A DNA stretch of 61,729 bases, taken from Paenarthrobacter sp. PH39-S1 (lineage in GTDB: Bacteria; Actinomycetota; Actinomycetes; Actinomycetales; Micrococcaceae). Where the stretch lies: NCBI RefSeq assembly GCF_030063245.1, contig NZ_JASISR010000026.1, positions 1 to 61,729 on the forward strand, written 5' to 3'. Made by a program: the position numbers and the translations under genes. The notes under the pieces were generated by a model. That model saw only the letters and a program-made list of their open reading frames with translations. It ran no database searches and was not told where the DNA came from. Positions 1 through 61,729 of the stretch are shown one piece after another (within the stretch, counting starts at the first letter, position 1; every line of letters starts with the position of its first letter).

Positions 1-7
1 CCACTGA

Positions 8-739
8 ACAGGTGTCCTTCTCTGTCTGGAAAATTTTGGCTTCGCAACTACTATTTTCCCAGCTCAAGGGGCACTTGTTCGGTTTAACACACCCCTGTCA
101 AAAAGTTCTTACTCGCGGATCCGGGTCAGAGCGGGTTGGAATGAATGGAAACTCGGAGATCTATTTTCCGAGCGAAATGAGGCGGGGGGCCCATCGCTCC
201 CCTTGCTAAGCGTTACCCAAGGAAACGGTGTGGTTACGCAAGAGTCGACAGGGCGCAAGAACTCGGCCAACGCCGATCGATCGAAGTACAAATTAGTGCT
301 TCCAGGAGACGTGGCTTACAACACCATGCGCATGTGGCAGGGCGCGTCTGGAGTCGTCCAGACCACGGGTGTAATCAGTCCGGCGTACACGGTTGTGGTG
401 CCGGATAGTGCCCGCGTTTCCCCTCAGTTTTCAGCACACCTCTTCAAGTCTCCGCGGATGATGTTCGATTTCGAGCGGTATTCACAAGGCCTTACAAGCG
501 ACACCTGGAATCTCAAATATCCTGCATTCTCGGGAATCCGCGTGAACTTTCCATCGCTAGAACAGCAACGGCGAATTGCGGACGTACTGGATCAACTGAA
601 GCAACTCGAAAGGCTTCACGCGTCTGCTGCTGAGGCGCTCCGCATCCAAAAGCGCGGACTCATGCAAAAGCTACTGACAGGGCAGGTACGTGTGAACGTG
701 GCTGCTGAGATCGAGCCAAGGGGACAAAATGATGAGTGA
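8..739 (+). pseudogene. hsdS: Type I restriction specificity subunit HsdS, C-terminal half only
   Basis: HsdS selects the DNA target for a type I restriction-modification complex. The frame ending at 739 reads WNEWKLGDLFSERNEAG, the usual entry to a target recognition domain, then a single TRD, then the conserved spacer helix (LEQQRRIADVLDQL, LLTGQV). A full HsdS has two TRDs and about 400 residues; here only one fits. An in-frame TGA lies at 5-7, and no ATG or GTG occurs in frame before a TTG at 203. The protein is therefore a half-subunit, a 5'-truncated relic, or joined to upstream sequence by a frameshift outside the window. The stop overlaps the hsdR start. Family identity is firm; the gene's integrity is doubtful. 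Confidence 0.75.
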
Positions 740-3700
740 AGAAACTTTCGATGCCTCGGAGCTGAGCCAGTCGCAGGGCCCAGCCGTGCAACTTCTGGAA
801 GCGCTCGGGTTCACGCAGCTCACACCTGCCGAAGCACTGAAGGAACGCGGTGGAAGGCAGAGCAATGTCCTGTTCACCGGGATCCTCGCTGCGCAAATCC
901 TCAAGATCAACCAGTTCACGCACAAGTTGCGCCGGTACCCCTTTGACGTGGCGGACGCGGAAGAGGCCGTGCGCCGGCTCGGGCCCGGGCTGGAACAGGC
1001 CAAGGGTCCGCAGGCGGCCAGCCTGGAGGTCTACGACCGCCTGATCCTCGGCACCACCATCACCAAGGTCGTGGACGGCGACAGTAAGAGCTACACGCTG
1101 CGCTACATCGACTGGCAAACTCCCGCCAACAACGTTTTTCACGTCACCACGGAAATGCGCGTGGAGCGCACCGGCAGCAGCGCAACCCAGCGGCTCGACG
1201 TCGTCGGCTATGTGAACGGCATTCCGTTTATCGTCATCGAAAACAAGCGCCCCACCGAGGAACTCACAAAGGCCGGCAGCCAGCTGATCGGCTACCAGAG
1301 TGCGGACGGCATCCCGCAACTGTTCCATTACGCTCAGCTGCTGATCTCGGCCAACCGGCAGGAGGCTCTGTACGCCACTGTTGGAACGGCGCGGAAGTTC
1401 TGGGCGGGATGGCACGACGCCGAGGATACCGACGCGGCCGTCCAAGCACTCGTAGGCGAGGGCGCCATCAGTGAACAGGACCGGCTGCTTTATGCGCTGT
1501 GCCGCCCCGAACGGTTGCTGGATCTGGTCCGCCGCTTCACCGTGTTCGACGCCGGCGTCCGCAAGATCGCCCGGCACCAGCAGTACTTCGCCGTGCGCAA
1601 GACCTTGGAACGTGTGCTGGCCGCCGGTCAGGAAGAGCGCCGCAACGGCGGAGTCATCTGGCATACCCAAGGTTCCGGGAAATCACTCACCATGGTGATG
1701 CTCGGCAAAGCCCTGGTGCTGGACCCCCAGGTAACCAACCCGCGGATCATCATCGTCACGGACCGCGATGACCTAGACAGACAGATCCGCGACACCTTCC
1801 TTGCCTGCGAGCTGGAACCGGTCCGGGCTAAAAGCGGCAAACATCTTGGCGAACTGGTGCGCGACGGTGCTCCCCTGATCACCACACTCATCAACAAGTT
1901 CGACGGCGCCGCCAGTCGCGAAGGCCGTGACGAGTCCCGCGACATCTTTGTCCTGGTGGATGAAAGCCACCGCAGCCAGACCGGCCGTTATGGCGGCTAC
2001 GGTCAATTCCATGTGGCCATGCGCCGGGTTCTGCCCAATGCCTGCTACCTCGGATTCACCGGAACCCCGCTGCTGAAGCGGGAGAGAAACACCGCAGACA
2101 CCTTTGGCGGGATCATCCACAGCTACACCATCGATGAAGCAGTGCGGGATGGCTCGGTTGTGCCCATCCTGTACGAGGGCCGTCTGGTGGAACAGCAGAT
2201 CACCGCCGGTGTGATTGACGCCTGGTTTGAGAAGATCAGCGCCGGGCTGACGGACGAGCAAAAACGCGATCTGAAGCGGAAGTTCAGCCGCGCCGATGTC
2301 CTGGGAAAGACGGCCCAGGCAATCCGTGCCAAGGCCTTTGACATCTCCGAGCATTACCGCCAAAGCTGGCAGGAGACCGGGTTCAAGGCGCAGTTGGTGG
2401 CGCCGAATAAGGCGGCCGCCATCCGGTTCAAGCACGAACTCGACGAGATCGGCCACGTCACCAGCGAGGTGATTATCTCTCCGCCCGAAGACGCGGAAGA
2501 CCGCGAAGAAGTGGATGCCGACTCCCGGGAAATCGTGCAGCGCTTCTGGAAAACGCAGTTGGCCCGCTACGGCACCGAGGCCAACTACAACGAGCAGCTC
2601 ATCAACCAGTTCAAGGGCTCCGGCGGACCGGAAATCATCATTGTGGTCTCCAAACTACTCACCGGTTTCGATGCCCCCCGTAACACCGTTCTCTACCTCT
2701 GCAAGCCGCTGCGGGAACATACCTTGCTCCAGGCTGTGGCTCGGGTCAACCGGTTGTTTTCGGATGGGACCGCCGAGAAGCAGTTCGGCTATGTGGTGGA
2801 TTATGAAGGCCTCCTCGGTGAGCTGGACGAGGCACTGACGTCCTACAGTGCTCTGGGCGACTTTGACTCGGAGGAGATCGCCGGTGCAGTGGTGGACATC
2901 CGCGATCAGATTCGCCTGCTGCCGGGACGATGGAGCTATGTCTGGGACCTCTTCAACGCCGTCGCCCGGAAAGACGACATGGAAGCGCTGGAGCAGCACC
3001 TGTTTGATGAGCCGCTGCGGCATGAATTCTACGAGCGGCTCAAGGCATTCGGCCGCACTCTGCACCTTTCACTGTCCAGCGACAAGCTGCTCGACATCAT
3101 GAAACAGGCCGATGTTGACCGTTACCGCAACGATTACGCCCAGTTCGCAGAGCTGCGCCAGGCGGTGCAGAAGCGCTACCAGGAGACCGTTGACCTTCGT
3201 GACTACGAACCCCGCATCCGGCGCCTGCTCGATGACCATGTAACGGCCCTGCCGGCCGAGAAGGTCATTGAGCAACTGAACATCAACGATCCCGCCGCGC
3301 TGAAGGCCGTCGTGGAGGAGGACGGAACAACACCTGGGTCCAAGGCGGACCGGATCGTCAGCGCCACCAGAAAAACCATCACCGAGCGGATGGGCCAGGA
3401 CCCGGCCTTTTACGCGCGGTTCTCGGAATTGCTGCAGCGGGCCATTGACGAGTACCGCCGTCGCCGGGACGGTGAACGGTATCTGTTCCAGGCGAGGGAA
3501 ATCGCTGAACAACTGGCCAGCGGTGATCGCGGCGCGGCGCTTCCTTCCGCAATCGCGCACGACGACGATGCTGCCGCGATTTACGGTGCTCTCGGCACGA
3601 GCTTTTTGGAGTCGGAGCTCGAAGAATTCCTCGCGGTACCCGACGACGAAAGAGCGGACATGGCGAGAATGGTGGTGGACATCGTCCGTGGCCGACTGGT

Positions 3701-3866
3701 GGTTAACTTCTGGACCAAGCCAAACGAGCAGAATGCCCTCGCCACGGAACTCGATGACTTTTTCTACGACTTTGGTGAACACCGTGGCGTCCAGATGAGA
3801 CAGCCCGTGGTTGACGGCCTCACAACCGGGGTCCTCAAGGTTGCAAGGGCGCGCTTCCTGAAATGA
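729..3866 (+). CDS. hsdR: Type I restriction enzyme R subunit (HsdR)
   Basis: HsdR is the motor and nuclease subunit that translocates and cuts unmodified DNA. Its 1045 residues match the usual length. The N-terminal nuclease domain carries a VIENKRP motif near residue 170 (the ExK of PD-(D/E)xK enzymes). The SF2 motor shows Walker A (QGSGKS, about residue 315), DESH (about 410), and GFTGTPL as motif III. The C-terminal helical domain binds the methylase complex. ATG at 729 overlaps the hsdS stop, and the stop overlaps the next ATG, which indicates translational coupling. No hsdM is present in the window; it may lie upstream. Confidence 0.95.
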   Translation: MMSEETFDASELSQSQGPAVQLLEALGFTQLTPAEALKERGGRQSNVLFTGILAAQILKINQFTHKLRRYPFDVADAEEAVRRLGPGLEQAKGPQAASLEVYDRLILGTTITKVVDGDSKSYTLRYIDWQTPANNVFHVTTEMRVERTGSSATQRLDVVGYVNGIPFIVIENKRPTEELTKAGSQLIGYQSADGIPQLFHYAQLLISANRQEALYATVGTARKFWAGWHDAEDTDAAVQALVGEGAISEQDRLLYALCRPERLLDLVRRFTVFDAGVRKIARHQQYFAVRKTLERVLAAGQEERRNGGVIWHTQGSGKSLTMVMLGKALVLDPQVTNPRIIIVTDRDDLDRQIRDTFLACELEPVRAKSGKHLGELVRDGAPLITTLINKFDGAASREGRDESRDIFVLVDESHRSQTGRYGGYGQFHVAMRRVLPNACYLGFTGTPLLKRERNTADTFGGIIHSYTIDEAVRDGSVVPILYEGRLVEQQITAGVIDAWFEKISAGLTDEQKRDLKRKFSRADVLGKTAQAIRAKAFDISEHYRQSWQETGFKAQLVAPNKAAAIRFKHELDEIGHVTSEVIISPPEDAEDREEVDADSREIVQRFWKTQLARYGTEANYNEQLINQFKGSGGPEIIIVVSKLLTGFDAPRNTVLYLCKPLREHTLLQAVARVNRLFSDGTAEKQFGYVVDYEGLLGELDEALTSYSALGDFDSEEIAGAVVDIRDQIRLLPGRWSYVWDLFNAVARKDDMEALEQHLFDEPLRHEFYERLKAFGRTLHLSLSSDKLLDIMKQADVDRYRNDYAQFAELRQAVQKRYQETVDLRDYEPRIRRLLDDHVTALPAEKVIEQLNINDPAALKAVVEEDGTTPGSKADRIVSATRKTITERMGQDPAFYARFSELLQRAIDEYRRRRDGERYLFQAREIAEQLASGDRGAALPSAIAHDDDAAAIYGALGTSFLESELEEFLAVPDDERADMARMVVDIVRGRLVVNFWTKPNEQNALATELDDFFYDFGEHRGVQMRQPVVDGLTTGVLKVARARFLK

Positions 3867-4600
3867 TTCTGGAAACGAGCCAGATTGACTACGGAACTCA
3901 CGTCATTGAGTACCGTTTGGAGCGCCGTGAGCGCGCCACGCTTGAGATCGCGGTGGAACCCGACGGGTTGGTTCGCGTTAAAGCGCCGATCAACGCGGCT
4001 ATGGAGGAAATCGCTGCTAGAGTCCGTAAGCGCGCCCGGTGGATTCTTGCGCAACAACGCACCTTCGCCCAGTTCCGTCCGCGGACTCCTGCGCGCCGCT
4101 ATGTTCCTGGCGAAACGCATCTTTACTTGGGCAGGCAGTATCGGATACGCGTGGTTCCGGTCGAGAACGCGTCGGTGACTCCTGATTTTGCCCAGGTGAA
4201 GATGGTGCGTGGATTTCTCGAGGTGACTGGCATTGCCTTCGACGACACTGCAGCAATTGAGAAGTACGTGACATCCTGGTTCCGCGAGCGCGCACGCATT
4301 CAATTGCCGCGCCGAGTGGAGCTCAACCGACAACGATTTCAAATCCCGGGCGCAGTGGAGCCTGCAGGTTTGCGTCTTCAGCGAATGCCGAAGCGATGGG
4401 GCTCGATGTCACCGGGCGGACGATTGCTGCTTAACCCGAATCTCATTTGCGCGCCGATGGATTCGATTGACTACGTGATCACCCACGAACTGTGCCACCT
4501 GCTTATTCCAAACCACAGCCGGGATTTCTACGAGCTCCAGGAAACGGTCATGCCCGACTGGCAGCGGCGCAAGCAGCGCCTTGAACGAATCCTGGCATAG
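3863..4600 (+). CDS. YgjP-like M48-type metallopeptidase (DUF45)
   Basis: This 245-residue protein ends with THELCHLLIPNHSRDF and then MPDW, the HExxH zinc site and NHS-x2-F signature of the YgjP/DUF45 (SprT-like) family. The start ATG overlaps the hsdR stop (ATGA at 3863-3866), so the two are translated together. Genes of this family often sit next to type I restriction operons in bacteria, but their role there is not established. Restriction alleviation or proteolytic control of HsdR is an inference. Both the metal-binding His residues and catalytic Glu are intact. Confidence 0.9.
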   Translation: MILETSQIDYGTHVIEYRLERRERATLEIAVEPDGLVRVKAPINAAMEEIAARVRKRARWILAQQRTFAQFRPRTPARRYVPGETHLYLGRQYRIRVVPVENASVTPDFAQVKMVRGFLEVTGIAFDDTAAIEKYVTSWFRERARIQLPRRVELNRQRFQIPGAVEPAGLRLQRMPKRWGSMSPGGRLLLNPNLICAPMDSIDYVITHELCHLLIPNHSRDFYELQETVMPDWQRRKQRLERILA

Positions 4601-4608
4601 GAGAGGCG

Positions 4609-5200
4609 AAGTACCTCATCAGGTCGTGCGCTTGGACGGCGGCCAGCGGTGCGATGAGCCGGTGCGTGGACAGGAAGGCCTTCCTGGCCTCCGGTCCCTT
4701 CCAGCTTTCGGCAGATATTTGCGGGGCAGACCGGGGTCGCGGTAGGGGAAGCGGCGCCAGAGCGTCAGCATGGGATGTAGTACTTGAAGGCTTCCCGCCG
4801 CAGCTCGGGGTCCGATCCCGGCACAGCGAGGCCCGGATCCTCGCCCACCAGCGCTGACCACTTCTGGACCGCCCATCCGTAGAGAGCGAGGAAGTCGCTG
4901 AACTGTTCATCAAGGGCCGCCAGGTCCCACCACTGGGCAACCTTGAGCCGCATGGCGTCGTCCAGCAGGAAATCGCTCCGGAAGAAGTCCGTGAACCGGC
5001 TCAGCCCCTTTACCTCAAGCCGCTTCTTGGCCTGGTCCTGAACCGCGGCGGGAGCGATCCACACACCGGAGGCCACGGAACCGGATCCAAGTCCGGCCAG
5101 CTCGGCCCGCAGTTGGTGCCGGCGGTCCGCATGGACCCCGGCACCGAGAAAATCGCCAGTGTCCGGTCGCTGTCGACATGGGATACCTTCGGGGCGAAAA
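4609..5200 (-). pseudogene. PaaX-family regulator, frameshifted remnant
   Basis: PaaX represses phenylacetate catabolism genes. On the minus strand PaaX-like pieces occur in the right order but in different frames: WTLAIFSVPG-like sequence near 5165, then HQLRAELAGLGSGSVASGVW with the central domain to about 4790 (WDLAALDEQFSDFLALYGW), then LTLWRRFPYRDPGLP in a second frame, then LSTHRLIAPLAAVQAHDLMR in a third. At least two or three indels break it, and the N-terminal winged helix is not recognisable. No phenylacetate genes lie nearby. Confidence 0.7.
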
Positions 5201-5461
5201 TTTTCTAGTCACCTTCGCGGAAGACGTCCATGACGTGTTCCGAGAGTTCGTTGGATCCGCACCGTTGCGGTCTCCCGATGGTGGCCGGACGCGTCCGTAT
5301 CCACCATTCGTCCGTGCTTTCCAACCTTGATGACGTAGTGCCGACAAGCCGCTGCTATCCCCTTCCTTGAGTCGTTCAAGGAGATCGGCGGCATCCTGGT
5401 CGGTGCCTCCATCAGCATCGTGATCGTCTCTTCTGCTGAGACCTTCGCCCGGCTAAACGCG
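5201..5461. other. Spacer without a recognisable gene
   Basis: I see no convincing coding region here. Short open frames exist on both strands but match no family I recognise. The right end holds the promoter of the next gene. Confidence 0.5.
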
Positions 5462-5484
5462 TACAATTGTGAGCGACCAGGAGG
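5462..5484 (+). promoter_or_regulatory. Putative -10 element and ribosome binding site deciding the start of the nucleotidyltransferase
   Basis: A TACAAT hexamer at 5462-5467 resembles a sigma-70-type -10 box, and AGGAGG at 5479-5484 lies six bases before GTG 5490. The upstream in-frame GTG at 5469 almost touches the -10 box and would precede the expected transcription start, so 5490 is the better start. No clear -35 hexamer is seen. Confidence 0.5.
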
Positions 5485-5489
5485 TTATT

Positions 5490-6101
5490 GTGCAGTTGCA
5501 AAATCCATTGCGGGCCATCTGCCCCGCACTCGAGGCCGACGTCCTCCTGGCACTGGCCGATGGGCGCCCCAGTACCTCGGGTGCTCTCGTGCGCGACAGG
5601 GGGCTTCGCGCTTCGATCTCTGGCGTGCGCCGCTGCCTGGAGCGGCTGGAGGAGAACGGCGTCGTGGACGCCGGCCATATTGGCAACCGAATCGAGTACT
5701 CACTAAACAGCCAGCATATGCTTGCAGGTCTGGTCATTGAAGCGTCGGAGGCGACGGAGCGCTTCACCCGGTTCTTGGCCAATAAAATATCCCGGTGGGG
5801 CGGGCAGCCGTTGCAGGTGACTCTGTTCGGTTCCGCGGCCCGACGGGAGATGCGCAACGATTCGGACATTGACCTGCTGTTCGTTATCCCCGACGGGGCC
5901 AGCGACCAGCTTTACGAAGCGATCAGTGACTTGGCCGTCGACGCGTACCGCCTCACCGGAAACGACGTCCGTCCGATGGTTTGCGAGATATCCGAGGTGC
6001 AATCGGTGCCGGTTTTCGACTCGATCGACCGCGATGGGATCCACATCTTCGGGGACAGCCATTGGCTCTCGCGCCGGCTGCACGCATTGGCGGCCGCCTG
6101 A
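5490..6101 (+). CDS. Winged-helix plus MNT-type nucleotidyltransferase protein
   Basis: This protein of about 203 residues has an N-terminal winged-helix-like region (LEADVLLALADGRPSTSGAL, then RCLERLEENGVV) and a C-terminal minimal nucleotidyltransferase domain. The catalytic signature is LFGSAARREMRNDSDIDLL around residues 112-130 (GSxxR and DxD). MNT proteins paired with a HEPN protein can act as antitoxins that AMPylate the toxin. Here the next ORF starts inside the stop codon (TGATG at 6099-6103), as in such pairs. The HTH fusion suggests the protein may also repress its own promoter. Toxin-antitoxin function is inferred from pairing and domain type. Confidence 0.8.
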   Translation: MQLQNPLRAICPALEADVLLALADGRPSTSGALVRDRGLRASISGVRRCLERLEENGVVDAGHIGNRIEYSLNSQHMLAGLVIEASEATERFTRFLANKISRWGGQPLQVTLFGSAARREMRNDSDIDLLFVIPDGASDQLYEAISDLAVDAYRLTGNDVRPMVCEISEVQSVPVFDSIDRDGIHIFGDSHWLSRRLHALAAA

Positions 6102-6541
6102 TGACGGCCCGCGCCGACGCTGGCGCGCGCTTCGAGGACGCCCGCGCGTTCCTGGCAGCAGCGGAGACTATCGACGCGCTAAACGACGCCGAGTCCTACT
6201 CGGACGTAATCGCGACGCTCGCGGTCCATGCGGGGATCGCCGCCTCGGACGCCTTCTGCCTGCTGACGCTCGGCCAGCACTCCAAGTCGGAAAACCATGC
6301 CGACGCTATCAACGTGTTGAAGTCCGCCGGAGGGGACAGCGCCACCTTGAGCCGCCTGCTGGGTGAAAAGACAAAGGCCGCATACAACGTCAAGAGCCTG
6401 ACCCGGGCCAAGGCCACCAAATGCATGGAGTGGTCCGTAAGCTGCTGGCCGCCGCCGAGGAGAAGTACGCCCAGCCGTGAATCCCCGGCTTGTTCCTTGA
6501 CCCGGTCGTCACGATTTCCCATGAACTTATCGCAGGCGTAA
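6101..6541 (+). CDS. HEPN-like helical partner of the nucleotidyltransferase, C terminus frameshifted
   Basis: The ORF starts by overlapping the upstream stop codon. Residues 1-107 are helical and Ala-rich (ARAFLAAAETIDALNDAESY, then VIATLAVHAGIAASDAFCLL and QHSKSENHADAINVLK), like proteins encoded beside MNT genes. After AKATK the frame changes to a low-complexity tail, while the next frame continues as VRKLLAAAEEKYAQP and stops at 6479, a natural-looking end for the helix. A one-base indel near 6420 probably damaged the gene. A canonical Rx4-6H RNase motif is not obvious, so HEPN is a provisional label. Confidence 0.55.
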   Translation: MTARADAGARFEDARAFLAAAETIDALNDAESYSDVIATLAVHAGIAASDAFCLLTLGQHSKSENHADAINVLKSAGGDSATLSRLLGEKTKAAYNVKSLTRAKATKCMEWSVSCWPPPRRSTPSRESPACSLTRSSRFPMNLSQA

Positions 6542-6650
6542 TCCGGGCGATGGGGGTCGGGTCGGTGTGCTCGGCCGGATTCTAGTTGGCCAATCATGGC
6601 AGGAAAACGTATAGGCATGCCCCCGTCGTCGGGCATTTGACGGCGGTTGG

Positions 6651-6929
6651 TTGGCGCTTAAGCCGCTGAGGTCCATCCGCCGTCAACGGCGCGTCGGGAC
6701 TGCGGGCGCGGCCGATACCGAACCGCGTGCCATCGACTGTGCCGCAGAAAATTTCCGGAAGTTGTGCGTCCATGACTGCGCCGAGGCCATCCTGACCGAT
6801 ATGTTCCCTTCTGGACGTGCCTGGCTGATCGTGTGCAACCCGCCTTGCATTCTGGCCACGCCGCATTTCTCGCTGGACAGCGCAGTTTACGATCCCGGCA
6901 GCCGGATGCTGGTTCCGCTTCCTAACTGA
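6651..6929 (+). pseudogene. SAM-dependent methyltransferase fragment
   Basis: The frame contains TEPRAIDCAAENFRKL (acidic loop after motif II), then FPSGRAWLIVCNPPCI (the NPP catalytic motif of N-methyltransferases) and AVYDPGSRML, in the order found in class I methyltransferases related to HemK/RlmG. The glycine-rich SAM motif upstream is missing and the frame ends just after SRML. I read this as a leftover of a larger gene; no intact copy is nearby. Short matches make this a moderate call. Confidence 0.45.
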
Positions 6930-7225
6930 GCTTGGCGGGCATCAGGGCTGCCGCCGTGGCCGGGTGTGCGAACCTAAGGGCCGGCGAAGCCGCAGTTTGG
7001 CCACCAACTCGGCCAGCTCATGTCTGGGTCAGCAATGATGGCCCAAGTCGCCTTGGGCGTGGCGTGCAGCAGTTAGGACGAATTGATGTTGAAAAGAGTG
7101 GCATCCATAGATTCAGGATGTCACTCTCCACCGGCAATGCGTGCATAGGGGGCTTCGACCGGTTCCCGCAAATGCTGAACCGTGCGTAGCCGGCGCCATT
7201 AGTACAGCACCCGGACCCCTGCACA
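6930..7225. other. Spacer without a recognisable gene
   Basis: An open frame at 6932-7189 has no features of a known family. Nothing else is supported here. Confidence 0.4.
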
Positions 7226-7266
7226 GCAGTAGCGGCTTCCGGTATATGCCGAAAAGCCGCTACTGC
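7226..7266. repeat. Perfect 13-bp inverted repeat (hairpin) downstream of the ABC operon
   Basis: GCAGTAGCGGCTT at 7226-7238 pairs exactly with AAGCCGCTACTGC at 7254-7266, with a 15-base loop that can itself pair (CGG/CCG). It lies 20 bases past the stop of the minus-strand transporter gene, where a terminator is expected, but no T-run follows on either strand. It may be a Rho-assisted terminator, an mRNA-stabilising hairpin or a short mobile-repeat end. Confidence 0.75.
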
Positions 7267-7285
7267 GGATTGTGCCGAACGGGAA

Positions 7286-8839
7286 TTACCCGAGGACGGG
7301 GGTTTCCGAGATCAGCGGGACGTCGGAGACGGTTTGCACGAACCGCTTGATGCGCGGGTCTGCGTTGGGGCCGAACACGGATTCCGGCGGCCCCTGCTGG
7401 CCCACGGCGCCATCTTCCATGAACACGACCCAGTCCGCTACGTCGCGGGCTAGCTTCATTTCGTGCGTCACTATGACCATGGTGACGCCCTCCTGGGCTA
7501 GGTCGGCGATGACGGCGAGGACCTCCTGGACCAGTTCCGGGTCCAGTGCCGAGGTGGGTTCATCGAAGAGCATCACGGACGGTTTCATGGCCAGCGCCCG
7601 GGCGATTGCAACGCGCTGCTGCTGGCCACCGGAGAGCTGGTGGGGATACTTCTTGGCATGCGCGGCCATACCTACCTTGCCGAGCAGCTCCATTCCGAAG
7701 GACTCCCCCTCGGCGCTGGAGAACTGCCGCAGCTGGATGGGGGCCAAGGTGACGTTTTCAAGCACCGTCTTGTGCGGGAAGAGGTTAAACCGTTGGAATA
7801 CCATGCCAACATTGCGCCGCTGGAGCGAAACTTCCTTGTCGGACAGGGCCACTATCCGACCCTGCGTGCCGTGTCGGTTGCCCAACAGTTGACCATTGAC
7901 CTCAATTACGCCGCCATCGGCCGGCTCCAGATGGTTGAGCGTGCGCACCAGGGTTGTTTTCCCGGAGCCGGATGGCCCGATCACGACCACTACCTCGCCG
8001 GCGTGGACATCTACGTCGACGCCCTTAAGGACTTGGTTACCGTGGAATGACTTGCTCACGCCCTGCGCGTGGACAAGTTTGTCGCCGTTGTGGGGGCGAC
8101 GTTCCCGTCCGCGTGCCACGCGGACATCCGCAACGTTATTGGGCTCGGTCTGCAGTGAGGGCCGGCGCCGGTTGACGTCGAGCTTGCGCTCCAGGAGTGC
8201 ACGGAGCTGGTCAAATACTGTGACCAGAAGGACGTAGAAGACCGCAACGGCCAGCAGGGTTTCCAGCACGAGGAAGTTCTGCGTGTACAGGCGCTGACCT
8301 ACCAGCAGGATCTCCTGCAGCGAGATGACGCTGGCAAGGGATGTCAGCTTGAGGATGGAGACAAATTCGTTGCCCAGCGCCGGCAGTGCGATCCGGAAGG
8401 CCTGTGGGACGACGATGTGGCGCTGGACGTGCCCGTACGGCAGACCCAGTGCCCGGGCCGCCTCGCGCTGGTCGATGGAGACGGAGAGCAGTCCACCGCG
8501 GTGGATCTCCGCCATGTAGGCCGCCTCACTGAGCACGAGGGCTATGAGCGCAGCATTGAACGAGGAGCCCAGGATCACCTGGGTGGCAGGGAAGACCTGC
8601 GGAACGTTGTAGGCGAAAACGAGCAATACCAGAAGCGGCAGGGACCGGAAGAGCCAGACGTAGACGCCGGCAATGCTGGAGAGCAGCTTCGACCGCGATT
8701 CTTTCATCAGTGCCAGGAAGATGCCTGCTACGTTCGCAATTACCCAAGCGAGAACACTCAGGGCAACGACGACGCCGGCTGCCTTCCAGAGTTCGGGATC
8801 GCCAAAGAGGGAGAAGGTATAGGCCCAGTCGAATGTCAT
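7286..8839 (-). CDS. Polar amino acid ABC transporter, permease fused to ATPase
   Basis: This 517-residue protein joins two subunits that are usually separate. Residues 1-225 form a HisM/GlnP-type permease (about five membrane segments; EAA loop SEAAYMAEIHRGG and EAARALGLP). Residues 255-500 form a GlnQ-type ATPase with Walker A GPSGSGKT, Q-loop FQRFNLFPH, signature LSGGQQQR, Walker B MLFDEPTSALDP and the H-loop THEM. The linker is arginine-rich. The solute-binding lipoprotein gene lies two bases upstream and the M20 gene beyond it, so the three probably form one operon for uptake of an amino acid or an N-substituted derivative. Confidence 0.92.
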   Translation of the reverse strand: MTFDWAYTFSLFGDPELWKAAGVVVALSVLAWVIANVAGIFLALMKESRSKLLSSIAGVYVWLFRSLPLLVLLVFAYNVPQVFPATQVILGSSFNAALIALVLSEAAYMAEIHRGGLLSVSIDQREAARALGLPYGHVQRHIVVPQAFRIALPALGNEFVSILKLTSLASVISLQEILLVGQRLYTQNFLVLETLLAVAVFYVLLVTVFDQLRALLERKLDVNRRRPSLQTEPNNVADVRVARGRERRPHNGDKLVHAQGVSKSFHGNQVLKGVDVDVHAGEVVVVIGPSGSGKTTLVRTLNHLEPADGGVIEVNGQLLGNRHGTQGRIVALSDKEVSLQRRNVGMVFQRFNLFPHKTVLENVTLAPIQLRQFSSAEGESFGMELLGKVGMAAHAKKYPHQLSGGQQQRVAIARALAMKPSVMLFDEPTSALDPELVQEVLAVIADLAQEGVTMVIVTHEMKLARDVADWVVFMEDGAVGQQGPPESVFGPNADPRIKRFVQTVSDVPLISETPVLG

Positions 8840-8841
8840 GA

Positions 8842-9699
8842 CTAACCCTGTTTCAGAGATTCGGTAAGCACAGCGGGATCAACGGCCTGTACGTTGTACT
8901 TGGTCAGGAGTTTGGCGTATTCGCCAGAGGTTTTCAAATTCTCCACGCTCTTCGTCAGGGCCTGCTGCAGGGCGGCGTTGCCCTTCTTCACTGCCAGGCC
9001 AACCGCGATGGGGTAGATCAGTGAGTCCGAGCTGATTTTGAGCCGGCCATTGGTTTTCTCTACGACGGTTTTGGCAACGGCTGCATCGGTCATCTGCGCG
9101 TCCACCTGGGCGGATAGCAGGGCCTGGGTGGCTTCCGGGTCGGTGGGGAATTCCTGGACTGTGATGGGCTGCTTGCCGGCGGCCTTGCACTTGTCACTCT
9201 CGGTAGTGGGCATGAGCTTGGCGATGACGGTGGCTGTGATGACAGAGACTTTCTTGCCGCACAGATCTTGGGCGTTGGTCAGCGGTGTGGCGTCCTTGGG
9301 AACCAGGATTGCGTTACCGGTTTGGAAGTAGGGGACGAAGTCGACCTCTTTGCTGCGCGCCTCAGAGACATACAGCGTAGACGCGATTACGTCATAGCGG
9401 TCTGCCTTGATGCCTGCGACGATTTGTGCGAACCGGGTGTCTGAGAACTGCGGTTTGAGACCAAGGTCAGCGGAGACGGCGTTCATGAAGTCGACGTCGA
9501 AGCCCGCTGGCTTGCCATCGGTCAGCATGTCGTACGGCGGGTAGGTAAGGTCGCTTCCGATACTGAGGATGCCTGAGGTCTTGGTGTTCACGGTGGGCGA
9601 CTTCTCGGCGGCGGGGCTGGCGCCCCCGCAGGCGGAGAGGGCGAGCGTAGCGGCCACTGCGGCACCGGTAAAGATGGCGATTCGGTTGTAGCTTTTCAT
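8842..9699 (-). CDS. Amino-acid-type ABC solute-binding lipoprotein
   Basis: The 285-residue protein begins with a lipoprotein signal peptide ending in the lipobox LSAC (residues 21-24) and continues as an SBP_bac_3 domain: SDLTYPPYDMLTDGKPAGFD, VDFMNAVSADLG, then RYDVIASTLYVSEARSKEVDF. It binds substrate outside the membrane and delivers it to the fused permease/ATPase. The start is ATG with GGAAA-type Shine-Dalgarno sequence upstream. Ligand identity cannot be read from sequence; the neighbouring M20 gene suggests an N-acyl or N-carbamoyl amino acid. Confidence 0.92.
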   Translation of the reverse strand: MKSYNRIAIFTGAAVAATLALSACGGASPAAEKSPTVNTKTSGILSIGSDLTYPPYDMLTDGKPAGFDVDFMNAVSADLGLKPQFSDTRFAQIVAGIKADRYDVIASTLYVSEARSKEVDFVPYFQTGNAILVPKDATPLTNAQDLCGKKVSVITATVIAKLMPTTESDKCKAAGKQPITVQEFPTDPEATQALLSAQVDAQMTDAAVAKTVVEKTNGRLKISSDSLIYPIAVGLAVKKGNAALQQALTKSVENLKTSGEYAKLLTKYNVQAVDPAVLTESLKQG

Positions 9700-9726
9700 G
9701 GGAGTAAATTTCCTTTCGGGGAGTGG

Positions 9727-10872
9727 CTATTTGCACCAGAGGGTGACGGCGTGGGCGTAGACATCGATAATTTGCCGGTATTTGTCTAGTTCGACCCATT
9801 CGTCGGGCCAGCTGTAGGGCGGTGTGCCAGGGCCGACGTTGACTGCGGGGATGCCGAACTGCTTCAGTGGCACCATGTCCGTCCAGAACTGGATGCCCTG
9901 GTACACGGGGTCAGAGCCTGTGGCGGCGACGGCGGCCGCTACGGTGGTGGAAATGGGGGAGGAACGGTCGATCTCGTAGGGGAGCCTGGGTCCGCTGAGC
10001 CAGTGGTCGCTGAATTCCACGGTGGCTTCTATCCGGGGATCGGTGGCTTTCAGATTGCTGATCATCTGTTCCACTTGGACCTTGACATCATAGGGGTCCT
10101 GTGACGGCAGCAGCCGGATGTCGCAGGTCATTTCGCAACGGTCCGGAACCTGGTTGTGTTTGGTGCCGCCGCGGATGGTGCCGATGTTCAGGTTCGGGCC
10201 GCCAGGCAGATCAGGGTGCGGGGTGTAGGGCATCGCACCCTCCAGGTCCCGCATCGCGACGAGAATCGGTTCCATGGTTTCAATGGCGTTCAGCCCCATC
10301 TCTTTGGCGGAGGTGTGCGCCTGCTTTCCGAACGTGGTGATCTTCAGGTATGCGGCGCCCCGGTGCACGGTGCCGATGGTGTTGTCCGTGGGCTCGCCAC
10401 AGATGGCGGCGTCGGCGGTGAAGCCGGCCTTCAGCAGGGAGCGGGTTCCCACGCCGCCCTCAAAATGACACGAGACCCCTTGGAATATGACGTCCCCCCG
10501 GGGTCGTTCGCCGGAGGTGGCGATGCGTCGCATCACAGCGAGGGCCGCCGTCGTCGCCGCTTTCATGTCGGCAATACCGGCCCCGTACACGCGACCGTTC
10601 TCCACAACAGGCGCGAAGGGATCACGGGTCCAGTCCGGGGACGTTTCATAGATGTCCAGGTGCCCGTTCAGGATCAGGGACTTTCCGCCTCCTGTACCGC
10701 GGATCCGGCCGCCAACACTGGGACGGCCAGGCAGGGACTCGACAAGTTCGACATCATCAACGCCCCAGGCACGCATCTGCGCCGCCATGAAGTCCGCCAG
10801 TTGCTGTTCGCGCCCCCAGGTCGAATCGATGGAGAGAGTATCGAACAAAAGTTGAAGATCGGGATCGGTCAT
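9727..10872 (-). CDS. M20-family hydrolase (ArgE/DapE-like) with altered active site
   Basis: The ArgE/DapE family removes acyl groups from amino acids using two zinc ions. This 381-residue protein keeps LNGHLDIY and GIADMKAA (first His and both Asp) and CGEPTDN, but where the family has DEE before GG it reads VSCHFEGGVGT, and the C-terminal AHxPNE histidine is replaced (YSWPDEWVEL). Start ATG 10872 has AAGGAG seven bases upstream; a longer in-frame extension lacks a ribosome site. It is cotranscribed with the lipoprotein and ABC gene and divergent from a LysR gene. It may be a distinct subfamily with other metal ligands, or no longer a zinc hydrolase. Confidence 0.85.
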   Translation of the reverse strand: MTDPDLQLLFDTLSIDSTWGREQQLADFMAAQMRAWGVDDVELVESLPGRPSVGGRIRGTGGGKSLILNGHLDIYETSPDWTRDPFAPVVENGRVYGAGIADMKAATTAALAVMRRIATSGERPRGDVIFQGVSCHFEGGVGTRSLLKAGFTADAAICGEPTDNTIGTVHRGAAYLKITTFGKQAHTSAKEMGLNAIETMEPILVAMRDLEGAMPYTPHPDLPGGPNLNIGTIRGGTKHNQVPDRCEMTCDIRLLPSQDPYDVKVQVEQMISNLKATDPRIEATVEFSDHWLSGPRLPYEIDRSSPISTTVAAAVAATGSDPVYQGIQFWTDMVPLKQFGIPAVNVGPGTPPYSWPDEWVELDKYRQIIDVYAHAVTLWCK

Positions 10873-10978
10873 GATCTGCTCCTTGATCAGGCGGCGGCGT
10901 TGGTACTGAGAACGACTATGCAATGGATCACACGGCATGTAAAACAGATGTATTAGAAGAAGGGGTTCGGTTAAATCG
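10873..10978. promoter_or_regulatory. Divergent promoter region between the M20 and LysR genes
   Basis: This 106-base gap must contain both promoters. The AT-rich part around 10938-10970 holds a direct repeat of ATGTA. LysR regulators commonly bind such a divergent region; no clean T-N11-A palindrome is seen here. Confidence 0.5.
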
Positions 10979-11896
10979 ATGTCCAATGTCAGTTTGCGGC
11001 AACTTGAATACCTTATTGCGGCTGCGGAGACCGGCAGCGTAACGGCCGCCGCCGCACGGCTCTATCTTTCCCAGTCGGCCGTTTCCACGGCGCTGTCCGA
11101 TCTTGAAGAGGCCCTGGACGTGCAGGTTTTCATCCGGCATCCGCGCGGGCTGGCGCTAACCAACGTTGGGCAGCAGGTCCTCACCGATGCCCGCAGGCTG
11201 GTGGCCGGTATGGAGGATCTGCGCAATTCCGCCCGGGAGTCCAGTGAATCCCTTTCGGGAAAACTGGCAGTGGGCTGCTACAGCACACTGGCACCGATCC
11301 TGCTGCCGCGCGTCATCGCGGATTTCACAAAAAACCATCCGGACGTGGACCTGAACTTCGTCGAGGGATCGCACACCCGATTGGAGGAACAGTTGCGGGA
11401 CGGTTCGCTGGACTTGGCCATCCTGTACGAATACGACTTCGGCCAGCGCCACATTGCGAAAGATCTGGCGCTCAATGTGGTGGTCTCCACGCCGCCCTAC
11501 GTCATCCTGCCCGAGCGCCACGAACTGGCCAGCCGGGAGAACCTCGCCCTGGCGGATCTTGCGCCGCAACCTCTGATCCTCTTTGACCTTCCGCCGGGCG
11601 GGGACTACTTCCTGTCATTCTTCGGCGCAGAGAATCTGACTCCTAACGTCAGGTTCCGCACCACCAGCTTTGAAATGGTCCGAGCACTCGTCGCCCGCGG
11701 CCTGGGCTACTCGATCCTGAGCCAGCGGACCAACATCAACATGAGCTACGAGGGCCTGGCATTCGTCACCAGACCACTGACCGGTACATTTCCCGGCCTG
11801 AATGCAGGCGCCGTTCACCTGAACGGAGTCCGGCTGACGCGGCGCGCGGTCGCGTTCATCGACCAATGCCGGACCTCGTTGGGAACTCGGGCCTAG
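10979..11896 (+). CDS. LysR-family transcriptional regulator
   Basis: The 305-residue protein has the LysR winged HTH at residues 5-62 (LRQLEYLIAAAETGSVTAAA, then LSQSAVSTALSDLE) and a periplasmic-binding-like effector domain (LAVGCYSTLAPILLPRVI). It is divergent from the M20/ABC operon and precedes the monooxygenase operon in the same direction, so it probably controls both. A T-N11-A box stands before the downstream operon. The effector is likely the transported compound or an intermediate. Confidence 0.95.
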   Translation: MSNVSLRQLEYLIAAAETGSVTAAAARLYLSQSAVSTALSDLEEALDVQVFIRHPRGLALTNVGQQVLTDARRLVAGMEDLRNSARESSESLSGKLAVGCYSTLAPILLPRVIADFTKNHPDVDLNFVEGSHTRLEEQLRDGSLDLAILYEYDFGQRHIAKDLALNVVVSTPPYVILPERHELASRENLALADLAPQPLILFDLPPGGDYFLSFFGAENLTPNVRFRTTSFEMVRALVARGLGYSILSQRTNINMSYEGLAFVTRPLTGTFPGLNAGAVHLNGVRLTRRAVAFIDQCRTSLGTRA

Positions 11897-11951
11897 CAGG
11901 ATCCGGCCGGATTTTCCACGTCGATCGCCCGGGCAGGCTCTCCGGTGGCGG

Positions 11952-11966
11952 GGTTTCTATAAAACC
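11952..11966. promoter_or_regulatory. Palindrome GGTTT-N5-AAACC upstream of the monooxygenase operon
   Basis: A 5+5 interrupted palindrome with a CTATA centre, 95 bases before the flavin reductase start. It could be a second regulator half-site or a weak hairpin after the LysR gene. Confidence 0.4.
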
Positions 11967-11986
11967 GATGGCAATGATCAGAAAGT

Positions 11987-12001
11987 TATGTTGGACACAT
12001 A
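11987..12001. promoter_or_regulatory. LysR-type operator TATGT-N5-ACATA
   Basis: TATGT (11987-11991) and ACATA (11997-12001) form the T-N11-A interrupted palindrome typical of LysR-family binding sites. It lies 60 bases before the flavin reductase start and downstream of the lysR gene, fitting an activator site for the monooxygenase operon. Confidence 0.6.
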
Positions 12002-12060
12002 CAGTTTCTACTCCGAATACTGATTGGAGATGAATCTGCAACCGGATAAGGAGAAAACGA

Positions 12061-12665
12061 TGACTGTTTCAGCCGACAGCACCTCCACTGCCGCATCAAC
12101 GCCCACGCGGCCCTACGATCCATTCATTGCTGCGATGGGCGCCGTGGCCACCGGTGTTACCGTGGTGGCCACCGAGGGCGAAACGGGTCGTTTTGCCCAG
12201 ACGGTGAGCGCCATGTGCTCCGTCTCCGCTGACCCCCGCCTGGTGCTGGTCTGCATCAACAGCCGCAGCCCGATCAACGAGGCCATCCACGCCAACGGCG
12301 CCTTCACCGTCAATGTGCTGGGCAGCCAGCATGACCACGTTGCTGACACCTTTGCCGGACGCCCCTGGCCCGGCAAGGGTCCCTGGGACTTCAGCTGCGG
12401 CCAGTGGGAGCCGGCCCCGTCCGGATCGCCGCGCATCGCCGACGCCGTGGCCAGCTTTGACTGCAGCATCCATCAAATGGTTGAGGCCGGCACGCACAGG
12501 ATCTACATAGGCCTTGTCACCAACGTTGAAACGCACGGCGGGGACCCGCTGATCTACAGCGCCCAAACCTATGCCAAACCCCTCCCCGTCCCGCCGTCCG
12601 TCTTCGACGATTACCCCGGCTCGGGCCCCACCTACCGCAAGAACACCAAGGAGAATGCCACATGA
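12061..12665 (+). CDS. Flavin reductase of a two-component monooxygenase (HpaC-like)
   Basis: This roughly 200-residue protein of the flavin_reduct family supplies reduced flavin to a partner oxygenase. Visible features are FIAAMGAVATGVTVVATEG, the TVSAMCSVSADP flavin-binding stretch, and INEAIHANGAFTVNVL. ATG 12061 has AAGGAG upstream, better than an earlier ATG at 12024. The stop overlaps the monooxygenase start. It is first in the operon after a LysR-type operator. Confidence 0.92.
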
Positions 12666-14125
12666 TCCGCACCGGAGATGAATACCGCGAATCCATCCGC
12701 GACGGCCGCAAGGTCTGGATTAACGGGGAAAAGGTGGACGACGTCACCACGCACGCCATGTTCAAGCCGATCGTGGACGTCCGGGCCCGCATCTACGATC
12801 TTGCCCACGAGGAGGAGACGCAGAAGGTCATGACGTACGCCGATGAGACCACCGGCGAACTGAACGCCATTGCCAACCGGCTGCCCAAGACCCGGCAGGA
12901 CTGGAACGACAAGCGGGCCGCCGTTGACCTGGTCCAGCGCGAGGCCGGCGGAGTGGTCACCCGCGTTGGCGATGAGACGATCGGGGAGATGTGGTCCCTC
13001 TACGACGGCCAGGACGTCCTCAACGAAGTGGATCCGCGGTTCTCGGAGAACATCCGCCGCCACATTGCGCAGTCGATCACGGCAGACCCGTTCCACGTCT
13101 CCGCGAACACGGACCCCAAGGGCGACCGGTCCAAGGCCCCGCAGGACCAGGACCCGGACATGCTCCTGCACGTGGTCCGCGAAACCGACAACGGCATTGT
13201 GGTCCGCGGAGCCAAGTATGAGACGGCAGCCGCCTATTCCAATCAGGCCTTCACCAAGCCGACGATTGCGAACTGGGGCAACAGCGAGCTCTCCGACTAC
13301 GCTGTCGGTTTCGTCATGGACATGGGTAGTCCAGGGCTCAAGTTCATCTCCCGCAACGGCTTTGCAGGCAGGGCGCCGTCGGAAGACTACCCGCTGGCCA
13401 ACCGCGTGGACGAGGTGGAATCCCTGGTGGTGTTCGACGACGTCGAAATCCCTTGGGAGGACGTGCTGTTCTACCGGCATACCAAGGCCGCCGCCTTCAT
13501 CCGCTCCACCCTGCACCGCTACAGCGCCTTCCCCTTCGTCCAGCGCACCCTGCACCTGGCCGACCTGATGATTGGATCCGCGCTGTGGAACGTGAAGCAG
13601 ACTGGGCTGGAAAAGCAGCAGGCAGTCCAGGAGAAGCTGGCGCAACTGGCCTGCTACCGAGAGGGTATCAACGCCCATCTCACAGCGGCCATCGCCAATG
13701 CCGAGGCCAGCCCCGGCGGCCTGCTCATGCCCAACCAGTCGCTGCTTTACGCGGGCCGGGTCACAGCACTGTCCCAGCTGCCCGCCATGATGCACCTGGC
13801 CCGCGAACTGTGCGGCGGGCAGATCTGCATCACCCCGGATTCGGCCACCTTCGCCGATCCGGAGACCGCACCGTGGCTGGAGAAGTTCTACTCCGTGAAC
13901 GAGAACTGGGTCTCCGAGGACCGTCGCCGGCTGCTGGCCTTCGCCCGCGACCTGCTCAACAGCGATTACGCCGGGCACCGCCTCACTTTCCAGCTTTTTG
14001 CACAGTCCCCGCCCTTCGCCCAGCTGGGTGCTGTCTACCGCAACTTTGACTTCGACGGGCCGCTGGGCCTGGTGAAAGCCTCTGCGGGCCTCTCGGACAA
14101 GATCCTGGGCGCGGTGCAGGTCTGA
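12662..14125 (+). CDS. FADH2-dependent monooxygenase, HpaB family
   Basis: The 487-residue protein belongs to the 4-hydroxyphenylacetate 3-hydroxylase large-component family: RTGDEYRESIRDGRKVWING at the N terminus, PQDQDPDMLLHVVRETDNGI and GAKYETAAAYSNQ in the middle, and CGGQICITPDSATF, EDRRRLLAFARDLL near the C terminus. HpaB-type enzymes oxidise aromatic or heteroaromatic rings with reduced flavin from a partner. Its neighbours (RidA, amidohydrolase, aspartase) do not fit ordinary phenol catabolism and suggest an N-heteroaromatic or enamine-forming substrate. Genes overlap by four bases on each side. Confidence 0.93.
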   Translation: MIRTGDEYRESIRDGRKVWINGEKVDDVTTHAMFKPIVDVRARIYDLAHEEETQKVMTYADETTGELNAIANRLPKTRQDWNDKRAAVDLVQREAGGVVTRVGDETIGEMWSLYDGQDVLNEVDPRFSENIRRHIAQSITADPFHVSANTDPKGDRSKAPQDQDPDMLLHVVRETDNGIVVRGAKYETAAAYSNQAFTKPTIANWGNSELSDYAVGFVMDMGSPGLKFISRNGFAGRAPSEDYPLANRVDEVESLVVFDDVEIPWEDVLFYRHTKAAAFIRSTLHRYSAFPFVQRTLHLADLMIGSALWNVKQTGLEKQQAVQEKLAQLACYREGINAHLTAAIANAEASPGGLLMPNQSLLYAGRVTALSQLPAMMHLARELCGGQICITPDSATFADPETAPWLEKFYSVNENWVSEDRRRLLAFARDLLNSDYAGHRLTFQLFAQSPPFAQLGAVYRNFDFDGPLGLVKASAGLSDKILGAVQV

Positions 14126-14553
14126 TGCAGCACACCCGCATCAGAACCTTCAACACGAAGGACACATATCCTGAGCAGAACCTGGACAACGACCTGTGCC
14201 AGGCAGTGGTCGCCAACGGAGTCGTCTACCTGCGCGGGCAGATCGGCCAGGACCTGGACACCCGGGAATCCCTTGGCATCGGTGACGTGGAGGCGCAGGC
14301 CGAGAAGGCGATGGCTAACATCAAGATGCTGCTCGAGGAGGCCGGAGGCAGCCTTGAGGACATTGTGAAGGTGACCGTCTACCTGATCGACCCGCGCTAC
14401 CGCGAACCCGTCTACCGGACCATGGGCAAGTGGCTCAAAAACGTCTTCCCGGTCTCAACGGGCCTGGTGGTCAGCGCCCTGGGCCGCCCCGAATGGTTGG
14501 TGGAAATCGATGCCACCGCCGTCCTCAGCAACTCTGCCTCGTTAGCCAACTAA
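14125..14553 (+). CDS. RidA/YjgF-family protein
   Basis: A 142-residue Rid-superfamily protein (VVANGVVYLRGQIGQ, AQAEKAMANIKMLLEEAGGS, ALGRPEWLVEIDAT). RidA proteins hydrolyse reactive enamines or imines; members in pyrimidine and aromatic-amine pathways act on aminoacrylate-type intermediates (RutC, for example). The arginine that binds the substrate carboxylate is present in the GRPEWLVEI region. Its start sits immediately against the monooxygenase stop. In this operon it may clear an enamine produced by ring oxidation. Confidence 0.92.
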   Translation: MQHTRIRTFNTKDTYPEQNLDNDLCQAVVANGVVYLRGQIGQDLDTRESLGIGDVEAQAEKAMANIKMLLEEAGGSLEDIVKVTVYLIDPRYREPVYRTMGKWLKNVFPVSTGLVVSALGRPEWLVEIDATAVLSNSASLAN

Positions 14554-14564
14554 AAGGAGTTCCC

Positions 14565-15239
14565 ATGACGTTTTCCCTAGTAGCCCGCGATCCGCAGACC
14601 GGCGGGTTCGGCATGGTGGTCACCTCGTCCTCGCCGGCCGTCGCCGCCCGCTGCGTCCATCTGCGCCAGGGCGTGGGCGGTGCTGCCTCGCAGAACATCA
14701 CCGATCCGGGGCTTGGCACTGCGCTGTTGGACCTGCTGGAAGCCGGTGCGCCGGCGGCCGAGGCGATGGCCAAGCTGGTGGCCGGGACCGTGGACATCAA
14801 CTACCGCCAGCTGAGCGTGGTTGACGCACACGGCCGCACGGCCGCCTTCAGTGGCTCCGGGACGCTGGGCACGCACCGGACGGTGGAGGGTGCAGGTGCC
14901 GTGGCTGCCGGAAACCTGTTGTCCTCGCCTGAGGTGGTGGATGCCATCATGGCCGCCTACAGTTCCGCTGACGGGGACTTCGAGGATCGGCTGCTGGCAG
15001 GTCTGCGCGCCGGCCGCGATGCTGGGGGTGAAGAGGGTCCGCAGCATTCGGCGGGACTCGTCGTGGTGGACCAGGCTGCCTGGCCGGTCACGGACCTGCG
15101 GGTGGACTGGGACGACGACGATCCGATCGCCCGGTTGTCCGAACTCTGGACACTGTGGGAACCGCAAAAGATCGACTACCTGACCCGAGCCGTCCACCCG
15201 GACACCGCCCCCACCTATGGTGTTCCGGGGGACCTGTGA
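14565..15239 (+). CDS. DUF1028 family protein (Ntn-hydrolase-like)
   Basis: The 224-residue protein starts MTFSLVARDPQTGGFGM, typical of DUF1028, with GQNITDP-like and DINYRQLSVVDAHG segments. DUF1028 is assigned to the Ntn-hydrolase fold; the Thr exposed after removal of Met1 would be the candidate nucleophile. Function is unproven, but it recurs with RidA and M20 genes in catabolic clusters, suggesting amide hydrolysis. AAGGAG precedes ATG 14565, and the stop overlaps the next GTG. Confidence 0.9.
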   Translation: MTFSLVARDPQTGGFGMVVTSSSPAVAARCVHLRQGVGGAASQNITDPGLGTALLDLLEAGAPAAEAMAKLVAGTVDINYRQLSVVDAHGRTAAFSGSGTLGTHRTVEGAGAVAAGNLLSSPEVVDAIMAAYSSADGDFEDRLLAGLRAGRDAGGEEGPQHSAGLVVVDQAAWPVTDLRVDWDDDDPIARLSELWTLWEPQKIDYLTRAVHPDTAPTYGVPGDL

Positions 15240-16459
15240 ACAGGATGAAGGACATCGCCGGCGCCCGCATCGACTCCCTGGAGGGCCGGCTGGTGGCGCT
15301 CTCGCATCGCATTCATGCCCATCCGGAGATCGCCTGGCAGGAGACCAACGCCTCCGCCTGGGTGGCTGCCGAACTCGCCGGCGTCGGGTTCAACGTGAAG
15401 ACGAATCTGTGCGGGCTGCCGACGGCGTTTGCCGCCACCGTGGGCAGCGGCAGCCTGCATTTGGGCATCTGTGCCGAATACGACGCCCTGGCGGGGCTCG
15501 GTCACGCCTGCGGACACAACATCATTGCAGCGGCAGCCGTGGGGGCAGCCGCCGCGCTGGCCCCGGTGGTGGACGCCCTTGACATCACACTGACGGTATT
15601 TGGGACACCGGCCGAGGAAGGCGGAGGCGGAAAGATTGAACTGCTCGACGGCGGCGCCTTCGACGGCGTGCACGCCGCCATGATGGTCCACCCCGGTCCG
15701 CTCGACGTGGCACGGGCCGAACCGTACGCCGTCTCGCACAGCAAGATCCGGTACCGGGGTAAGGCCAGCCACGCCGGCGCCTACCCCGAACGCGGGATCA
15801 ACGCGGCGGACGCGTTCACCGTGGCACAGGTGGCCATCGGGCTGTTGCGTCAGCAGTTGGAATCCGGGGTCCGGGTCCACGGCGTCGTCACCAGCGGCGG
15901 AGAAGCTCCCAACGCCATCCCAGAGGTCACCGAAGGCCGCTGGTATGTGCGTGCCGGTTCGCTGGCTGACCTGGCGGTGCTCGAGGCGAAGGTGCGCCGC
16001 TGTTTCGAGGCGGGTGCCCTGTCCACGGGCTGCGAGCTGGAGATTGAGGCCGAAAGCAAGCCCTACGCCGAATTCGCCACGAATGAGGCTATCCTGGATC
16101 GCTACGTGGCCAACGCCATCGCGCTGGGCCGCACGTTTACCAGTTCCGGCCCGGACATGCGGATGAACCGCGCCTCCACGGACATGGGCAACGTTTCCCA
16201 GATGCTGCCGGCCATCCATCCATACATCGGCATAGAGTCGCTGCCAGCGGTGAACCACCAGAGGGAATTCGCCGCCGCCTGTATCACCGCGGCAGCCGAT
16301 CGGGCGGTGCTGGATGCGGCCAAGGCCATGGCGCACACCTGCATCGACCTTGCTGCCGACTCGAGGCTGCGCGCCCGGTTGATCAGCCGCGGCGCCGCAC
16401 GGTTATCACCGAACGGCCCCGGAATCCCGCTGGAAATGGAGAGCGTCGATGTCAGCTGA
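15236..16459 (+). CDS. M20D-family amidohydrolase
   Basis: About 407 residues, of the aminobenzoyl-glutamate/indoleacetyl-amino-acid hydrolase type. Metal and catalytic residues are all visible: CAEYDALAGLGHACGHN, TPAEEGGGGK, MMVHPGPLD and the lid SHAGAYPERGINAADA. It would cleave an amide to release an amino acid. GTG 15236 overlaps the DUF1028 stop; ATG 15245 is an alternative start. The stop overlaps the aspartase start, so the amino acid released may be aspartate. Confidence 0.92.
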   Translation: MNRMKDIAGARIDSLEGRLVALSHRIHAHPEIAWQETNASAWVAAELAGVGFNVKTNLCGLPTAFAATVGSGSLHLGICAEYDALAGLGHACGHNIIAAAAVGAAAALAPVVDALDITLTVFGTPAEEGGGGKIELLDGGAFDGVHAAMMVHPGPLDVARAEPYAVSHSKIRYRGKASHAGAYPERGINAADAFTVAQVAIGLLRQQLESGVRVHGVVTSGGEAPNAIPEVTEGRWYVRAGSLADLAVLEAKVRRCFEAGALSTGCELEIEAESKPYAEFATNEAILDRYVANAIALGRTFTSSGPDMRMNRASTDMGNVSQMLPAIHPYIGIESLPAVNHQREFAAACITAAADRAVLDAAKAMAHTCIDLAADSRLRARLISRGAARLSPNGPGIPLEMESVDVS

Positions 16460-17873
16460 GTTCCGCCGCGAACACGATCTGCTCGGTTGGCTGGACGTCC
16501 CCCACGGCGCCTATTACGGCGTTCACACGGTGCGCGCCAGCCTGAACTTTCCCATTTCCGGAGTGTCTATCGGACTGTATAGGCATCTCGTGGTGGCATT
16601 GGCTTCCGTTAAGGAAGCCGCCGCCACCACCAACCGAGAACTGGGGCTGCTGGACGGCCCGCGCGCTGAGGCCATCATGGCCGCGTGCCGTGAAATCCGG
16701 TCCGGCAAGCTGCACGAGCAATTCATCGTCGACGTCGTTCAGGGCGGTGCCGGAACCTCCACCAATATGAACGCCAATGAGGTCATCGCCAACAGGGCGC
16801 TGGAACTGATGGGCGCCGAGCGCGGGCAGTACGATCTGCTTCATCCGCTGGACCACGTGAACCTGGGCCAGAGCACCAATGATGTATACCCGACCGCCCT
16901 GCGGGTGGGACTATATCGCTCCGCCGAGGATTTACTGAACGCCATGGCTGGGCTGCGCCGATCCTTCGCTGCCAAGGCCGAGGAATTCGCCGGCTACCTG
17001 AAGATGGGACGCACCCAACTCCAGGACGCCGTGCCGATGACCCTGGGACAGGAATTCAAGACCTTTGCCGTGATGATGGCCGAAGACGAGCAGCGGCTGC
17101 GCGAAGCGATGGAACTGATCTCCGAGGTCAACCTCGGCGGCACAGCCATCGGTACCGGGCTCAACTCGCACGTCGACTACGCCCGGCTGGCCTGTCAGCA
17201 CCTGGCCACCATCAGCGGCGTGGAGGTCATCCCGGCCGGGGACCTGATCGAAGCGACGCAGGACGTTGGCGGACTGGTCCAGCTGCACAGCGTGCTTAAA
17301 CGCATTGCCGTAAAGCTGTCCAAGGTTGCCAACGACTTGCGCCTCCTCTCCTCCGGCCCGCGCGCCGGATTCGGCGAGATCCAGCTGCCGCCCGTCCAAG
17401 CCGGATCGTCCATCATGCCGGGCAAGGTGAACCCGGTGATCCCCGAGGTGGTCAACCAGGTGGCCTACTCCGTCGTAGGCAATGACATCACCATCACGAT
17501 GGCCGCAGAATCCGGCCAGCTACAGCTCAACGCGTTCGAGCCGATCATGGCCCGCGCCCTGTTTTCCTCCCTGCGCGAACTGCGCTCGGCCTGCACCGTG
17601 CTCGCCGAGCGCTGCGTGGACGGCATAACAGCGGACCCGGTGGCGCTGCTGACCAGCGTGGAACAATCCATAGGCCTGGTCACCGCACTCGTCCCCTATC
17701 TGGGCTACCGCTCCGCAACCGAAGTGGCACAAGAGGCCATGGCCACCGGCGCCAGCGTAGTGGACGTGGTTCGCGGACAGGGGCTGATGAGCGAGTCGGC
17801 TCTTGACGCAGTGCTCGGGACGCCGCATCTGCTAACGGCCCCAGGGCTGCAGGCGTACCAAAATATGCGCTGA
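16449..17873 (+). CDS. aspA: Aspartate ammonia-lyase (fumarase/aspartase superfamily)
   Basis: A 474-residue aspartase that converts aspartate to fumarate and ammonia in the cytoplasm. It has the superfamily signature GSSIMPGKVNP with catalytic Ser, the substrate motif GGAGTSTNMNANEV, and NLGQSTNDVYPTA. Argininosuccinate- or adenylosuccinate-type motifs are absent. It is the last gene of the monooxygenase operon and starts 11 bases inside the amidohydrolase gene. Its place suggests the pathway yields aspartate, which enters the TCA cycle. Confidence 0.93.
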   Translation: MSAEFRREHDLLGWLDVPHGAYYGVHTVRASLNFPISGVSIGLYRHLVVALASVKEAAATTNRELGLLDGPRAEAIMAACREIRSGKLHEQFIVDVVQGGAGTSTNMNANEVIANRALELMGAERGQYDLLHPLDHVNLGQSTNDVYPTALRVGLYRSAEDLLNAMAGLRRSFAAKAEEFAGYLKMGRTQLQDAVPMTLGQEFKTFAVMMAEDEQRLREAMELISEVNLGGTAIGTGLNSHVDYARLACQHLATISGVEVIPAGDLIEATQDVGGLVQLHSVLKRIAVKLSKVANDLRLLSSGPRAGFGEIQLPPVQAGSSIMPGKVNPVIPEVVNQVAYSVVGNDITITMAAESGQLQLNAFEPIMARALFSSLRELRSACTVLAERCVDGITADPVALLTSVEQSIGLVTALVPYLGYRSATEVAQEAMATGASVVDVVRGQGLMSESALDAVLGTPHLLTAPGLQAYQNMR

Positions 17874-18728
17874 AACGTGGGAAGGGCGGATCACGAACAT
17901 CCATTGGCAAATCCCCTCCCCGCAGCGGCATGGTTGGGTGGAGCGAATAATCGACCGGAATGGCGGGATGGCCCGCTGACTCAGGCCCTCAGCGGCTGGC
18001 CTGGCACAACTCGCCTTTGATGTAGTACTCAATACCGACGGCATCTCGCGTTGAGTCGGAACTGGAGCGATGAGGACTTGGATCTCATCTTCGAAGCGTT
18101 CCCGGGGCAAGCGCAGGCACTTGTCCGCCCAGTGGGGAAATTTCCGGGTTTCACGGTAGTTCATGGCCCGAGACGATGAGTGCGGACATGAAGTTGACGG
18201 GACCGATGTCCTCCGGAGAGTTGCCATTGGGGCACACCGTGGAGTCGGCCCGGCAAGCAATGCGCTGTTCTTTCCCGGGCGGACGACGGCGGCGGGTCGG
18301 GTTGCGACGGGCAAGGCCGGCTTTGAGTGCGGTGCCTGTCCGCCACCGAGTTAGGCCGAGAGAACTGGTGAGGCAACCGGCGTCGAGCATGGTGCTGATC
18401 ATCAGCGGTGTGACGGAGCCGACCGGCTTTGCAGCGGCACTGTTTCCATAGGTTGCCGCCGACAGTGCGGCTAGGGTCCGGCTGATCGGCACGACAAGGA
18501 ACGTGAGCAGCACGTTGAGGAATCATCGCTGCTGCAGGGGAACGTGGCGGTGGACGCGGTTGCGCAGGTCGGTCATCTGCTGGCTATGGCCGCTATCCTG
18601 ACCGTGGGCCATCAGAGTTCGCGGATGAAGCCGGTGTGGTCGGAACGTTTTATAGGACGCTCGGCGATTTCATCGTTCCTGGCGAGCGTTTCCGCGAAGT
18701 TCCGCGGTCGCCTATGGGCAGGTTGCCA
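17874..18728. other. 855-base region without an intact gene
   Basis: Several frames are open on both strands but none is convincing. On the minus strand, 18300-18513 encodes a hydrophobic stretch (LLTFLVVPISRTLAALSAAT) that could be the end of a transporter, and near 18000-18060 a natural-looking peptide (DAVGIEYYIKGELC) stands alone. The region looks like decayed genes next to the broken amine oxidase. Confidence 0.4.
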
Positions 18729-19403
18729 TGGCCGCAAACGCCATCAGCACCCGGATGGCAAAGGAATTCTGTGCAGCCATTGAACACGCAGAGGCAGATG
18801 CGGACTGTCATGTGAGCTGATGGACGAGGCGGCGTCGACATATAAACTCAAGGAAGGCACGGGGTACCTGGCGCGGTGCATGCGAGCGGATTCCTCGGCG
18901 GAATTCCGGCTGGGAGCGCGAGTAGCCCGGCTGGTTCAGAACGACGACGGCGCGCTGGTCCACATGTCCGACGGCACCGTGCCGAGGGTAGCGCCAGCCG
19001 AGGGATGAAGACGTGGATCAAGGTGGCCGGGCGGGTGCAGCCGTTCAGGTCCTACGGCGGCCGCGGGATGGCGCTGACTTTCGCCCGAACCGAATACTTC
19101 GACGAGGACTCCACCACGCTCGTGGCGTTTGGTCCGGATGCTTCGCTGCTGGATCCGAACGACCGCGCGGGCGTGTCCTCGGCGCTGGCCCTGTGGCGCG
19201 GAGACCTCGAAGTATTGGAGGTGGCCGGGCATAATCGGACCAGCGGTGAGCTGTCGCCCGCGACATGGCCGATGCAGCAGTCCGGCCAGCTGACCCGCTA
19301 CCTGGCCGCACTGCAGGAGTCGTTCGGCTGCGTACGCCCGGCCGGCTCCGACTATGCCAACGGCCGGGACAGTTTTATTGACGGTGCAATCGAGTCCGGC
19401 TAA
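18729..19403 (+). pseudogene. Flavin monoamine oxidase, broken by frameshifts and a deletion
   Basis: FAD-dependent amine oxidases deaminate amines to aldehydes. Pieces occur in order in different frames: ISTRMAKEFCAAIEHAEAD near 18740; YKLKEGTGYLARCMRADSSA and ARVARLVQNDDGALVHMSDG to 19008; then MKTWIKVAGRVQPF, RTEYFDEDSTTLVAFGPDAS, WPMQQSGQLTRYL and AGSDYANGRDSFIDGAIESG, the FAD-binding C terminus. The FAD-binding N terminus and a middle section are missing, and at least two frame changes occur (about 18815 and 19005). Confidence 0.75.
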
Positions 19404-19441
19404 CCGCGGCGCGGCAGGTACACCTGTCGCTCGCGGGCAGC

Positions 19442-19741
19442 CTACTTGCGCTCGACCTCGAGGAACACGATCTCGGTCCCGCCGTGGTTCGCAATATTGT
19501 GTTCCAGACCAGGGGCCCGTGTGTAGGCTGCACCCGCAGTCAGCTTGAAGGGGTAGGAGTCGTCCCGCGTATTGAGTATCAGCTCTCCGGTGGTCATCGG
19601 CACCACGACGTAATCAAGGGAGTGGACATGCCAGCCCGTTTCCGTGTTGCGCGCGAACCGCCACTCGGTCACGCGAAACTGGTCGTTGTCCAGCTGAACC
19701 GTGGACTGCGCCCGGCTCAGCGCGGAATCAGATGAAAACAC
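19442..19741 (-). CDS. Small cupin-domain protein
   Basis: A 99-residue single-domain cupin. The first motif is GWHVHSLDYVVVPMTTGEL; the second includes AYTRAPGLEHNIANHG. The His residues that bind metal in cupins are present (WHVH, LEHN). Such proteins are isomerases, oxygenases or sensors; nothing here tells which. It lies downstream of the carbamoylase operon on the same strand, separated by about 100 bases, and may be its last gene. Confidence 0.85.
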   Translation of the reverse strand: MFSSDSALSRAQSTVQLDNDQFRVTEWRFARNTETGWHVHSLDYVVVPMTTGELILNTRDDSYPFKLTAGAAYTRAPGLEHNIANHGGTEIVFLEVERK

Positions 19742-19841
19742 GTGGCACTCTCCTGTTTACAGTACTTGGCTGTCTTTGTGGCCCAGTAGCCGCGGTTGGC
19801 CGGGAAATCCGATGCGGTCCTATCCTTGCACGAGCTCGCCC

Positions 19842-21158
19842 CTATTTTTGCACGAGCTCACCGTTCACCATCCGGCCCGCGACTTCGGTGAGCATGGCCA
19901 GTCCCGCGAGCATGTCAGCGTCGCTGGTCAGTTCGCGTTCGTTGTGGGAGATGCCCTCGACGCTGGGCACGAAGAGCATGATGGTGGGCACCATGTCCTT
20001 GAGGTTGGTGGAATCATGTCCAGCCAGGGTACGGACTATGCCGTATCCCAGACCGAGTTTATCGGCGCTGGCGGCGGCCAGTTTCATGCCCGCCTGATCG
20101 TAGGTTTTCGCGTCCCATGCGTGCTCTGCGCCGCGTTCGATCCGGACGTCGGCAAACGCCTCAATCTCGGCCGCCCGCCGGTGCAGCTCGGCGTCGGCCG
20201 CCGCCAGGACGTCCGGATCGGTGCTGCGCACGTCCACCAGAAGGTCCACCCGGCTGGCCACCACCACGGGGGAGTTGGGGAAGACGGTGAACTCCCCGCA
20301 GGAGGTGATGACCATATGCTCGTCGGTGCTGAACCGGTTGGCGATCTCCCTGGCCGCGACCACCAGCGCGGAAGCCCCCAGTAGGGCGTCCTTGCGGTCC
20401 TTGATCACGGTGGCACCGGTGTGCCCCTGCTCCCCGTGGACCACGAACTCGTATTTGTTCGCCCCCCAGGTCGATTCAACGAGGCCGATACTCAAGCCGG
20501 CGTCTTCGAGCGAACGCCCCTGCTCGATGTGGATTTCCACGTACGCGGCGACGTCGAGCCGGAAGTCGCCGCGGGTGCCGATGGCGTTCAGTGCCTCCCG
20601 GACCGTCACCCCGTGCGGGTCGCTGGTCGCCAGGGCTTGTTCGGCCGGGATCTTTCCGGTGAAGACGGAGCTGCCCATCATGGAGGGTTTGAAGCGGCAC
20701 CCCTCCTCGTTGAACCAGTTGACTACGGCGATGTTGAACATCGGCTCACCCTCGGCGGCCGCAGCCTGCTCCATGAGCTCGATGGCGGCATGAGCGCCGG
20801 CGAGCACCCCATAGGCGCCGTCGAACCGGCCGCCCATCGGCTGTGAATCAAGGTGTGATCCGATCGCCACGTACGGGGCACCGGGGGCGAGCTCAAGGAG
20901 CGCGAACTGATTGCCCACTTCGTCGTAGCGGATCACGAACCCGTGCCCCTCCATGAGCCCGCGGAACCAGAAGCGGGTCTGCCCGTCCGCGGCGGTGCCG
21001 GCCTGCCGGTCGACCCCGCCGCCGGCGGTGGCCCCGATTGTGCTCATCGACCGGAAATCGGCCAGGAACGCGTTGTTCCGGGCCGTATGGTTCCGGAACG
21101 TACTGTCCCGGGATTTATGGTCCCGGGACCCATTGTCACGGCTTGGGGATGTTGTCAT
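19842..21158 (-). CDS. M20-family hydantoinase/carbamoylase (Zn-dependent amidase)
   Basis: Enzymes of this family hydrolyse N-carbamoyl amino acids, allantoate or ureidoglycolate. Motifs: IGSHLDSQPMGGRFDGAYGV, NEEGCRF, EIHIEQGRSLEDAG, GEQGHTGAT and the C-terminal SHNERE, so metal ligands and the substrate Arg/His are intact. Residues 2-27 are an extra extension of repeated xRDxx/xRNxx pentapeptides, encoded by a 15-bp tandem repeat. ATG overlaps the upstream amidohydrolase stop (ATGA). The context points to breakdown of a ureide- or hydantoin-like compound. Confidence 0.92.
   Translation of the reverse strand: MTTSPSRDNGSRDHKSRDSTFRNHTARNNAFLADFRSMSTIGATAGGGVDRQAGTAADGQTRFWFRGLMEGHGFVIRYDEVGNQFALLELAPGAPYVAIGSHLDSQPMGGRFDGAYGVLAGAHAAIELMEQAAAAEGEPMFNIAVVNWFNEEGCRFKPSMMGSSVFTGKIPAEQALATSDPHGVTVREALNAIGTRGDFRLDVAAYVEIHIEQGRSLEDAGLSIGLVESTWGANKYEFVVHGEQGHTGATVIKDRKDALLGASALVVAAREIANRFSTDEHMVITSCGEFTVFPNSPVVVASRVDLLVDVRSTDPDVLAAADAELHRRAAEIEAFADVRIERGAEHAWDAKTYDQAGMKLAAASADKLGLGYGIVRTLAGHDSTNLKDMVPTIMLFVPSVEGISHNERELTSDADMLAGLAMLTEVAGRMVNGELVQK
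21075..21149. repeat. 15-bp tandem repeat inside the carbamoylase gene
   Basis: Five units of 15 bases (units 1-4 well conserved, GTTCCGG or GTCCCGGG at each start) encode an in-frame pentapeptide repeat at the carbamoylase N terminus. Unit length is a multiple of three, so copy number can change without breaking the frame. Confidence 0.75.
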
Positions 21159-22837
21159 TTGGTGTCTCCGTTCGGAAGAAGAGCTGGGTTTCCGCCATGC
21201 TGCTCATAGCTAAAGGTGCCGCCGAGAAGGGTGGCGACGACGTCGAGCGCGCCGATGTCCGGTGCGGTCAGCGGGGAACCGGAGAGCACCACGAAGTCGG
21301 CGAGCTTGCCCACCCGCAAGGTGCCGCGGTCGCCGTCGGTCCCGGTGGCCATGGCCGCCCATTCCGTATAGGTGCGCAGCGCCTCCTCCGGGGTGAGGCG
21401 CTCGCCGGCGCCGCCCAGGATCAGGCCGTTCTCGGTGGTACGGTCCACCCAGGACTGCATGCCCCGCCGCACGTTGTTGTCGGCCACCGGCAGGTCGGAG
21501 CTCCCGGCGACCAACACTCCCGCATCGACCAGGGAGCGGCCGCGGTAGAGCCAGCCTTCCCGCTCCGGCCCCACGAGTTCGGCAAATTGGTCGCCGAGCG
21601 GCCCGATGAACGCGGCCTGCGGAGTGACGGCGACGCCGGCCGCGGCGGCCCGTTCCACCTGGTCCGGGCGGGCGATGCCGAAATGCTCGATCCGGTTGGG
21701 CAGGCAATTGCGGCCGTACCGGTCCTGGCAATGCCCGATGATGTCCAGGGCCAGGTCGATCGCGGCGTCCCCGATGGCGTGCAGGGCGATCGGCCAGCCG
21801 GCGCGGTAGGCGTCGCTGACCTTGTCCCGGTACGCCTGTGGACTCTCGAGCAGATAGCCGGTGTTGTGCGGGTGACCGCAATAGTCCTCGGTTACGGCGG
21901 CCGTGGCACCGAGCAGGGATCCGTCCATGAAGACCTTCACCGGGCCCAGCGAGACCCATTCGTTGCCGAAACCGGCAATCGCCCCCAGATCCAGGCCCCG
22001 CCCGGTTCCTTTCCCGTGCATGTCCGCCGCGTTGGCGGATATCGGATGCAGCGCGTCAAGGGCCGGCATCAGCTGGGCGCGGGCCCGCAACCGCCCGGCG
22101 CGGTGGGCGGTGAGATAAGCCTGGACCTCGATGGGACTGTGGCCGATCCAGCCGCCGCCGATCCCGGCCTCGGTGAAACTGGTGATGCCCTCCGCCGCGT
22201 ACCGGGTGGTGGCATCGTCCAGGGCCTTGACGATCTGCGGGATCGAGTAGGGCAGCAGCAGGTTCTGGATGATGGCCTGCGCGGATTCCTCAACGACGCC
22301 GGTGGGGGAGCCGCTGGCGGTCCGCAGCACCGCCCCGCCCTCGGGATCTTCAAAGCCGGGCGCAAAAACCCCGGCCAGGCGCAGAGTGGCCGTATTGGTG
22401 ATGGAGGAGTGACCGGAGACGTGGCGCAGATACAGCGGCCGGTCCCCGGTGATGGCATCGAGCCGGTCAATATCGGGAAACGCTCCGCCGTGGTGTTTGT
22501 GGTTGAAACCGGTGCCCTTGACCCATGCGCCGGGATCATCGGCGAGGCGTTCCACCTCGGCCTCGAGGAGGGCATAAAGTTCTTCCATTCCGCGTGCCGG
22601 TTCCAAATCGACCGCGCTCAGTCCCAGACCCCACCACGTCGTATGGCAGTGTGCGTCGATGAACCCGGGCACCACGGTGGCACCTTCCAGCTGCTCGACC
22701 CGGGTTGCGGTGCACCCGTCCAGTTCTTCGTCGAAGCCGACGATCCGCCCGTTGAGCACCCCCACGCTGGACGCCGTCGGACGTTCCGACTCCAGCGTGA
22801 TGATGTTGGCGCCACGGAGAATCAGGTCCAGTTTCAT
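21155..22837 (-). CDS. YtcJ-like metal-dependent amidohydrolase
   Basis: A 560-residue member of the amidohydrolase superfamily. Features: a beta-sandwich start (LDLILRGANIITLESERPTA), the metal motif VVPGFIDAHCHTTWWG, a long insert typical of YtcJ/Amidohydro_3, and GTLRVGKLADFVVLSGSPL near the C terminus. It hydrolyses a cyclic or linear amide in the cytoplasm. Both ends overlap neighbours by four bases, so it is coupled to the ThDP enzyme and the carbamoylase. A ring-opening step before carbamoyl removal is a plausible role. Confidence 0.9.
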   Translation of the reverse strand: MKLDLILRGANIITLESERPTASSVGVLNGRIVGFDEELDGCTATRVEQLEGATVVPGFIDAHCHTTWWGLGLSAVDLEPARGMEELYALLEAEVERLADDPGAWVKGTGFNHKHHGGAFPDIDRLDAITGDRPLYLRHVSGHSSITNTATLRLAGVFAPGFEDPEGGAVLRTASGSPTGVVEESAQAIIQNLLLPYSIPQIVKALDDATTRYAAEGITSFTEAGIGGGWIGHSPIEVQAYLTAHRAGRLRARAQLMPALDALHPISANAADMHGKGTGRGLDLGAIAGFGNEWVSLGPVKVFMDGSLLGATAAVTEDYCGHPHNTGYLLESPQAYRDKVSDAYRAGWPIALHAIGDAAIDLALDIIGHCQDRYGRNCLPNRIEHFGIARPDQVERAAAAGVAVTPQAAFIGPLGDQFAELVGPEREGWLYRGRSLVDAGVLVAGSSDLPVADNNVRRGMQSWVDRTTENGLILGGAGERLTPEEALRTYTEWAAMATGTDGDRGTLRVGKLADFVVLSGSPLTAPDIGALDVVATLLGGTFSYEQHGGNPALLPNGDTK

Positions 22838-24504
22838 CGGGCTGCCCCGGCGCCCCGCTGGGCGGCGTACCCGTTATCCGCCGACGGGGCCAGGATGTCC
22901 GGGTCGGTGCGCAGATGCAGCAGCGCGGGCGGCCCGCTGGCCAGTGCCCGCTCCAGCGCCTCCTCGAAGTCACCGGTGTGCTCGACATATTCGCCGTATC
23001 CGCCGAAGGAGCGCATCCAGGCGGCGAAGTCCGGGTTGGTCATCTGCGTGCCGGAGGGGCGCCCCGGGTAATGCGCGCGCTGGTGTTGGACGATCGTGCC
23101 GTGAATCCCGTTGTCGATCACCAGCACCAGCGGGGCGCCGCCGTGGGCGAACGGAACCGCCAGCTCCTGGGCGTTCATGAAGAAATCACCATCCCCACAC
23201 ACCGCCACCACCTGGCGCTCCGGATAAACCAGGGAAGCGGCGACGGCGGCGGGCACGGCCATGCCCATCGCACCGTTCCGCGGACCCACCAGGGAACGGG
23301 CGCCGTGGTGGCTCAGATAGCGGTGACCCCAGATCGTCGCGTTGCCGGCCCCGTAGGTCAGCACCCGGTCCGCGGGCAGCCGGCGCTCCAGCACCTCGAA
23401 GGCCATACCGAGATCCACGCCGGCGAGGTCCACGGCGTCGCCGCCGTCCGGGCGGGGGGTCGCGAAACGTTCCTGGTCCGCGGCGAGCTCATCCATCCAG
23501 CCGGTCCCTCGTGTTCCCCGTGCGGCATCGGCTGCGGGCAGGGATGCGACGAACGTTGATGCCGGGGTGAGCAGGTGCTGGTCGATCCGGCCCGCGTGCA
23601 TGGTGGCCTCCGGATCGGGCAGCACCAGCACCGTTTGCGCCCCGACGCCGCGGGTAAAACCGTCGCTCATCACATCGGAGCGGCCGGAGCCCACAAAAAC
23701 CAGCAGATCGGCCTCATCGAGCCGGCGGGCCAAGGTGTCGGCCCTGCCGTACCCCAGCCAGCCTGCCCATGTGGGACCGTCGTGAGGGACGACGTCGTAC
23801 GCCCGCCAGTCCGCGGCAATCGGCACGCGGGCGGCCGCCGCCCAATCCATCAGTGCCCGGCCGGACTGCTCGTTCCAGTCCTCGCCACCCACCACGATCA
23901 GTGGCCGGGCCGCCGCCGACATCCGGGCCGCCACCTCGCCCATTTCAGCGACCGACGGCGTCGCGCTCCCCACCTCGCGCGGCGGTACCGGGGTTGCCGC
24001 CGTCGTGCGTATCAGCACGTCCTCGGGCAGGCCGACGACGACGGGACCGGGCCGGCCCGACGTTGCCAGGTGCATCGCTTCGGCGACCATCTCGGCGGTC
24101 CGGTCTGCGTCGTCGAGGACGAAGACGCGCTTGGCGGTGGTCGAGAACCAGCCGGTCAGGCTGAATTCCTGGAAGGAATCCCGGTCCCGGTCCGCGGTCG
24201 GGATCAGGCCCACGAACAGGATCAGCGGCGTCGCATCCTGCCACGCCGTGTGCACGGCAATCATCGCATTGGCCGCGCCGGGACCGCGGGTGACCATGGC
24301 GACGCCGGGCATGCCGGTGAGCCGGGCCTCCGCCAGGGCCATGAACCCGGCGCCGCCCTCCTGGCGGGCAACCACGGTGTGGATGGGGGAATCATGCAGT
24401 CCGTCCAACACATCCAGGAAGCTTTCGCCGGGAACACTGTAGACGCGGGGCACGCCATGTGCTTCGAGCTGGCGGACCAGAAGATGGCCGGCTGATTGTG
24501 GCAT
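22834..24504 (-). CDS. Thiamine-diphosphate-dependent enzyme, acetolactate synthase-like
   Basis: The 556-residue protein has the three-domain ALS/benzoylformate decarboxylase layout: VYSVPGESFLDVLDGLHD and the catalytic Glu in VVARQEGGAGFMALAEARLT, a central domain, and the ThDP motif GDGDFFMNAQELAVPFAHGG (GDG then N). No regulatory subunit gene follows, so amino acid biosynthesis is unlikely. It is first of three coupled genes with the amidohydrolase and carbamoylase, and likely carboligates or decarboxylates a 2-oxo acid intermediate. Confidence 0.92.
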   Translation of the reverse strand: MPQSAGHLLVRQLEAHGVPRVYSVPGESFLDVLDGLHDSPIHTVVARQEGGAGFMALAEARLTGMPGVAMVTRGPGAANAMIAVHTAWQDATPLILFVGLIPTADRDRDSFQEFSLTGWFSTTAKRVFVLDDADRTAEMVAEAMHLATSGRPGPVVVGLPEDVLIRTTAATPVPPREVGSATPSVAEMGEVAARMSAAARPLIVVGGEDWNEQSGRALMDWAAAARVPIAADWRAYDVVPHDGPTWAGWLGYGRADTLARRLDEADLLVFVGSGRSDVMSDGFTRGVGAQTVLVLPDPEATMHAGRIDQHLLTPASTFVASLPAADAARGTRGTGWMDELAADQERFATPRPDGGDAVDLAGVDLGMAFEVLERRLPADRVLTYGAGNATIWGHRYLSHHGARSLVGPRNGAMGMAVPAAVAASLVYPERQVVAVCGDGDFFMNAQELAVPFAHGGAPLVLVIDNGIHGTIVQHQRAHYPGRPSGTQMTNPDFAAWMRSFGGYGEYVEHTGDFEEALERALASGPPALLHLRTDPDILAPSADNGYAAQRGAGAAR

Positions 24505-24550
24505 GAGGTGATTCTTTCCTGTCGTGCTGGGGGGACGTGTCGCTCGGTGT

Positions 24551-24610
24551 TTGAAGGTTGCTCGGTTCTTGAAGGTTGCTCGGTACTTGAAGGTTGCTCA
24601 GTGCTTGAAG
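24551..24610. repeat. 18-bp tandem repeat, three units plus a partial
   Basis: TTGAAGGTTGCTCGGTTC and two close copies run from 24551 to 24604, followed by TTGAAG at 24605-24610. The MHS transporter stop codon (24598-24600) lies inside unit three, and the array fills most of the gap to the ThDP gene start. The unit resembles the codons around the transporter stop, suggesting duplication of its 3' end. Confidence 0.85.
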
Positions 24611-25923
24611 CCGGGCAGGCTCACGCTCATCCGCGGCGCGACGATGCCGGCGACCGCGGTGAAGAGCGACAGGAAGATCAGGATCGCTGCCGCGGGCCAC
24701 CAGTGGTTGGCGGCCGAGGCGACGAGGCCCGTGGCGGCCAGCGGGATGAATCCGCTGATCATGCCGGCCACGTTCTGGGCGAAACCGACCCCGGTGTAGC
24801 GCGTGCGTGCCGGGAACAGGCCGGTCAGTACGGTTCCGGAGGCCGCATAGGGGAACGACAGGGCGGCCACGGCGAGGACCATGCCGAGGATTACCAGCAC
24901 TTCGCTGCCGCTGGAGATGAGCATGAAGGATGGAACGGCGACGACGGCGGAGACAAGGCCGCCGTAGATGATCACCCGGCTGGCACCGAAGCGCTCGCCG
25001 AGGCGGCCGCCGAGGAGAAGCACCGGGATTTCCACGATGGCGGCGATCATCCCGCCCAGCAGCATGAGGCCGGCATCGTAGTGCAGGATCTTAACCCCGT
25101 AGTAGACGACAAACGCCGTGACCAGGTAGAAGCCGCCGACGCCCAGCAGCGCCGCGGCCATGCCCACAATGATGTGCTTCCATGACTCGACCAGGACGGT
25201 GCGGATCGGAGCCTTCTCTGTTTCGCCCTTTTCCAGCAGTTCGGTGAAGACCGGGGACTCGTCGAGGCGGCTGCGGATGTACAGGGCGATCAGCAGCATC
25301 GGGATCGCCGCCAGGAATGGGATACGCCATCCGAACGAATTGAAATTCTCCGCCGAGAACAGCAGGGTCATCACAAAGAAGCCGCCCGAGGAGAGGATCG
25401 TTCCGATCGGGGAGCCGATCTGCGGCAGTGCGGCATACCGTGCTCGCTTCTTCAACGGGGCGTTTTCCACGACCAGGGTCATGGCGCCGGACCATTCGCC
25501 GCCCACGAAGAGGCCCTGCACGGCGCGCAGCAGCACCAACAAGATCGGCGCGGCGATGCCAATGGCAAAATAGGTCGGCAGCATGCCGATCAAGCCGGTG
25601 ACGACGCCAATGCCGACGATGGTGACCATCAGCGTCCTGCGGCGTCCGATCTTGTCCCCCATGGCACCGAAGAACATGCCGCCCAGCGGTCGGAACACCA
25701 GACCGACGCCGAAGGTGGCGAACGCCGCCATGGTCGCTGCCGTGGGATCGGCGCTGTGGAAGTACTGGGCATTGAAAATCAAGGCGGCCGCGGCGCTGAA
25801 CAGGAAGAAGTCGTACCATTCCATGGCGGTGCCGATCATGGCACCGATGGCGACCTTGGTCGCTTCCTTGTCGGTGATGGTCCGGGTCGCTCCGGCTTCA
25901 ACATTCGTGGGTTGGTACGTCAT
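24598..25923 (-). CDS. MHS-family (metabolite:H+ symporter) MFS transporter
   Basis: A 441-residue, 12-helix MFS protein of the MHS branch (ProP/ShiA-like): AIGAMIGTAMEWYDFFLFSA in the first helix, GGMFFGAMGDKIGRRRTL loop motif, and RAVQGLFVGGEWSGAM. The family takes up organic acids, betaines or aromatic acids. ATG 25923 has GGAGA upstream; the frame stays open further but without a ribosome site. It is the promoter-proximal gene of the operon leading into the ThDP/amidohydrolase/carbamoylase genes, so it probably imports their substrate. Confidence 0.92.
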   Translation of the reverse strand: MTYQPTNVEAGATRTITDKEATKVAIGAMIGTAMEWYDFFLFSAAAALIFNAQYFHSADPTAATMAAFATFGVGLVFRPLGGMFFGAMGDKIGRRRTLMVTIVGIGVVTGLIGMLPTYFAIGIAAPILLVLLRAVQGLFVGGEWSGAMTLVVENAPLKKRARYAALPQIGSPIGTILSSGGFFVMTLLFSAENFNSFGWRIPFLAAIPMLLIALYIRSRLDESPVFTELLEKGETEKAPIRTVLVESWKHIIVGMAAALLGVGGFYLVTAFVVYYGVKILHYDAGLMLLGGMIAAIVEIPVLLLGGRLGERFGASRVIIYGGLVSAVVAVPSFMLISSGSEVLVILGMVLAVAALSFPYAASGTVLTGLFPARTRYTGVGFAQNVAGMISGFIPLAATGLVASAANHWWPAAAILIFLSLFTAVAGIVAPRMSVSLPGFKH

Positions 25924-26067
25924 GGGATCTCCGCGGTAGGTCCATTTGGTGGTGGGAATGCAGGTCCGGCAGCGGCGATGCGCGGCCAGGAAATTGAATA
26001 CTTCCGAGTCTGCCATTGTGGCGCAGCTCATACGGGCACGGAATGTCGCCAAATCTCCGCGGCCCAT

Positions 26068-26081
26068 TGTGCAAAAGCACA
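26068..26081. promoter_or_regulatory. Operator palindrome TGTGC-AAAA-GCACA
   Basis: A perfect 5+5 inverted repeat with an A4 centre lies between the divergent MHS transporter and PucR genes, just before the PucR start and next to an AT-rich ATATTCTAAT. It is a good candidate binding site for the PucR-family regulator. Confidence 0.55.
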
Positions 26082-26093
26082 TATTCTAATAGT

Positions 26094-27278
26094 GTGAGCA
26101 ACTGTTACTCGACCCAAACAGTGGGATCCGACGGGGCCGAGGCGCGGCGCTGGCATGAATTGCTGGACCGGCTCCTGGTGGCGGCCCTGACCGACACCTT
26201 CCTGGACCGGGTCCTGCAGATACCCAGTTACCGCCAGGCGCCGCTCCCGGCCAGCGAAATCCGAAGGACCGCGGCAACGTCGTTCGCGGCCCTGATCAAG
26301 AGTCTGCGGCACGACGTCGATTCCGCGGGGATGGAGGCCGAACGGCTGCGCATCGCCACCGAGGTGGGGGTCTCCCGAGCCCGTGCCGGTATTCCGGTCG
26401 AGTCCCTCATGTCCGCGATCCGCCTGGACTTCTCGGTGCTCTGGAGCGAGCTGACTGCCCAAGCCGACGAAGCCGACGCGGCCCTGCTGGTGCGGCACGC
26501 CGAAATTGTGTGGCATGTCGTCGACTCCTATGCCAGCCAGACGCAGGTCATCTACATCGCCGAGCAGCAGCGCATCCTCAACGAGGCGACGGCGATCCGG
26601 CAGGGCTATGTGGCCGCGGTCTTCGGGCCGGTCAATCCCACAACGGAGATGCTTGACCGGATCGCCAACGAACTGGGCCTCCACCCGGACACGCCCCTGG
26701 ACGTCACGGTGGCGGCCGGCACCGAGGCAACGCAACTGCGCGTGGTCATCGCCCATGCGGCGCGGCGGGGCAGCGAGATCTTCACCCATCCTCTGGGGGA
26801 TGCACTGGTGGCTTTCTGGCCCGTCGATGAACGCCCCGGTTCGGCCGTGCACGAGGCCGCGGAAGAGATCCGGCGTCTGCGCTGCGGTCTGGTCGAAAAC
26901 GTGGCGGGACTACCGGCGCTCGCCTCATCCGCACGCATCGCCGGGGATCTCGCCAGCCTGATCAGCGACCGCGACGAAGGGGCCCTAACGCTCAAGCGGG
27001 CGTGGGCGAGAATCGCCCGCATGCGAATGGCCGAGGCCGGGATCCCCATCGCCGCCGACGTCGACACCGCCCTGGCCCGGTGTGGGGGAGCGGAGCGCGA
27101 ACGACTTGTCGAAGCGGTCCGGACCTACGCGGCAACCGGCAGCGTGGGCGCCGCCTCGGAACAGCTCTTCTGCCACCGCAATACGCTGATGAACCGGCTG
27201 CGGCGGTTCCGGGAGCTCACCGGGATCGACGTCATGATCCCGGACCAGATCGCCCGCCTCGTCGTCGCCTGGTCCTGA
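26094..27278 (+). CDS. PucR-family transcriptional regulator
   Basis: The roughly 394-residue protein has an N-terminal sensory region (RRWHELLDRLLVAALTDTFL; ARAGIPVESLMSAIRLDF), a GGDEF-like middle, and the C-terminal PucR HTH_30: YAATGSVGAASEQLFCHRNT then LMNRLRRFRELTGIDV. PucR-type regulators control purine, ureide and related N-compound catabolism. GTG 26094 follows directly after the operator palindrome; an upstream frame extension crosses the promoter and is unlikely to be translated. Divergent orientation makes it the probable regulator of the 24598-19842 operon. Confidence 0.92.
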   Translation: MSNCYSTQTVGSDGAEARRWHELLDRLLVAALTDTFLDRVLQIPSYRQAPLPASEIRRTAATSFAALIKSLRHDVDSAGMEAERLRIATEVGVSRARAGIPVESLMSAIRLDFSVLWSELTAQADEADAALLVRHAEIVWHVVDSYASQTQVIYIAEQQRILNEATAIRQGYVAAVFGPVNPTTEMLDRIANELGLHPDTPLDVTVAAGTEATQLRVVIAHAARRGSEIFTHPLGDALVAFWPVDERPGSAVHEAAEEIRRLRCGLVENVAGLPALASSARIAGDLASLISDRDEGALTLKRAWARIARMRMAEAGIPIAADVDTALARCGGAERERLVEAVRTYAATGSVGAASEQLFCHRNTLMNRLRRFRELTGIDVMIPDQIARLVVAWS

Positions 27279-27354
27279 CCGGCTTGCCTTAGATCGGGAC
27301 CAGCAATGGTTGGCGACCCAGTATCCGGCCACCGACGTGGGGAAGAAACAAAAA

Positions 27355-27375
27355 ACGGCCCCCGGAAGGGGCCGT
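27355..27375 (-). terminator. Rho-independent terminator (minus strand)
   Basis: ACGGCCCC (27355-27362) pairs with GGGGCCGT (27368-27375) around a five-base loop. Read on the minus strand it is followed by TTTTTTGTTT, a classic terminator. On the plus strand no T-run follows, so it does not terminate pucR. The nearest intact minus-strand gene is vapC, 250 bases upstream. Confidence 0.75.
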
Positions 27376-27626
27376 CGGACTACGGTCGTTGGACCGCAGC
27401 GGGGTATCTAGTTAAGCCAGCAGACTTTCGTGTCCGTGTGTCGTCCGCGACTGGCCAACAAAGGTAGGTTCGCCGTCCCCATCACCCCCCCCCAAAAAAA
27501 GTCTGCCCCTGAGGTGGCATATCAGCGGGTTGATCTCTGGCATTGCTTCGGGCGCCTGAGCAACAACAAGTCGCGGCCGTCAAGAGGATATTCAAGTGCG
27601 GCCTCAGTAACTGACCGCGACGCACG
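27376..27626. other. Spacer with a C9-A7 homopolymer tract
   Basis: No supported gene. Nine C (27485-27493) followed by seven A (27494-27500) form an unusual homopolymer junction. A short minus-strand frame ends just before the terminator (reading TFVGQSRTTHGHESLLA), possibly the tail of a lost gene. Confidence 0.4.
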
Positions 27627-28082
27627 TCAGCGCTGTCCGTCCGCAGGATCGAACCAGGTCAATCCTGAAAACCGGGCGAATCCTCGATCTGCCGTCGCGA
27701 GACGAGCCCCGTGGGCAATGGCAGCAGCGGCGATGTAGGCGTCGGGCACCAGGTTGCCCTTGACGGCCCGATCGACGTCGATCAGTTGTGCGAACGCTCG
27801 CCACAAAGACTCGGACGCAGGCAACCATCTCGCGGAAGGAGCGCCGATCAGCGCGTTCACGAATTCAAGTGCGCGTCTGATGGGAGCAGGGGCCGGCATG
27901 ATTTTCGGATGCGTGACGATGCGCACAAACCCGGATAGGACGGTGTCGAGAAGCGCGAACTCCTCTGCTACGGTCGGCACGGCTCCCCCCAACGCTTCGG
28001 CGAGCCACGGTGCATATGCCTCGTGCTGCGGTGCATCCGAGTCGAACGCGTACACCAGCACATTGACGTCGACGAGAATCAC
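27627..28082 (-). CDS. vapC: VapC-type PIN-domain ribonuclease toxin
   Basis: A 151-residue PIN protein that cuts RNA when free of its antitoxin. Acidic active-site residues are visible: ILVDVNVLVYAFD at the N terminus, the EEFALLD helix, DAYIAAAAIAHGARLATADR and GFARF at the C terminus. GTG/ATG start overlaps the vapB stop by four bases, the standard arrangement. Length and motifs are complete, so it is probably active. Nearby transposase remnants fit horizontal transfer. Confidence 0.92.
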   Translation of the reverse strand: MILVDVNVLVYAFDSDAPQHEAYAPWLAEALGGAVPTVAEEFALLDTVLSGFVRIVTHPKIMPAPAPIRRALEFVNALIGAPSARWLPASESLWRAFAQLIDVDRAVKGNLVPDAYIAAAAIAHGARLATADRGFARFSGLTWFDPADGQR

Positions 28083-28321
28083 GTGGATTCATCCATAGTC
28101 GCCCACAGTGCCTCCCGGTCCGCGATATCGACGAGATAGCCGTCCGCGCTCTTGCCGTTCCATGTCGGGAGCTGAAGCGGTTTTCCCGCGTAGCGCTGAG
28201 CGGACGAAAGTCGTTGCCGGAGCGCTTCCTCCACGATGCTCGTGACCGTGCGCTTTTCGGTTGCCGCCGCCCGCTTCAATGCGTCAAAGAGCGCGTCTGG
28301 CAAGTTCAGCGTCGTCTTCAT
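28079..28321 (-). CDS. vapB: VapB-type antitoxin
   Basis: An 80-residue protein with the ribbon-helix-helix start MKTTLNLPDALFDALKRAA and TVTSIVEEALRQRL, then a C-terminal arm (YLVDIADREALWATM) of the sort that binds VapC. The antitoxin neutralises the toxin and represses the operon by binding its promoter. ATG 28321 matches family starts; a longer version from 28333 is possible. The stop overlaps the vapC start. Confidence 0.9.
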   Translation of the reverse strand: MKTTLNLPDALFDALKRAAATEKRTVTSIVEEALRQRLSSAQRYAGKPLQLPTWNGKSADGYLVDIADREALWATMDEST

Positions 28322-28379
28322 GCATACCAGCATACTCGTTCATATGGGCATATGGTTCGAGTCTGCATGGCGGTGCTTT

Positions 28380-28604
28380 CTCGCCTACGGAGAATCCCCC
28401 GGCGCTCGCCCGCGTCACCAACGAGTAGACCCGACGTCGTGATGGACCCAACTGCTCGGCAGCATCATCAGCAGTTTGCTTTCCCACAGTTCCCAACGCG
28501 GTGAACGGGGCGATCACGGCCGAACGTCGCCGGGCCAGCTCCGATGCCTCCTCCGATATGGATAAGAGACCACGCTCAACGATCGGAGTCTCATCTGCCT
28601 TCAT
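28380..28604 (-). mobile_element. Transposase N-terminal fragment (Mu/integrase-type)
   Basis: The minus-strand frame from ATG 28604 reads IVERGLLSISEEASELARRR, SAVIAPFTALGTVGKQTADD, AAEQLGPSRRRVYSLVTRAS, the HTH region that begins Mu-type DDE transposases (ISEEAW...RRAEVIAPL; LGLSRRQVYVLIRRA). No catalytic domain follows; the frame runs into the vapB promoter region. It is the stump of an insertion element. Confidence 0.6.
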
Positions 28605-28754
28605 CTCGTCCGCGATTCGTGCAGTGGGTTTTCCATTCTTTCTACCATCATCTCCTTTGCCTATCGCATTTCCGTAGGTTGTACGATGGGCTTGTCGTTC
28701 ACCGCCCACGCGCTGCATCCCACGAAGGAGGCGCGGCCACGATGGCGGAGGCGC

Positions 28755-28892
28755 GGCGGACCGGAGCAGAAGTGCCGCAGGGAGGAAATCCGCCGTCGAA
28801 TTGCCCAGGAGTCACAGTGGCGGTATGTGCCCATCGAGGACTTTTCCACGGCAGACCGAATGGACCCCCGGGTTCTCAGCGCGAGGCTTGAG
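28755..28892 (+). pseudogene. Possible fragment of a ThDP-dependent enzyme
   Basis: The plus-strand frame reads REEIRRRIAQESQWRYVPIE then DFSTADRMDPRVLSARLEE. This resembles the linker before the ThDP domain of acetolactate synthase-like proteins, where DPRxLSxxLDxxLP is common. Nothing recognisable precedes or follows it in any frame. The match is short, so the call is tentative. Confidence 0.3.
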
Positions 28893-29099
28893 GAACCGGG
28901 CGGCCCGGTCGGCCGTCTTGCTAGGATCGCAAGGAGGGGTGTCGTCGCGTTTTCGGAAGGGCCTGGAGATCCAGGCGTCCGATGAAACCGGAGGCACCGG
29001 GCGGAAGGATCCTCGCCGGGCGGCAATTTGGCTCCCGCCGGAGAGTTCATGATCGAGGGTCAGGCAAACATGACATCCGACTAGGGGGGAGGTTCATCA

Positions 29100-29774
29100 A
29101 TGGTCCTTCAGGATCGAGCAAAGGCCACACGTGAGGCGATCCTTGCCGGTGCAGCGGCGGTTTTTGAGGAGCACGGCTACGGCAACGCCAGCCTGACCCA
29201 GGTGTCGGACGCCGCAGCGGTGACCAAGGGAGCCCTCTACTTTCATTTCCAATCCAAGGAAGTGCTGGCCAAGGCCGTCATCGAGGAGCAGCACCGGATG
29301 GCCCGTGCGTACAGCGAAGAACTCCTCAACGAGAACCGTCCGGCACTGGTGACGATGATCCTCATGTGCCGTGCCTTCGGGCTCCAGCTCGTCAATGAAC
29401 TCGTTGTCAGGGCTGGCATCCGCCTGACCTTTGAAGCGACGGCGTTCGGTGCCCCCATGCCGGAACCTTATGAAGACTGGATCGCCACGATGGAAGACTT
29501 GGCGGATCAGGCCAAGAAGGAAGGTCACATTCGCTCCGGAGTGGATCCTGCTGCATTTGCCCGGTTCATTGTGGCGTCGTTCACCGGGGTTCAAATGGTC
29601 TCCGACGTACTGACCCGCCGCGCGGACGTCATGCTGCGCATCGAAGAAATGTGGGCGATCCTGCTCCCCGGGATTGTGCATGAAGATTTTCACGAGGATC
29701 TGAAGGCTCTGTCCGGACTGATTTCCGGTGATGGTTCCAGTTCGAAACCGGCAAAGGCTGCCACCCGGGCGTGA
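29100..29774 (+). CDS. TetR-family regulator of the ScbR/ArpA gamma-butyrolactone receptor type
   Basis: The 224-residue protein begins QDRAKATREAILAGAAAVFE with VTKGALYFHFQSKEVLAKAV, the HTH of the ScbR/ArpA receptors, and keeps the ligand-domain features (AGIRLTFEA, WIATMEDLADQAKKEGHI). In streptomycetes these repress antibiotic or morphogenesis genes until a butyrolactone binds. No butyrolactone synthase (AfsA) or biosynthetic cluster is in the window, so it may be an orphan sensor. GGGGGAGG precedes ATG 29100. Confidence 0.9.
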   Translation: MVLQDRAKATREAILAGAAAVFEEHGYGNASLTQVSDAAAVTKGALYFHFQSKEVLAKAVIEEQHRMARAYSEELLNENRPALVTMILMCRAFGLQLVNELVVRAGIRLTFEATAFGAPMPEPYEDWIATMEDLADQAKKEGHIRSGVDPAAFARFIVASFTGVQMVSDVLTRRADVMLRIEEMWAILLPGIVHEDFHEDLKALSGLISGDGSSSKPAKAATRA

Positions 29775-30266
29775 GACCTCGGGATGGGCGCACCAGGACC
29801 ACCTCGTTCTCCACTGCGAGTTCGACGATGGACATGATGTGGTTGTCGGGACTGCTGAATCCGGCGATGAATCCGGCAACACCAGATTCGACAAGCATGG
29901 CATGGGAATGACCAGATTAAACCGGATGACCATATTGTTTCTAACTCGTCATTGGTCTATGCTCTTCTTTGGGGCTGCGGGTTTGATGGGAAAGTAGTTC
30001 GGCATCCGCGGACGTCCGAATGTGCCGGCGTTATTTTTGGGGGCGGCGGCAACCCCTTCGGTCCTTGGATTAGAGTCTTGGCTCAGAACTCTGGTGGTAC
30101 GGCATTCGCGGCCGCAAAAGAGATGTGGCCAGCCGTATTGGGGGATCGGCTGGCCATACAATTAAACAGTACAGTACAGGATCCTCTGACGCAGTGCGGT
30201 GGGATTGGACGTCGACGCGGCGGAGGTTTGCTCCCGGGGAGGGTCACTTCCGTGCTGACGCGTAGG
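29775..30266. other. 492-base convergent spacer without a recognisable gene
   Basis: It lies between the ends of the TetR gene (plus) and aldo/keto reductase gene (minus). A minus-strand frame (29629-29898) reads GVAGFIAGFSSPDNHIMSIV, which looks protein-like but matches no family I know. An AT-rich patch at 29917-29960 could be a promoter. Confidence 0.35.
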
Positions 30267-31313
30267 TCACCGCCGGCGGAGCTCGGGCGTCAACCAGAAA
30301 TTGCTGAAACCAGCATCATCGGGGTTCACATTCACCCCGGGCGGCACGATTTCGTCGATGCGGTCGAGGGTGGATGCATCGAGCTCGAGCGCAGCGGCAT
30401 CCAGCTGTGACTCGAGCTGCTCCATTGTCCGGGGCCCCATGATCGCGCTCGTGACCGCGGGGTGACGGAGCACGAACGCGATGGCGAGGTGCACGAGCGG
30501 GATGCCCAGTTCGTCGGCAAGTCCGCCCAACTTGTCCGCTGCTTCGAACTTGGCGGCTATCTTGGGGTTGCCCAGGTCGTAGCGACCAGGATCGCGATCG
30601 CTGCGATGGGTGGCCGGCAGATCCTGTCCCTTGCGGAACTTACCACTGAGCCATCCGCCCGCTAGCGGGCTCCAGACGAGGGTCCCCATTCCGTGCCGCT
30701 GCGTAGTCGGCAGCAGATCGGCCTCGATGCCTCGCGTGAGCACTGAGTAGGGTGGCTGCTCCGTGACGAAGCGTGCCAGGTGGCGCTCACGCGAAGTCCA
30801 TTGGGCCTCGACGACCTGCGATGGCTGGAACGTGGACGAGCCGATGTAGCGCACCTTTCCCTGGGCGACCAAATCGGTGAGGGCGCCGAGACTTTCCTCG
30901 ATGTCGGTGTGCTCATCGGGACGGTGCATCTGGTAGAGATCGATGTAGTCGGTACCGAGCCGGCGCAGGGAGTCTTCGACCGAGCGGATAATCCAGCGGC
31001 GCGAACCGCCACGATAGTTAGGCTGCTGTTTCATGCCGTTGAAAAACTTAGTGGCCAAAATGATATCTCCGCGCCTGCCGGATTGGGCAATTGCCTTGCC
31101 GACGATCTCCTCCGACTCCCCGAACGAGTAGATATCAGCGGTGTCAATGAAGTTGATGCCAGCATCAAGGGCGCGATGAATGATGCGGATCGAAGCTTCG
31201 TGATCTTTGTTGCCCCAATCGCCGAACATCATGGTGCCGAGGGCGAGGCGGCTGACCTCCACTCCCGTGCGTCCGAGGTACGTGGTGGGCTGGGCTGGGC
31301 TTTGCGCTGGCAT
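30267..31313 (-). CDS. Aldo/keto reductase
   Basis: A 348-residue NADPH-dependent carbonyl reductase of the AKR superfamily. Motifs: YLGRTGVEVSRLALGTMMFG, GINFIDTADIYSFGESEE (catalytic Asp and Tyr), ILATKFFNG (Lys), LYQMHRPDEHTDIEE (His), and a C-terminal NADPH site (ILMGPRT-like AIMGPRTMEQLESQLDAA). ATG 31313 is preferred; GTG 31322 is also in frame. It stands alone, with the ribokinase gene 50 bases upstream on the same strand. Natural substrate unknown. Confidence 0.93.
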   Translation of the reverse strand: MPAQSPAQPTTYLGRTGVEVSRLALGTMMFGDWGNKDHEASIRIIHRALDAGINFIDTADIYSFGESEEIVGKAIAQSGRRGDIILATKFFNGMKQQPNYRGGSRRWIIRSVEDSLRRLGTDYIDLYQMHRPDEHTDIEESLGALTDLVAQGKVRYIGSSTFQPSQVVEAQWTSRERHLARFVTEQPPYSVLTRGIEADLLPTTQRHGMGTLVWSPLAGGWLSGKFRKGQDLPATHRSDRDPGRYDLGNPKIAAKFEAADKLGGLADELGIPLVHLAIAFVLRHPAVTSAIMGPRTMEQLESQLDAAALELDASTLDRIDEIVPPGVNVNPDDAGFSNFWLTPELRRR

Positions 31314-31364
31314 GTTTTTCACTCTACGCCTGCGCTCGGCGGACGGTGCCGCCCAGTTCGATGA

Positions 31365-32321
31365 CTAGGAAGAATTCGTTCTTGCGTCCGACGCAGCGAG
31401 GGCCGCGACGTCCGCCGCGGTGGGATAGGCCGCCTGGGTGCCCTTCTTGGTGGCCGCCATGGCCGCGGCAACGGAGGCGTACCGGGCGGCCGCCAGCAGG
31501 GAATCACCGGCGGCCAGGCGGGCGGTCGCCGCCCCGGTGAACGCGTCTCCCGCGCCGGTGGTGTCGACGGCGTCTACCCGGGTGGGTGCTATGCGCACCG
31601 CGCGGGTGGGCGAGGTTGAATCCAGCACCACCGAACCCTGCGAACCAAGCGTGAGAAGCACCTGGCCCAGCCCGCGCGCGGCAAATCTGGCCACGGCGGG
31701 CTCCCACTCGGACTCCGGGTCCTCCGCGGAGGGCAGGGTGAAACCGTCCAGGAACTCCGAGGCCTCGTGCGCATTCACCAGCAGCACATCCGTCAGCGCT
31801 GCCAACTCGGACGGAATGGACGCATAGGGTGAGAGGTTCAGCAGAACCTTCGCGCCGCCGTCGTGCCCAGCCTGCGCCGCGGCCTGCACAGCCTCCAGCG
31901 GAACTTCCAGGCACAGGCAGACCACCGCGGCGCCGGCAAACGAGTCCGCGCCCATCTGCTCCGGAGCCAGCGTTGCATTGGCGCCGGCGGAGATGATGAT
32001 CGAGTTCTCCCCGTGGCTGTCAACGGAAATCACCGCAACACCCGTGGGCTCGGCGGTGCGGCGCACGCGGCTGACGTCGACCCCGGCGGCCGCGACGGAG
32101 GACAGCAGCATGGCCCCGTTGGCGTCGTCGCCCACCGCGCCGATCAGCGTCACCGAACCGCCCACCAGGCTGGCCGCCACGGCCTGGTTGGCGCTCTTAC
32201 CGCCGGCGTTGACGGCAAAACCGGTTCCGCGCAGGGTCTCGCCCGGCAGCGGCAGGCGGTCGCAGTAAATGGTCAGGTCGGCGTTCAGCGAACCGGTCAC
32301 AATGATGCGTCGGGAAGTCAT
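31365..32321 (-). CDS. rbsK: Ribokinase (PfkB family)
   Basis: This 318-residue sugar kinase phosphorylates ribose or a related sugar. Signatures: VTGSLNADLTIYCDRLPLPG, GFAVNAGGKSANQAVAASLV (PfkB motif 1), GAVGDDANG, and DTTGAGDAFTGAATARLAAG with the catalytic Asp. ATG 32321 matches family starts. With the upstream MFS gene and nucleoside hydrolase remnant, this formed a nucleoside salvage operon: uptake, cleavage and phosphorylation of ribose. Confidence 0.92.
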   Translation of the reverse strand: MTSRRIIVTGSLNADLTIYCDRLPLPGETLRGTGFAVNAGGKSANQAVAASLVGGSVTLIGAVGDDANGAMLLSSVAAAGVDVSRVRRTAEPTGVAVISVDSHGENSIIISAGANATLAPEQMGADSFAGAAVVCLCLEVPLEAVQAAAQAGHDGGAKVLLNLSPYASIPSELAALTDVLLVNAHEASEFLDGFTLPSAEDPESEWEPAVARFAARGLGQVLLTLGSQGSVVLDSTSPTRAVRIAPTRVDAVDTTGAGDAFTGAATARLAAGDSLLAAARYASVAAAMAATKKGTQAAYPTAADVAALAASDARTNSS

Positions 32322-32387
32322 GGCGTGCCTTTCCAGGCTGCCGATGGCGGGCAGGGAGCGGGCAGAGCGCGGGCAGGGTGCGGGCAT

Positions 32388-33758
32388 TTAAGCGTGGACC
32401 TCGGCGTCAACCGGCCTGGGAATCAGCAGCGAGGAGGCCAGCGCCAGCCCGGTGATCACCAGGGCCACCACCACAACCGCGGTGTACGACGCCACAACAC
32501 CCATGGTTCCCGCGGCCACCAGAATCGCCGGCAGCACCAAAAAGCTCAGGCCGGCACCGAGGTTAAACGCGCCGGCGTTCATTCCGGGCAGGAAGCCGGG
32601 GTTGCCCTCGGGGGGGTGCACCACACCCAGGCCGTTGAGCATGATGTTCACGGTTCCGGCGTACATAATGCCCAGCAGCACCGTGCCGGCGATCATCAGA
32701 CCCAGGTTGTGCAGGCCGAAGAAACCGATCACGGCCAGCGCTACCAGGGCGCCGATCAGGCCGATCCGCAGCACCCGGGTGTAGCCGAGGACGGGCGCCA
32801 GCCGGCCGCTGATGGGGCCGAAGACCCAGCCCAGCAGGGCGTACGGGGTAAGGATAATCAGGGACATTTGCGTGGCACCAATGTTGAAGCCCGGTGCCGC
32901 GGCCTGCACGAACGCGGGCACAATGCCGTTGATCACGGCGAAAATGCCGGTCATGGTCAAGGTGGTGGTCAGCAGGGTGGCCCAAGTGGCGCGCCGGCGC
33001 AGGTGCACAATTTCCACCATCGGGTGCCTGGAGCGCTTTTCCGTGTTCCAGAACAAGAGGAAGCCGACGACGGCGATCACCGCCAGCGCGATGGTCAGCA
33101 CCAAGGTGCCGCTCGAGAAGGCGCCCAACAGCGATGTTGCCTCATTGAGGGCGGTCAGCAGGGCGCCGACCGCAATGACGATGAAGAACACGCCTAGCCA
33201 GTCCATCCGCGTGCCCTCGCCGGGCTTGCTTTCACGGGCAAGGAAGGCCACCAGCAATGCGGCTGCGCCACCCAGGACAACCATCAGCCAAAAGATGCTG
33301 CGGAAACCGTAATGCTGCGCGAAGAAGCCGCCCACGAACGAGTCAATGCCGGCGATGCCGCCGTTGACCGCCGTGATCAGGCCCATCAATACGCCGTATT
33401 TTTTGGGTTCGGTGACTTCGGAGCGCAGCATAATCAGGGCCAGCGGCACGGTGGGGCCGCTGACGCCCTGGATGATCCGCCCCACGAACAGCCAGGTGAC
33501 GTCGGGGGCAACGGCGGAGATGACCGAGCCGGCGGCCATCATGATCATCATGCCCAGCAGAACTTTCTTGCGGCCAATGATGTCGCTCAGGCGGGGCAGG
33601 AACAGGGAGAACACCGCGGCCGCTGTGAAGAACCAGGTCTGGGACAGGCCGATCACTGCCTGGTTGGTGTGCAGTTCCTCGCCCATGGTGACCAGCGCGG
33701 GGCTGAGCATGGACGCGTTGAGCTGGAAGGCGATACAGGCGGCCAGCAGTGCCACCAT
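32388..33758 (-). CDS. MFS transporter of a nucleoside/ribose operon, probably missing its start codon
   Basis: A 14-helix-type MFS protein of at least 456 residues (LFLPRLSDIIGRKKVLLGM loop; GRIIQGVSGPTVPLALIML). ATG 33758 lies right at the first helix. The frame continues upstream as STTVSRTKSNAGSVTAL, a normal cytoplasmic N terminus, back to an ATA codon at 33810-33812 that overlaps the preceding TAA stop. If ATAA were ATGA this would be the usual coupled start, so a single G-to-A change seems to have removed it. Initiation at 33758 has no good ribosome site. Confidence 0.88.
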   Translation of the reverse strand: MVALLAACIAFQLNASMLSPALVTMGEELHTNQAVIGLSQTWFFTAAAVFSLFLPRLSDIIGRKKVLLGMMIMMAAGSVISAVAPDVTWLFVGRIIQGVSGPTVPLALIMLRSEVTEPKKYGVLMGLITAVNGGIAGIDSFVGGFFAQHYGFRSIFWLMVVLGGAAALLVAFLARESKPGEGTRMDWLGVFFIVIAVGALLTALNEATSLLGAFSSGTLVLTIALAVIAVVGFLLFWNTEKRSRHPMVEIVHLRRRATWATLLTTTLTMTGIFAVINGIVPAFVQAAAPGFNIGATQMSLIILTPYALLGWVFGPISGRLAPVLGYTRVLRIGLIGALVALAVIGFFGLHNLGLMIAGTVLLGIMYAGTVNIMLNGLGVVHPPEGNPGFLPGMNAGAFNLGAGLSFLVLPAILVAAGTMGVVASYTAVVVVALVITGLALASSLLIPRPVDAEVHA

Positions 33759-33808
33759 CAGGGCCGTGACGCTGCCGGCATTGGACTTGGTGCGGCTGAC
33801 GGTGGTAC

Positions 33809-34309
33809 TTATGCTTCCACATCCCCGATCCGGACCAGCGCGTCGGTGACGAGGTCCCAGAACTTCTGATGGTCCAGTTTTACCGCAACGGAGGTATTGC
33901 AGTCCGCGGGCGCCGGTGCCCGGAAGTCCGCAACCGTCATGCCAAGGGTGAGCGTGCCGTTCAATTCAATGTCCACCGGGACCTTTTGCGTGGTCATGAC
34001 GGACGGGTCGATCACGTAGGCCACGGCGCAGGGGTCGTGCACCCGCGGGTAGTCGAAGCCCTGCGCATCCTTGTAGGTTTTGGCGAAGAATTCCATCAGC
34101 TCCATGACGAACCTGGCCGGTTTGGTACCCACGGCCTCAATCCGCGCCACCACGTCCGCGGTGGCCAGCCGCGGCCTGGGCCCGGCATGCTGCTCTAACT
34201 GCTGCCGGCGGCGGGCGCGGCAGTATTGGTGCCTGTGGGGGGAGCCGCAGCCGGCTAGGGTGATCGCGGCCGCTAGGGCCAGAGCGGAGATCGAAAGGCA
34301 GCGCTTCAT
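33809..34309 (-). pseudogene. Chimera of a lipoprotein signal peptide and the nucleoside hydrolase C terminus
   Basis: Residues 1-21 (MKRCLSISALALAAAITLAGC) are a lipoprotein signal with lipobox LAGC, as in sugar-binding proteins. From ATADVVARIEAVGTKPARF on, the protein is the C-terminal third of an inosine-uridine nucleoside hydrolase (YPRVHDPCAVAYVIDPSVMT, GMTVADFRAPAPADCN, LDHQKFWDLVTDAL). The junction (PHRHQYCRARRRQQ) is out of frame; skipping one C of the C6 run gives a normal linker (PTGTNTAAPAAGSS). A deletion joined two genes and an indel connected the frames. The Asp-rich hydrolase active site is missing. Confidence 0.8.
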
Positions 34310-34379
34310 AATGTTGTACCCTTCAACGTTGGTTGCTGTCTGTCAGTCCTGCACCGGTGCGTACAGGCGCAGACCGTGC

Positions 34380-36464
<2,085 letters not shown>

Positions 36465-36467
36465 GAC

Positions 36468-36660
36468 TCTCCTTTTGGCTCGGTGCGGTGCTCGGGCGTC
36501 GGCGAGCTGGTTGCCCACTTCCTCGACGGCCGTCCGCAACGCCGTCGAGGGCCTGCCGTTGTTCAGTGACGCTGTGGACGCAGCGGCCGCCGGTCATGCC
36601 GGAGACCTGGAACGAGACCGCGTCGGCGGCCGGCCGGACCGGGAGCGTCGGGTCAATTCA
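36468..36660 (-). pseudogene. copZ: CopZ-like heavy-metal-associated protein, degenerate
   Basis: Minus-strand pieces of an HMA copper chaperone: VSFQVSGMTGGRCVHSVTEQ, RQALDGV in one frame, and AVEEVGNQLADARA (the usual HMA C terminus) in another, directly before copB. The metal site should read GMTCxxC; the first Cys is Gly. About 25 middle residues are missing and the frames do not match, so a deletion and frameshift destroyed the gene. The second frame is open into copB. Confidence 0.65.
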
Positions 36661-36748
36661 GCACACGCTCCGCTGGACCGCGGGGTGAGGACCTTCATTG
36701 CGTGCTGGCCAGCGGGGTCGTAACGTCATGTTCGGTACTGCCGAATTT

Positions 36749-36765
36749 ATACCCCCATGGGGTAT
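36749..36765. promoter_or_regulatory. CsoR-type copper operator
   Basis: ATACCCC (36749-36755) and GGGGTAT (36759-36765), separated by CAT, form the palindrome bound by many actinobacterial CsoR repressors. It stands at the start of the minus-strand copZ/copB unit. No csoR gene is in the window, so the regulator must be elsewhere. Confidence 0.8.
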
Positions 36766-37003
36766 TTGTCAAGTATTGCGCAGCTGCCAGTTTTATCCAC
36801 GACCGGGTGGACGGGCGGAGTGCATTTGTCGGCTGCTGTCGGGGAGAATCCTGTGCCGGTAGAATCAACAGTGGCCATACAGCTCCTGCCGACAGCGAGC
36901 CGAGGTCCTGTGCGGGCCGCAACGACCGTGGAATTGCCCGCAGAACGCACCGGTGACGGACGATGCTCCGGCCGCCAGAACACCCCTTGATAGGACTGCA
37001 TCA

Positions 37004-38599
37004 ATGAGCCTGATCCGGCTGAACGACGTCAGCGTCCGCTTCGATAATGTACAGGTCCTGCGGGAGGCGTTTTTCCGGCTCGAGCCAGGGGACCGCGTCG
37101 GGCTGATCGGCAAGAATGGCTCCGGTAAATCGACCATTCTGAAGCTGATCCTCGGCCAGCTGCCCCCGGACAGCGGGACTGTCGCTCTGGAGCTTGGCAC
37201 CAAGGTGGGCTACTTCTCCCAGTTCTCCGAGTTGAACGGCGCCGCCACCATCTGGGAAGTCCTCGACGCCCTGTTCGTCAACATCAAGGTCATCGAAGCC
37301 GAACTGGCATCAATCGACGCGGCCATCGCCGCGGAGCCCTCGGATGCTGCGGAACTTGACCGGCTGATCCACCGCCAGTCCGAGCTGTTTGAGGATATGG
37401 ACCGGCTCGACGGGTGGGACTACCAGCGCAACATTGACAAGGTGCTCACCACGCTCGGCTTCAACGAAGCCCACCGTATCTGCGCCATCGATGAGCTGTC
37501 CGGTGGCTGGCGCAATCGTGCAGCCCTGGCGAAAATCCTGCTCGAGGGACCGGACGTGCTGCTGCTGGATGAGCCCACCAACTATTTGGACGTCGCCGGC
37601 GTCGAATGGCTCGAAAGCTGGTTCAGGACTTTTAAAGGTGCCGCGATCATTGTCTCGCATGACCGGAAGTTCCTTGACGCCGTCGTCACCCGCATTATCG
37701 AGGTGGAGAACTTCCACCTGCATGAGTACCCGGGCAACTTTGGCGAGTACGTGGTGGCGAAACAGTTCCGGCTCAAGACCCTGGAAAGCCAGTTCGTGCA
37801 CGAGTCCGAGCTCCTGGCATTCGAGGCGGAAGGACTTTCGGACCGCCGCGAGGCCGCGAAGGCTGCCGGCAAGGGCCTGGGGAACCAGCTGGCCAAGATC
37901 AAAAAGTCCCGCGCACCTCGGCCGGTGGACAAGATCATCACCGAAATATACGGTGGCCTGCACGTCAAGGATGTGCTGTGCCAGGTGGAGGGGCTCGCCA
38001 AGGCCTACGGTGAAAAGCTGTTGTTCAACGACCTGAGTCTCGAGATCCGGCGGGGCAACCGGATCGTGGTGCTGGGCGCGAACGGCAGCGGCAAGACCAC
38101 GCTGCTGCGGGTGTTGACGGGGGAGGAGCAGGCGGATTCGGGCGACGTGGTCTGGGCGAAGGGTGCGGGGTTGGTCTCCTACAACAAGGTGCTGGAGGAG
38201 CTCGACGACGACGACACGGTCACCCATGCGGTCAATGCGATGCCTGACAGCCTGGCACTGACCGCGACGAAAAAATCGGTCAACAGGTTCCTGGCGATGT
38301 TCCAGTTCTCCGAGGCCGACCTCGCGCAGCGGATCGGGAATCTGTCCGGCGGGCAGCGGGCGCGCGTGGCCATGGCGCAGTGCCTGCTCTCCGGCGCCTC
38401 GGTGCTGCTTTTGGATGAGCCGACCAACCATCTGGACCTGTCCAGCACGCAGGTGATGGAACGGGCGCTGCTGCATTTCCCGGGCGCTGTGGTGGTGGTC
38501 AGCCACGACCGGTTCTTTACCGACAAGATTGCCAACCGGCGGCTCGTTTTCGCGTCAAACGCCGCAAAACCCGGTGAAATCGAGGTGCTGGCCGCCTGA
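37004..38599 (+). CDS. ABC-F family ATP-binding protein
   Basis: A 531-residue soluble protein with two ABC ATPase domains and no membrane segments. Walker A sites: GLIGKNGSGKST near residue 35 and VLGANGSGKTT near 360. Signatures: LSGGWRNRAALAKILL and LSGGQRARVAMAQCLL. Walker B: LLLDEPTNYLD and LLLDEPTNHLD. A linker between the domains (about 240-320) would reach into the ribosomal E site. Closest to the Uup/translation-factor ABC-F types; a role in antibiotic resistance is possible but not shown. ATG 37004 matches family starts. Confidence 0.93.
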   Translation: MSLIRLNDVSVRFDNVQVLREAFFRLEPGDRVGLIGKNGSGKSTILKLILGQLPPDSGTVALELGTKVGYFSQFSELNGAATIWEVLDALFVNIKVIEAELASIDAAIAAEPSDAAELDRLIHRQSELFEDMDRLDGWDYQRNIDKVLTTLGFNEAHRICAIDELSGGWRNRAALAKILLEGPDVLLLDEPTNYLDVAGVEWLESWFRTFKGAAIIVSHDRKFLDAVVTRIIEVENFHLHEYPGNFGEYVVAKQFRLKTLESQFVHESELLAFEAEGLSDRREAAKAAGKGLGNQLAKIKKSRAPRPVDKIITEIYGGLHVKDVLCQVEGLAKAYGEKLLFNDLSLEIRRGNRIVVLGANGSGKTTLLRVLTGEEQADSGDVVWAKGAGLVSYNKVLEELDDDDTVTHAVNAMPDSLALTATKKSVNRFLAMFQFSEADLAQRIGNLSGGQRARVAMAQCLLSGASVLLLDEPTNHLDLSSTQVMERALLHFPGAVVVVSHDRFFTDKIANRRLVFASNAAKPGEIEVLAA

Positions 38600-38645
38600 G
38601 TCCCGTTGGCTGCAAGAGCTGCGTCCCGTTGGCTGCAAGAGCTGC
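38600..38645. repeat. 23-bp perfect tandem duplication after the ABC-F stop codon
   Basis: GTCCCGTTGGCTGCAAGAGC plus TGC occurs twice back to back (38600-38622, 38623-38645), starting right after the ABC-F stop codon. No hairpin is evident. Confidence 0.9.
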
Positions 38646-38881
38646 CGTTGAGGAGGCGGGCCCTGCAGGGCGGGAACAATGTTCAACTTCTTGCGTAAGA
38701 ACCTTGTTTTCGCGTTGATCCGCTGTTGGGCTGGTATCACGGTCTGCGGGCGCAATGTGTGCGCGGGCCGAAGGTGTGCCATCATTAATTTAGAGTTGGC
38801 CCTGCAGAGTGGGGGGAGAGCCAATACAGACGCCGTTCACCCGGTGCCTGAACCCTAATCTCAGCCCGAAAGGCCTCTCCT

Positions 38882-39649
38882 ATGTCCCCAACCATTGAAT
38901 CCACCGCAGTGCATGCCGGCGCTCGGGTCGTCAGCAGCTACGTCATGACGGATGGTTCACCCCGCTATGGGATTCTGGCGGAAGGCCGGAACGCCGGCGG
39001 GTTTGAAGCGGCCGATGAATATCCGAAGGTTCCCATAAGTTCGGCAGCGCGGATGGGGTTGAACCATCTTGCCGCGGCAATCAATCACCGCCTTGCCCAG
39101 GAGTGGTCAGACCGGGAGGATCCGCTACTCGTGGACCTGCGGAACGAATACCCGGCGGAATTGAAGGTTGCGGAAGCCAACGTCAGGACTTTGCTCGGGA
39201 CCGCCAAGGAGTGGCGGCTGAGGGCGCAGCGGAATTCCGACCGGGAGTTGACCTCGCTGACCGCGCGGCGACGGACCAAAGGCCAGCTACTGCGGGCACT
39301 GATGCAGCGGATCGGCCTCATCATCGCACTGTTCGTCCCCTCCCTCGTCGTGGCCAACGCCGGAGCCCCCGTCGACGTCTTGGTGCTGGTCGGGGTCGGT
39401 TCAATCCTGGTGGCCGGCGCGCTTGGCGGCAGGATCACCGAGCGGCTGCGGCTGCCTTCCGGCCCGGCCATCCGCCTGTCCTGGCTAAATGAACTCCGGC
39501 AGGACGTCATCGATGCCGAGCTACTGACCATTGTGCACAGCAAAGGCTTCCGTGTCAGCCCGGCCGCCGTCCTGGCTGCCCGGCGCGGATGGCGGCACAT
39601 CGTTCACGTCACGACCACGATCAACCTGCTCGACAACGGACCGCGCTAA
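38882..39649 (+). CDS. Hypothetical membrane-anchored protein
   Basis: I do not recognise this 255-residue family. Residues 1-60 are soluble and Gly/Ala-rich, 95-140 are a charged helix (LGTAKEWRLRAQRNSDREL), and 143-180 form a helical hairpin of two membrane segments (IGLIIALFVPSLVVANAG; VLVLVGVGSILVAGALGG). The C-terminal 70 residues are soluble. The frame has strong actinobacterial codon bias, and ATG 38882 is preceded by a weak GAAAGG. It stands alone between the ABC-F gene and a permease remnant. Confidence 0.75.
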   Translation: MSPTIESTAVHAGARVVSSYVMTDGSPRYGILAEGRNAGGFEAADEYPKVPISSAARMGLNHLAAAINHRLAQEWSDREDPLLVDLRNEYPAELKVAEANVRTLLGTAKEWRLRAQRNSDRELTSLTARRRTKGQLLRALMQRIGLIIALFVPSLVVANAGAPVDVLVLVGVGSILVAGALGGRITERLRLPSGPAIRLSWLNELRQDVIDAELLTIVHSKGFRVSPAAVLAARRGWRHIVHVTTTINLLDNGPR

Positions 39650-39721
39650 CCGGCGGTCCTGATCACCGGCCGTGCCGCACAAAGGGGCGGCCGGTCGGCA
39701 TCCCGAGAGAAGTCGGAAAAA

Positions 39722-39952
39722 CACGTTCCAGATCCTTTTCCGCATCGTATCCCCGTGCTCAAGCCGGTCACCGCCACCGTGGTGATCCTGGCTGGCGTGG
39801 CCATCTGGAATGACTACTCGATGTCCGTCTACCTGCCGGCCAAACCCAGCGTGCAGACCATTGCCCGGGCCATCGGCTCACCGGTGCTGGTGGCCTACCT
39901 GTTCCTGCAGAAATACTTCATCAAGGGCATGGTGGCCGGGGCCGAAAAGTAG
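39722..39952 (+). pseudogene. Sugar ABC transporter permease (MalG-type), C-terminal remnant
   Basis: Pieces of a binding-protein-dependent sugar permease end: FQILFRIV in one frame, then PVLKPVTATVVILAGVAIWN, DYSMSVYLP and PVLVAYLFLQKYFIKGMVAG in another. Between IWNDY and the final LQKYFxxGxxAGA the family has a further loop that is shortened here. One frameshift near 39750 and loss of the first 200 or so residues make it a pseudogene. Confidence 0.7.
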
Positions 39953-40021
39953 CAGGACCCGCCGGTGCCGTGCCTCCAGATGGATGTCGCCGAGCCCGGC
40001 TCAGGCAAGGCCCCGGACAAA

Positions 40022-40190
40022 TGACCGGGGCAAGTTGGTGCGGGCGCGGGCAGCTGCGTCAGACCTGTTGCGGCCGCGGGAAGTTGAGTCAGATCTGTTG
40101 CGGGCCGCGGGCCGCTGAATCTATCCTCGGACTACCAGCAAAAACCCCGACCGGACTATCGGTGAATCTCCGACCGGACTACCGTGAAGG
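40022..40190. repeat. Degenerate direct repeats in a gene-free spacer
   Basis: Two copies about 30 bases apart of GTCAGA(C/T)CTGTTGCGG followed by GCCGCGG (from 40058 and 40088), then two copies about 23 bases apart of CCGACCGGACTA (from 40147 and 40170) followed by (T)CGGTGAA/CCGTGAA. They lie just before the DHFR-like gene. No coding region fits. Confidence 0.6.
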
Positions 40191-40220
40191 CGCAACCGAC
40201 ATGCGGATTGAAGGCGCAGC

Positions 40221-40781
40221 ATGGCCACACTGATCTACTCCGGTATCACGTCGCTCGACGGCTACGTAGCGGACAAGGACGGCAGCTTCGACTGGAGTGT
40301 GCCGGACGAGGAGGTGCACAGGTTCGTCAACGACCTCGAGCGCCAGGTCGGCACCTATCTCTACGGGCGGCGGATGTACGAGGTGATGGCCGCCTGGGAG
40401 ACCATATACGCCCGGACGGACCAGTCTCCCTTTGTCCGGGACTTTGCAGAGATATGGCAGGCGGCCGACAAGATCGTGTACTCCGGGACGCTGAAGGCGG
40501 CCTCCAGCGCCAGGACGCGGATTGAGCGGGATTTCGACGTCGGGGCGGTCCGGAAGATGAAGACGACGGCGGCACACGACATGACTGTGGGCGGCACTGA
40601 CCTCGCCGCCCATGCGATCAAGGCAGGCCTGGTTGATGAGTGCCGCATGTTTGTTACGCCCGTCGTCGTTGGAGGGGGCAAACACTTCCTTCCCGATGGA
40701 GTCCACCTGAAGCTCGAACTGCTGGAGGAGCGGCGTTTCCGCAACGGGATTGTATATCTTCGCTATCGCATCAGGACATGA
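40221..40781 (+). CDS. Dihydrofolate reductase-like (RibD C-terminal) protein
   Basis: A 186-residue protein of the RibD_C/YwjB-YyaP type: IYSGITSLDGYVADKDGSFD at the N terminus, GTYLYGRRMYEVM, and DMTVGGTDLAAHAIKAGLVD followed by EC...FVTPVVVGGGKHFL. These proteins share the DHFR fold but usually lack folate activity; most are uncharacterised NADPH reductases. ATG 40221 lies within a weak ribosome site. No partner gene is nearby. Confidence 0.9.
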   Translation: MATLIYSGITSLDGYVADKDGSFDWSVPDEEVHRFVNDLERQVGTYLYGRRMYEVMAAWETIYARTDQSPFVRDFAEIWQAADKIVYSGTLKAASSARTRIERDFDVGAVRKMKTTAAHDMTVGGTDLAAHAIKAGLVDECRMFVTPVVVGGGKHFLPDGVHLKLELLEERRFRNGIVYLRYRIRT

Positions 40782-41035
40782 CGGCGGAGCCACCGATCCC
40801 TGCCGGCAGGTGGAATCGCCGTGAGCGACGCTTAGCGGAGGAACGACCGGCAGCTCAGGCACTAGCGCTTCCCCTCCCCTTTGCGGGGGTTCACATGTTG
40901 GTTGCAGTATCTGCATCGCTCCATTGCACTTCGAGCAACGTGCTTGCATAGTAAGGCGTGTGACTGAGAGCACGCCGCAGCGGCTGCCAGCCATTCGAAG
41001 TATCGCCTGCTTAAGTACTAAACGAAGGAAAAAAA
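40782..41035. other. Spacer with leader of the hydrolase gene
   Basis: No gene supported. The 3' part is AT-richer and ends with AAGGAA before GTG 41036. Confidence 0.4.
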
Positions 41036-41953
41036 GTGATTGAGAAAGAAACAACATTCTTCAGTGAAGGCAGCCGCCTCAAGGCCACGCTCTATTACCC
41101 TGACAATTCAACGAGCGGACCCCAGCCGGCCCTAATTATTAACTCCGGCTACCAGGGATTCAATGAGTTCTACCCGAAGATGTTCGCGCGCCAGATGACG
41201 GAGCGCGGATACATCTGCCTTGGATTCGACTACCGTGGGATGGCAGACAGCGAGGGTGACAAGGGCACGGTTCTTATCGAAGAGCAGGTCGCGGATATCC
41301 GCAATGCGGTCACTTTCATGCAGTCACAGAAAGATGTTGATGATCAACAGCTGGGACTCATCGGATGGGGAATGGGCGCGGCCAATGTGGTCCTCGCCGC
41401 TGAAAAGGGAAGAAACGTTGCTGCCGTGGCTTCGCTGAATGGATTTTACGATGGTGAACGGTGGCTGAAGTCGATTCATTCCTACGATGAATGGACCCGG
41501 ATTCTCGACGAGGTGCACGAAGACCGCGTGCGGCGGGTCCTTGAAGGAGAATCGAAACTGGCAGACACCTTCGCCCACTACCCGCTTGATCCTGCAACGG
41601 ACGATTACGTGCAAAAAGAACTCGCTCAAGTGTACGGATTTGGACACCCGACCCGGCTGCAGTTCACAGAATCGATTCTCGATTTGAAGGTGGGAAAAGT
41701 GGTCAGGAACCTGGCGCCGACGCCGCTGTTCATCGGACATGGGTCGCGCAATTCTCTGCACCCTTACGACGAGGCCTTGGCCTTGTACGCGTCGGCGTCG
41801 TCCCCGAAAACGCTGTACACCGTCGACGGCCGGCACAATGATTTTATGTACAGTGACCACCCGGAATTTTTGATGCTGTGCGACCGGCTGAAGGAGTTTT
41901 TTGACCAGGCATTCCTGGTGAGCTCTTCCCCGTCCCGAAGCGTATCCGCCTAA
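41036..41953 (+). CDS. Alpha/beta-hydrolase fold protein with Gly at the nucleophile position
   Basis: A 305-residue alpha/beta-hydrolase (PALIINSGYQGFNEFYPKMF oxyanion region; GYICLGFDYRGMADSEG). The nucleophile elbow, normally GxSxG, reads GWGMG at about residues 112-116 (codon GGA), so the Ser is absent. The catalytic-Asp region (TPLFIGHGSRN) and His (DGRHNDF) seem kept. It could be a non-hydrolytic member (cofactor-free lyase, dioxygenase or binding protein), or inactivated. Lower GC than neighbours at its 5' end suggests separate origin. It precedes the IclR gene on the same strand. Confidence 0.88.
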   Translation: MIEKETTFFSEGSRLKATLYYPDNSTSGPQPALIINSGYQGFNEFYPKMFARQMTERGYICLGFDYRGMADSEGDKGTVLIEEQVADIRNAVTFMQSQKDVDDQQLGLIGWGMGAANVVLAAEKGRNVAAVASLNGFYDGERWLKSIHSYDEWTRILDEVHEDRVRRVLEGESKLADTFAHYPLDPATDDYVQKELAQVYGFGHPTRLQFTESILDLKVGKVVRNLAPTPLFIGHGSRNSLHPYDEALALYASASSPKTLYTVDGRHNDFMYSDHPEFLMLCDRLKEFFDQAFLVSSSPSRSVSA

Positions 41954-42007
41954 GGGTCCGAGACAACTGTTTCCTCACCTGGCCCACGGTGCAAGTGGGC
42001 GGGGTCC

Positions 42008-42065
42008 GTCTTCAGAAGTGAAGACTTCTCGGAAACCGTTGCGGTTTATGCAACGGCTTGTTGCA
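42008..42065. promoter_or_regulatory. Two nests of overlapping palindromes upstream of the iclR gene
   Basis: First nest: GTCTTCA (42008-42014) pairs with TGAAGAC (42019-42025), and AGAAGT (42014-42019) pairs with ACTTCT (42024-42029). Second nest: CCGTTGC (42036-42042) pairs with GCAACGG (42050-42056), and TGCAAC (42049-42054) pairs with GTTGCA (42060-42065), giving three alternating GTTGC/GCAAC half-sites. Such arrays fit IclR-family operators, and mutually exclusive hairpins are also possible. Confidence 0.6.
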
Positions 42066-42102
42066 TACGTCACATCCGATGCTTAGTATTTGGGACATGG
42101 TC

Positions 42103-42867
42103 ATGGAGCAGAAACACACTGGAGCGGCGAGGGTTATGGCAATCCTTGACGTACTCAGTTCTGCGGACGTCGCAGAGTTTCCGGAGGGTATGACCGTTTC
42201 TGACGTTTCGCGGTCTATGGGGCGTGAAAAATCGGTCGTGTCGCGCCAGCTTAAAAGTCTGCTGGAGAGCGGCCTGGTTGCCCGCGATGCTGCAGGTCGA
42301 TATGAGTTGAGCTGGCGGCTGTTTGCTCTGGCTTTGCGCGCCGGTGATCAGCGTTTGATGAAAACCGCGGGGCCGGTGATGTTGCGCTTGACCGAGATGG
42401 TTCGGGAGCGGACGTATCTGACGGTGCTCAGCGATGGCGAGGTATTGACGGTTCACTCGGAGAGCTCGAGGCGCTCCATTGAAGCGGTGGGCTGGGTGGG
42501 ACGCACAGTGCCGGTGAACCGCAGTTCAAGTGGGATGGCGCTGCTGTTGGACCATGAAGATGAACATATTGTCGATATCGTCCGGCGGGGCGACGACGGC
42601 ATCACGGCCCGGGAGGCCCGGGAGTTCCTTGCCCGGGTGCAGGACGCCCGCCGTCGGGGCTACACGGTGGCAAACCGGATATTTGACCCGGAACTGTTGG
42701 GCATCGGCGCACCGGTGCGCGATTATTCTGGACGAATTACAGCTGCCGTGAACATTTCGGGCCCTGCACTCCGTATTGAACCTCATATACACGTGTTCGC
42801 GGGTCACCTGCTTTCGGCCGTCCAGGCTTTTCAACAACCACTTTCGGCGGTTCGCTCTTTGGCGTAG
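42103..42867 (+). CDS. IclR-family transcriptional regulator
   Basis: A protein of about 254 residues with an N-terminal winged HTH (MTVSDVSRSMGREKSVVSRQ then LKSLLESGLVARDA) and the IclR effector domain (SSSGMALLLDHEDE; GYTVANRIFDPELLGIGAPV; AAVNISGP). ATG 42103 is preferred because the HTH begins 20 residues later; ATGs at 42079 and 42097 are in frame. It sits upstream of, and in the same direction as, the 43026-51017 operon, which it likely controls through the palindromes before it. Confidence 0.92.
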   Translation: MEQKHTGAARVMAILDVLSSADVAEFPEGMTVSDVSRSMGREKSVVSRQLKSLLESGLVARDAAGRYELSWRLFALALRAGDQRLMKTAGPVMLRLTEMVRERTYLTVLSDGEVLTVHSESSRRSIEAVGWVGRTVPVNRSSSGMALLLDHEDEHIVDIVRRGDDGITAREAREFLARVQDARRRGYTVANRIFDPELLGIGAPVRDYSGRITAAVNISGPALRIEPHIHVFAGHLLSAVQAFQQPLSAVRSLA

Positions 42868-42953
42868 TGGCCACTCCATGTTCCGGAAACCTGGATCTGC
42901 TGTCCTCGAACTTTCCGTTTATCCATCTAGTCAAGAAACTAACAGGAGAAATC

Positions 42954-43013
42954 ATGCAACGCTTCGCCCTGCCCTTTTTCAAGCCCGCGTTCGCGGCCCT
43001 TCCCACAGTCTGA
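42954..43013 (+). CDS. 19-codon leader ORF before the ABC operon
   Basis: ATG 42954 follows AGGAG by seven bases and reads MQRFALPFFKPAFAALPTV before a TGA. The next gene's GTG (43026) starts 12 bases later and has no ribosome site of its own, so translation of this mini-ORF may feed it. The peptide is hydrophobic with three Pro, like the start of a permease. It could be a leader for attenuation or a remnant of a lost first gene. Confidence 0.5.
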   Translation: MQRFALPFFKPAFAALPTV

Positions 43014-43025
43014 TCCGGTATCGCC

Positions 43026-43670
43026 GTGTTGCTGTCGTATTTGGCCGATAACGCTACTCGTTTGCTGTTCCTGGCGGAGCAGCACGCTGAACTGGTTCTC
43101 ATCAGTGTCGCAATTTCGGCGGTCATAGGAATAGGGCTTGCCCTGGTGACGGAGTCGATGCCCGGTCTGCGGCAGGCGCTGTTGTCCGTGACCGGCACGC
43201 TCCTGACCATCCCATCCTTCGCCCTGTTTGCCCTCATGATCCCGCTGCTGGGCTTGGGCGTCGCTCCGACCGTGGTGGCTCTGGCGATCTATGGGATCTT
43301 CCCGATCCTGCGCAATACAGTGACCGGAATTGAGGGCGTGGACCCAGCGGTCATCGACGCCGCCCGGGGCCTGGGCATGGGCCGGGGAAGGCGGATGCGC
43401 ACGGTCGTGATCCCGCTGGCATGGCCGGTGATACTGAACGGTATCCGGACGGCCACGATCATGCTTGTTGCGACCGCCGCGATCGGCGCCGTCGTCCGCG
43501 GGCCCGGACTGGGAGAGCTGATCTTCCGCGGCCTGGCCCGCATCGGGGGAGCGAACGCCCTGAATGAGGCTTTGTCGGGAGTGATCGGGGTTGTGCTGGT
43601 GGCACTGGTCCTTGATCTCCTTTTTATCGCGATCGCGAAAATCACCACTCTGCGAGGATTAAATGTCTGA
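43026..43670 (+). CDS. Osmoprotectant-type ABC transporter permease (OpuCB/ProW-like)
   Basis: A 214-residue permease with about six membrane segments, of the glycine betaine/choline/carnitine group: FALFALMIPLLGLGVAPTVV, ILRNTVTGIEGVDPAVIDAA, RGLGMGRGRRM (EAA-type loop) and VATAAIGAVVRGPGLGELIF. GTG 43026 is the first in-frame start. Its stop overlaps the ATPase start. With the other permease it forms the membrane channel for substrate captured by the lipoprotein. Confidence 0.92.
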   Translation: MLLSYLADNATRLLFLAEQHAELVLISVAISAVIGIGLALVTESMPGLRQALLSVTGTLLTIPSFALFALMIPLLGLGVAPTVVALAIYGIFPILRNTVTGIEGVDPAVIDAARGLGMGRGRRMRTVVIPLAWPVILNGIRTATIMLVATAAIGAVVRGPGLGELIFRGLARIGGANALNEALSGVIGVVLVALVLDLLFIAIAKITTLRGLNV

Positions 43671-44667
43671 AAAACCAGAATGCAGCCCGGACACCATGAT
43701 TTTCCTGGACGGCGTGTCGAAACGCTACGCCGATCAGCCCAAGGCCGCGGTGACTGGCCTGTCGATGGAAATCAAGCGCGGTGAGTTCGTGGTTCTGGTC
43801 GGCCCCTCGGGGTGCGGGAAGACCACGACACTGCGGATGATCAACCGCCTGGTCGAACCCAGCGAGGGACGGATTTGGATCGACGGCAAGGACGTCACCC
43901 ACGTCGACGTGGATCGCCTGCGCCGCGGTATCGGTTACGTGATTCAGCAGATCGGGCTCCTGCCGCACCTGACGATCGCCGAGAACGTTGCTTTGGTGCC
44001 AAAATTATTGGGCATCCCGAAGGCCAAGAGGGTCCAACGGGCTGAGGAACTGCTGGAGCTGGTCGGTCTGGAACCGGCTACGTATGCCCGCCGTTACCCG
44101 CGTCAGCTCTCGGGTGGCCAGCAGCAGCGGGTCGGCGTGGCCCGGGCCCTGGCGGCGGATCCGCCGGTGATGCTGATGGACGAACCCTTCGGCGCGGTGG
44201 ACCCGATCGCCCGGGAAAAACTGCAGCTGGAATTTCTGCGCCTTCAGGAAAGGATCCGGAAGACGATCGTTTTTGTCACCCACGATATTGACGAGGCTCT
44301 GCGCCTGGGCGACCGGATCGCGATCTTCGGCGCAGGGTCCAGGCTGGCCCAGTTCGACACGCCTTTGGAGATACTGAGCAATCCGGCCGACGATTTCGTC
44401 CGGAATTTTGTCGGCGCCGGCGCGGCCGTTCGCAGGCTCTCCCTGCTGAAGGTGTCGGACGTCATCGATTTGTCCACCCCGGATGCCGGCGGCCTGCTCA
44501 GGACCGTGCAGGTGGGTGCCGGGGAAACTGTGCACCGGGCCTTGGAACAGGTCCTGGCCGCGAGGGCGGAAGGAGTCTGCGTGAAGCTCGAAACAGGTGC
44601 TACCCGGTTCATTGACCTGCAGGGGCTGCTGACCGCCGCTGCCGAACCAACGAGGGCGCTCTCATGA
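43663..44667 (+). CDS. Osmoprotectant-type ABC transporter ATPase (OpuCA/ProV-like)
   Basis: A 334-residue ATPase with Walker A GPSGCGKTTT, Q-loop VIQQIGLLPH, signature LSGGQQQRVGVARALA, Walker B MLMDEPFGAVDP and H-loop VTHDIDEALRLGD. The C-terminal 70 residues resemble a CBS-like regulatory region, as in betaine transporters, which may sense ionic strength. Overlaps both neighbours by four to eight bases. Confidence 0.95.
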   Translation: MSEKPECSPDTMIFLDGVSKRYADQPKAAVTGLSMEIKRGEFVVLVGPSGCGKTTTLRMINRLVEPSEGRIWIDGKDVTHVDVDRLRRGIGYVIQQIGLLPHLTIAENVALVPKLLGIPKAKRVQRAEELLELVGLEPATYARRYPRQLSGGQQQRVGVARALAADPPVMLMDEPFGAVDPIAREKLQLEFLRLQERIRKTIVFVTHDIDEALRLGDRIAIFGAGSRLAQFDTPLEILSNPADDFVRNFVGAGAAVRRLSLLKVSDVIDLSTPDAGGLLRTVQVGAGETVHRALEQVLAARAEGVCVKLETGATRFIDLQGLLTAAAEPTRALS

Positions 44668-45422
44668 GCTCGACCGTGATGGAACGGGTGACGCTGCCGG
44701 GAAGCCGGCGCTCAACGCTCTGGGTGATGCCGGCGATCGTGATTGCCCTCGTGGTCGGAGTTTCCCTGTATGTCAGCTCCATTCCCCTGGATTCCAGTGA
44801 AACCCGCAGCATGGCCCCCGGGGTGGTCCTTGCCTCGCTGTGGCAGCACGTGCAGCTGGTGGCCGTCTCAACCGTGCTGACCATCGTCATCGGTGTCCCG
44901 GCCGGCGTGGCCCTGACCCGGCCCCGTGCCCGCAGAGCCGGCGGGGCTGTTTTGGCTGCAGCGAATGCAGGCCAAGCCGTCCCCTCGATCGGTGTGCTGG
45001 TCCTGCTGGCCATGCTGTTCGGGGTCGGTTTTTGGATGGCGGTGATCGCCTTAGTCGTCTATGCCCTGTTGCCGGTCCTGCGCAACACGATGGTCGGCAT
45101 CCGGCAGGTCAACCCGGCGCTCATCGACGCCGGGCGGGGGATGGGCATGAGTGCCCGGGAGGTCCTCTACACCATCGAGCTCCCCCTCGCAGTCCCCGTG
45201 ATGCTAGCCGGGATCCGGGTCGCGCTGATCCTGAACGTGGGGGTGGCTACCCTGGCCGCTTTCACCAACGCGGGTGGCTTGGGAACCATCATTTCCTCGG
45301 GGATTTCCCTGAACCGGATGCCCGTACTCATTCTTGGCAGCGCGCTGACCATCGCTCTGGCCCTGACCGTGGACTGGCTGGCCGGCATCGCCGAGCGCCT
45401 GCTTCGTCCGCGCGGAATCTGA
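44664..45422 (+). CDS. Second osmoprotectant-type ABC permease
   Basis: A 252-residue permease related to the one at 43026 (VPSIGVLVLLAMLFGVG, LLPVLRNTMVGIRQVNPALI, GRGMGMSAREVLYTIELPLA, GVATLAAFTNAGGLGTII). About six membrane segments after an N-terminal anchor. ATGA overlap with the ATPase gene. Two permease genes flanking one ATPase gene is the usual OpuC-type arrangement. Confidence 0.93.
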   Translation: MSSTVMERVTLPGSRRSTLWVMPAIVIALVVGVSLYVSSIPLDSSETRSMAPGVVLASLWQHVQLVAVSTVLTIVIGVPAGVALTRPRARRAGGAVLAAANAGQAVPSIGVLVLLAMLFGVGFWMAVIALVVYALLPVLRNTMVGIRQVNPALIDAGRGMGMSAREVLYTIELPLAVPVMLAGIRVALILNVGVATLAAFTNAGGLGTIISSGISLNRMPVLILGSALTIALALTVDWLAGIAERLLRPRGI

Positions 45423-45450
45423 AAAACAACCAATCCAAAAGGAGACACAG

Positions 45451-46404
45451 ATGCGTAAAAGTTTGCTTGCTGCCGTCGGGTTACTCAGCGTGGTGTTGAC
45501 CAGCGGCTGCGCCCTGAACAGCAGCGGCCCGGGGCAGGCCGCGGGCCCGGCCCAAGACGGCCCGCTTAAGGGTGCCACCTTGAACGTGGGCTCGAAGGAA
45601 TTCACCGAGCAGCTCCTGCTGTGTGAAATCACTGCTGAACGGCTCGAATCCCAGGGAGCGACGGTGAAGCGCACCTGTGGAATGAGCGGCTCCAACGCTG
45701 TTCGGGGTGCCCTCACCAGCGGAGCCATCGACATGTACTGGGAATACACCGGCACCGGTTGGATCACTGACCTGCAGCAGAAGGAAACGATCACTGACCC
45801 GACAGTGATGTACCAGAAGCTCAGCGTTATGGACAAGGCCAAGAACAACGTCGTCTGGCTGCCGCCGGCCGCCGCCAACAACACCTACGCCGTGGCGGTC
45901 AAGACCGAGACCGCAAAGAAACTGGGTGTCTCCACGCTCTCGGACTATGCAAAACTGGCTCAAACCGACCCCGGGAACGCCACCTTCTGCGGCGCCTCGG
46001 AATTCTTTGGCCGCGACGACGGCTGGCCCGGGCTGGAGAAGGCCTACGGCATGAGCCTGCCCCAGGACAAGGTTGCCACCCTGGCCGAAGGACCGATCTA
46101 CAACGCGATAGCGAAGAACAACCCCTGCAACTTCGGTGAAGTTTTTGCCACCGACGGGCGCATCGCTTCCCTGGGGCTGACCGTGCTTGAGGACGACAAG
46201 CATTTCTTCCCGCCCTACAATCTGTCCCTGAACGTGGGCAGCGCCGTGCTGGATAAGAACCCGCAGATCCAAACCACGATGGAGCCGGTCAGCAAGCTGC
46301 TGACTACCAACGAACTGCAGAAGCTCAACGCGCAGATCGACGTTGACGGCAAAACTCCTGAGGAGGTGGCCAGCGGGTGGTTGACGGCCAACAAACTGAA
46401 GTAA
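45451..46404 (+). CDS. Osmoprotectant-type solute-binding lipoprotein (OpuCC-like)
   Basis: A 317-residue extracellular lipoprotein (signal peptide ending in LTSGC) with a QAT-type binding domain: NVGSKEFTEQLLLCEITAER, SGAIDMYWEYTGTGWITDL, LAEGPIYNAIAKNNPCNFGE. Aromatic residues (WEYTGTGW) could form the cage that binds a quaternary amine. AAGGAG lies before ATG 45451. The enzymes encoded directly downstream suggest the ligand is a nutrient rather than only an osmoprotectant. Confidence 0.92.
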   Translation: MRKSLLAAVGLLSVVLTSGCALNSSGPGQAAGPAQDGPLKGATLNVGSKEFTEQLLLCEITAERLESQGATVKRTCGMSGSNAVRGALTSGAIDMYWEYTGTGWITDLQQKETITDPTVMYQKLSVMDKAKNNVVWLPPAAANNTYAVAVKTETAKKLGVSTLSDYAKLAQTDPGNATFCGASEFFGRDDGWPGLEKAYGMSLPQDKVATLAEGPIYNAIAKNNPCNFGEVFATDGRIASLGLTVLEDDKHFFPPYNLSLNVGSAVLDKNPQIQTTMEPVSKLLTTNELQKLNAQIDVDGKTPEEVASGWLTANKLK

Positions 46405-47270
46405 CCGGCCGGGAGCGGCCCCCCGTCCTCACCGTGGGGCTGCTCCAGACCGCCCCCGTCTTCGGCGAAGTCGACTCGAACATCGCCAGGATCATCGATC
46501 TGCGTGACCGGCTCGGAAACGTCGACCTGGTACTGACCCCGGAGCTGGCTCTGAACGGGTACGGGTTCGGCCCCGGCGCCGACCTTCAAGCGTTGACCGC
46601 GGACGACCCGAGGCTGGACTCGCTGGTCTCCGGGCCCGCCGCCATCGGCATCGGATTCGCCGAAAATGCAGGCAGAGGGCTACCCCGCAACACCTACATG
46701 CTCGCCGATTCCAGCGCAAGGACCAGGGACTTCCAGCACAAAATCCACCCGGTCTCCTATTCCCCTTGGAACGAGCACCTCAGCTTTGAGGCCGGCATCG
46801 TCCTGGAGACCGCCGTGATCCGTGGCGCCCGGTGCGCCACGGTGATCTGCAACGACATGTGGCACCCTGTCGTACCCTGGCTCGCCGCCAGGGCCGGGGC
46901 CGAGGTACTCATCGTGCCCGTGGCCAGCATCGACGGCACCAACCCCGACCAGATACAACGCACCTGGCAGGTGATTCTAGAGCACACGGCCCTGCTGCTC
47001 CAGTGTTACGTCGTGTTCATCAACCGATGCGGAACGGACGGCGGCGCCAGATTCTGGGGCGGTTCCCGGATTCTTGGCCCAGACGGGAACACCCTCGCCA
47101 ACGCCGGGGACTCAGAAACCATTCTGGAGGCCACACTGGACCTCGCGGCCCTGCGGAAGCTTCGCGCCGACACGCCAATACTGGCAGAAGCCCGCAACAG
47201 CTTCGTGATCGACACTCTGACTCGTGCCGGTCTCGCTCCTGAACCTCGGGGAGGTGGACGCCATGTTTGA
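46377..47270 (+). CDS. Nitrilase-superfamily carbon-nitrogen hydrolase
   Basis: A 297-residue enzyme with the full Glu-Lys-Cys triad: LVLTPELALNGYGF (Glu), FQHKIHPVSY (Lys) and ATVICNDMWHPVVPW (Cys). Members hydrolyse amides, N-carbamoyl amines or nitriles in the cytoplasm. GTG 46377 lies inside the lipoprotein gene, with AGGAGG nine bases before it; the overlap of 28 bases implies coupling to the transporter. It probably cuts the imported compound, releasing ammonia or an amine. Confidence 0.9.
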   Translation: MVDGQQTEVTGRERPPVLTVGLLQTAPVFGEVDSNIARIIDLRDRLGNVDLVLTPELALNGYGFGPGADLQALTADDPRLDSLVSGPAAIGIGFAENAGRGLPRNTYMLADSSARTRDFQHKIHPVSYSPWNEHLSFEAGIVLETAVIRGARCATVICNDMWHPVVPWLAARAGAEVLIVPVASIDGTNPDQIQRTWQVILEHTALLLQCYVVFINRCGTDGGARFWGGSRILGPDGNTLANAGDSETILEATLDLAALRKLRADTPILAEARNSFVIDTLTRAGLAPEPRGGGRHV

Positions 47271-48096
47271 CGTGCACGTGCACGCCGCTCCCGATGTGGT
47301 GGACCGCATCGGCTACGACGATGAAATCTGCTCCCGTTACGCTGACGCGGGATTCAGCGGGTTTGTCCTTAAAGCCCACCACGAGTCCACAGTAGGGCGC
47401 GCCGCCGCGCTGGCCCGCTCGTCCGGGCTGGACGTGGTGGGGGGCGTGGCGCTGAACAGCGCCGCGGGAGGCATCAATCCCGCGGCGGTTCTCGCGGCTC
47501 TTTCCAGTGGTGGCAGGATGATCTGGTTCCCCACCGCCGATGCACACACCCAGGAGTCCGCGCACCTGCCGCGGCTGAACGACCTGGATCCCCGCCTTGA
47601 CCGGCACACGCTGGCCGTTCCCCCGGTACTCGTTCCTCGAGACAACCAGATGGCCGACATCGCCCTCGTTCTGGATTTAATTGCCGACCACGACGCAGTG
47701 CTCTGCACCGGGCATTTGAGCAGACGCGAATGCCGGTGGCTTTTCGACCAGGCCAGGAGCCGTGGCATCTCCCGGTTCCTGCTCACCCATCCCTCCTATA
47801 CGGTTCCTGGGATGAGCCCGGCCGAGATCGGTGAACTCGCCGATGTGGGAGCCTACGTGGAAATTACCGCCTACCAGCTGTGGCATCAGCCAGGAATGAC
47901 CGAGACCGGTCTCGCGGCGGTAGCACGAGCCGCCGGGGACCGGCTGGTCCTTGCCTCGGACGCCGGCCAACCGGACAGCCCTCAGCCGCCCCAGGCATTG
48001 GAACAATTGGTCAAGGCCCTCGGCGGTCAGGGCCTTGACCACGGTCGGTTGCAGTCCGCGGCCGATGAGACCCCCAGAAAGCTTGTACTGAAATGA
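47263..48096 (+). CDS. DUF6282-type amidohydrolase-fold protein
   Basis: A 277-residue TIM-barrel hydrolase: the metal motif FDVHVHAAPDVVDRIGYDDE at the N terminus, FVLKAHHESTVGRA, ALLCTGHLS-like VLCTGHLSRRE, and ASDAGQP at the C terminus (likely metal Asp). The DUF6282 family is uncharacterised. ATG 47263 has GGAGG just upstream and is preferred to the longer frame from 47224. It overlaps the nitrilase stop and the next ATG. Confidence 0.85.
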   Translation: MFDVHVHAAPDVVDRIGYDDEICSRYADAGFSGFVLKAHHESTVGRAAALARSSGLDVVGGVALNSAAGGINPAAVLAALSSGGRMIWFPTADAHTQESAHLPRLNDLDPRLDRHTLAVPPVLVPRDNQMADIALVLDLIADHDAVLCTGHLSRRECRWLFDQARSRGISRFLLTHPSYTVPGMSPAEIGELADVGAYVEITAYQLWHQPGMTETGLAAVARAAGDRLVLASDAGQPDSPQPPQALEQLVKALGGQGLDHGRLQSAADETPRKLVLK

Positions 48097-51017
48097 ATTC
48101 TGACATCACGCCGACATGGGCCGGAGAAATCCGTGCCAGCATCGATGGGGATTTCCGTACTGACGCCGGCACCAGAGCCGCGTTTGCCAGCGACGCCTCC
48201 AATCACCGGGTGCTGCCCCAAGGTGTTGCCTTTCCACGCCATGCCGGGGACGTCGCCTTCATAGTTCAGGTTTGCCGGGAGGAGGACATCCCTGTCACCG
48301 CGCGCGGCACTGGAACTAATATTGCTGGCAACGCCATCGGCCCCGGAGTAGTCGTTGACTTCACCCGGCACATGAACAACATCTTGTCCGTGGACCCCGA
48401 AGCCCGTACCGCCGTCGTCGAACCCGGGGTCATCCTGGACGCACTCCGGGCACGAGCAGAGCATGACGGGCTCACCTTTGGCGTTGATCCGTCCACGCAC
48501 GACCGGTGCACCTTGGGCGGGATGATCGGCACCAATGCCTGCGGATCCCACTCCGTGGCATGGGGAACGACCGCGGACAACGTCCATGCTCTGGACCTTG
48601 TCTTGGCCGACGGCACCTCAGCCTCCGTCGCCGCCCACGGCCGCACCGGCCAGCCCATCCCGGATTCCGCTGCCGGGCTGGTGAAAGAACTCATCACCGT
48701 CCGAGACGCCTATCTGGGGGAAATCCGCACCGAACTGGGAACTTTCCGCCGGCAGATCTCCGGATACGGCCTGCAGTACCTCTTACCCGAAAACAACCTT
48801 GACGTTGCCAAGGCCCTCGTCGGCAGTGAAGGCAGCTGCTCTCTTATCACGGCCGCGACCGTGAAACTGGTCAGGTCCCCGCCCGTGCGCCAACTCGTCG
48901 TCGCCGGCTACCGGGACGAATATGCTGCCGCCGTCGCGGCTCCCGTCGTGGCCCAGGCAGGCCCGCTGACCGTGGAGGGCATGGAAGCCGAATTGGTCCG
49001 CGCCTCCGACTCCCGGCCGGGGCCCGGGCATCGCCCTACCCTGCCGGAGGGCAGCGCGTGGCTGCTGGTGGAGGTTGGCGGGTTCAATGACGACGACGCC
49101 CGCGCCAAGGCGGAGGAGATGCGCAAGGTGGCACGCGAGACGGGTGCCATCGACGTGCAGATCATCGTCGGCGCCGCGCAGCGCGGCTACTGGTCTATTC
49201 GCGAACGCGGCGCCGGGCTGGCTTCCCGTACCGCAGACGGTCAGGAAGCGTGGCCGGGGTGGGAGGACGCCGCCGTCCCTCCAGAAAACCTGGGTGCCTA
49301 CATCAGGGATTTCCGGTCCCTAATGGCGAGGTTCAACGTCCACGGCATGCTCTACGGACACTTCGGTGAAGGCTGCCTGCACATCCGCATCGATCACAAC
49401 CTCTTCACGGCCGAAGGGGTCCGCCACTTCCGGCACTTCCAGGAAGCCGCAGCAGAGGTGGTAACCTCCCATGGCGGGTCGCTCTCCGGTGAACACGGCG
49501 ACGGACGCGCCCGCTCGGAACTGCTCGACCGGCAGTACTCGCCCCGGATGCTGGCGGCTTTCGGCGCCTTCAAACATGCTTTCGACCCCGGAAAACTGCT
49601 CAATCCGGGCATCATCGTCGATCCCGCACCCTTGGACGCGGATCTGCGCAATTTGGGACAGCAAAGCGCCACGAAAGGTCTGGCCTTCGCCTATTCGGAT
49701 GACTCCGGTGACTTTACCAAGGCGGTGCGCCGCTGCGTCGGCGTCGGATCCTGCCGCACAACCTCAGGAGGCGGCATGTGTCCGTCCTTCCGCGCTACCC
49801 AGGACGAACGCCACAGCACCAGGGGCCGGTCCCGACTGCTCTCCGAGATGATGAACGGCTCCCTGCAGGAGGAAGGCTGGCGTTCCACCGAGGTCAAGGA
49901 TGCCCTTGATCTGTGCCTGTCCTGCAAGGCCTGCCATTCCGAGTGCCCGGTTTCGGTGGACATGGCCACCTACAAAGCCGAATTCCTATACCAGCATTAC
50001 AAGGGCCGGATCCGGCAGGCCTCGCACTACTCCATGGGGTGGCTGCCGCTTTGGCTCCGTCTCGCCTCGCCCATTGCGCCGCTGGTCAACCTTGCGATGA
50101 GCATCCCCGGCGTGGCCAAGTTGGCGAGGACGCTGGGCGGAATCGACCAGCAACGCGCCATCCCGAAACTGTACCGCCGCACCGGGCGCAGCGCCCTGCG
50201 CCGCACGCCCGCCCCCGGTACGGCCACCCCTGAGATGGCCACCCCTGATATGGCCGGGGCGCAGCCGGTCATCGTGTGGCTTGACTCCTTTACTGATTCA
50301 TTTTCGCCTGGGATCACGGGGCAGGCTGTCGCATTGCTGCGTGCCGCTGGTTACCAAACCCTTCCGCCGCCCCGGGGGTTGTGCTGCGGGCTGACGTGGG
50401 TCTCCACCGGGCAGCTCGACGCCGCCAAGACCATCATGCGGCGCACCGTGGCGGCTTTGGATGACGGGAGCGAAACCCCTATCATCGTTCTCGAGCCCAG
50501 CTGCGGGGCAGCGCTGCGCACCGACGTCGTCGAACTGCTCAACACGGACGCCGCGAAGCGTGTTTCGGCCCGCGTAAAGTCCCTGGCCGAGGCGCTCTCC
50601 GGCCGCGGTCTGGATTTCGATCACAGCATGCCCACCAAAGCGCTGGCGCAATTCCATTGCCACCAGCGCAGTACCTTCGGCACTGAAGCCGACACGGAAC
50701 TGCTGATCTCGGCGGGGCTTGACGTCACCTCGGTCACAGACGGCTGCTGCGGCCTCGCCGGTAACTTTGGTTTTGAAAAAGGACACTACGACGTCTCGGT
50801 CGCATGTGCAGAACAGTCCTTCATGCCGGCCTTGCAACAGGCCGGTCCGGAAGATGAGGTAGTTGCCGATGGCTTTTCCTGCCGCCTCCAAATCGAACAA
50901 ATAGGAAAAAGCCCGTCCAAGCACTTGGCCCAATTGCTCCACGAGCGGCTCATCCCGAACACCGAACGCAACTGCGAGCCTGATTCCGGCGACACCGCGG
51001 CGCTTAGCGAGCGCTGA
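48093..51017 (+). CDS. FAD-linked oxidoreductase fused to Fe-S/CCG domains (GlcD-GlcF type)
   Basis: A 974-residue fusion. Residues 1-530: FAD-PCMH and FAD-oxidase C domains (ARGTGTNIAGNAIG; STHDRCTLGGMIGTNACGSH; GSLSGEHGDGRARSELL), as in D-2-hydroxyacid dehydrogenases. Residues 545-620: two 4Fe-4S motifs (CVGVGSC...MCPSF and CLSCKACHSECP). Residues 700-930: cysteine-rich CCG repeats (GLCCGLTWVS, DGCCGLAGNFGFEKGHYDV). Such proteins oxidise D-lactate, D-2-hydroxyglutarate or glycolate and pass electrons to quinones. Last gene of the operon, overlapping the previous stop. Confidence 0.92.
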   Translation: MNSDITPTWAGEIRASIDGDFRTDAGTRAAFASDASNHRVLPQGVAFPRHAGDVAFIVQVCREEDIPVTARGTGTNIAGNAIGPGVVVDFTRHMNNILSVDPEARTAVVEPGVILDALRARAEHDGLTFGVDPSTHDRCTLGGMIGTNACGSHSVAWGTTADNVHALDLVLADGTSASVAAHGRTGQPIPDSAAGLVKELITVRDAYLGEIRTELGTFRRQISGYGLQYLLPENNLDVAKALVGSEGSCSLITAATVKLVRSPPVRQLVVAGYRDEYAAAVAAPVVAQAGPLTVEGMEAELVRASDSRPGPGHRPTLPEGSAWLLVEVGGFNDDDARAKAEEMRKVARETGAIDVQIIVGAAQRGYWSIRERGAGLASRTADGQEAWPGWEDAAVPPENLGAYIRDFRSLMARFNVHGMLYGHFGEGCLHIRIDHNLFTAEGVRHFRHFQEAAAEVVTSHGGSLSGEHGDGRARSELLDRQYSPRMLAAFGAFKHAFDPGKLLNPGIIVDPAPLDADLRNLGQQSATKGLAFAYSDDSGDFTKAVRRCVGVGSCRTTSGGGMCPSFRATQDERHSTRGRSRLLSEMMNGSLQEEGWRSTEVKDALDLCLSCKACHSECPVSVDMATYKAEFLYQHYKGRIRQASHYSMGWLPLWLRLASPIAPLVNLAMSIPGVAKLARTLGGIDQQRAIPKLYRRTGRSALRRTPAPGTATPEMATPDMAGAQPVIVWLDSFTDSFSPGITGQAVALLRAAGYQTLPPPRGLCCGLTWVSTGQLDAAKTIMRRTVAALDDGSETPIIVLEPSCGAALRTDVVELLNTDAAKRVSARVKSLAEALSGRGLDFDHSMPTKALAQFHCHQRSTFGTEADTELLISAGLDVTSVTDGCCGLAGNFGFEKGHYDVSVACAEQSFMPALQQAGPEDEVVADGFSCRLQIEQIGKSPSKHLAQLLHERLIPNTERNCEPDSGDTAALSER

Positions 51018-51202
51018 CCGGTGGCAGGAGCGTGGCAGTAGCTGCCCCCGGGGGCGCTCAGGAGTCGTCGTCTCGGGCACTGCGAAATTCCTGCGCGGAT
51101 GCGACCCGCCGTTCTCCTGCGAGGTCCGCGCCGGACGTAATCGATCTTCAATTCCTGAAGTACGTCTGAAACGAACTCTTCCGCGAATATTCCGCCAGTC
51201 GC

Positions 51203-51898
51203 TCAGGGGAGCTTGCTGAAGGTTTCGGCTTGCGGTTTGGTTCCCTGCACGATGATTTGGTCGTCACCGTCGAGGATGGTCTGGGCCGTCGTGTGTTCCC
51301 AAGCATTTCCGGAGCGCTTTACTGCGACGATGGTGATGCCGTATTTGTCTCGGAGTTGGAGCACTCCGAGGGGTCGGTCAGTCGCGACCGCCGGGGGGCG
51401 GGTTCGGATCATGACGAAGTTGTCTTCGAACTCCACGTAGTCCAGGATCGATCCCAGGACCAGATGGGCGACCCGGCGGCCCATGTCGTGTTCGGGCCGG
51501 ATGACGTGTTCAACCCCGAGCTGGCCCAGGATTTCCGCGTGCGGTTCGCTGATGGCTTTGGCCCAGATCTGCGGTCTCTTAAAGGTCAGAAGCCGTGACG
51601 TGGTGAGGATGCTGGCTTCGATGTCTGAACCGATGCCCACGACGGCGCGGTCAAATTCGTGGACGGAGAGCTGGCGCAGCACTTCCTCTTTCGTGGAATC
51701 CGCGCGCACCACATGCGTCAGGCGCCCATTGAACGACTGAACGGTGTCCTCGTCGGCGTCGATCCCCAAGACTTCCGTGCCCTGGGCTTCCAATTCCAGC
51801 GCGAGGGCACCCCCGAAGCGGCCCAATCCGAGGACCGCGACGGAGTTGGCCTGCGCGATCCGGTCGCCGGTCCGGGTGGAGAAAATGTTCTTAGCCAA
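51203..51898 (-). CDS. ktrA: Potassium channel gating subunit (KtrA/TrkA-like, RCK domain)
   Basis: A cytoplasmic 231-residue RCK protein that gates the K+ channel: SVAVLGLGRFGGALALELEA (Rossmann nucleotide site), GIDADEDTVQSFNGRLTHVV, ADSTKEEVLRQLSV, and a TrkA_C domain (TIVAVKRSGNAWEHTTAQTI). TTG 51898 follows AAGGAAAGG and overlaps the ktrB stop by eight bases; ATG 51925 is an alternative. Paired with the channel gene upstream. Confidence 0.92.
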   Translation of the reverse strand: MAKNIFSTRTGDRIAQANSVAVLGLGRFGGALALELEAQGTEVLGIDADEDTVQSFNGRLTHVVRADSTKEEVLRQLSVHEFDRAVVGIGSDIEASILTTSRLLTFKRPQIWAKAISEPHAEILGQLGVEHVIRPEHDMGRRVAHLVLGSILDYVEFEDNFVMIRTRPPAVATDRPLGVLQLRDKYGITIVAVKRSGNAWEHTTAQTILDGDDQIIVQGTKPQAETFSKLP

Positions 51899-53303
51899 TG
51901 AGTGGCCTTTCCTTGGGGAATTCATAGAGTATGGGACGACGCCGCAGGGCCAGAGCTGATCCGAGGGTGACGGGCCCGAGGCGTCCAACGAGCATCAGGA
52001 TGATCAGGATCACCTGCCCAGCCGGCGGGAGACCGGCGGTGATGCCGGTGGACAGCCCCACGGTGGCGAACGCGGAGACGACTTCAAAGAGAATCTTCTC
52101 CTGCCCGAAGCCGGAGATGAGCATCAGGATCATGGTCGACACGACGACCAGGGCGATCGCGAGCAGGACAACAGTGATGGCCTGCCGGTGAACAGCGCGG
52201 GAAAGGCGCTTGCCGAAGATGTTGACGGCGGTTCCGCTACGCACCTCGGTGGAAAGGATGAAAAACAGTACGGAAAAGGTCGTTATTTTCAGCCCTCCAG
52301 CGGTGCCGGCGGGGCCGCCCCCGATGAACATCAGGATATCCATGCCCATCCAGGACACGGGGTGCATCTGGCCTATATCGATGCTGTTGAAGCCCGCTGT
52401 CCGGGTTATTGCTGACTGGAAGAATCCGGCGAGAATCCGTTCGCCCGGCTGCAGGTGTCCCAAAGTGGCAGGGTTCATCCATTCCACGGCCACAATGAAT
52501 GCCGTTCCTGCGATCAGGAGCACCACCGACCCGCTCAGGACGAGTTTGGTGTTCATGCTCCACAGCACCGGACGGCGGTACTGGCGGCGCAATTCAAAGA
52601 GCACCGGGAATCCGAGTCCACCGATGATGACCGCGACGGCAATGGGAAGGCATATCCAGGGGTCGGCCACGAAGCCCGTCAGATTATCTGAAAACAGGGC
52701 GAATCCGGCGTTGTTGAATGAGGAAACTGAATGGAATACGCCCAGCCACAGTGCTTTGCCGGGCCCGTAACCGTATCCGGTCATGAAACGCATCGTCAGT
52801 ACCAGTGCCAGGACGGCCTCCGTGCCGAGGCTGATTTTCAGGACCCCCAACAGGACAAGGCGCACATCTCCGATGCCCGTGCTTTTGGTCTCCGCAGCGG
52901 CCGATAGCCTGGACCGCAGGCCCAGCCTTCGGGCCACCAGAACCCCGAGCACGGTGCCGAACGACATGACACCAAAGCCGCCGATTTGAATCAAAACCAT
53001 AATGATTGTCTGGCCGAACGGAGTCCAGAATACCGGCGTGTCCACAACGATCAGCCCTGTAACACAAACGGAGGAAGTAGCGGTGAACAATGATTCCAGC
53101 AGGGAGGCCCCGCCCGGGCCCTGCTTCGCCACCGGCAGCATCAGTAAAAACGTTCCGGCAGCGATCGCGCCCACAAAGCCTGCCACAATCACCTGGGCCG
53201 GATGTTTCGGGGCAAGCCAACGCAGAAAGGTTCGGAAGCCGAGGAGCAATCCCTTCCACGCAGAGGAGAAATTCCCCATGAGAGCAGACAAGCCTTCCTT
53301 CAT
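51891..53303 (-). CDS. ktrB: Potassium uptake channel KtrB (TrkH family)
   Basis: About 470 residues with four pore repeats. The loops carry the K+-selective Gly: TATSSVCVTGLIVVD, HSVSSFNNAGFALFSD, AITRTAGFNSIDIG, SAFATVGLSTGITAG. Na+-dependent K+ uptake when bound to KtrA. ATG 53303 or ATG 53279 may be the start; the region before the first helix is short. Convergent with nothing on its left; the two genes form a standard ktrBA pair. Confidence 0.92.
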   Translation of the reverse strand: MKEGLSALMGNFSSAWKGLLLGFRTFLRWLAPKHPAQVIVAGFVGAIAAGTFLLMLPVAKQGPGGASLLESLFTATSSVCVTGLIVVDTPVFWTPFGQTIIMVLIQIGGFGVMSFGTVLGVLVARRLGLRSRLSAAAETKSTGIGDVRLVLLGVLKISLGTEAVLALVLTMRFMTGYGYGPGKALWLGVFHSVSSFNNAGFALFSDNLTGFVADPWICLPIAVAVIIGGLGFPVLFELRRQYRRPVLWSMNTKLVLSGSVVLLIAGTAFIVAVEWMNPATLGHLQPGERILAGFFQSAITRTAGFNSIDIGQMHPVSWMGMDILMFIGGGPAGTAGGLKITTFSVLFFILSTEVRSGTAVNIFGKRLSRAVHRQAITVVLLAIALVVVSTMILMLISGFGQEKILFEVVSAFATVGLSTGITAGLPPAGQVILIILMLVGRLGPVTLGSALALRRRPILYEFPKERPLIG

Positions 53304-54318
53304 CAATGGGTGGGGCGGCCAAAACAGGCAACTTCGACGCACATATCCGACACGTTATCACCGGCGCAAGACCGGCGTGCGTAGCGGGCCGCCGGCAAAG
53401 GTCCAGGCCCGACGGCGCCGCGCACTTGCCGGCCTGACCGGTCCCGTTTTGCTACTTTCGAGGCATGATCTCGATGTTCAGCGGCGCAGAAATCAATGAG
53501 CCAATCAACTGCTTCGCCCGCAGCACAAGCCGTGCCACTTCCGGCTATGAACTCAAAGTCGCTCCCTGCTACTCGATCGCTAGGCCATGTGCCACAGAAA
53601 TGAGGCTAACCGGAGCCGCCTGCAGCTTCTCAAACGAGCCCCCACCTTGTCGAGGTAGTCCCCATATTCGAGGCAACCGCCCGTCGTGGGGATGTCGCGT
53701 AAAAGGATCTCACTCACTGCGGCGGTACCGGTCTAAGCAGCATAACGACGGGAACCGGCGGTGTCCCGAAGAAGGAGAAGCGCCGCGACCCTTACTTTGG
53801 ATTGCCTTCCATCGCGTTCTTCCGCGCATTGGAATACACACGATATATATATCTCTCGTTACCGCAGGCAAAATCGACCGACTGTCCACTTTTCCAGGAA
53901 GGCATTAACTGCCGTCGCCAGCTGCGCCCGCCATTGCTGCCGGGACGCAGCTGGGTGTCGAGGTTCCGTTTCCTCCCCAGGAAAGGGAGGCAATTTCGAA
54001 CGTCTCTAGAACGAGCGGACGAACCCGGCAAGCTCCACGACTGTGAGCTCATCGAAGGCATCCGGCCCGATTTCGAGCTGGCCCGCCAGACCCTGCTTTG
54101 CGTGGTTATCCTAGTGCCTTTGTCCTCGGCTTACGTTGCTTACTAGTCAGTCAATTGCTTCGTTCGTAGGCTGTGAATAGGCTGAGTTCTGCAGCATCCG
54201 TGACGACCGAAAAATTCCGCCTCTTTTGTTGTGCGGTTGTCCTCGCGGGCGTAGGCCGTTCTTATGACCGTTGGGACGCCGGCAAAAGGTTGGCGTCAAC
54301 CATAAGGAGGAACACGGA
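53304..54318. other. About 1 kb without a recognisable gene
   Basis: Open frames (plus 53465-53908, plus 53802-54146) lack known motifs and have weak codon bias. The segment 53820-53880 and 54150-54250 are AT-richer than the surroundings. It may hold decayed genes and the promoter of the YCII gene. Confidence 0.4.
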
Positions 54319-54660
54319 ATGACCCAGTATCTGCTCAGCATGTATCAGCCCGATGGGGAGATCCCGCCGCCGGATTTTCTGGAGAAAGTGATGCAGGACA
54401 TCGACGTCCTCAACCAGGAGATCAAGGATGCCGGAGCCTGGGTATTCACCGGGGGCCTCTACCCGGCGGACACCTCCACCGTGCTGCGGTTCCAGGATGG
54501 GGAGGTGCTCACCACCGACGGCCCCTTCGCCGAGGGTAAGGAGCACCTGGGCGGTTTCTGGATCATCACCGCATCAGATCTTGACGCCGCCCTCGACTGG
54601 GGCCGCAGGGCCACCCGCGTGACCGGCCTTCCAACCGAGGTTCGGCCGTTCCAGGAATGA
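54319..54660 (+). CDS. YCII-related (DGPF-domain) protein
   Basis: A 113-residue single-domain protein: MTQYLLSMYQPDGEIPPPDF, VFTGGLYPADTSTVLRF and LTTDGPFAEGKEHLGGFWII (the DGPF motif). AAGGAGGA sits eight bases before ATG 54319. In actinobacteria such genes usually stand with an ECF sigma, ArsR or SRPBCC gene; here ArsR and SRPBCC remnants follow. Biochemical role unknown. Confidence 0.93.
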   Translation: MTQYLLSMYQPDGEIPPPDFLEKVMQDIDVLNQEIKDAGAWVFTGGLYPADTSTVLRFQDGEVLTTDGPFAEGKEHLGGFWIITASDLDAALDWGRRATRVTGLPTEVRPFQE

Positions 54661-54689
54661 TGTTCCTGGACTGACCATAGGGTGGCACC

Positions 54690-55150
54690 CCGCTGGGCTG
54701 CCTCCGAGCTCGTCGCGACGGATGATCACCACGAGCGCGATTTCCTGCGGCCCAACCGTCTGGGCCAACTGAAGGTGAACTACCACCTCAAGGCGCTGGA
54801 GCGGCACGGTCTGGTGGAACTGATCCAAGAGCGCCGCAAGGGCAACGTGAGCGAGTGCATCGTGCCGGTGATGGCGTCGTCGTTCGTCATTTCACCCGCG
54901 GCGCTGGCGGCGGTCCAGCCGGATCCGGGGCTGTCCCCAGACCGGCTTTCCGCCCGCTGGGTGCTGGCGGTCGAGGCCCGGCCGGTGGTCGATGTCGGGA
55001 CCCCGATGACCGGAGCGGCGGCGGCCCAAAGCCGCTTGCCACCTTGTCATGGGCGGCGAGGTCCGGTTCGCCAGCGCGCCCTTCATCCAAGCGTTACCGC
55101 TGCCCGCTATCCGGCTTCATCACCCCAGGCAGCCGGCAGAAGCGCCGGCC
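54690..55150 (+). pseudogene. ArsR-like HTH regulator, truncated and frameshifted
   Basis: The frame reads LGQLKVNYHLKALERHGLVE, LIQERRKGNVSECIV and VISPAALAAVQPDPGLSPDR, LSARWVLAVEARPVVDVG, the second half of an HTH_20/ArsR regulator paired with SRPBCC genes. The first HTH helices are missing, and later parts (VMGGEVRFASAPF) are in another frame. Confidence 0.7.
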
Positions 55151-55169
55151 TGATCGAGAAGCAGAACCG

Positions 55170-55596
55170 TGGGTAAGGACTTTGAGATCGTCTCCGAAAC
55201 CGACATTGACGGGCGCCGCAGCAGGTGTTCGATGCGGTCACGACCGGCAACGCCGGCTGGCTGTGGCCGAGGGACATCGAGCCGAAACCCGGTGGCTCCG
55301 GATCGAGGGGGAGTGAGGTCACGGCGTGGGATCCGCCGCGCCACACAGATAGCTTATCCGTCTGCGGGTTGGCGCCCTTTGATACGGAGGTTCACTACCG
55401 GGACCCGAACTTCATCGGACTGCGGACCACGGAATCGATGTACCGCTTCTTCGGTCGCAATGCTTTCGGCTCGGAGGTGGGGCTGACCGTTCACCTGGTC
55501 GGTCCGGTGCCGACGCCAGGGCAGCCGGCGCTGCCTGGCGGGATGAGCTGCATGGGCCGTACGGCCGACGGGCTACAGTGCGCCCAAACCGCGTGA
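55170..55596 (+). pseudogene. SRPBCC (AHSA1-like) protein, frameshifted with internal deletion
   Basis: Starts GKDFEIVSETDID, shifts frame near 55210, then QQVFDAVTTGNAGWLWPRDI, then jumps to NFIGLRTTESMYRFFGRNAF GSEVGLTVHLV, the family's C terminus. About 130 central residues are lost. With the ArsR relic it formed a regulator-SRPBCC pair behind the YCII gene. Confidence 0.7.
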
Positions 55597-55670
55597 CGAC
55601 CCTGAGGAATCAGCTGGTTTCCTGCCGCGTCGCGCTGACGACGGGGCGGGACCGTGATGACGGTGCTGTT

Positions 55671-55727
55671 CCGCCCCGTTGTCACGGCTCCGCCCCGTTG
55701 TCACGGCTCCGCCCCGTCGTCACGAAC
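55671..55727. repeat. 19-bp tandem repeat, three units
   Basis: CCGCCCCGTTGTCACGGCT at 55671-55689 and 55690-55708, and a diverged third copy at 55709-55727. Just upstream (55638-55662) lies an inverted, imperfect copy (GACGACGGGGCGG... GTGATGACGG), so the region can fold into a hairpin. It precedes the PolDom gene. Confidence 0.85.
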
Positions 55728-55794
55728 AGTCCTGAGTTCTCGGTGCCGAACGGAAACACATGACGCGGCGGCCTTCCTTGAGTAGGTTGTTCCT

Positions 55795-56829
55795 ATGGCA
55801 AGCGAAGCAGTAATACTTCCCGTCGGCGGACCGCATGGGGAACGCGAGGTGCGGATCTCCAGCCCTGGGAGAATCCTCTGGCCGGAGCCGGGGATCTCGA
55901 AGCTGGACCTTGCCCGGTACATCGTGGCGGTGGGGGAGGCCTTCGTTGCCGCCAATGGAGACCGGCCGGTCTCCCTGCAGCGCTTTCCGGACGGGATCGA
56001 CGGCGAGCAGTTCTTTTCGAAGAACCCGCCTAAGGGCGCACCGGAGTTTGTCCGGTCGGTGATGGTCGTCTATCCGAGCGCTCGGTCCCATCCGCAGCTG
56101 GTCATCGATGAGCCGGCGGCTGCCGTTTGGGCGGTACAGATGAACACCGTGGTGTTCCATCCGTGGGCTTCCCGCGCCGGCAATTCGGACAATCCGGACC
56201 AGCTGCGCATTGACCTGGACCCGCAGCCGGGCACGGACTTTGCCGATGCGGTCCCGGTTGCACTGGAGCTGAGGTCCGTGCTGGCGGAGGCTGGCCTCAC
56301 CGCCTTTATCAAGACCTCCGGAAACCGCGGCCTGCACGTGTTCGCCGCGATCGAACCGGTACACGAATTCCTGGATGTGCGTCACGCCGTGATCGCGGCG
56401 TCCCGTGAACTTGAGCGCCGCATGCCCCAGAAGGTCACGACGGCGTGGTGGAAGGAAGAGCGCGGCCGTCGGGTTTTCGTTGATTTCAATCAGGCGAACC
56501 GCGACCGGACGATTGCAGGCGCCTACAGCCCGCGTGCCCTGGCGCACGCGCCAGTCTCCTGTCCGCTGGCGTGGGACGAGCTGGAGAACGCGGATCCGCG
56601 GAACTACACGCTTGCCACCGTGCCGGAGCGGCTTAAAACGGTCGGCGACCCGTGGGCCGACATGCGTGCGACGCCCGGGACAATCGGGGAGCTGCTCGGC
56701 TGGTGGAAGCGGGACGTGGAGGCCGGATTGGGCGAGCTGCCTTTCCCGCCTGATTACCCGAAAATGCCAGGGGAGCCGCCGCGGGTGCAGCCCAGCCGCG
56801 CCCGCAAGCCGGACCCGGCGGCTACGTAG
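55795..56829 (+). CDS. LigD-type polymerase/primase domain protein (non-homologous end joining)
   Basis: A 344-residue stand-alone PolDom of the archaeo-eukaryotic primase family. Signs: ISSPGRILWPEPGISKLDLA, the 5'-phosphate binding and catalytic Asp pair in LRIDLDPQPGTDFADAV, KTSGNRGLHVFA, and TAWWKEERGRRVFVDFNQAN. It fills gaps at double-strand breaks, preferring ribonucleotides. Ligase and nuclease domains of full LigD are absent; an ATP-dependent ligase gene follows convergently. No ku gene in the window. Confidence 0.93.
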   Translation: MASEAVILPVGGPHGEREVRISSPGRILWPEPGISKLDLARYIVAVGEAFVAANGDRPVSLQRFPDGIDGEQFFSKNPPKGAPEFVRSVMVVYPSARSHPQLVIDEPAAAVWAVQMNTVVFHPWASRAGNSDNPDQLRIDLDPQPGTDFADAVPVALELRSVLAEAGLTAFIKTSGNRGLHVFAAIEPVHEFLDVRHAVIAASRELERRMPQKVTTAWWKEERGRRVFVDFNQANRDRTIAGAYSPRALAHAPVSCPLAWDELENADPRNYTLATVPERLKTVGDPWADMRATPGTIGELLGWWKRDVEAGLGELPFPPDYPKMPGEPPRVQPSRARKPDPAAT

Positions 56830-56876
56830 CGCCGCAGCAGGAAACCTCATCGGGTCGTCAGGCGAGCATCTGGCCG

Positions 56877-57929
56877 TCAGGCGAGCACCCGGTTCAGGTC
56901 ATAGGCAATGGGCCGCTCCAGCTGCTCGAAGGTGCATGACCGTGCCTCCCGGTCGGGGCGCCAGCGGAAAAACTGCACGGTGTGCCGGAATCGTGCGCCC
57001 TCCATCTGGTCGTAGCGCACCTCAACCACCCGGTCGGGCCGCAGGCGCACGTAAGAGATGTCCTTGCCCGCGGAGAAGCGGCTGCGTTCCGTCTCGCCGG
57101 TGACGACGGCGCCGTCGTCGTCCTTGAGGACGAGCGGGGCGAGCTCATCGATCAGTTCCAGCCGGCGGGCATCACTGAACGCGGACGCGCCCCCGATATT
57201 CCGCAGTTCGCCGTCGCCGTCGTAGAGGCCCAGCAGGAGTGAGCCGACACCGCTGCCGCTTTTGTGGACGCGGTAACCGAGGAGCACCACGTCCGCCGTT
57301 CTGTGGTGCTTGGTTTTGAGCATCAGGCGCTTGCCGGGCGCGTAGGCGGCGGCAAGCGGCTTGGCGACGACGCCGTCGAGCCCCGCGCCCTCGAACTCGA
57401 CGAGCCAGTGGCGGGCAAGCGCAACGTCCGTGCTGGTCCGGGTCAGGTGGATCGGGTCGCCGAGGTCTCCGGCCAGTGCTTCGAGCGCCGCGCGCCGTTC
57501 TCCGAAGGGGGTGCCAAGGAGGCTGTCCTTGCCCCGCGCCAGGAGGTCAAAGGCGACGAACATTGCCGGGGTCTCTTCGGCGAGCTTGCGGACTCGGCTG
57601 GCGGCCGGGTGGATGCGCTGCGACAAGGCTTCCCAATCCAGGCGTTCGCGGCCCGGTTCTCCGCTGCGGACCACGATCTCGCCGTCGAGCACGCATGGGC
57701 CGGGCAAAAGCCGGGCGAAGGCACTCTCCAGTTCGGGAAAATAGCGGGTTAGCATCTTCGACCCGCGGCTGCCGATCTCCACCTTCGATCCGTCAAAGTA
57801 GACGATGCCACGGAAGCCATCCCATTTCGGCTCGTAGCTGAGTCCGCCCAGGACGCTGTCCGGATCCGGCACGGCGTCCACAGCCTTGGCGAGCATGGGC
57901 TGGACAGGGGATGCGGCGGACGGTTCCAT
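56877..57929 (-). CDS. ATP-dependent DNA ligase (LigC-like)
   Basis: A 350-residue two-domain ligase. The nucleotidyl-transfer motif is LSYEPKWDGFRGIV with Lys35 the likely adenylated residue. Further motifs: GSRGSKMLTRYFPELE, LDGEIVV, GLDGVVAKPLAAAYAPG (motif IV/V), LMLKTKHHRTADVVLLGY. The OB domain follows. Convergent with the PolDom gene, it is likely its repair partner. Size and motifs match mycobacterial LigC rather than LigD. Confidence 0.93.
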   Translation of the reverse strand: MEPSAASPVQPMLAKAVDAVPDPDSVLGGLSYEPKWDGFRGIVYFDGSKVEIGSRGSKMLTRYFPELESAFARLLPGPCVLDGEIVVRSGEPGRERLDWEALSQRIHPAASRVRKLAEETPAMFVAFDLLARGKDSLLGTPFGERRAALEALAGDLGDPIHLTRTSTDVALARHWLVEFEGAGLDGVVAKPLAAAYAPGKRLMLKTKHHRTADVVLLGYRVHKSGSGVGSLLLGLYDGDGELRNIGGASAFSDARRLELIDELAPLVLKDDDGAVVTGETERSRFSAGKDISYVRLRPDRVVEVRYDQMEGARFRHTVQFFRWRPDREARSCTFEQLERPIAYDLNRVLA

Positions 57930-57962
57930 GCTTCGATCTTGCCTTAGCGGACGCCGCGGCGG

Positions 57963-58047
57963 TAGGGGTGCCGGACTTCGGGGGTGCTGGACTTTGGGGG
58001 TGCTGGACTTTGGGGGTGCTGGACTTTCCCAGGGGTGCCGGACTTTC
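57963..58047. repeat. 16-bp tandem repeat upstream of the ligase gene
   Basis: GGGGGTGCTGGACTTT occurs three times exactly (57980-57995, 57996-58011, 58012-58027), flanked by two diverged copies (from 57964 and about 58032). It lies just upstream of the ligase start and could influence its promoter or be slippage-generated. Confidence 0.85.
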
Positions 58048-58244
58048 CCTGACGTTGGTCCGGCCGCGCATGGGAGGGCCCCTGGGCGTTGCCGGTTCCG
58101 GTGAAGGCCGGTGCATTGCTCGACGCCGGCCTGCTATTCGGGCCGGGAGCGATGGCCAGGACCGCGATGGGGGAGTGCCCGGGCGCGCAGCGCTTCAATC
58201 GTGCGGCATTATGGAGGGACTGCGGCCCGGGACTTCCATGGGAC

Positions 58245-58252
58245 GTGTACAC
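58245..58252. promoter_or_regulatory. Short palindrome GTGTACAC before the TetR gene
   Basis: An 8-base perfect palindrome 12 bases before ATG 58264, where a TetR-family autoregulator would bind. Confidence 0.35.
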
Positions 58253-58263
58253 AAACGATCAGG

Positions 58264-58899
58264 ATGCGGATGTCACTATCACGACAGCAGATTATCGACA
58301 CTGCACTGAAAATCCTGCGCGACTATGGTCTGGCGGATCTGTCCATGCGGCGGCTGGCCCGGGATCTCGGCGTGCAGCCGGGGGCCCTGTATTGGCATGT
58401 AAAAAATAAGCAGGAGCTGTTGGGTGTCCTGGCCGAGCGGATTCTGGAGAACGTAGACGGCGGCGCGGCAGCGGATGACGTAGCGGGCGACGGCGGCGCG
58501 GCAGGTCCGGGCGCCAGTGCGGGCTCGATCCGGCGGCTGGCGCTGGAGATCCGCCGGGCGCTGCTGCAGGTTCGGGACGGGGCCGAGGTGGTGTCCCTTG
58601 CCCAGGCCCTGGACCCCCAGGCGCTGGGCCCGGTCATTACGTTGCGCCGGCTGCTGGCCACCGCAGGCCTCGGGGAGCCGCAGGCTGGGTGGGCTGCCAG
58701 AGCGGTGACCCATTACATCCTTGGGGCCGTGGCGGAGGAACAGACCCAGGCTGATCTCGTCCGCGCCGGGCTGGTCACGCGGGATGGAGGCGGAGATGAC
58801 GACAGCTCGGGGGCCAGTGACGGTGCTGATGATGCTTTTAACTTCGGCGTGGACTTGTTTCTGGCCGGGCTGAGCGTACAGCCAGCATCCCAGAGCTAG
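58264..58899 (+). CDS. TetR-family transcriptional regulator
   Basis: A 211-residue regulator with HTH residues 5-50 (SRQQIIDTALKILRDYGLAD, LSMRRLARDLGVQPGALYWH, VKNKQELL) and a TetR_C-type ligand domain. A Gly/Ala/Asp-rich loop (ADDVAGDGGAAGPGASAG) lies between. ATG 58264 is taken; ATG 58270 is also possible. No adjacent target gene; resolvase genes follow on the opposite strand. Confidence 0.9.
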   Translation: MRMSLSRQQIIDTALKILRDYGLADLSMRRLARDLGVQPGALYWHVKNKQELLGVLAERILENVDGGAAADDVAGDGGAAGPGASAGSIRRLALEIRRALLQVRDGAEVVSLAQALDPQALGPVITLRRLLATAGLGEPQAGWAARAVTHYILGAVAEEQTQADLVRAGLVTRDGGGDDDSSGASDGADDAFNFGVDLFLAGLSVQPASQS

Positions 58900-58905
58900 G
58901 TTAAT

Positions 58906-58943
58906 GGCCGGAGACAGAGTTGACGGCCGGAGACAGGGTTGGG
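58906..58943. repeat. 19-bp direct tandem repeat after the TetR gene
   Basis: GGCCGGAGACAGAGTTGAC (58906-58924) is followed directly by GGCCGGAGACAGGGTTGGG (58925-58943). Confidence 0.8.
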
Positions 58944-58974
58944 GTCTGAGGAGGATCGGTACGGAAGTTCACGT

Positions 58975-59076
58975 TTAGAGTGTGTCGGTGCTGATCCGGT
59001 TTTGAACGGTGGGATCGCGGACGGAGCCTCCGATGCTTAGCCTGACTTCGCGTTGAGTGAGCTCATCAGAAGTCAT
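58975..59076 (-). pseudogene. Relic of a second serine resolvase
   Basis: A 33-codon frame reads MTSDELTQREVRLSIGGSVR then DPTVQNRIS. It matches the intact resolvase at 59088-59678 (DDLASREIKLNIGGSVHDPT) across about 20 residues, with clear DNA similarity (59010-59060 to 59385-59420). It is the middle of another resolvase gene, without the catalytic Ser region or HTH. Confidence 0.7.
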
Positions 59077-59087
59077 CTGCACAATTC

Positions 59088-59678
59088 TCAGGAGCGTATT
59101 GGCTCGGCTGCCCTGCGTTGTCCGCGTTCAACGGCCCGGTAGATGGTGGATCGGCTGATGGAGAATAGTTCGGCCATGGTGTATTTCCCCACATCGTGCA
59201 GTTCCAGGAGGTGGACTTCCTGCTTCACGGTGAGTTTTGGCTGCTTTCCCCGGAGCCGTCCGTTGGCCTTGGCGACTTTCATTCCTTCGCGGGTGCGCAT
59301 GCTGATGAGGTCGGCTTCGAACTCGGCGATCATCGCCAGTACGTTGAATAGCAGTTTGCCCATTGGGTCGGTGGGGTCGTGGACGGAGCCGCCGATGTTG
59401 AGTTTGATTTCGCGGCTGGCCAGGTCATCCGCAATTTCGTGGGCGTCCCGGACGGAACGGGCTAGGCGGTCGAGTTTGGTAACAACGAAGGTATCTCCGG
59501 CCCGGCACGCAGCGAGGGCTTCGCGGAGTCCTGCGCGGTGCTTGTTTCTGCCGGTGAAGCCGTGATCAACATAGACGCGTTCCGGCTCCACGCCAAGGGC
59601 AGCCAGTGCGTCACGCTGTGCGGTGAGGTCTTGCTCTTCCGTGGATACGCGTGCGTAGCCGACCATGAAGTTAGACAT
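59088..59678 (-). CDS. Serine recombinase (Tn3-type resolvase)
   Basis: A 196-residue resolvase/invertase: VGYARVSTEEQDL with catalytic Ser12, VYVDHGFTGRNKHRAGLREA, VTKLDRLARSVRDAHEIAD, and the C-terminal HTH (YTMAELFSISRSTIYRAVER). It cuts DNA at paired res sites. ATG 59678 is the best start (ATG 59666 is also in frame). No transposase (TnpA) is in the window, so it may be the remainder of a Tn3-family or genomic island module. Confidence 0.92.
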   Translation of the reverse strand: MSNFMVGYARVSTEEQDLTAQRDALAALGVEPERVYVDHGFTGRNKHRAGLREALAACRAGDTFVVTKLDRLARSVRDAHEIADDLASREIKLNIGGSVHDPTDPMGKLLFNVLAMIAEFEADLISMRTREGMKVAKANGRLRGKQPKLTVKQEVHLLELHDVGKYTMAELFSISRSTIYRAVERGQRRAAEPIRS

Positions 59679-59704
59679 GCGGTCCAGTGTGTCATATAAG
59701 GCCC

Positions 59705-59755
59705 CATCACCGGTCAGTTTACCGGACACCCCTTACGGTACAGTCGGTGGCCAGC
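59705..59755. other. Possible res (resolution) site upstream of the resolvase gene
   Basis: CCGGT-CAGTTT-ACCGG (59710-59725) is an inverted repeat upstream of the resolvase start, next to CGGTACAGTCGGTGG. Resolvase res sites occupy this position in Tn3 elements. Assignment rests on position and symmetry. Confidence 0.35.
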
Positions 59756-59839
59756 AGTCGCAACGATGCACTTCATGGGCGGGTTTGTCCGGTGGAGGAC
59801 CGGCTTACGGACCTTCTCACAAGGCTGCCAGGTTTCCGC

Positions 59840-61231
59840 TTACGAGACGCCGATCTTGTGTTCGACGTACCCTTGTAGGACGTCGAGGCCTACGCCGAGC
59901 CCGCGGTTGCCGAGGTCCGCCAAGAAGCGCTTGAGACGACCACGCGCCGCGACACGTTCGGCCCCTCGTGCACCGCCGTCCTCCAGCTCGTGAACAGCCG
60001 TTTCCAGCTGAGTGCGCTCATGGCCGCCGAAGGTCGCAACGAGTTCGAGCAACTGTTTCGCTTCGGCTCCGAGGTTGACGGTTCCCGCGATGTTCTGGAC
60101 CACCGAACCGGCAACCTCGTTGATGAACTGCGGATTGAAATTATTGACTGTTAAGGAAGGACTTGGGTTCAACTTCGGCCCCTCGATAACCCCGATAGCC
60201 GCCGGAGGCGGAAGCAGCTCGTCCAATACAGCCTCTAGGTCCCTACTCTTCAACTCATCGACCTCAAGCACTATGTTCTCGAGTTCATGCTTCAAGCTCA
60301 GCACCCGCTCCTCCCTTCGTTGCTTAAGGTCGAGGCTGAGACGGCGTGCTCGGGTCGCATACCGCGACACGATGATTGTTGCTGCGTCCTCCGTTACGCC
60401 GTTCGCGATGAGCTGGGCGATAGCGGCCGCTGGCATGGCCACACAGTCCCCGAGGAAGGACGAAAAATCCTCGAAGTAGCGGCTCAATCCACCCTCAGGC
60501 TGGCCGTCCCCGCTGAAGAATTCGAACACTTGGCCGGCGGCAGTGCTGTAGCCCTCCTGACGAACGCGGCTGTGGCCCGTCTGGCCAAGCCACTCGCGGA
60601 AGAGGCCGAGGAGAGCCTCCGCCTCTTGCGCGTAGAGACGACCGCTGGGGACGTAGAAGCGAAAGAGCAGGTGCCGCTCATTGTCCTCTAGGAACCCGCT
60701 CGCGATGATCGAACGTTCCACGTTCGTGCGGTACGGAAAGACGTTAAGCTGACGATCCCGGAGCATGGCGTTCACGCGCTCCCGTGTGGCGTCGGAAATC
60801 GCTCTGAAGGGATCCTCCCTAATAGATTCGAAGAAGGCGCGATCCTCATCGCTAAGCGCGTGAGTGACGTCAATCTCCATGGCACGCTCAACTGGTGAAA
60901 CGTCGTTGGCCGCGCGCTGCTCGTCGGTGAGGAACACTGCTTCATGGACGAGAACCACGTGAGAGCGGTCGGCGAGAGCATTTAGCAGGGCCCTAGACGC
61001 TTCTTCATACTCGGGCCGGCACATTGCCTCGTAGTCGCTGCGCCTCAGAACGACCAGTGCACCACGACAGTGCGGCGAAGTAATCATGGCCACGATCGTG
61101 GTCCAATTTTCAGGCTTCGAACTAAGCAGCTTCTTAAGATAGAAGACACCGCTCGACCTCAATTTCGTTGTGGCCGATTCACTGTCAACGTCTCCAACGA
61201 AAAGAAAGTAATCAGGCTCATCTGTGGTCAC
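59840..61231 (-). CDS. Unknown 463-residue protein, candidate defence or island cargo
   Basis: I do not recognise this family. Residues 1-110 look alpha/beta (TTIVAMITSPHCRGALVVLR; SHVVLVHEAVFLTDEQ). Residues 165-250 form a second domain (NVERSIIASGFLEDNERHLL; FYVPSGRLYAQEAEALLGLF). About 285-345 are a long charged coiled coil (SRYATRARRLSLDLKQRREE; LKHELENIVLEVDELKSRD). The last 100 residues (LTVNNFNPQFINEVAGSVVQ, NIAGTVNLGAEAKQ) resemble C-terminal domains of abortive-infection proteins such as AbiTii. It lies between a resolvase and an IS-interrupted gene, a mobile setting. ATG 61231 fits the frame. Confidence 0.75.
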   Translation of the reverse strand: MTTDEPDYFLFVGDVDSESATTKLRSSGVFYLKKLLSSKPENWTTIVAMITSPHCRGALVVLRRSDYEAMCRPEYEEASRALLNALADRSHVVLVHEAVFLTDEQRAANDVSPVERAMEIDVTHALSDEDRAFFESIREDPFRAISDATRERVNAMLRDRQLNVFPYRTNVERSIIASGFLEDNERHLLFRFYVPSGRLYAQEAEALLGLFREWLGQTGHSRVRQEGYSTAAGQVFEFFSGDGQPEGGLSRYFEDFSSFLGDCVAMPAAAIAQLIANGVTEDAATIIVSRYATRARRLSLDLKQRREERVLSLKHELENIVLEVDELKSRDLEAVLDELLPPPAAIGVIEGPKLNPSPSLTVNNFNPQFINEVAGSVVQNIAGTVNLGAEAKQLLELVATFGGHERTQLETAVHELEDGGARGAERVAARGRLKRFLADLGNRGLGVGLDVLQGYVEHKIGVS

Positions 61232-61300
61232 TCACCATTTCTACAGGCTTCGCGCATTGGAGCGAAGCCGGCCGGTCAATACGTGCTCAATACTGGGTAG

Positions 61301-61603
61301 GTGTCCGAAGAACGATCCCTCAGCGGGCGCTGCAGGGACGATAAATGGGAGACTGGGAGAGTGATTCGTACTCTGAACGTACCCGTTACTCTCAGCGCTA
61401 AAGCTCAGGAGCTCACTCTGCGCAGGGCTTCCGACAAGGACCTCAGGGCGCTGATGCTCCTTCTTGCGGACGATCCAATCAGCACAACAAGGGGTGACAA
61501 GGCCGACGATTCTGACTCCGCCGCTTACAGGTCTGCATTAATTGCGATCGTCACAGATCCCTCCAATGAGCTCCTAGTCGTCGTGAACGAGGCAAACGAG
61601 CCC
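61301..61603 (+). pseudogene. GNAT-family N-acetyltransferase, 5' part, interrupted by an IS
   Basis: From GTG 61361 (or 61301) the frame reads LTLRRASDKDLRALMLLLAD, DSAAYRSALIAIVTDPSNEL, LVVVNEANEPLV, the N-terminal half of a GNAT acetyltransferase before the acetyl-CoA motif A. After Val the sequence continues as IS630 DNA (SRAVNSF, stop). So the gene is cut about 80 residues in. Confidence 0.7.
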
Positions 61604-61729
61604 CTAGTGTCTCGCGCCGTTAATTCGTTTTAATAGTCGTCCCAGTGATTCGAGGATCTCCTCGGCGGTCTTCGTCCAGATAAACGGTTTGGGATTCTCG
61701 TTCCACCCCTTGATCCAGTTGCGCAGATC
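61604..61729 (-). mobile_element. IS630-family transposase, C-terminal end (runs off the window)
   Basis: The minus strand reads DLRNWIKGWNENPKPFIWTK, TAEEILESLGRLLKRINGAR H then TAG. This is the C terminus of IS630-type DDE transposases (WNENPRPFxWTKTADEILE). The stop overlaps the end of the GNAT coding part at CCCTAG; IS630 elements insert at TA, fitting insertion at 61605-61606. Confidence 0.85.

Follow-up and report, generated by a model that had tools for sequence, protein, structure and literature searches.

Parts of the locus described here have counterparts in several known systems. In the lower nicotinate pathway of A. nidulans, 3-hydroxypiperidine-2,6-dione is converted to α-hydroxyglutaramate and then to α-hydroxyglutarate, by ring opening (HxnM imidase) followed by deamidation (HxnN amidase), as set out in the portion of PMC9304392 consulted. 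The Rut pyrimidine pathway, likewise a ring-opening catabolic operon, includes the α/β-fold protein RutD, in which Ala occupies the nucleophile position (GHALG). Importers of the OpuC/OpuB and OsmF types, serving glycine betaine, choline or carnitine (and, in EgtU, ergothioneine), combine two permeases, an ATPase and an OpuAC lipoprotein, and CBS domains on such ATPases provide osmotic control. Omega-amidases of the nitrilase superfamily carry a Glu-Lys-Cys triad, and E. coli YdiJ fuses FAD and Fe-S parts in one dehydrogenase.

We analyzed a 61,729-nt stretch of Paenarthrobacter sp. PH39-S1 (contig NZ_JASISR010000026.1), hereafter the window, which holds a catabolic cluster comparable in part with these systems. 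The logic that we propose for it, ring opening and then deamidation, is that of the A. nidulans route, but the protein families differ (HxnM is akin to PgdA-like cyclic imidases and HxnN to FAAH1, according to the same portion of PMC9304392, which also gives the fungal α-hydroxyglutaramate as the (S) form), and the cluster has no ring hydroxylases. Unlike the Rut operon it encodes no RutA-type monooxygenase, and its α/β-fold protein lacks the acid residue in addition to the nucleophile. Among the papers listed (in one search 12 of 40), no account of this cluster was apparent, judged from titles and the beginnings of abstracts, and the name DUF6282 was not found in the literature searched.

Composition of the cluster

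The cluster comprises nine mostly overlapping genes (41036–51017): an α/β-hydrolase-fold protein (ABH), an IclR regulator, four importer genes, a nitrilase-superfamily protein (NIT), DUF6282 and a dehydrogenase. Its features are as follows.

41036–41953, + strand: ABH, α/β-hydrolase-fold protein, 305 aa (ORF table, domain search, alignment)
42049–42065, no strand: palindrome TGCAAC-N5-GTTGCA, presumed IclR operator (pattern search)
42084–42089, 3′ of the palindrome: promoter-like TAGTAT
42097–42867, + strand: IclR-family regulator (Pfam HTH_IclR and IclR_C), start ATG 42097 or 42103
42954–43013, + strand: leader ORF of 19 codons with a ribosome-binding site, 5′ of permease 1
43026–43670, + strand: OpuC-type permease 1 (Pfam BPD_transp_1)
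43663–44667, + strand: OpuC-type ATPase, 334 aa (ABC_tran; NCBIfam proV subfamily)
44664–45422, + strand: OpuC-type permease 2 (Pfam BPD_transp_1)
45451–46404, + strand: OpuAC-type substrate-binding lipoprotein (OpuAC domain; lipobox read in the sequence)
46377–47270, + strand: NIT, nitrilase-superfamily protein (CN_hydrolase)
47263–48096, + strand: DUF6282, predicted TIM-barrel metal hydrolase (Pfam PF19799); ORF open from GTG 47224
48093–51017, + strand: FAD/Fe-S D-2-hydroxyacid dehydrogenase, YdiJ-like, 974 aa (FAD_binding_4, FAD-oxidase_C, Fer4 and CCG)

In the ORF table, overlaps join permease 1 to the ATPase (8 nt), the ATPase to permease 2 (4 nt), the lipoprotein to NIT (28 nt), NIT to DUF6282 (8 or 47 nt, depending on the start) and DUF6282 to the dehydrogenase (4 nt), which bears out the initial annotation in describing enzyme genes that overlap one another and a transporter gene. 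Every gene that it named was recovered in place with Pfam, NCBIfam and the ORF table; its list was nevertheless incomplete, having missed ABH and the palindrome. For DUF6282 the most likely start is ATG 47263, because most orthologue matches begin there. For IclR, the start at ATG 42097 or 42103 is more likely than the called TTG 42058, since the latter falls inside the conserved palindrome. The regulator carries both family domains, and its top NCBIfam relatives are PcaR/PcaU and then BhcR, which we take to be a glyoxylate-linked regulator, all scoring far below cut-off. Rfam at its gathering threshold gave no match in the window.

Conservation of the cluster and its control region

ABH, IclR, the OpuC-type importer, NIT, DUF6282 and the dehydrogenase recur jointly in loci of soil actinobacteria from different genera: the Arthrobacter group, Streptomyces and Micromonospora. 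In the 11 further loci where the gene order is identical, cluster genes are kept at 57–94% identity (dehydrogenase, 44–79%), while flanking genes have almost nothing in common, except that a few pairs match, most of them between L030 and L035, and that one gene is found in three loci. The gene set, whose lack of conservation would have counted against the initial annotation, is conserved in these loci, and the enzymes do travel with the importer; chance neighborhood of the enzymes was rejected on the same grounds, that the cluster recurs across genera and its flanking genes hardly do. Presence was counted by tblastn (ORF calling missed or mis-framed genes, among them DUF6282 in L032, L040, L041 and L043), and among 17 loci found with DUF6282, NIT, the binding protein, ABH and IclR were each detected in 16, and the OpuC permeases and the dehydrogenase each in 15; L031 has no dehydrogenase within its 20.8 kb. 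Streptomyces contributes 8 of the 17 named loci, and ABH is among the most conserved members.

The control region was compared in the 12 loci with intact ABH–IclR–permease order (the window and 11 others), a count that leaves aside the rearranged L029, L030, L031 and L035, the cut L034, L042 with an importer of another type, L090 and the distant loci. GCAAC-N5-GTTGC lies 5′ of iclR in all 12, as does a counterpart of the leader ORF before the permease (19–48 codons; ATG codons only, with a ribosome-binding-like motif upstream), whose TGA overlaps the permease start as ATGA or GTGA in eight. Within the window, a search allowing at most one mismatch returned two palindrome matches against 0.13 expected, the site at 42049 being exact. 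Sequence comparison shows that the genes are conserved together as one unit, and the palindrome and leader ORF with them.

Other actinobacterial families keep parts of the cluster, with enzymes at 29–48% identity. Among distant loci, L090 has the full set (NIT 40%, DUF6282 59% and dehydrogenase 45% identity), L084 and L086 have DUF6282, IclR, ABH and OpuC genes up to their contig ends, and L085 has ABH–NIT–oxidase, with the NIT gene (1141–2001) between the other two. The chain is not the same in all relatives, because an alcohol dehydrogenase and an aldehyde dehydrogenase take the place of NIT in L064, and L042 lacks NIT, OpuC and dehydrogenase altogether; both have a Pot-like importer. At E ≤ 1e-50, 12 of 395 genomes from the family and 5 of 396 from the phylum contain ABH, the window being counted in both; the distribution is patchy and probably horizontal.

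A molybdenum hydroxylase was rejected as a member of the set. The L030 neighbors of 888, 164 and 458 aa are, by Pfam, a helicase, an acetyltransferase and an ordinary hydrolase. Plasmid contexts of DUF6282 were set aside as a substrate clue, being too diverse in the 8 of 43 records examined; only in Priestia filamentosa, among these eight, does ABH adjoin DUF6282. The Priestia locus has separate GlcD- and GlcF-like genes, and a neighbor labelled in its record as a sodium:glutamate symporter matched no family in Pfam and NCBIfam scans.

The importer and the enzymes

With an OpuAC binding domain, two BPD_transp_1 permeases and a ProV-family ATPase (328.6 bits to the NCBIfam proV subfamily, cut-off 326.6), the importer has OpuC/ProV-type composition. 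The lipoprotein residues F51, Y99, F232 and Y256, presumably the positions that line the cation cage in the OpuBC/ProX literature, are kept, as in the described importers, in all 21 rows (no more than 19 distinct strains; the mis-called L037 omitted), in line with a cationic ligand as judged from conservation. Position 142, in contrast, is Ala in the window clade and Phe in the L029 clade and in the compared sensor protein. The importer further departs from OpuC/OpuB- and OsmF-type systems in lying within an enzyme operon beside an IclR gene, and its ATPases of window type (window, L028 and L090) have no CBS domain by Pfam at E ≤ 0.01; CBS matches in L029 (21.2) and L086 (19.8) fall below the cut-off of 24. 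The importer seems to serve nutrition, and the proposal of a nutritional rather than osmotic role gains ground from these three ATPases.

Catalytic residues are conserved in the alignments of both NIT and the dehydrogenase. The Glu-Lys-Cys triad of NIT (E56, K122 and C158) is present in 18 of 19 rows and masked in that of L030. Its better-scoring named NCBIfam families are the NAD+ synthase glutaminase domain, then deaminated glutathione amidase and the YafV-type PRK10438, which we assume to be an omega-amidase; omega-amidases are thus among the better matches, but all scores lie far below curated cut-offs and leave the substrate class wide.

In the dehydrogenase, R370, H423, H430, E467 and H468 correspond to R386, H434, H441, E475 and H476 of human D2HGDH, whose metal and substrate roles are described in the consulted part of PMC7801405; the mapping used motifs and alignments with LDHD and LctD in place of the human sequence itself. 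All five residues occur in 20 of the 22 rows, that of YdiJ among them, the exceptions being L030, whose stretch is wrong or masked, and L035, where R386 is masked. The top named NCBIfam family is YdiJ D-2-hydroxyglutarate dehydrogenase, at 443.2 bits against an equivalog cut-off of 1350. The enzyme shares with E. coli YdiJ the fused architecture, the five catalytic residues and Arg at the N443 position, but only 27% identity. At the distal-carboxylate positions T390, K401, Y432 and N443 of D2HGDH, the window enzyme has A, W, Y and R and YdiJ has V, A, F and R, the K401 column (Trp versus Ala) depending on where a two-residue gap is placed. With YdiJ deviating there too, these residues do not establish dicarboxylate specificity. 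At a single locus, L085, the gene next to those of ABH and NIT codes for an oxidase with D-2-hydroxyglutarate-pocket spacing: T, K and N at the exact spacings of T390, K401 and N443 (the T from reading, the alignment having a gap there), with F at 432. Furthermore, dehydrogenase versions are swapped between otherwise similar clusters (42–53% identity between groups and 63–91% within, L030 and L035 left out); therefore the reaction seems to be required and the version not.

ABH does not have the complete triad of nucleophile (Ser/Cys/Asp), acid and His of serine α/β hydrolases: Gly replaces the nucleophile Ser (GWGMG) and Asn (N239) the Asp, and His267 is retained. Among 27 rows (at most 26 distinct, since L093/L035, L092/L031, L094/L029 and L089/L032 are likely the same strains), the nucleophile position is Gly in 25 and Ala in 2, with Asn and His in all; three sister proteins retain Ser and Asp. 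Many polar residues are invariant over 17 sequences, including H267, D65, Y66, R67, H148 and E195. The AlphaFold model (pLDDT 72.6) is nearest to PDB 7qjm. DUF6282 matches PF19799 at 190.3 bits (cut-off 26.8), and its model (pLDDT 80.7) is nearest to phosphotriesterase-like lactonase and TatD folds, with generic Foldseek matches (TMq 0.44–0.62 and 10–16% identity among the best ~40 rows).

Proposed pathway and competing readings

We have good confidence that the operon is dedicated to catabolism and that its last step is the oxidation of a D-2-hydroxyacid. The whole chain, an IclR-controlled pathway from an imported cationic compound through a D-2-hydroxy-dicarboxylate omega-amide to a 2-oxo acid, is proposed tentatively. 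IclR would bind GCAAC-N5-GTTGC and control its own promoter and the downstream operon until an inducer appears, and the importer would take up a compound with a positive charge, either quaternary or N-heterocyclic. DUF6282, presumably a metal-dependent TIM-barrel hydrolase, may open a ring or cleave an amide or ester; ABH, without the usual covalent acyl-enzyme, might process what DUF6282 makes by general-base hydrolysis of an enamine, imine or carbamate, in the way annotated for E. coli RutD on aminoacrylate, the order of hydrolytic steps being a guess. NIT would free ammonia from the omega-amide (2-hydroxyglutaramate or malamate), and the FAD/Fe-S protein would oxidize the D-2-hydroxy-dicarboxylate to 2-oxoglutarate or oxaloacetate, its electrons leaving through the Fe-S part, probably to quinone. 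The initial annotation, which linked the enzymes to the importer and proposed a 2-oxo acid made from a 2-hydroxy acid, holds in these respects, the latter being reasonable because the dehydrogenase keeps D-2-hydroxyacid dehydrogenase residues. Its "quaternary" compound is only likely, since the importer varies: the related clusters L064 and L042 have a Pot-like one.

The same operon might instead import a betaine-like ester or amide and oxidize a small or monocarboxylic 2-hydroxy acid (glycolate, D-lactate or D-glycerate) to glyoxylate or pyruvate. Membership of GlcD and D-lactate enzymes in the dehydrogenase family, the loss of K401 and N443, the separate GlcD- and GlcF-like genes of Priestia and the second rank of BhcR, itself far below cut-off, all fit this reading, which we nonetheless regard as rather unlikely: the LDHD pocket is hydrophobic and without glycolate activity in the part of PMC10589216 consulted, that region contains Tyr421 and Arg432 in the window enzyme, like Phe/Arg of YdiJ, and the L085 oxidase has the D2HGDH spacing. 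A role in detoxification or self-protection, in which a poisonous cation, either a natural product or a xenobiotic, is taken up and destroyed and feeding the cell comes second, would suit the patchy occurrence of ABH and the share of Streptomyces among named loci. Detoxification would hardly begin with an importer, however, and the set has no additional conserved companion gene; we consider this role very unlikely. An osmoprotectant importer beside unrelated enzymes, in keeping with the OpuC-type sequence, glycine-betaine family matches and preserved cage positions, is largely refuted and scarcely credible, as enzymes and importer stay together across genera, in L090 still at 40–65% identity, with overlapping genes and no Pfam CBS domain in the three ATPases.

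Catalytically inactive α/β-fold receptors exist, and ABH, whose nucleophile and acid are lost in every row, could be a sensor or scaffold. This is unlikely, given that its many invariant polar residues suggest active chemistry and that RutD has Ala at the nucleophile position within a catabolic operon. A decidedly speculative extension of the preferred pathway makes DUF6282 and ABH a new two-enzyme hydrolytic module that turns an imported cationic N-heterocycle into a D-2-hydroxy-dicarboxylic omega-amide. If true, bacteria would have in this cluster their own version, assembled from unrelated families, of the lower half of nicotinate breakdown in fungi, and ABH would be the founding member of an α/β-fold enzyme subfamily that hydrolyzes with neither acyl-enzyme nor acid residue.

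The operon offers a bounded, testable case for the function of DUF6282, of an ABH subfamily without nucleophile or acid and of an apparently nutritional OpuC-type importer, with the specific palindrome and leader ORF as ready handles for finding the inducer. Should the end product be a D-2-hydroxy-dicarboxylate, it would provide a catabolic source for such a metabolite. Ergothioneine was also weighed as a candidate compound (PMC9732360, in the part consulted).

Layout and conservation of the cluster

The + strand at 41036-51017 carries nine protein-coding genes and a short ORF, arranged as listed below. An initial annotation had placed a gene cluster here, and the genes that it named (IclR regulator, leader ORF, OpuC-type importer, nitrilase-family enzyme, DUF6282 hydrolase and oxidase) are indeed present, but it omitted a gene for an alpha/beta-hydrolase-fold protein (ABH) inside the same span. 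From the first permease gene onward, overlaps of 4–28 nt occur at five of six junctions (with the DUF6282 start at ATG 47263).

Features of the cluster, in order
41036-41953, +, ABH
42049-42065, palindrome GCAAC-N5-GTTGC, between ABH and iclR
42084-42089, promoter-like TAGTAT, downstream of the palindrome
+, IclR regulator
+, 19-codon leader ORF
+, permease, ATPase, permease and OpuAC-type lipoprotein
46377-47270, +, nitrilase-superfamily protein (NIT)
likely from 47263, +, DUF6282
48093-51017, +, 974-residue FAD/Fe-S protein (dehydrogenase)

Immediately upstream of the cluster is an ORF (40221-40781) that may encode a RibD/dihydrofolate-reductase-type protein, and two ORFs convergent with the operon (51203-53342, −) may encode TrkA/TrkH-type potassium uptake proteins; ORF clustering found no homologue of any of these among the flanks of the compared loci.

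Scanning named genomes with DUF6282, a search that detects close relatives only, recovered 17 loci (73–78% identity, one at 55%) in Arthrobacter, Paenarthrobacter, Paeniglutamicibacter, Streptomyces and Micromonospora, with one (L042) in Mycolicibacterium. NIT, lipoprotein, ABH and IclR each accompany DUF6282 in 16/17 loci, and the OpuC permeases and FAD/Fe-S protein each in 15/17, counts that include one locus cut by a contig end (L034) and one with a different importer (L042); locus L031 has no dehydrogenase within its 20.8 kb. The search for orthologous clusters that had been proposed as a check returned a conserved gene set with hardly any shared flanks: clustering of called ORFs gave a few common pairs, most of them linking L030 to L035, and a single gene common to three loci, near the dehydrogenase and by eye a GntR/FadR-type regulator. 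Four loci (L029, L030, L031 and L035) carry the same genes in rearranged order, with identities to the window of 44–62% (importer), 34–44% (NIT), 81–84% (ABH) and 74–75% (DUF6282). The cluster is rare; at E ≤ 1e-50, ABH was matched in 12 of 395 family genomes and 5 of 396 phylum genomes, the window counted in each.

Palindrome and leader ORF

In every one of the 12 loci that share the ABH-IclR-permease order, the palindrome sits in the interval from ABH to iclR; it is exact in 10 of them and has a single mismatch in the other 2, and no further exact copy occurs elsewhere within these loci. Allowing one mismatch, the window contains two matches where 0.13 would be expected; the second lies within NIT. 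In the host genome an extended form is present at this site alone, and it occurs in 0/393 other genomes of the class sample; since the class search for ABH gave a cluster-type match in only one other genome (G403), this result bears on how specific the site is and not on how widespread. The positions of the palindrome and the promoter-like hexamer make TTG 42058 an unlikely iclR start.

In 12/12 loci the permease gene is preceded by a leader ORF of 19–48 codons that has a ribosome-binding-like motif; its peptide begins M-x-H/R/C in every case and is variable thereafter. In eight loci, the Micromonospora one and seven from Streptomyces, the leader stop and the permease start overlap (ATGA/GTGA), which suggests translational coupling.

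Dehydrogenase and proposed pathway

Human D-2-hydroxyglutarate dehydrogenase (D2HGDH) has five residues for metal and substrate, with roles as described in excerpts of PMC7801405, and all five are found in 20/22 rows of the FAD/Fe-S protein. The mapping is our own, drawn from motifs and from LDHD and LctD alignments, and for the window protein the residue at K401 depends on gap placement. The FAD oxidase of a distant locus (L085) shows, gap-free, Thr at +4 and Lys at +15 from Arg, and Asn as the second residue past the second His, spacings that match R386, T390, K401, H441 and N443 of D2HGDH. At four distal-carboxylate positions the window has Ala, Trp, Tyr and Arg, versus Val, Ala, Phe and Arg in YdiJ; the pocket of LDHD is hydrophobic, in contrast to D2HGDH (PMC10589216, in excerpt). 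Dehydrogenase versions form groups 42–53% apart and 63–91% alike within a group, while the other cluster genes of, for instance, locus L043 remain 69–94% identical to those of the window; the step seems to be needed and the enzyme version exchanged.

In the pathway that we propose, a cationic compound would be imported, opened hydrolytically by DUF6282 and ABH, deamidated by NIT, and the resulting D-2-hydroxy acid oxidised. The initial reading of an import-and-degradation operon is partly supported, and is sharpened here. The weakest links of the proposed pathway are the substrate identity, the order of the hydrolyses and the dicarboxylate nature of the hydroxy acid. A chain in A. nidulans offers a documented parallel for the deamidation (PMC9304392, in excerpt), but its proteins are unrelated and its intermediate is the (S) form. 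The E-K-C triad of NIT is intact in 18/19 rows (the remaining row is masked). The operon is an importer-plus-enzymes catabolic operon, a type already known; ABH is its one really odd component.

Steady core and the nucleophile-less hydrolase fold

Judged by gene sets in more distant loci, the steady core is ABH plus DUF6282; IclR and a 2-hydroxyacid dehydrogenase usually accompany them, and the importer and amidase are frequent without being universal. L090, from the same family, has the full set (NIT 40%, DUF6282 59%, lipoprotein 55%, dehydrogenase 45%). L084 and L086 come from the same phylum but from different families; they retain DUF6282 (48%), IclR (37–40%), ABH (36–37%) and an importer (46–68%; the ATPase, the two permeases and at least some of the lipoprotein) on short contigs that end after the importer genes, and in L085, whose contig starts just upstream of ABH, ABH (38%), NIT (35%) and the FAD oxidase (29%) are consecutive. 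L064 combines DUF6282, ABH, IclR and dehydrogenase with two further enzymes, a zinc alcohol dehydrogenase and an aldehyde dehydrogenase (top NCBIfam model betaine-aldehyde dehydrogenase, score under cut-off), and its importer is Pot-like. The importer of L042 is Pot-like too; here ABH, DUF6282 and IclR are joined by an M20 peptidase, MmgE/PrpD and a luciferase-like protein, with no NIT, OpuC importer or dehydrogenase within the 20.8 kb of the locus. A Priestia filamentosa plasmid (L049) carries ABH (54%), DUF6282 (30%), GlcD-like (frame-changed) and GlcF-like genes, a two-nitrilase-domain protein (24%) and a gene that the plasmid record labels a symporter. L087 has ABH and no DUF6282 on the stretch taken, its contig ending ~0.8 kb past ABH.

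On the Priestia plasmid, the nitrilase-family protein (4665-6512, near ABH and DUF6282) has two CN_hydrolase stretches and, by eye, a lipoprotein-like N-terminus; the FAD gene (10873-12170), with DUF6282 on one side and the Fe-S gene on the other, is unannotated and has at least one frame change. The ABH relative in L087 (9442-10317) has GWGMA and adjoins a divergent Putative cyclase (PF04199) gene.

Three residues, H20, H52 and D246, do not vary among 18 DUF6282 proteins drawn from bacteria and a single archaeon; four more (H18, K50, H164 and H189) are almost invariant. The best matches of its model (pLDDT 80.7) are phosphotriesterase-like lactonases and TatD proteins at low identity, which fits a putative metal hydrolase, no more specific than that.

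Nothing in the fold of ABH stands out: the closest structure is 7qjm (TM about 0.8, 30% identity; model pLDDT 72.6). Across 27 aligned family rows, Gly (25) or Ala (2) takes the place of the nucleophile, the acid position is Asn in all and His is retained in all; with nucleophile and acid replaced, ABH falls outside the definition of serine hydrolases while belonging to the fold. Three sister proteins on alphaproteobacterial plasmids (30–37% identical over the matched part) retain Ser, Asp and His. E. coli RutD, annotated as a putative aminoacrylate hydrolase, has Ala at the nucleophile (GHALG), compared with Gly or Ala in ABH. Our working view is that ABH would hydrolyse its substrate with a general base or carry out a related step of the lyase type; the rival explanation is a non-enzymatic role.

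A second alpha/beta-hydrolase-fold group, from actinobacterial genomes (L065, L067 and L068), has Gly at the nucleophile (GSGGTG) and retains Asp. In L067, the one locus tested, the gene adjoins one for an Amidohydro_1 protein and another for a luciferase-like monooxygenase, and neighbours of similar size lie beside it in L065 and L068. A nucleophile-less hydrolase fold is thus paired with a presumed metal hydrolase in two groups.
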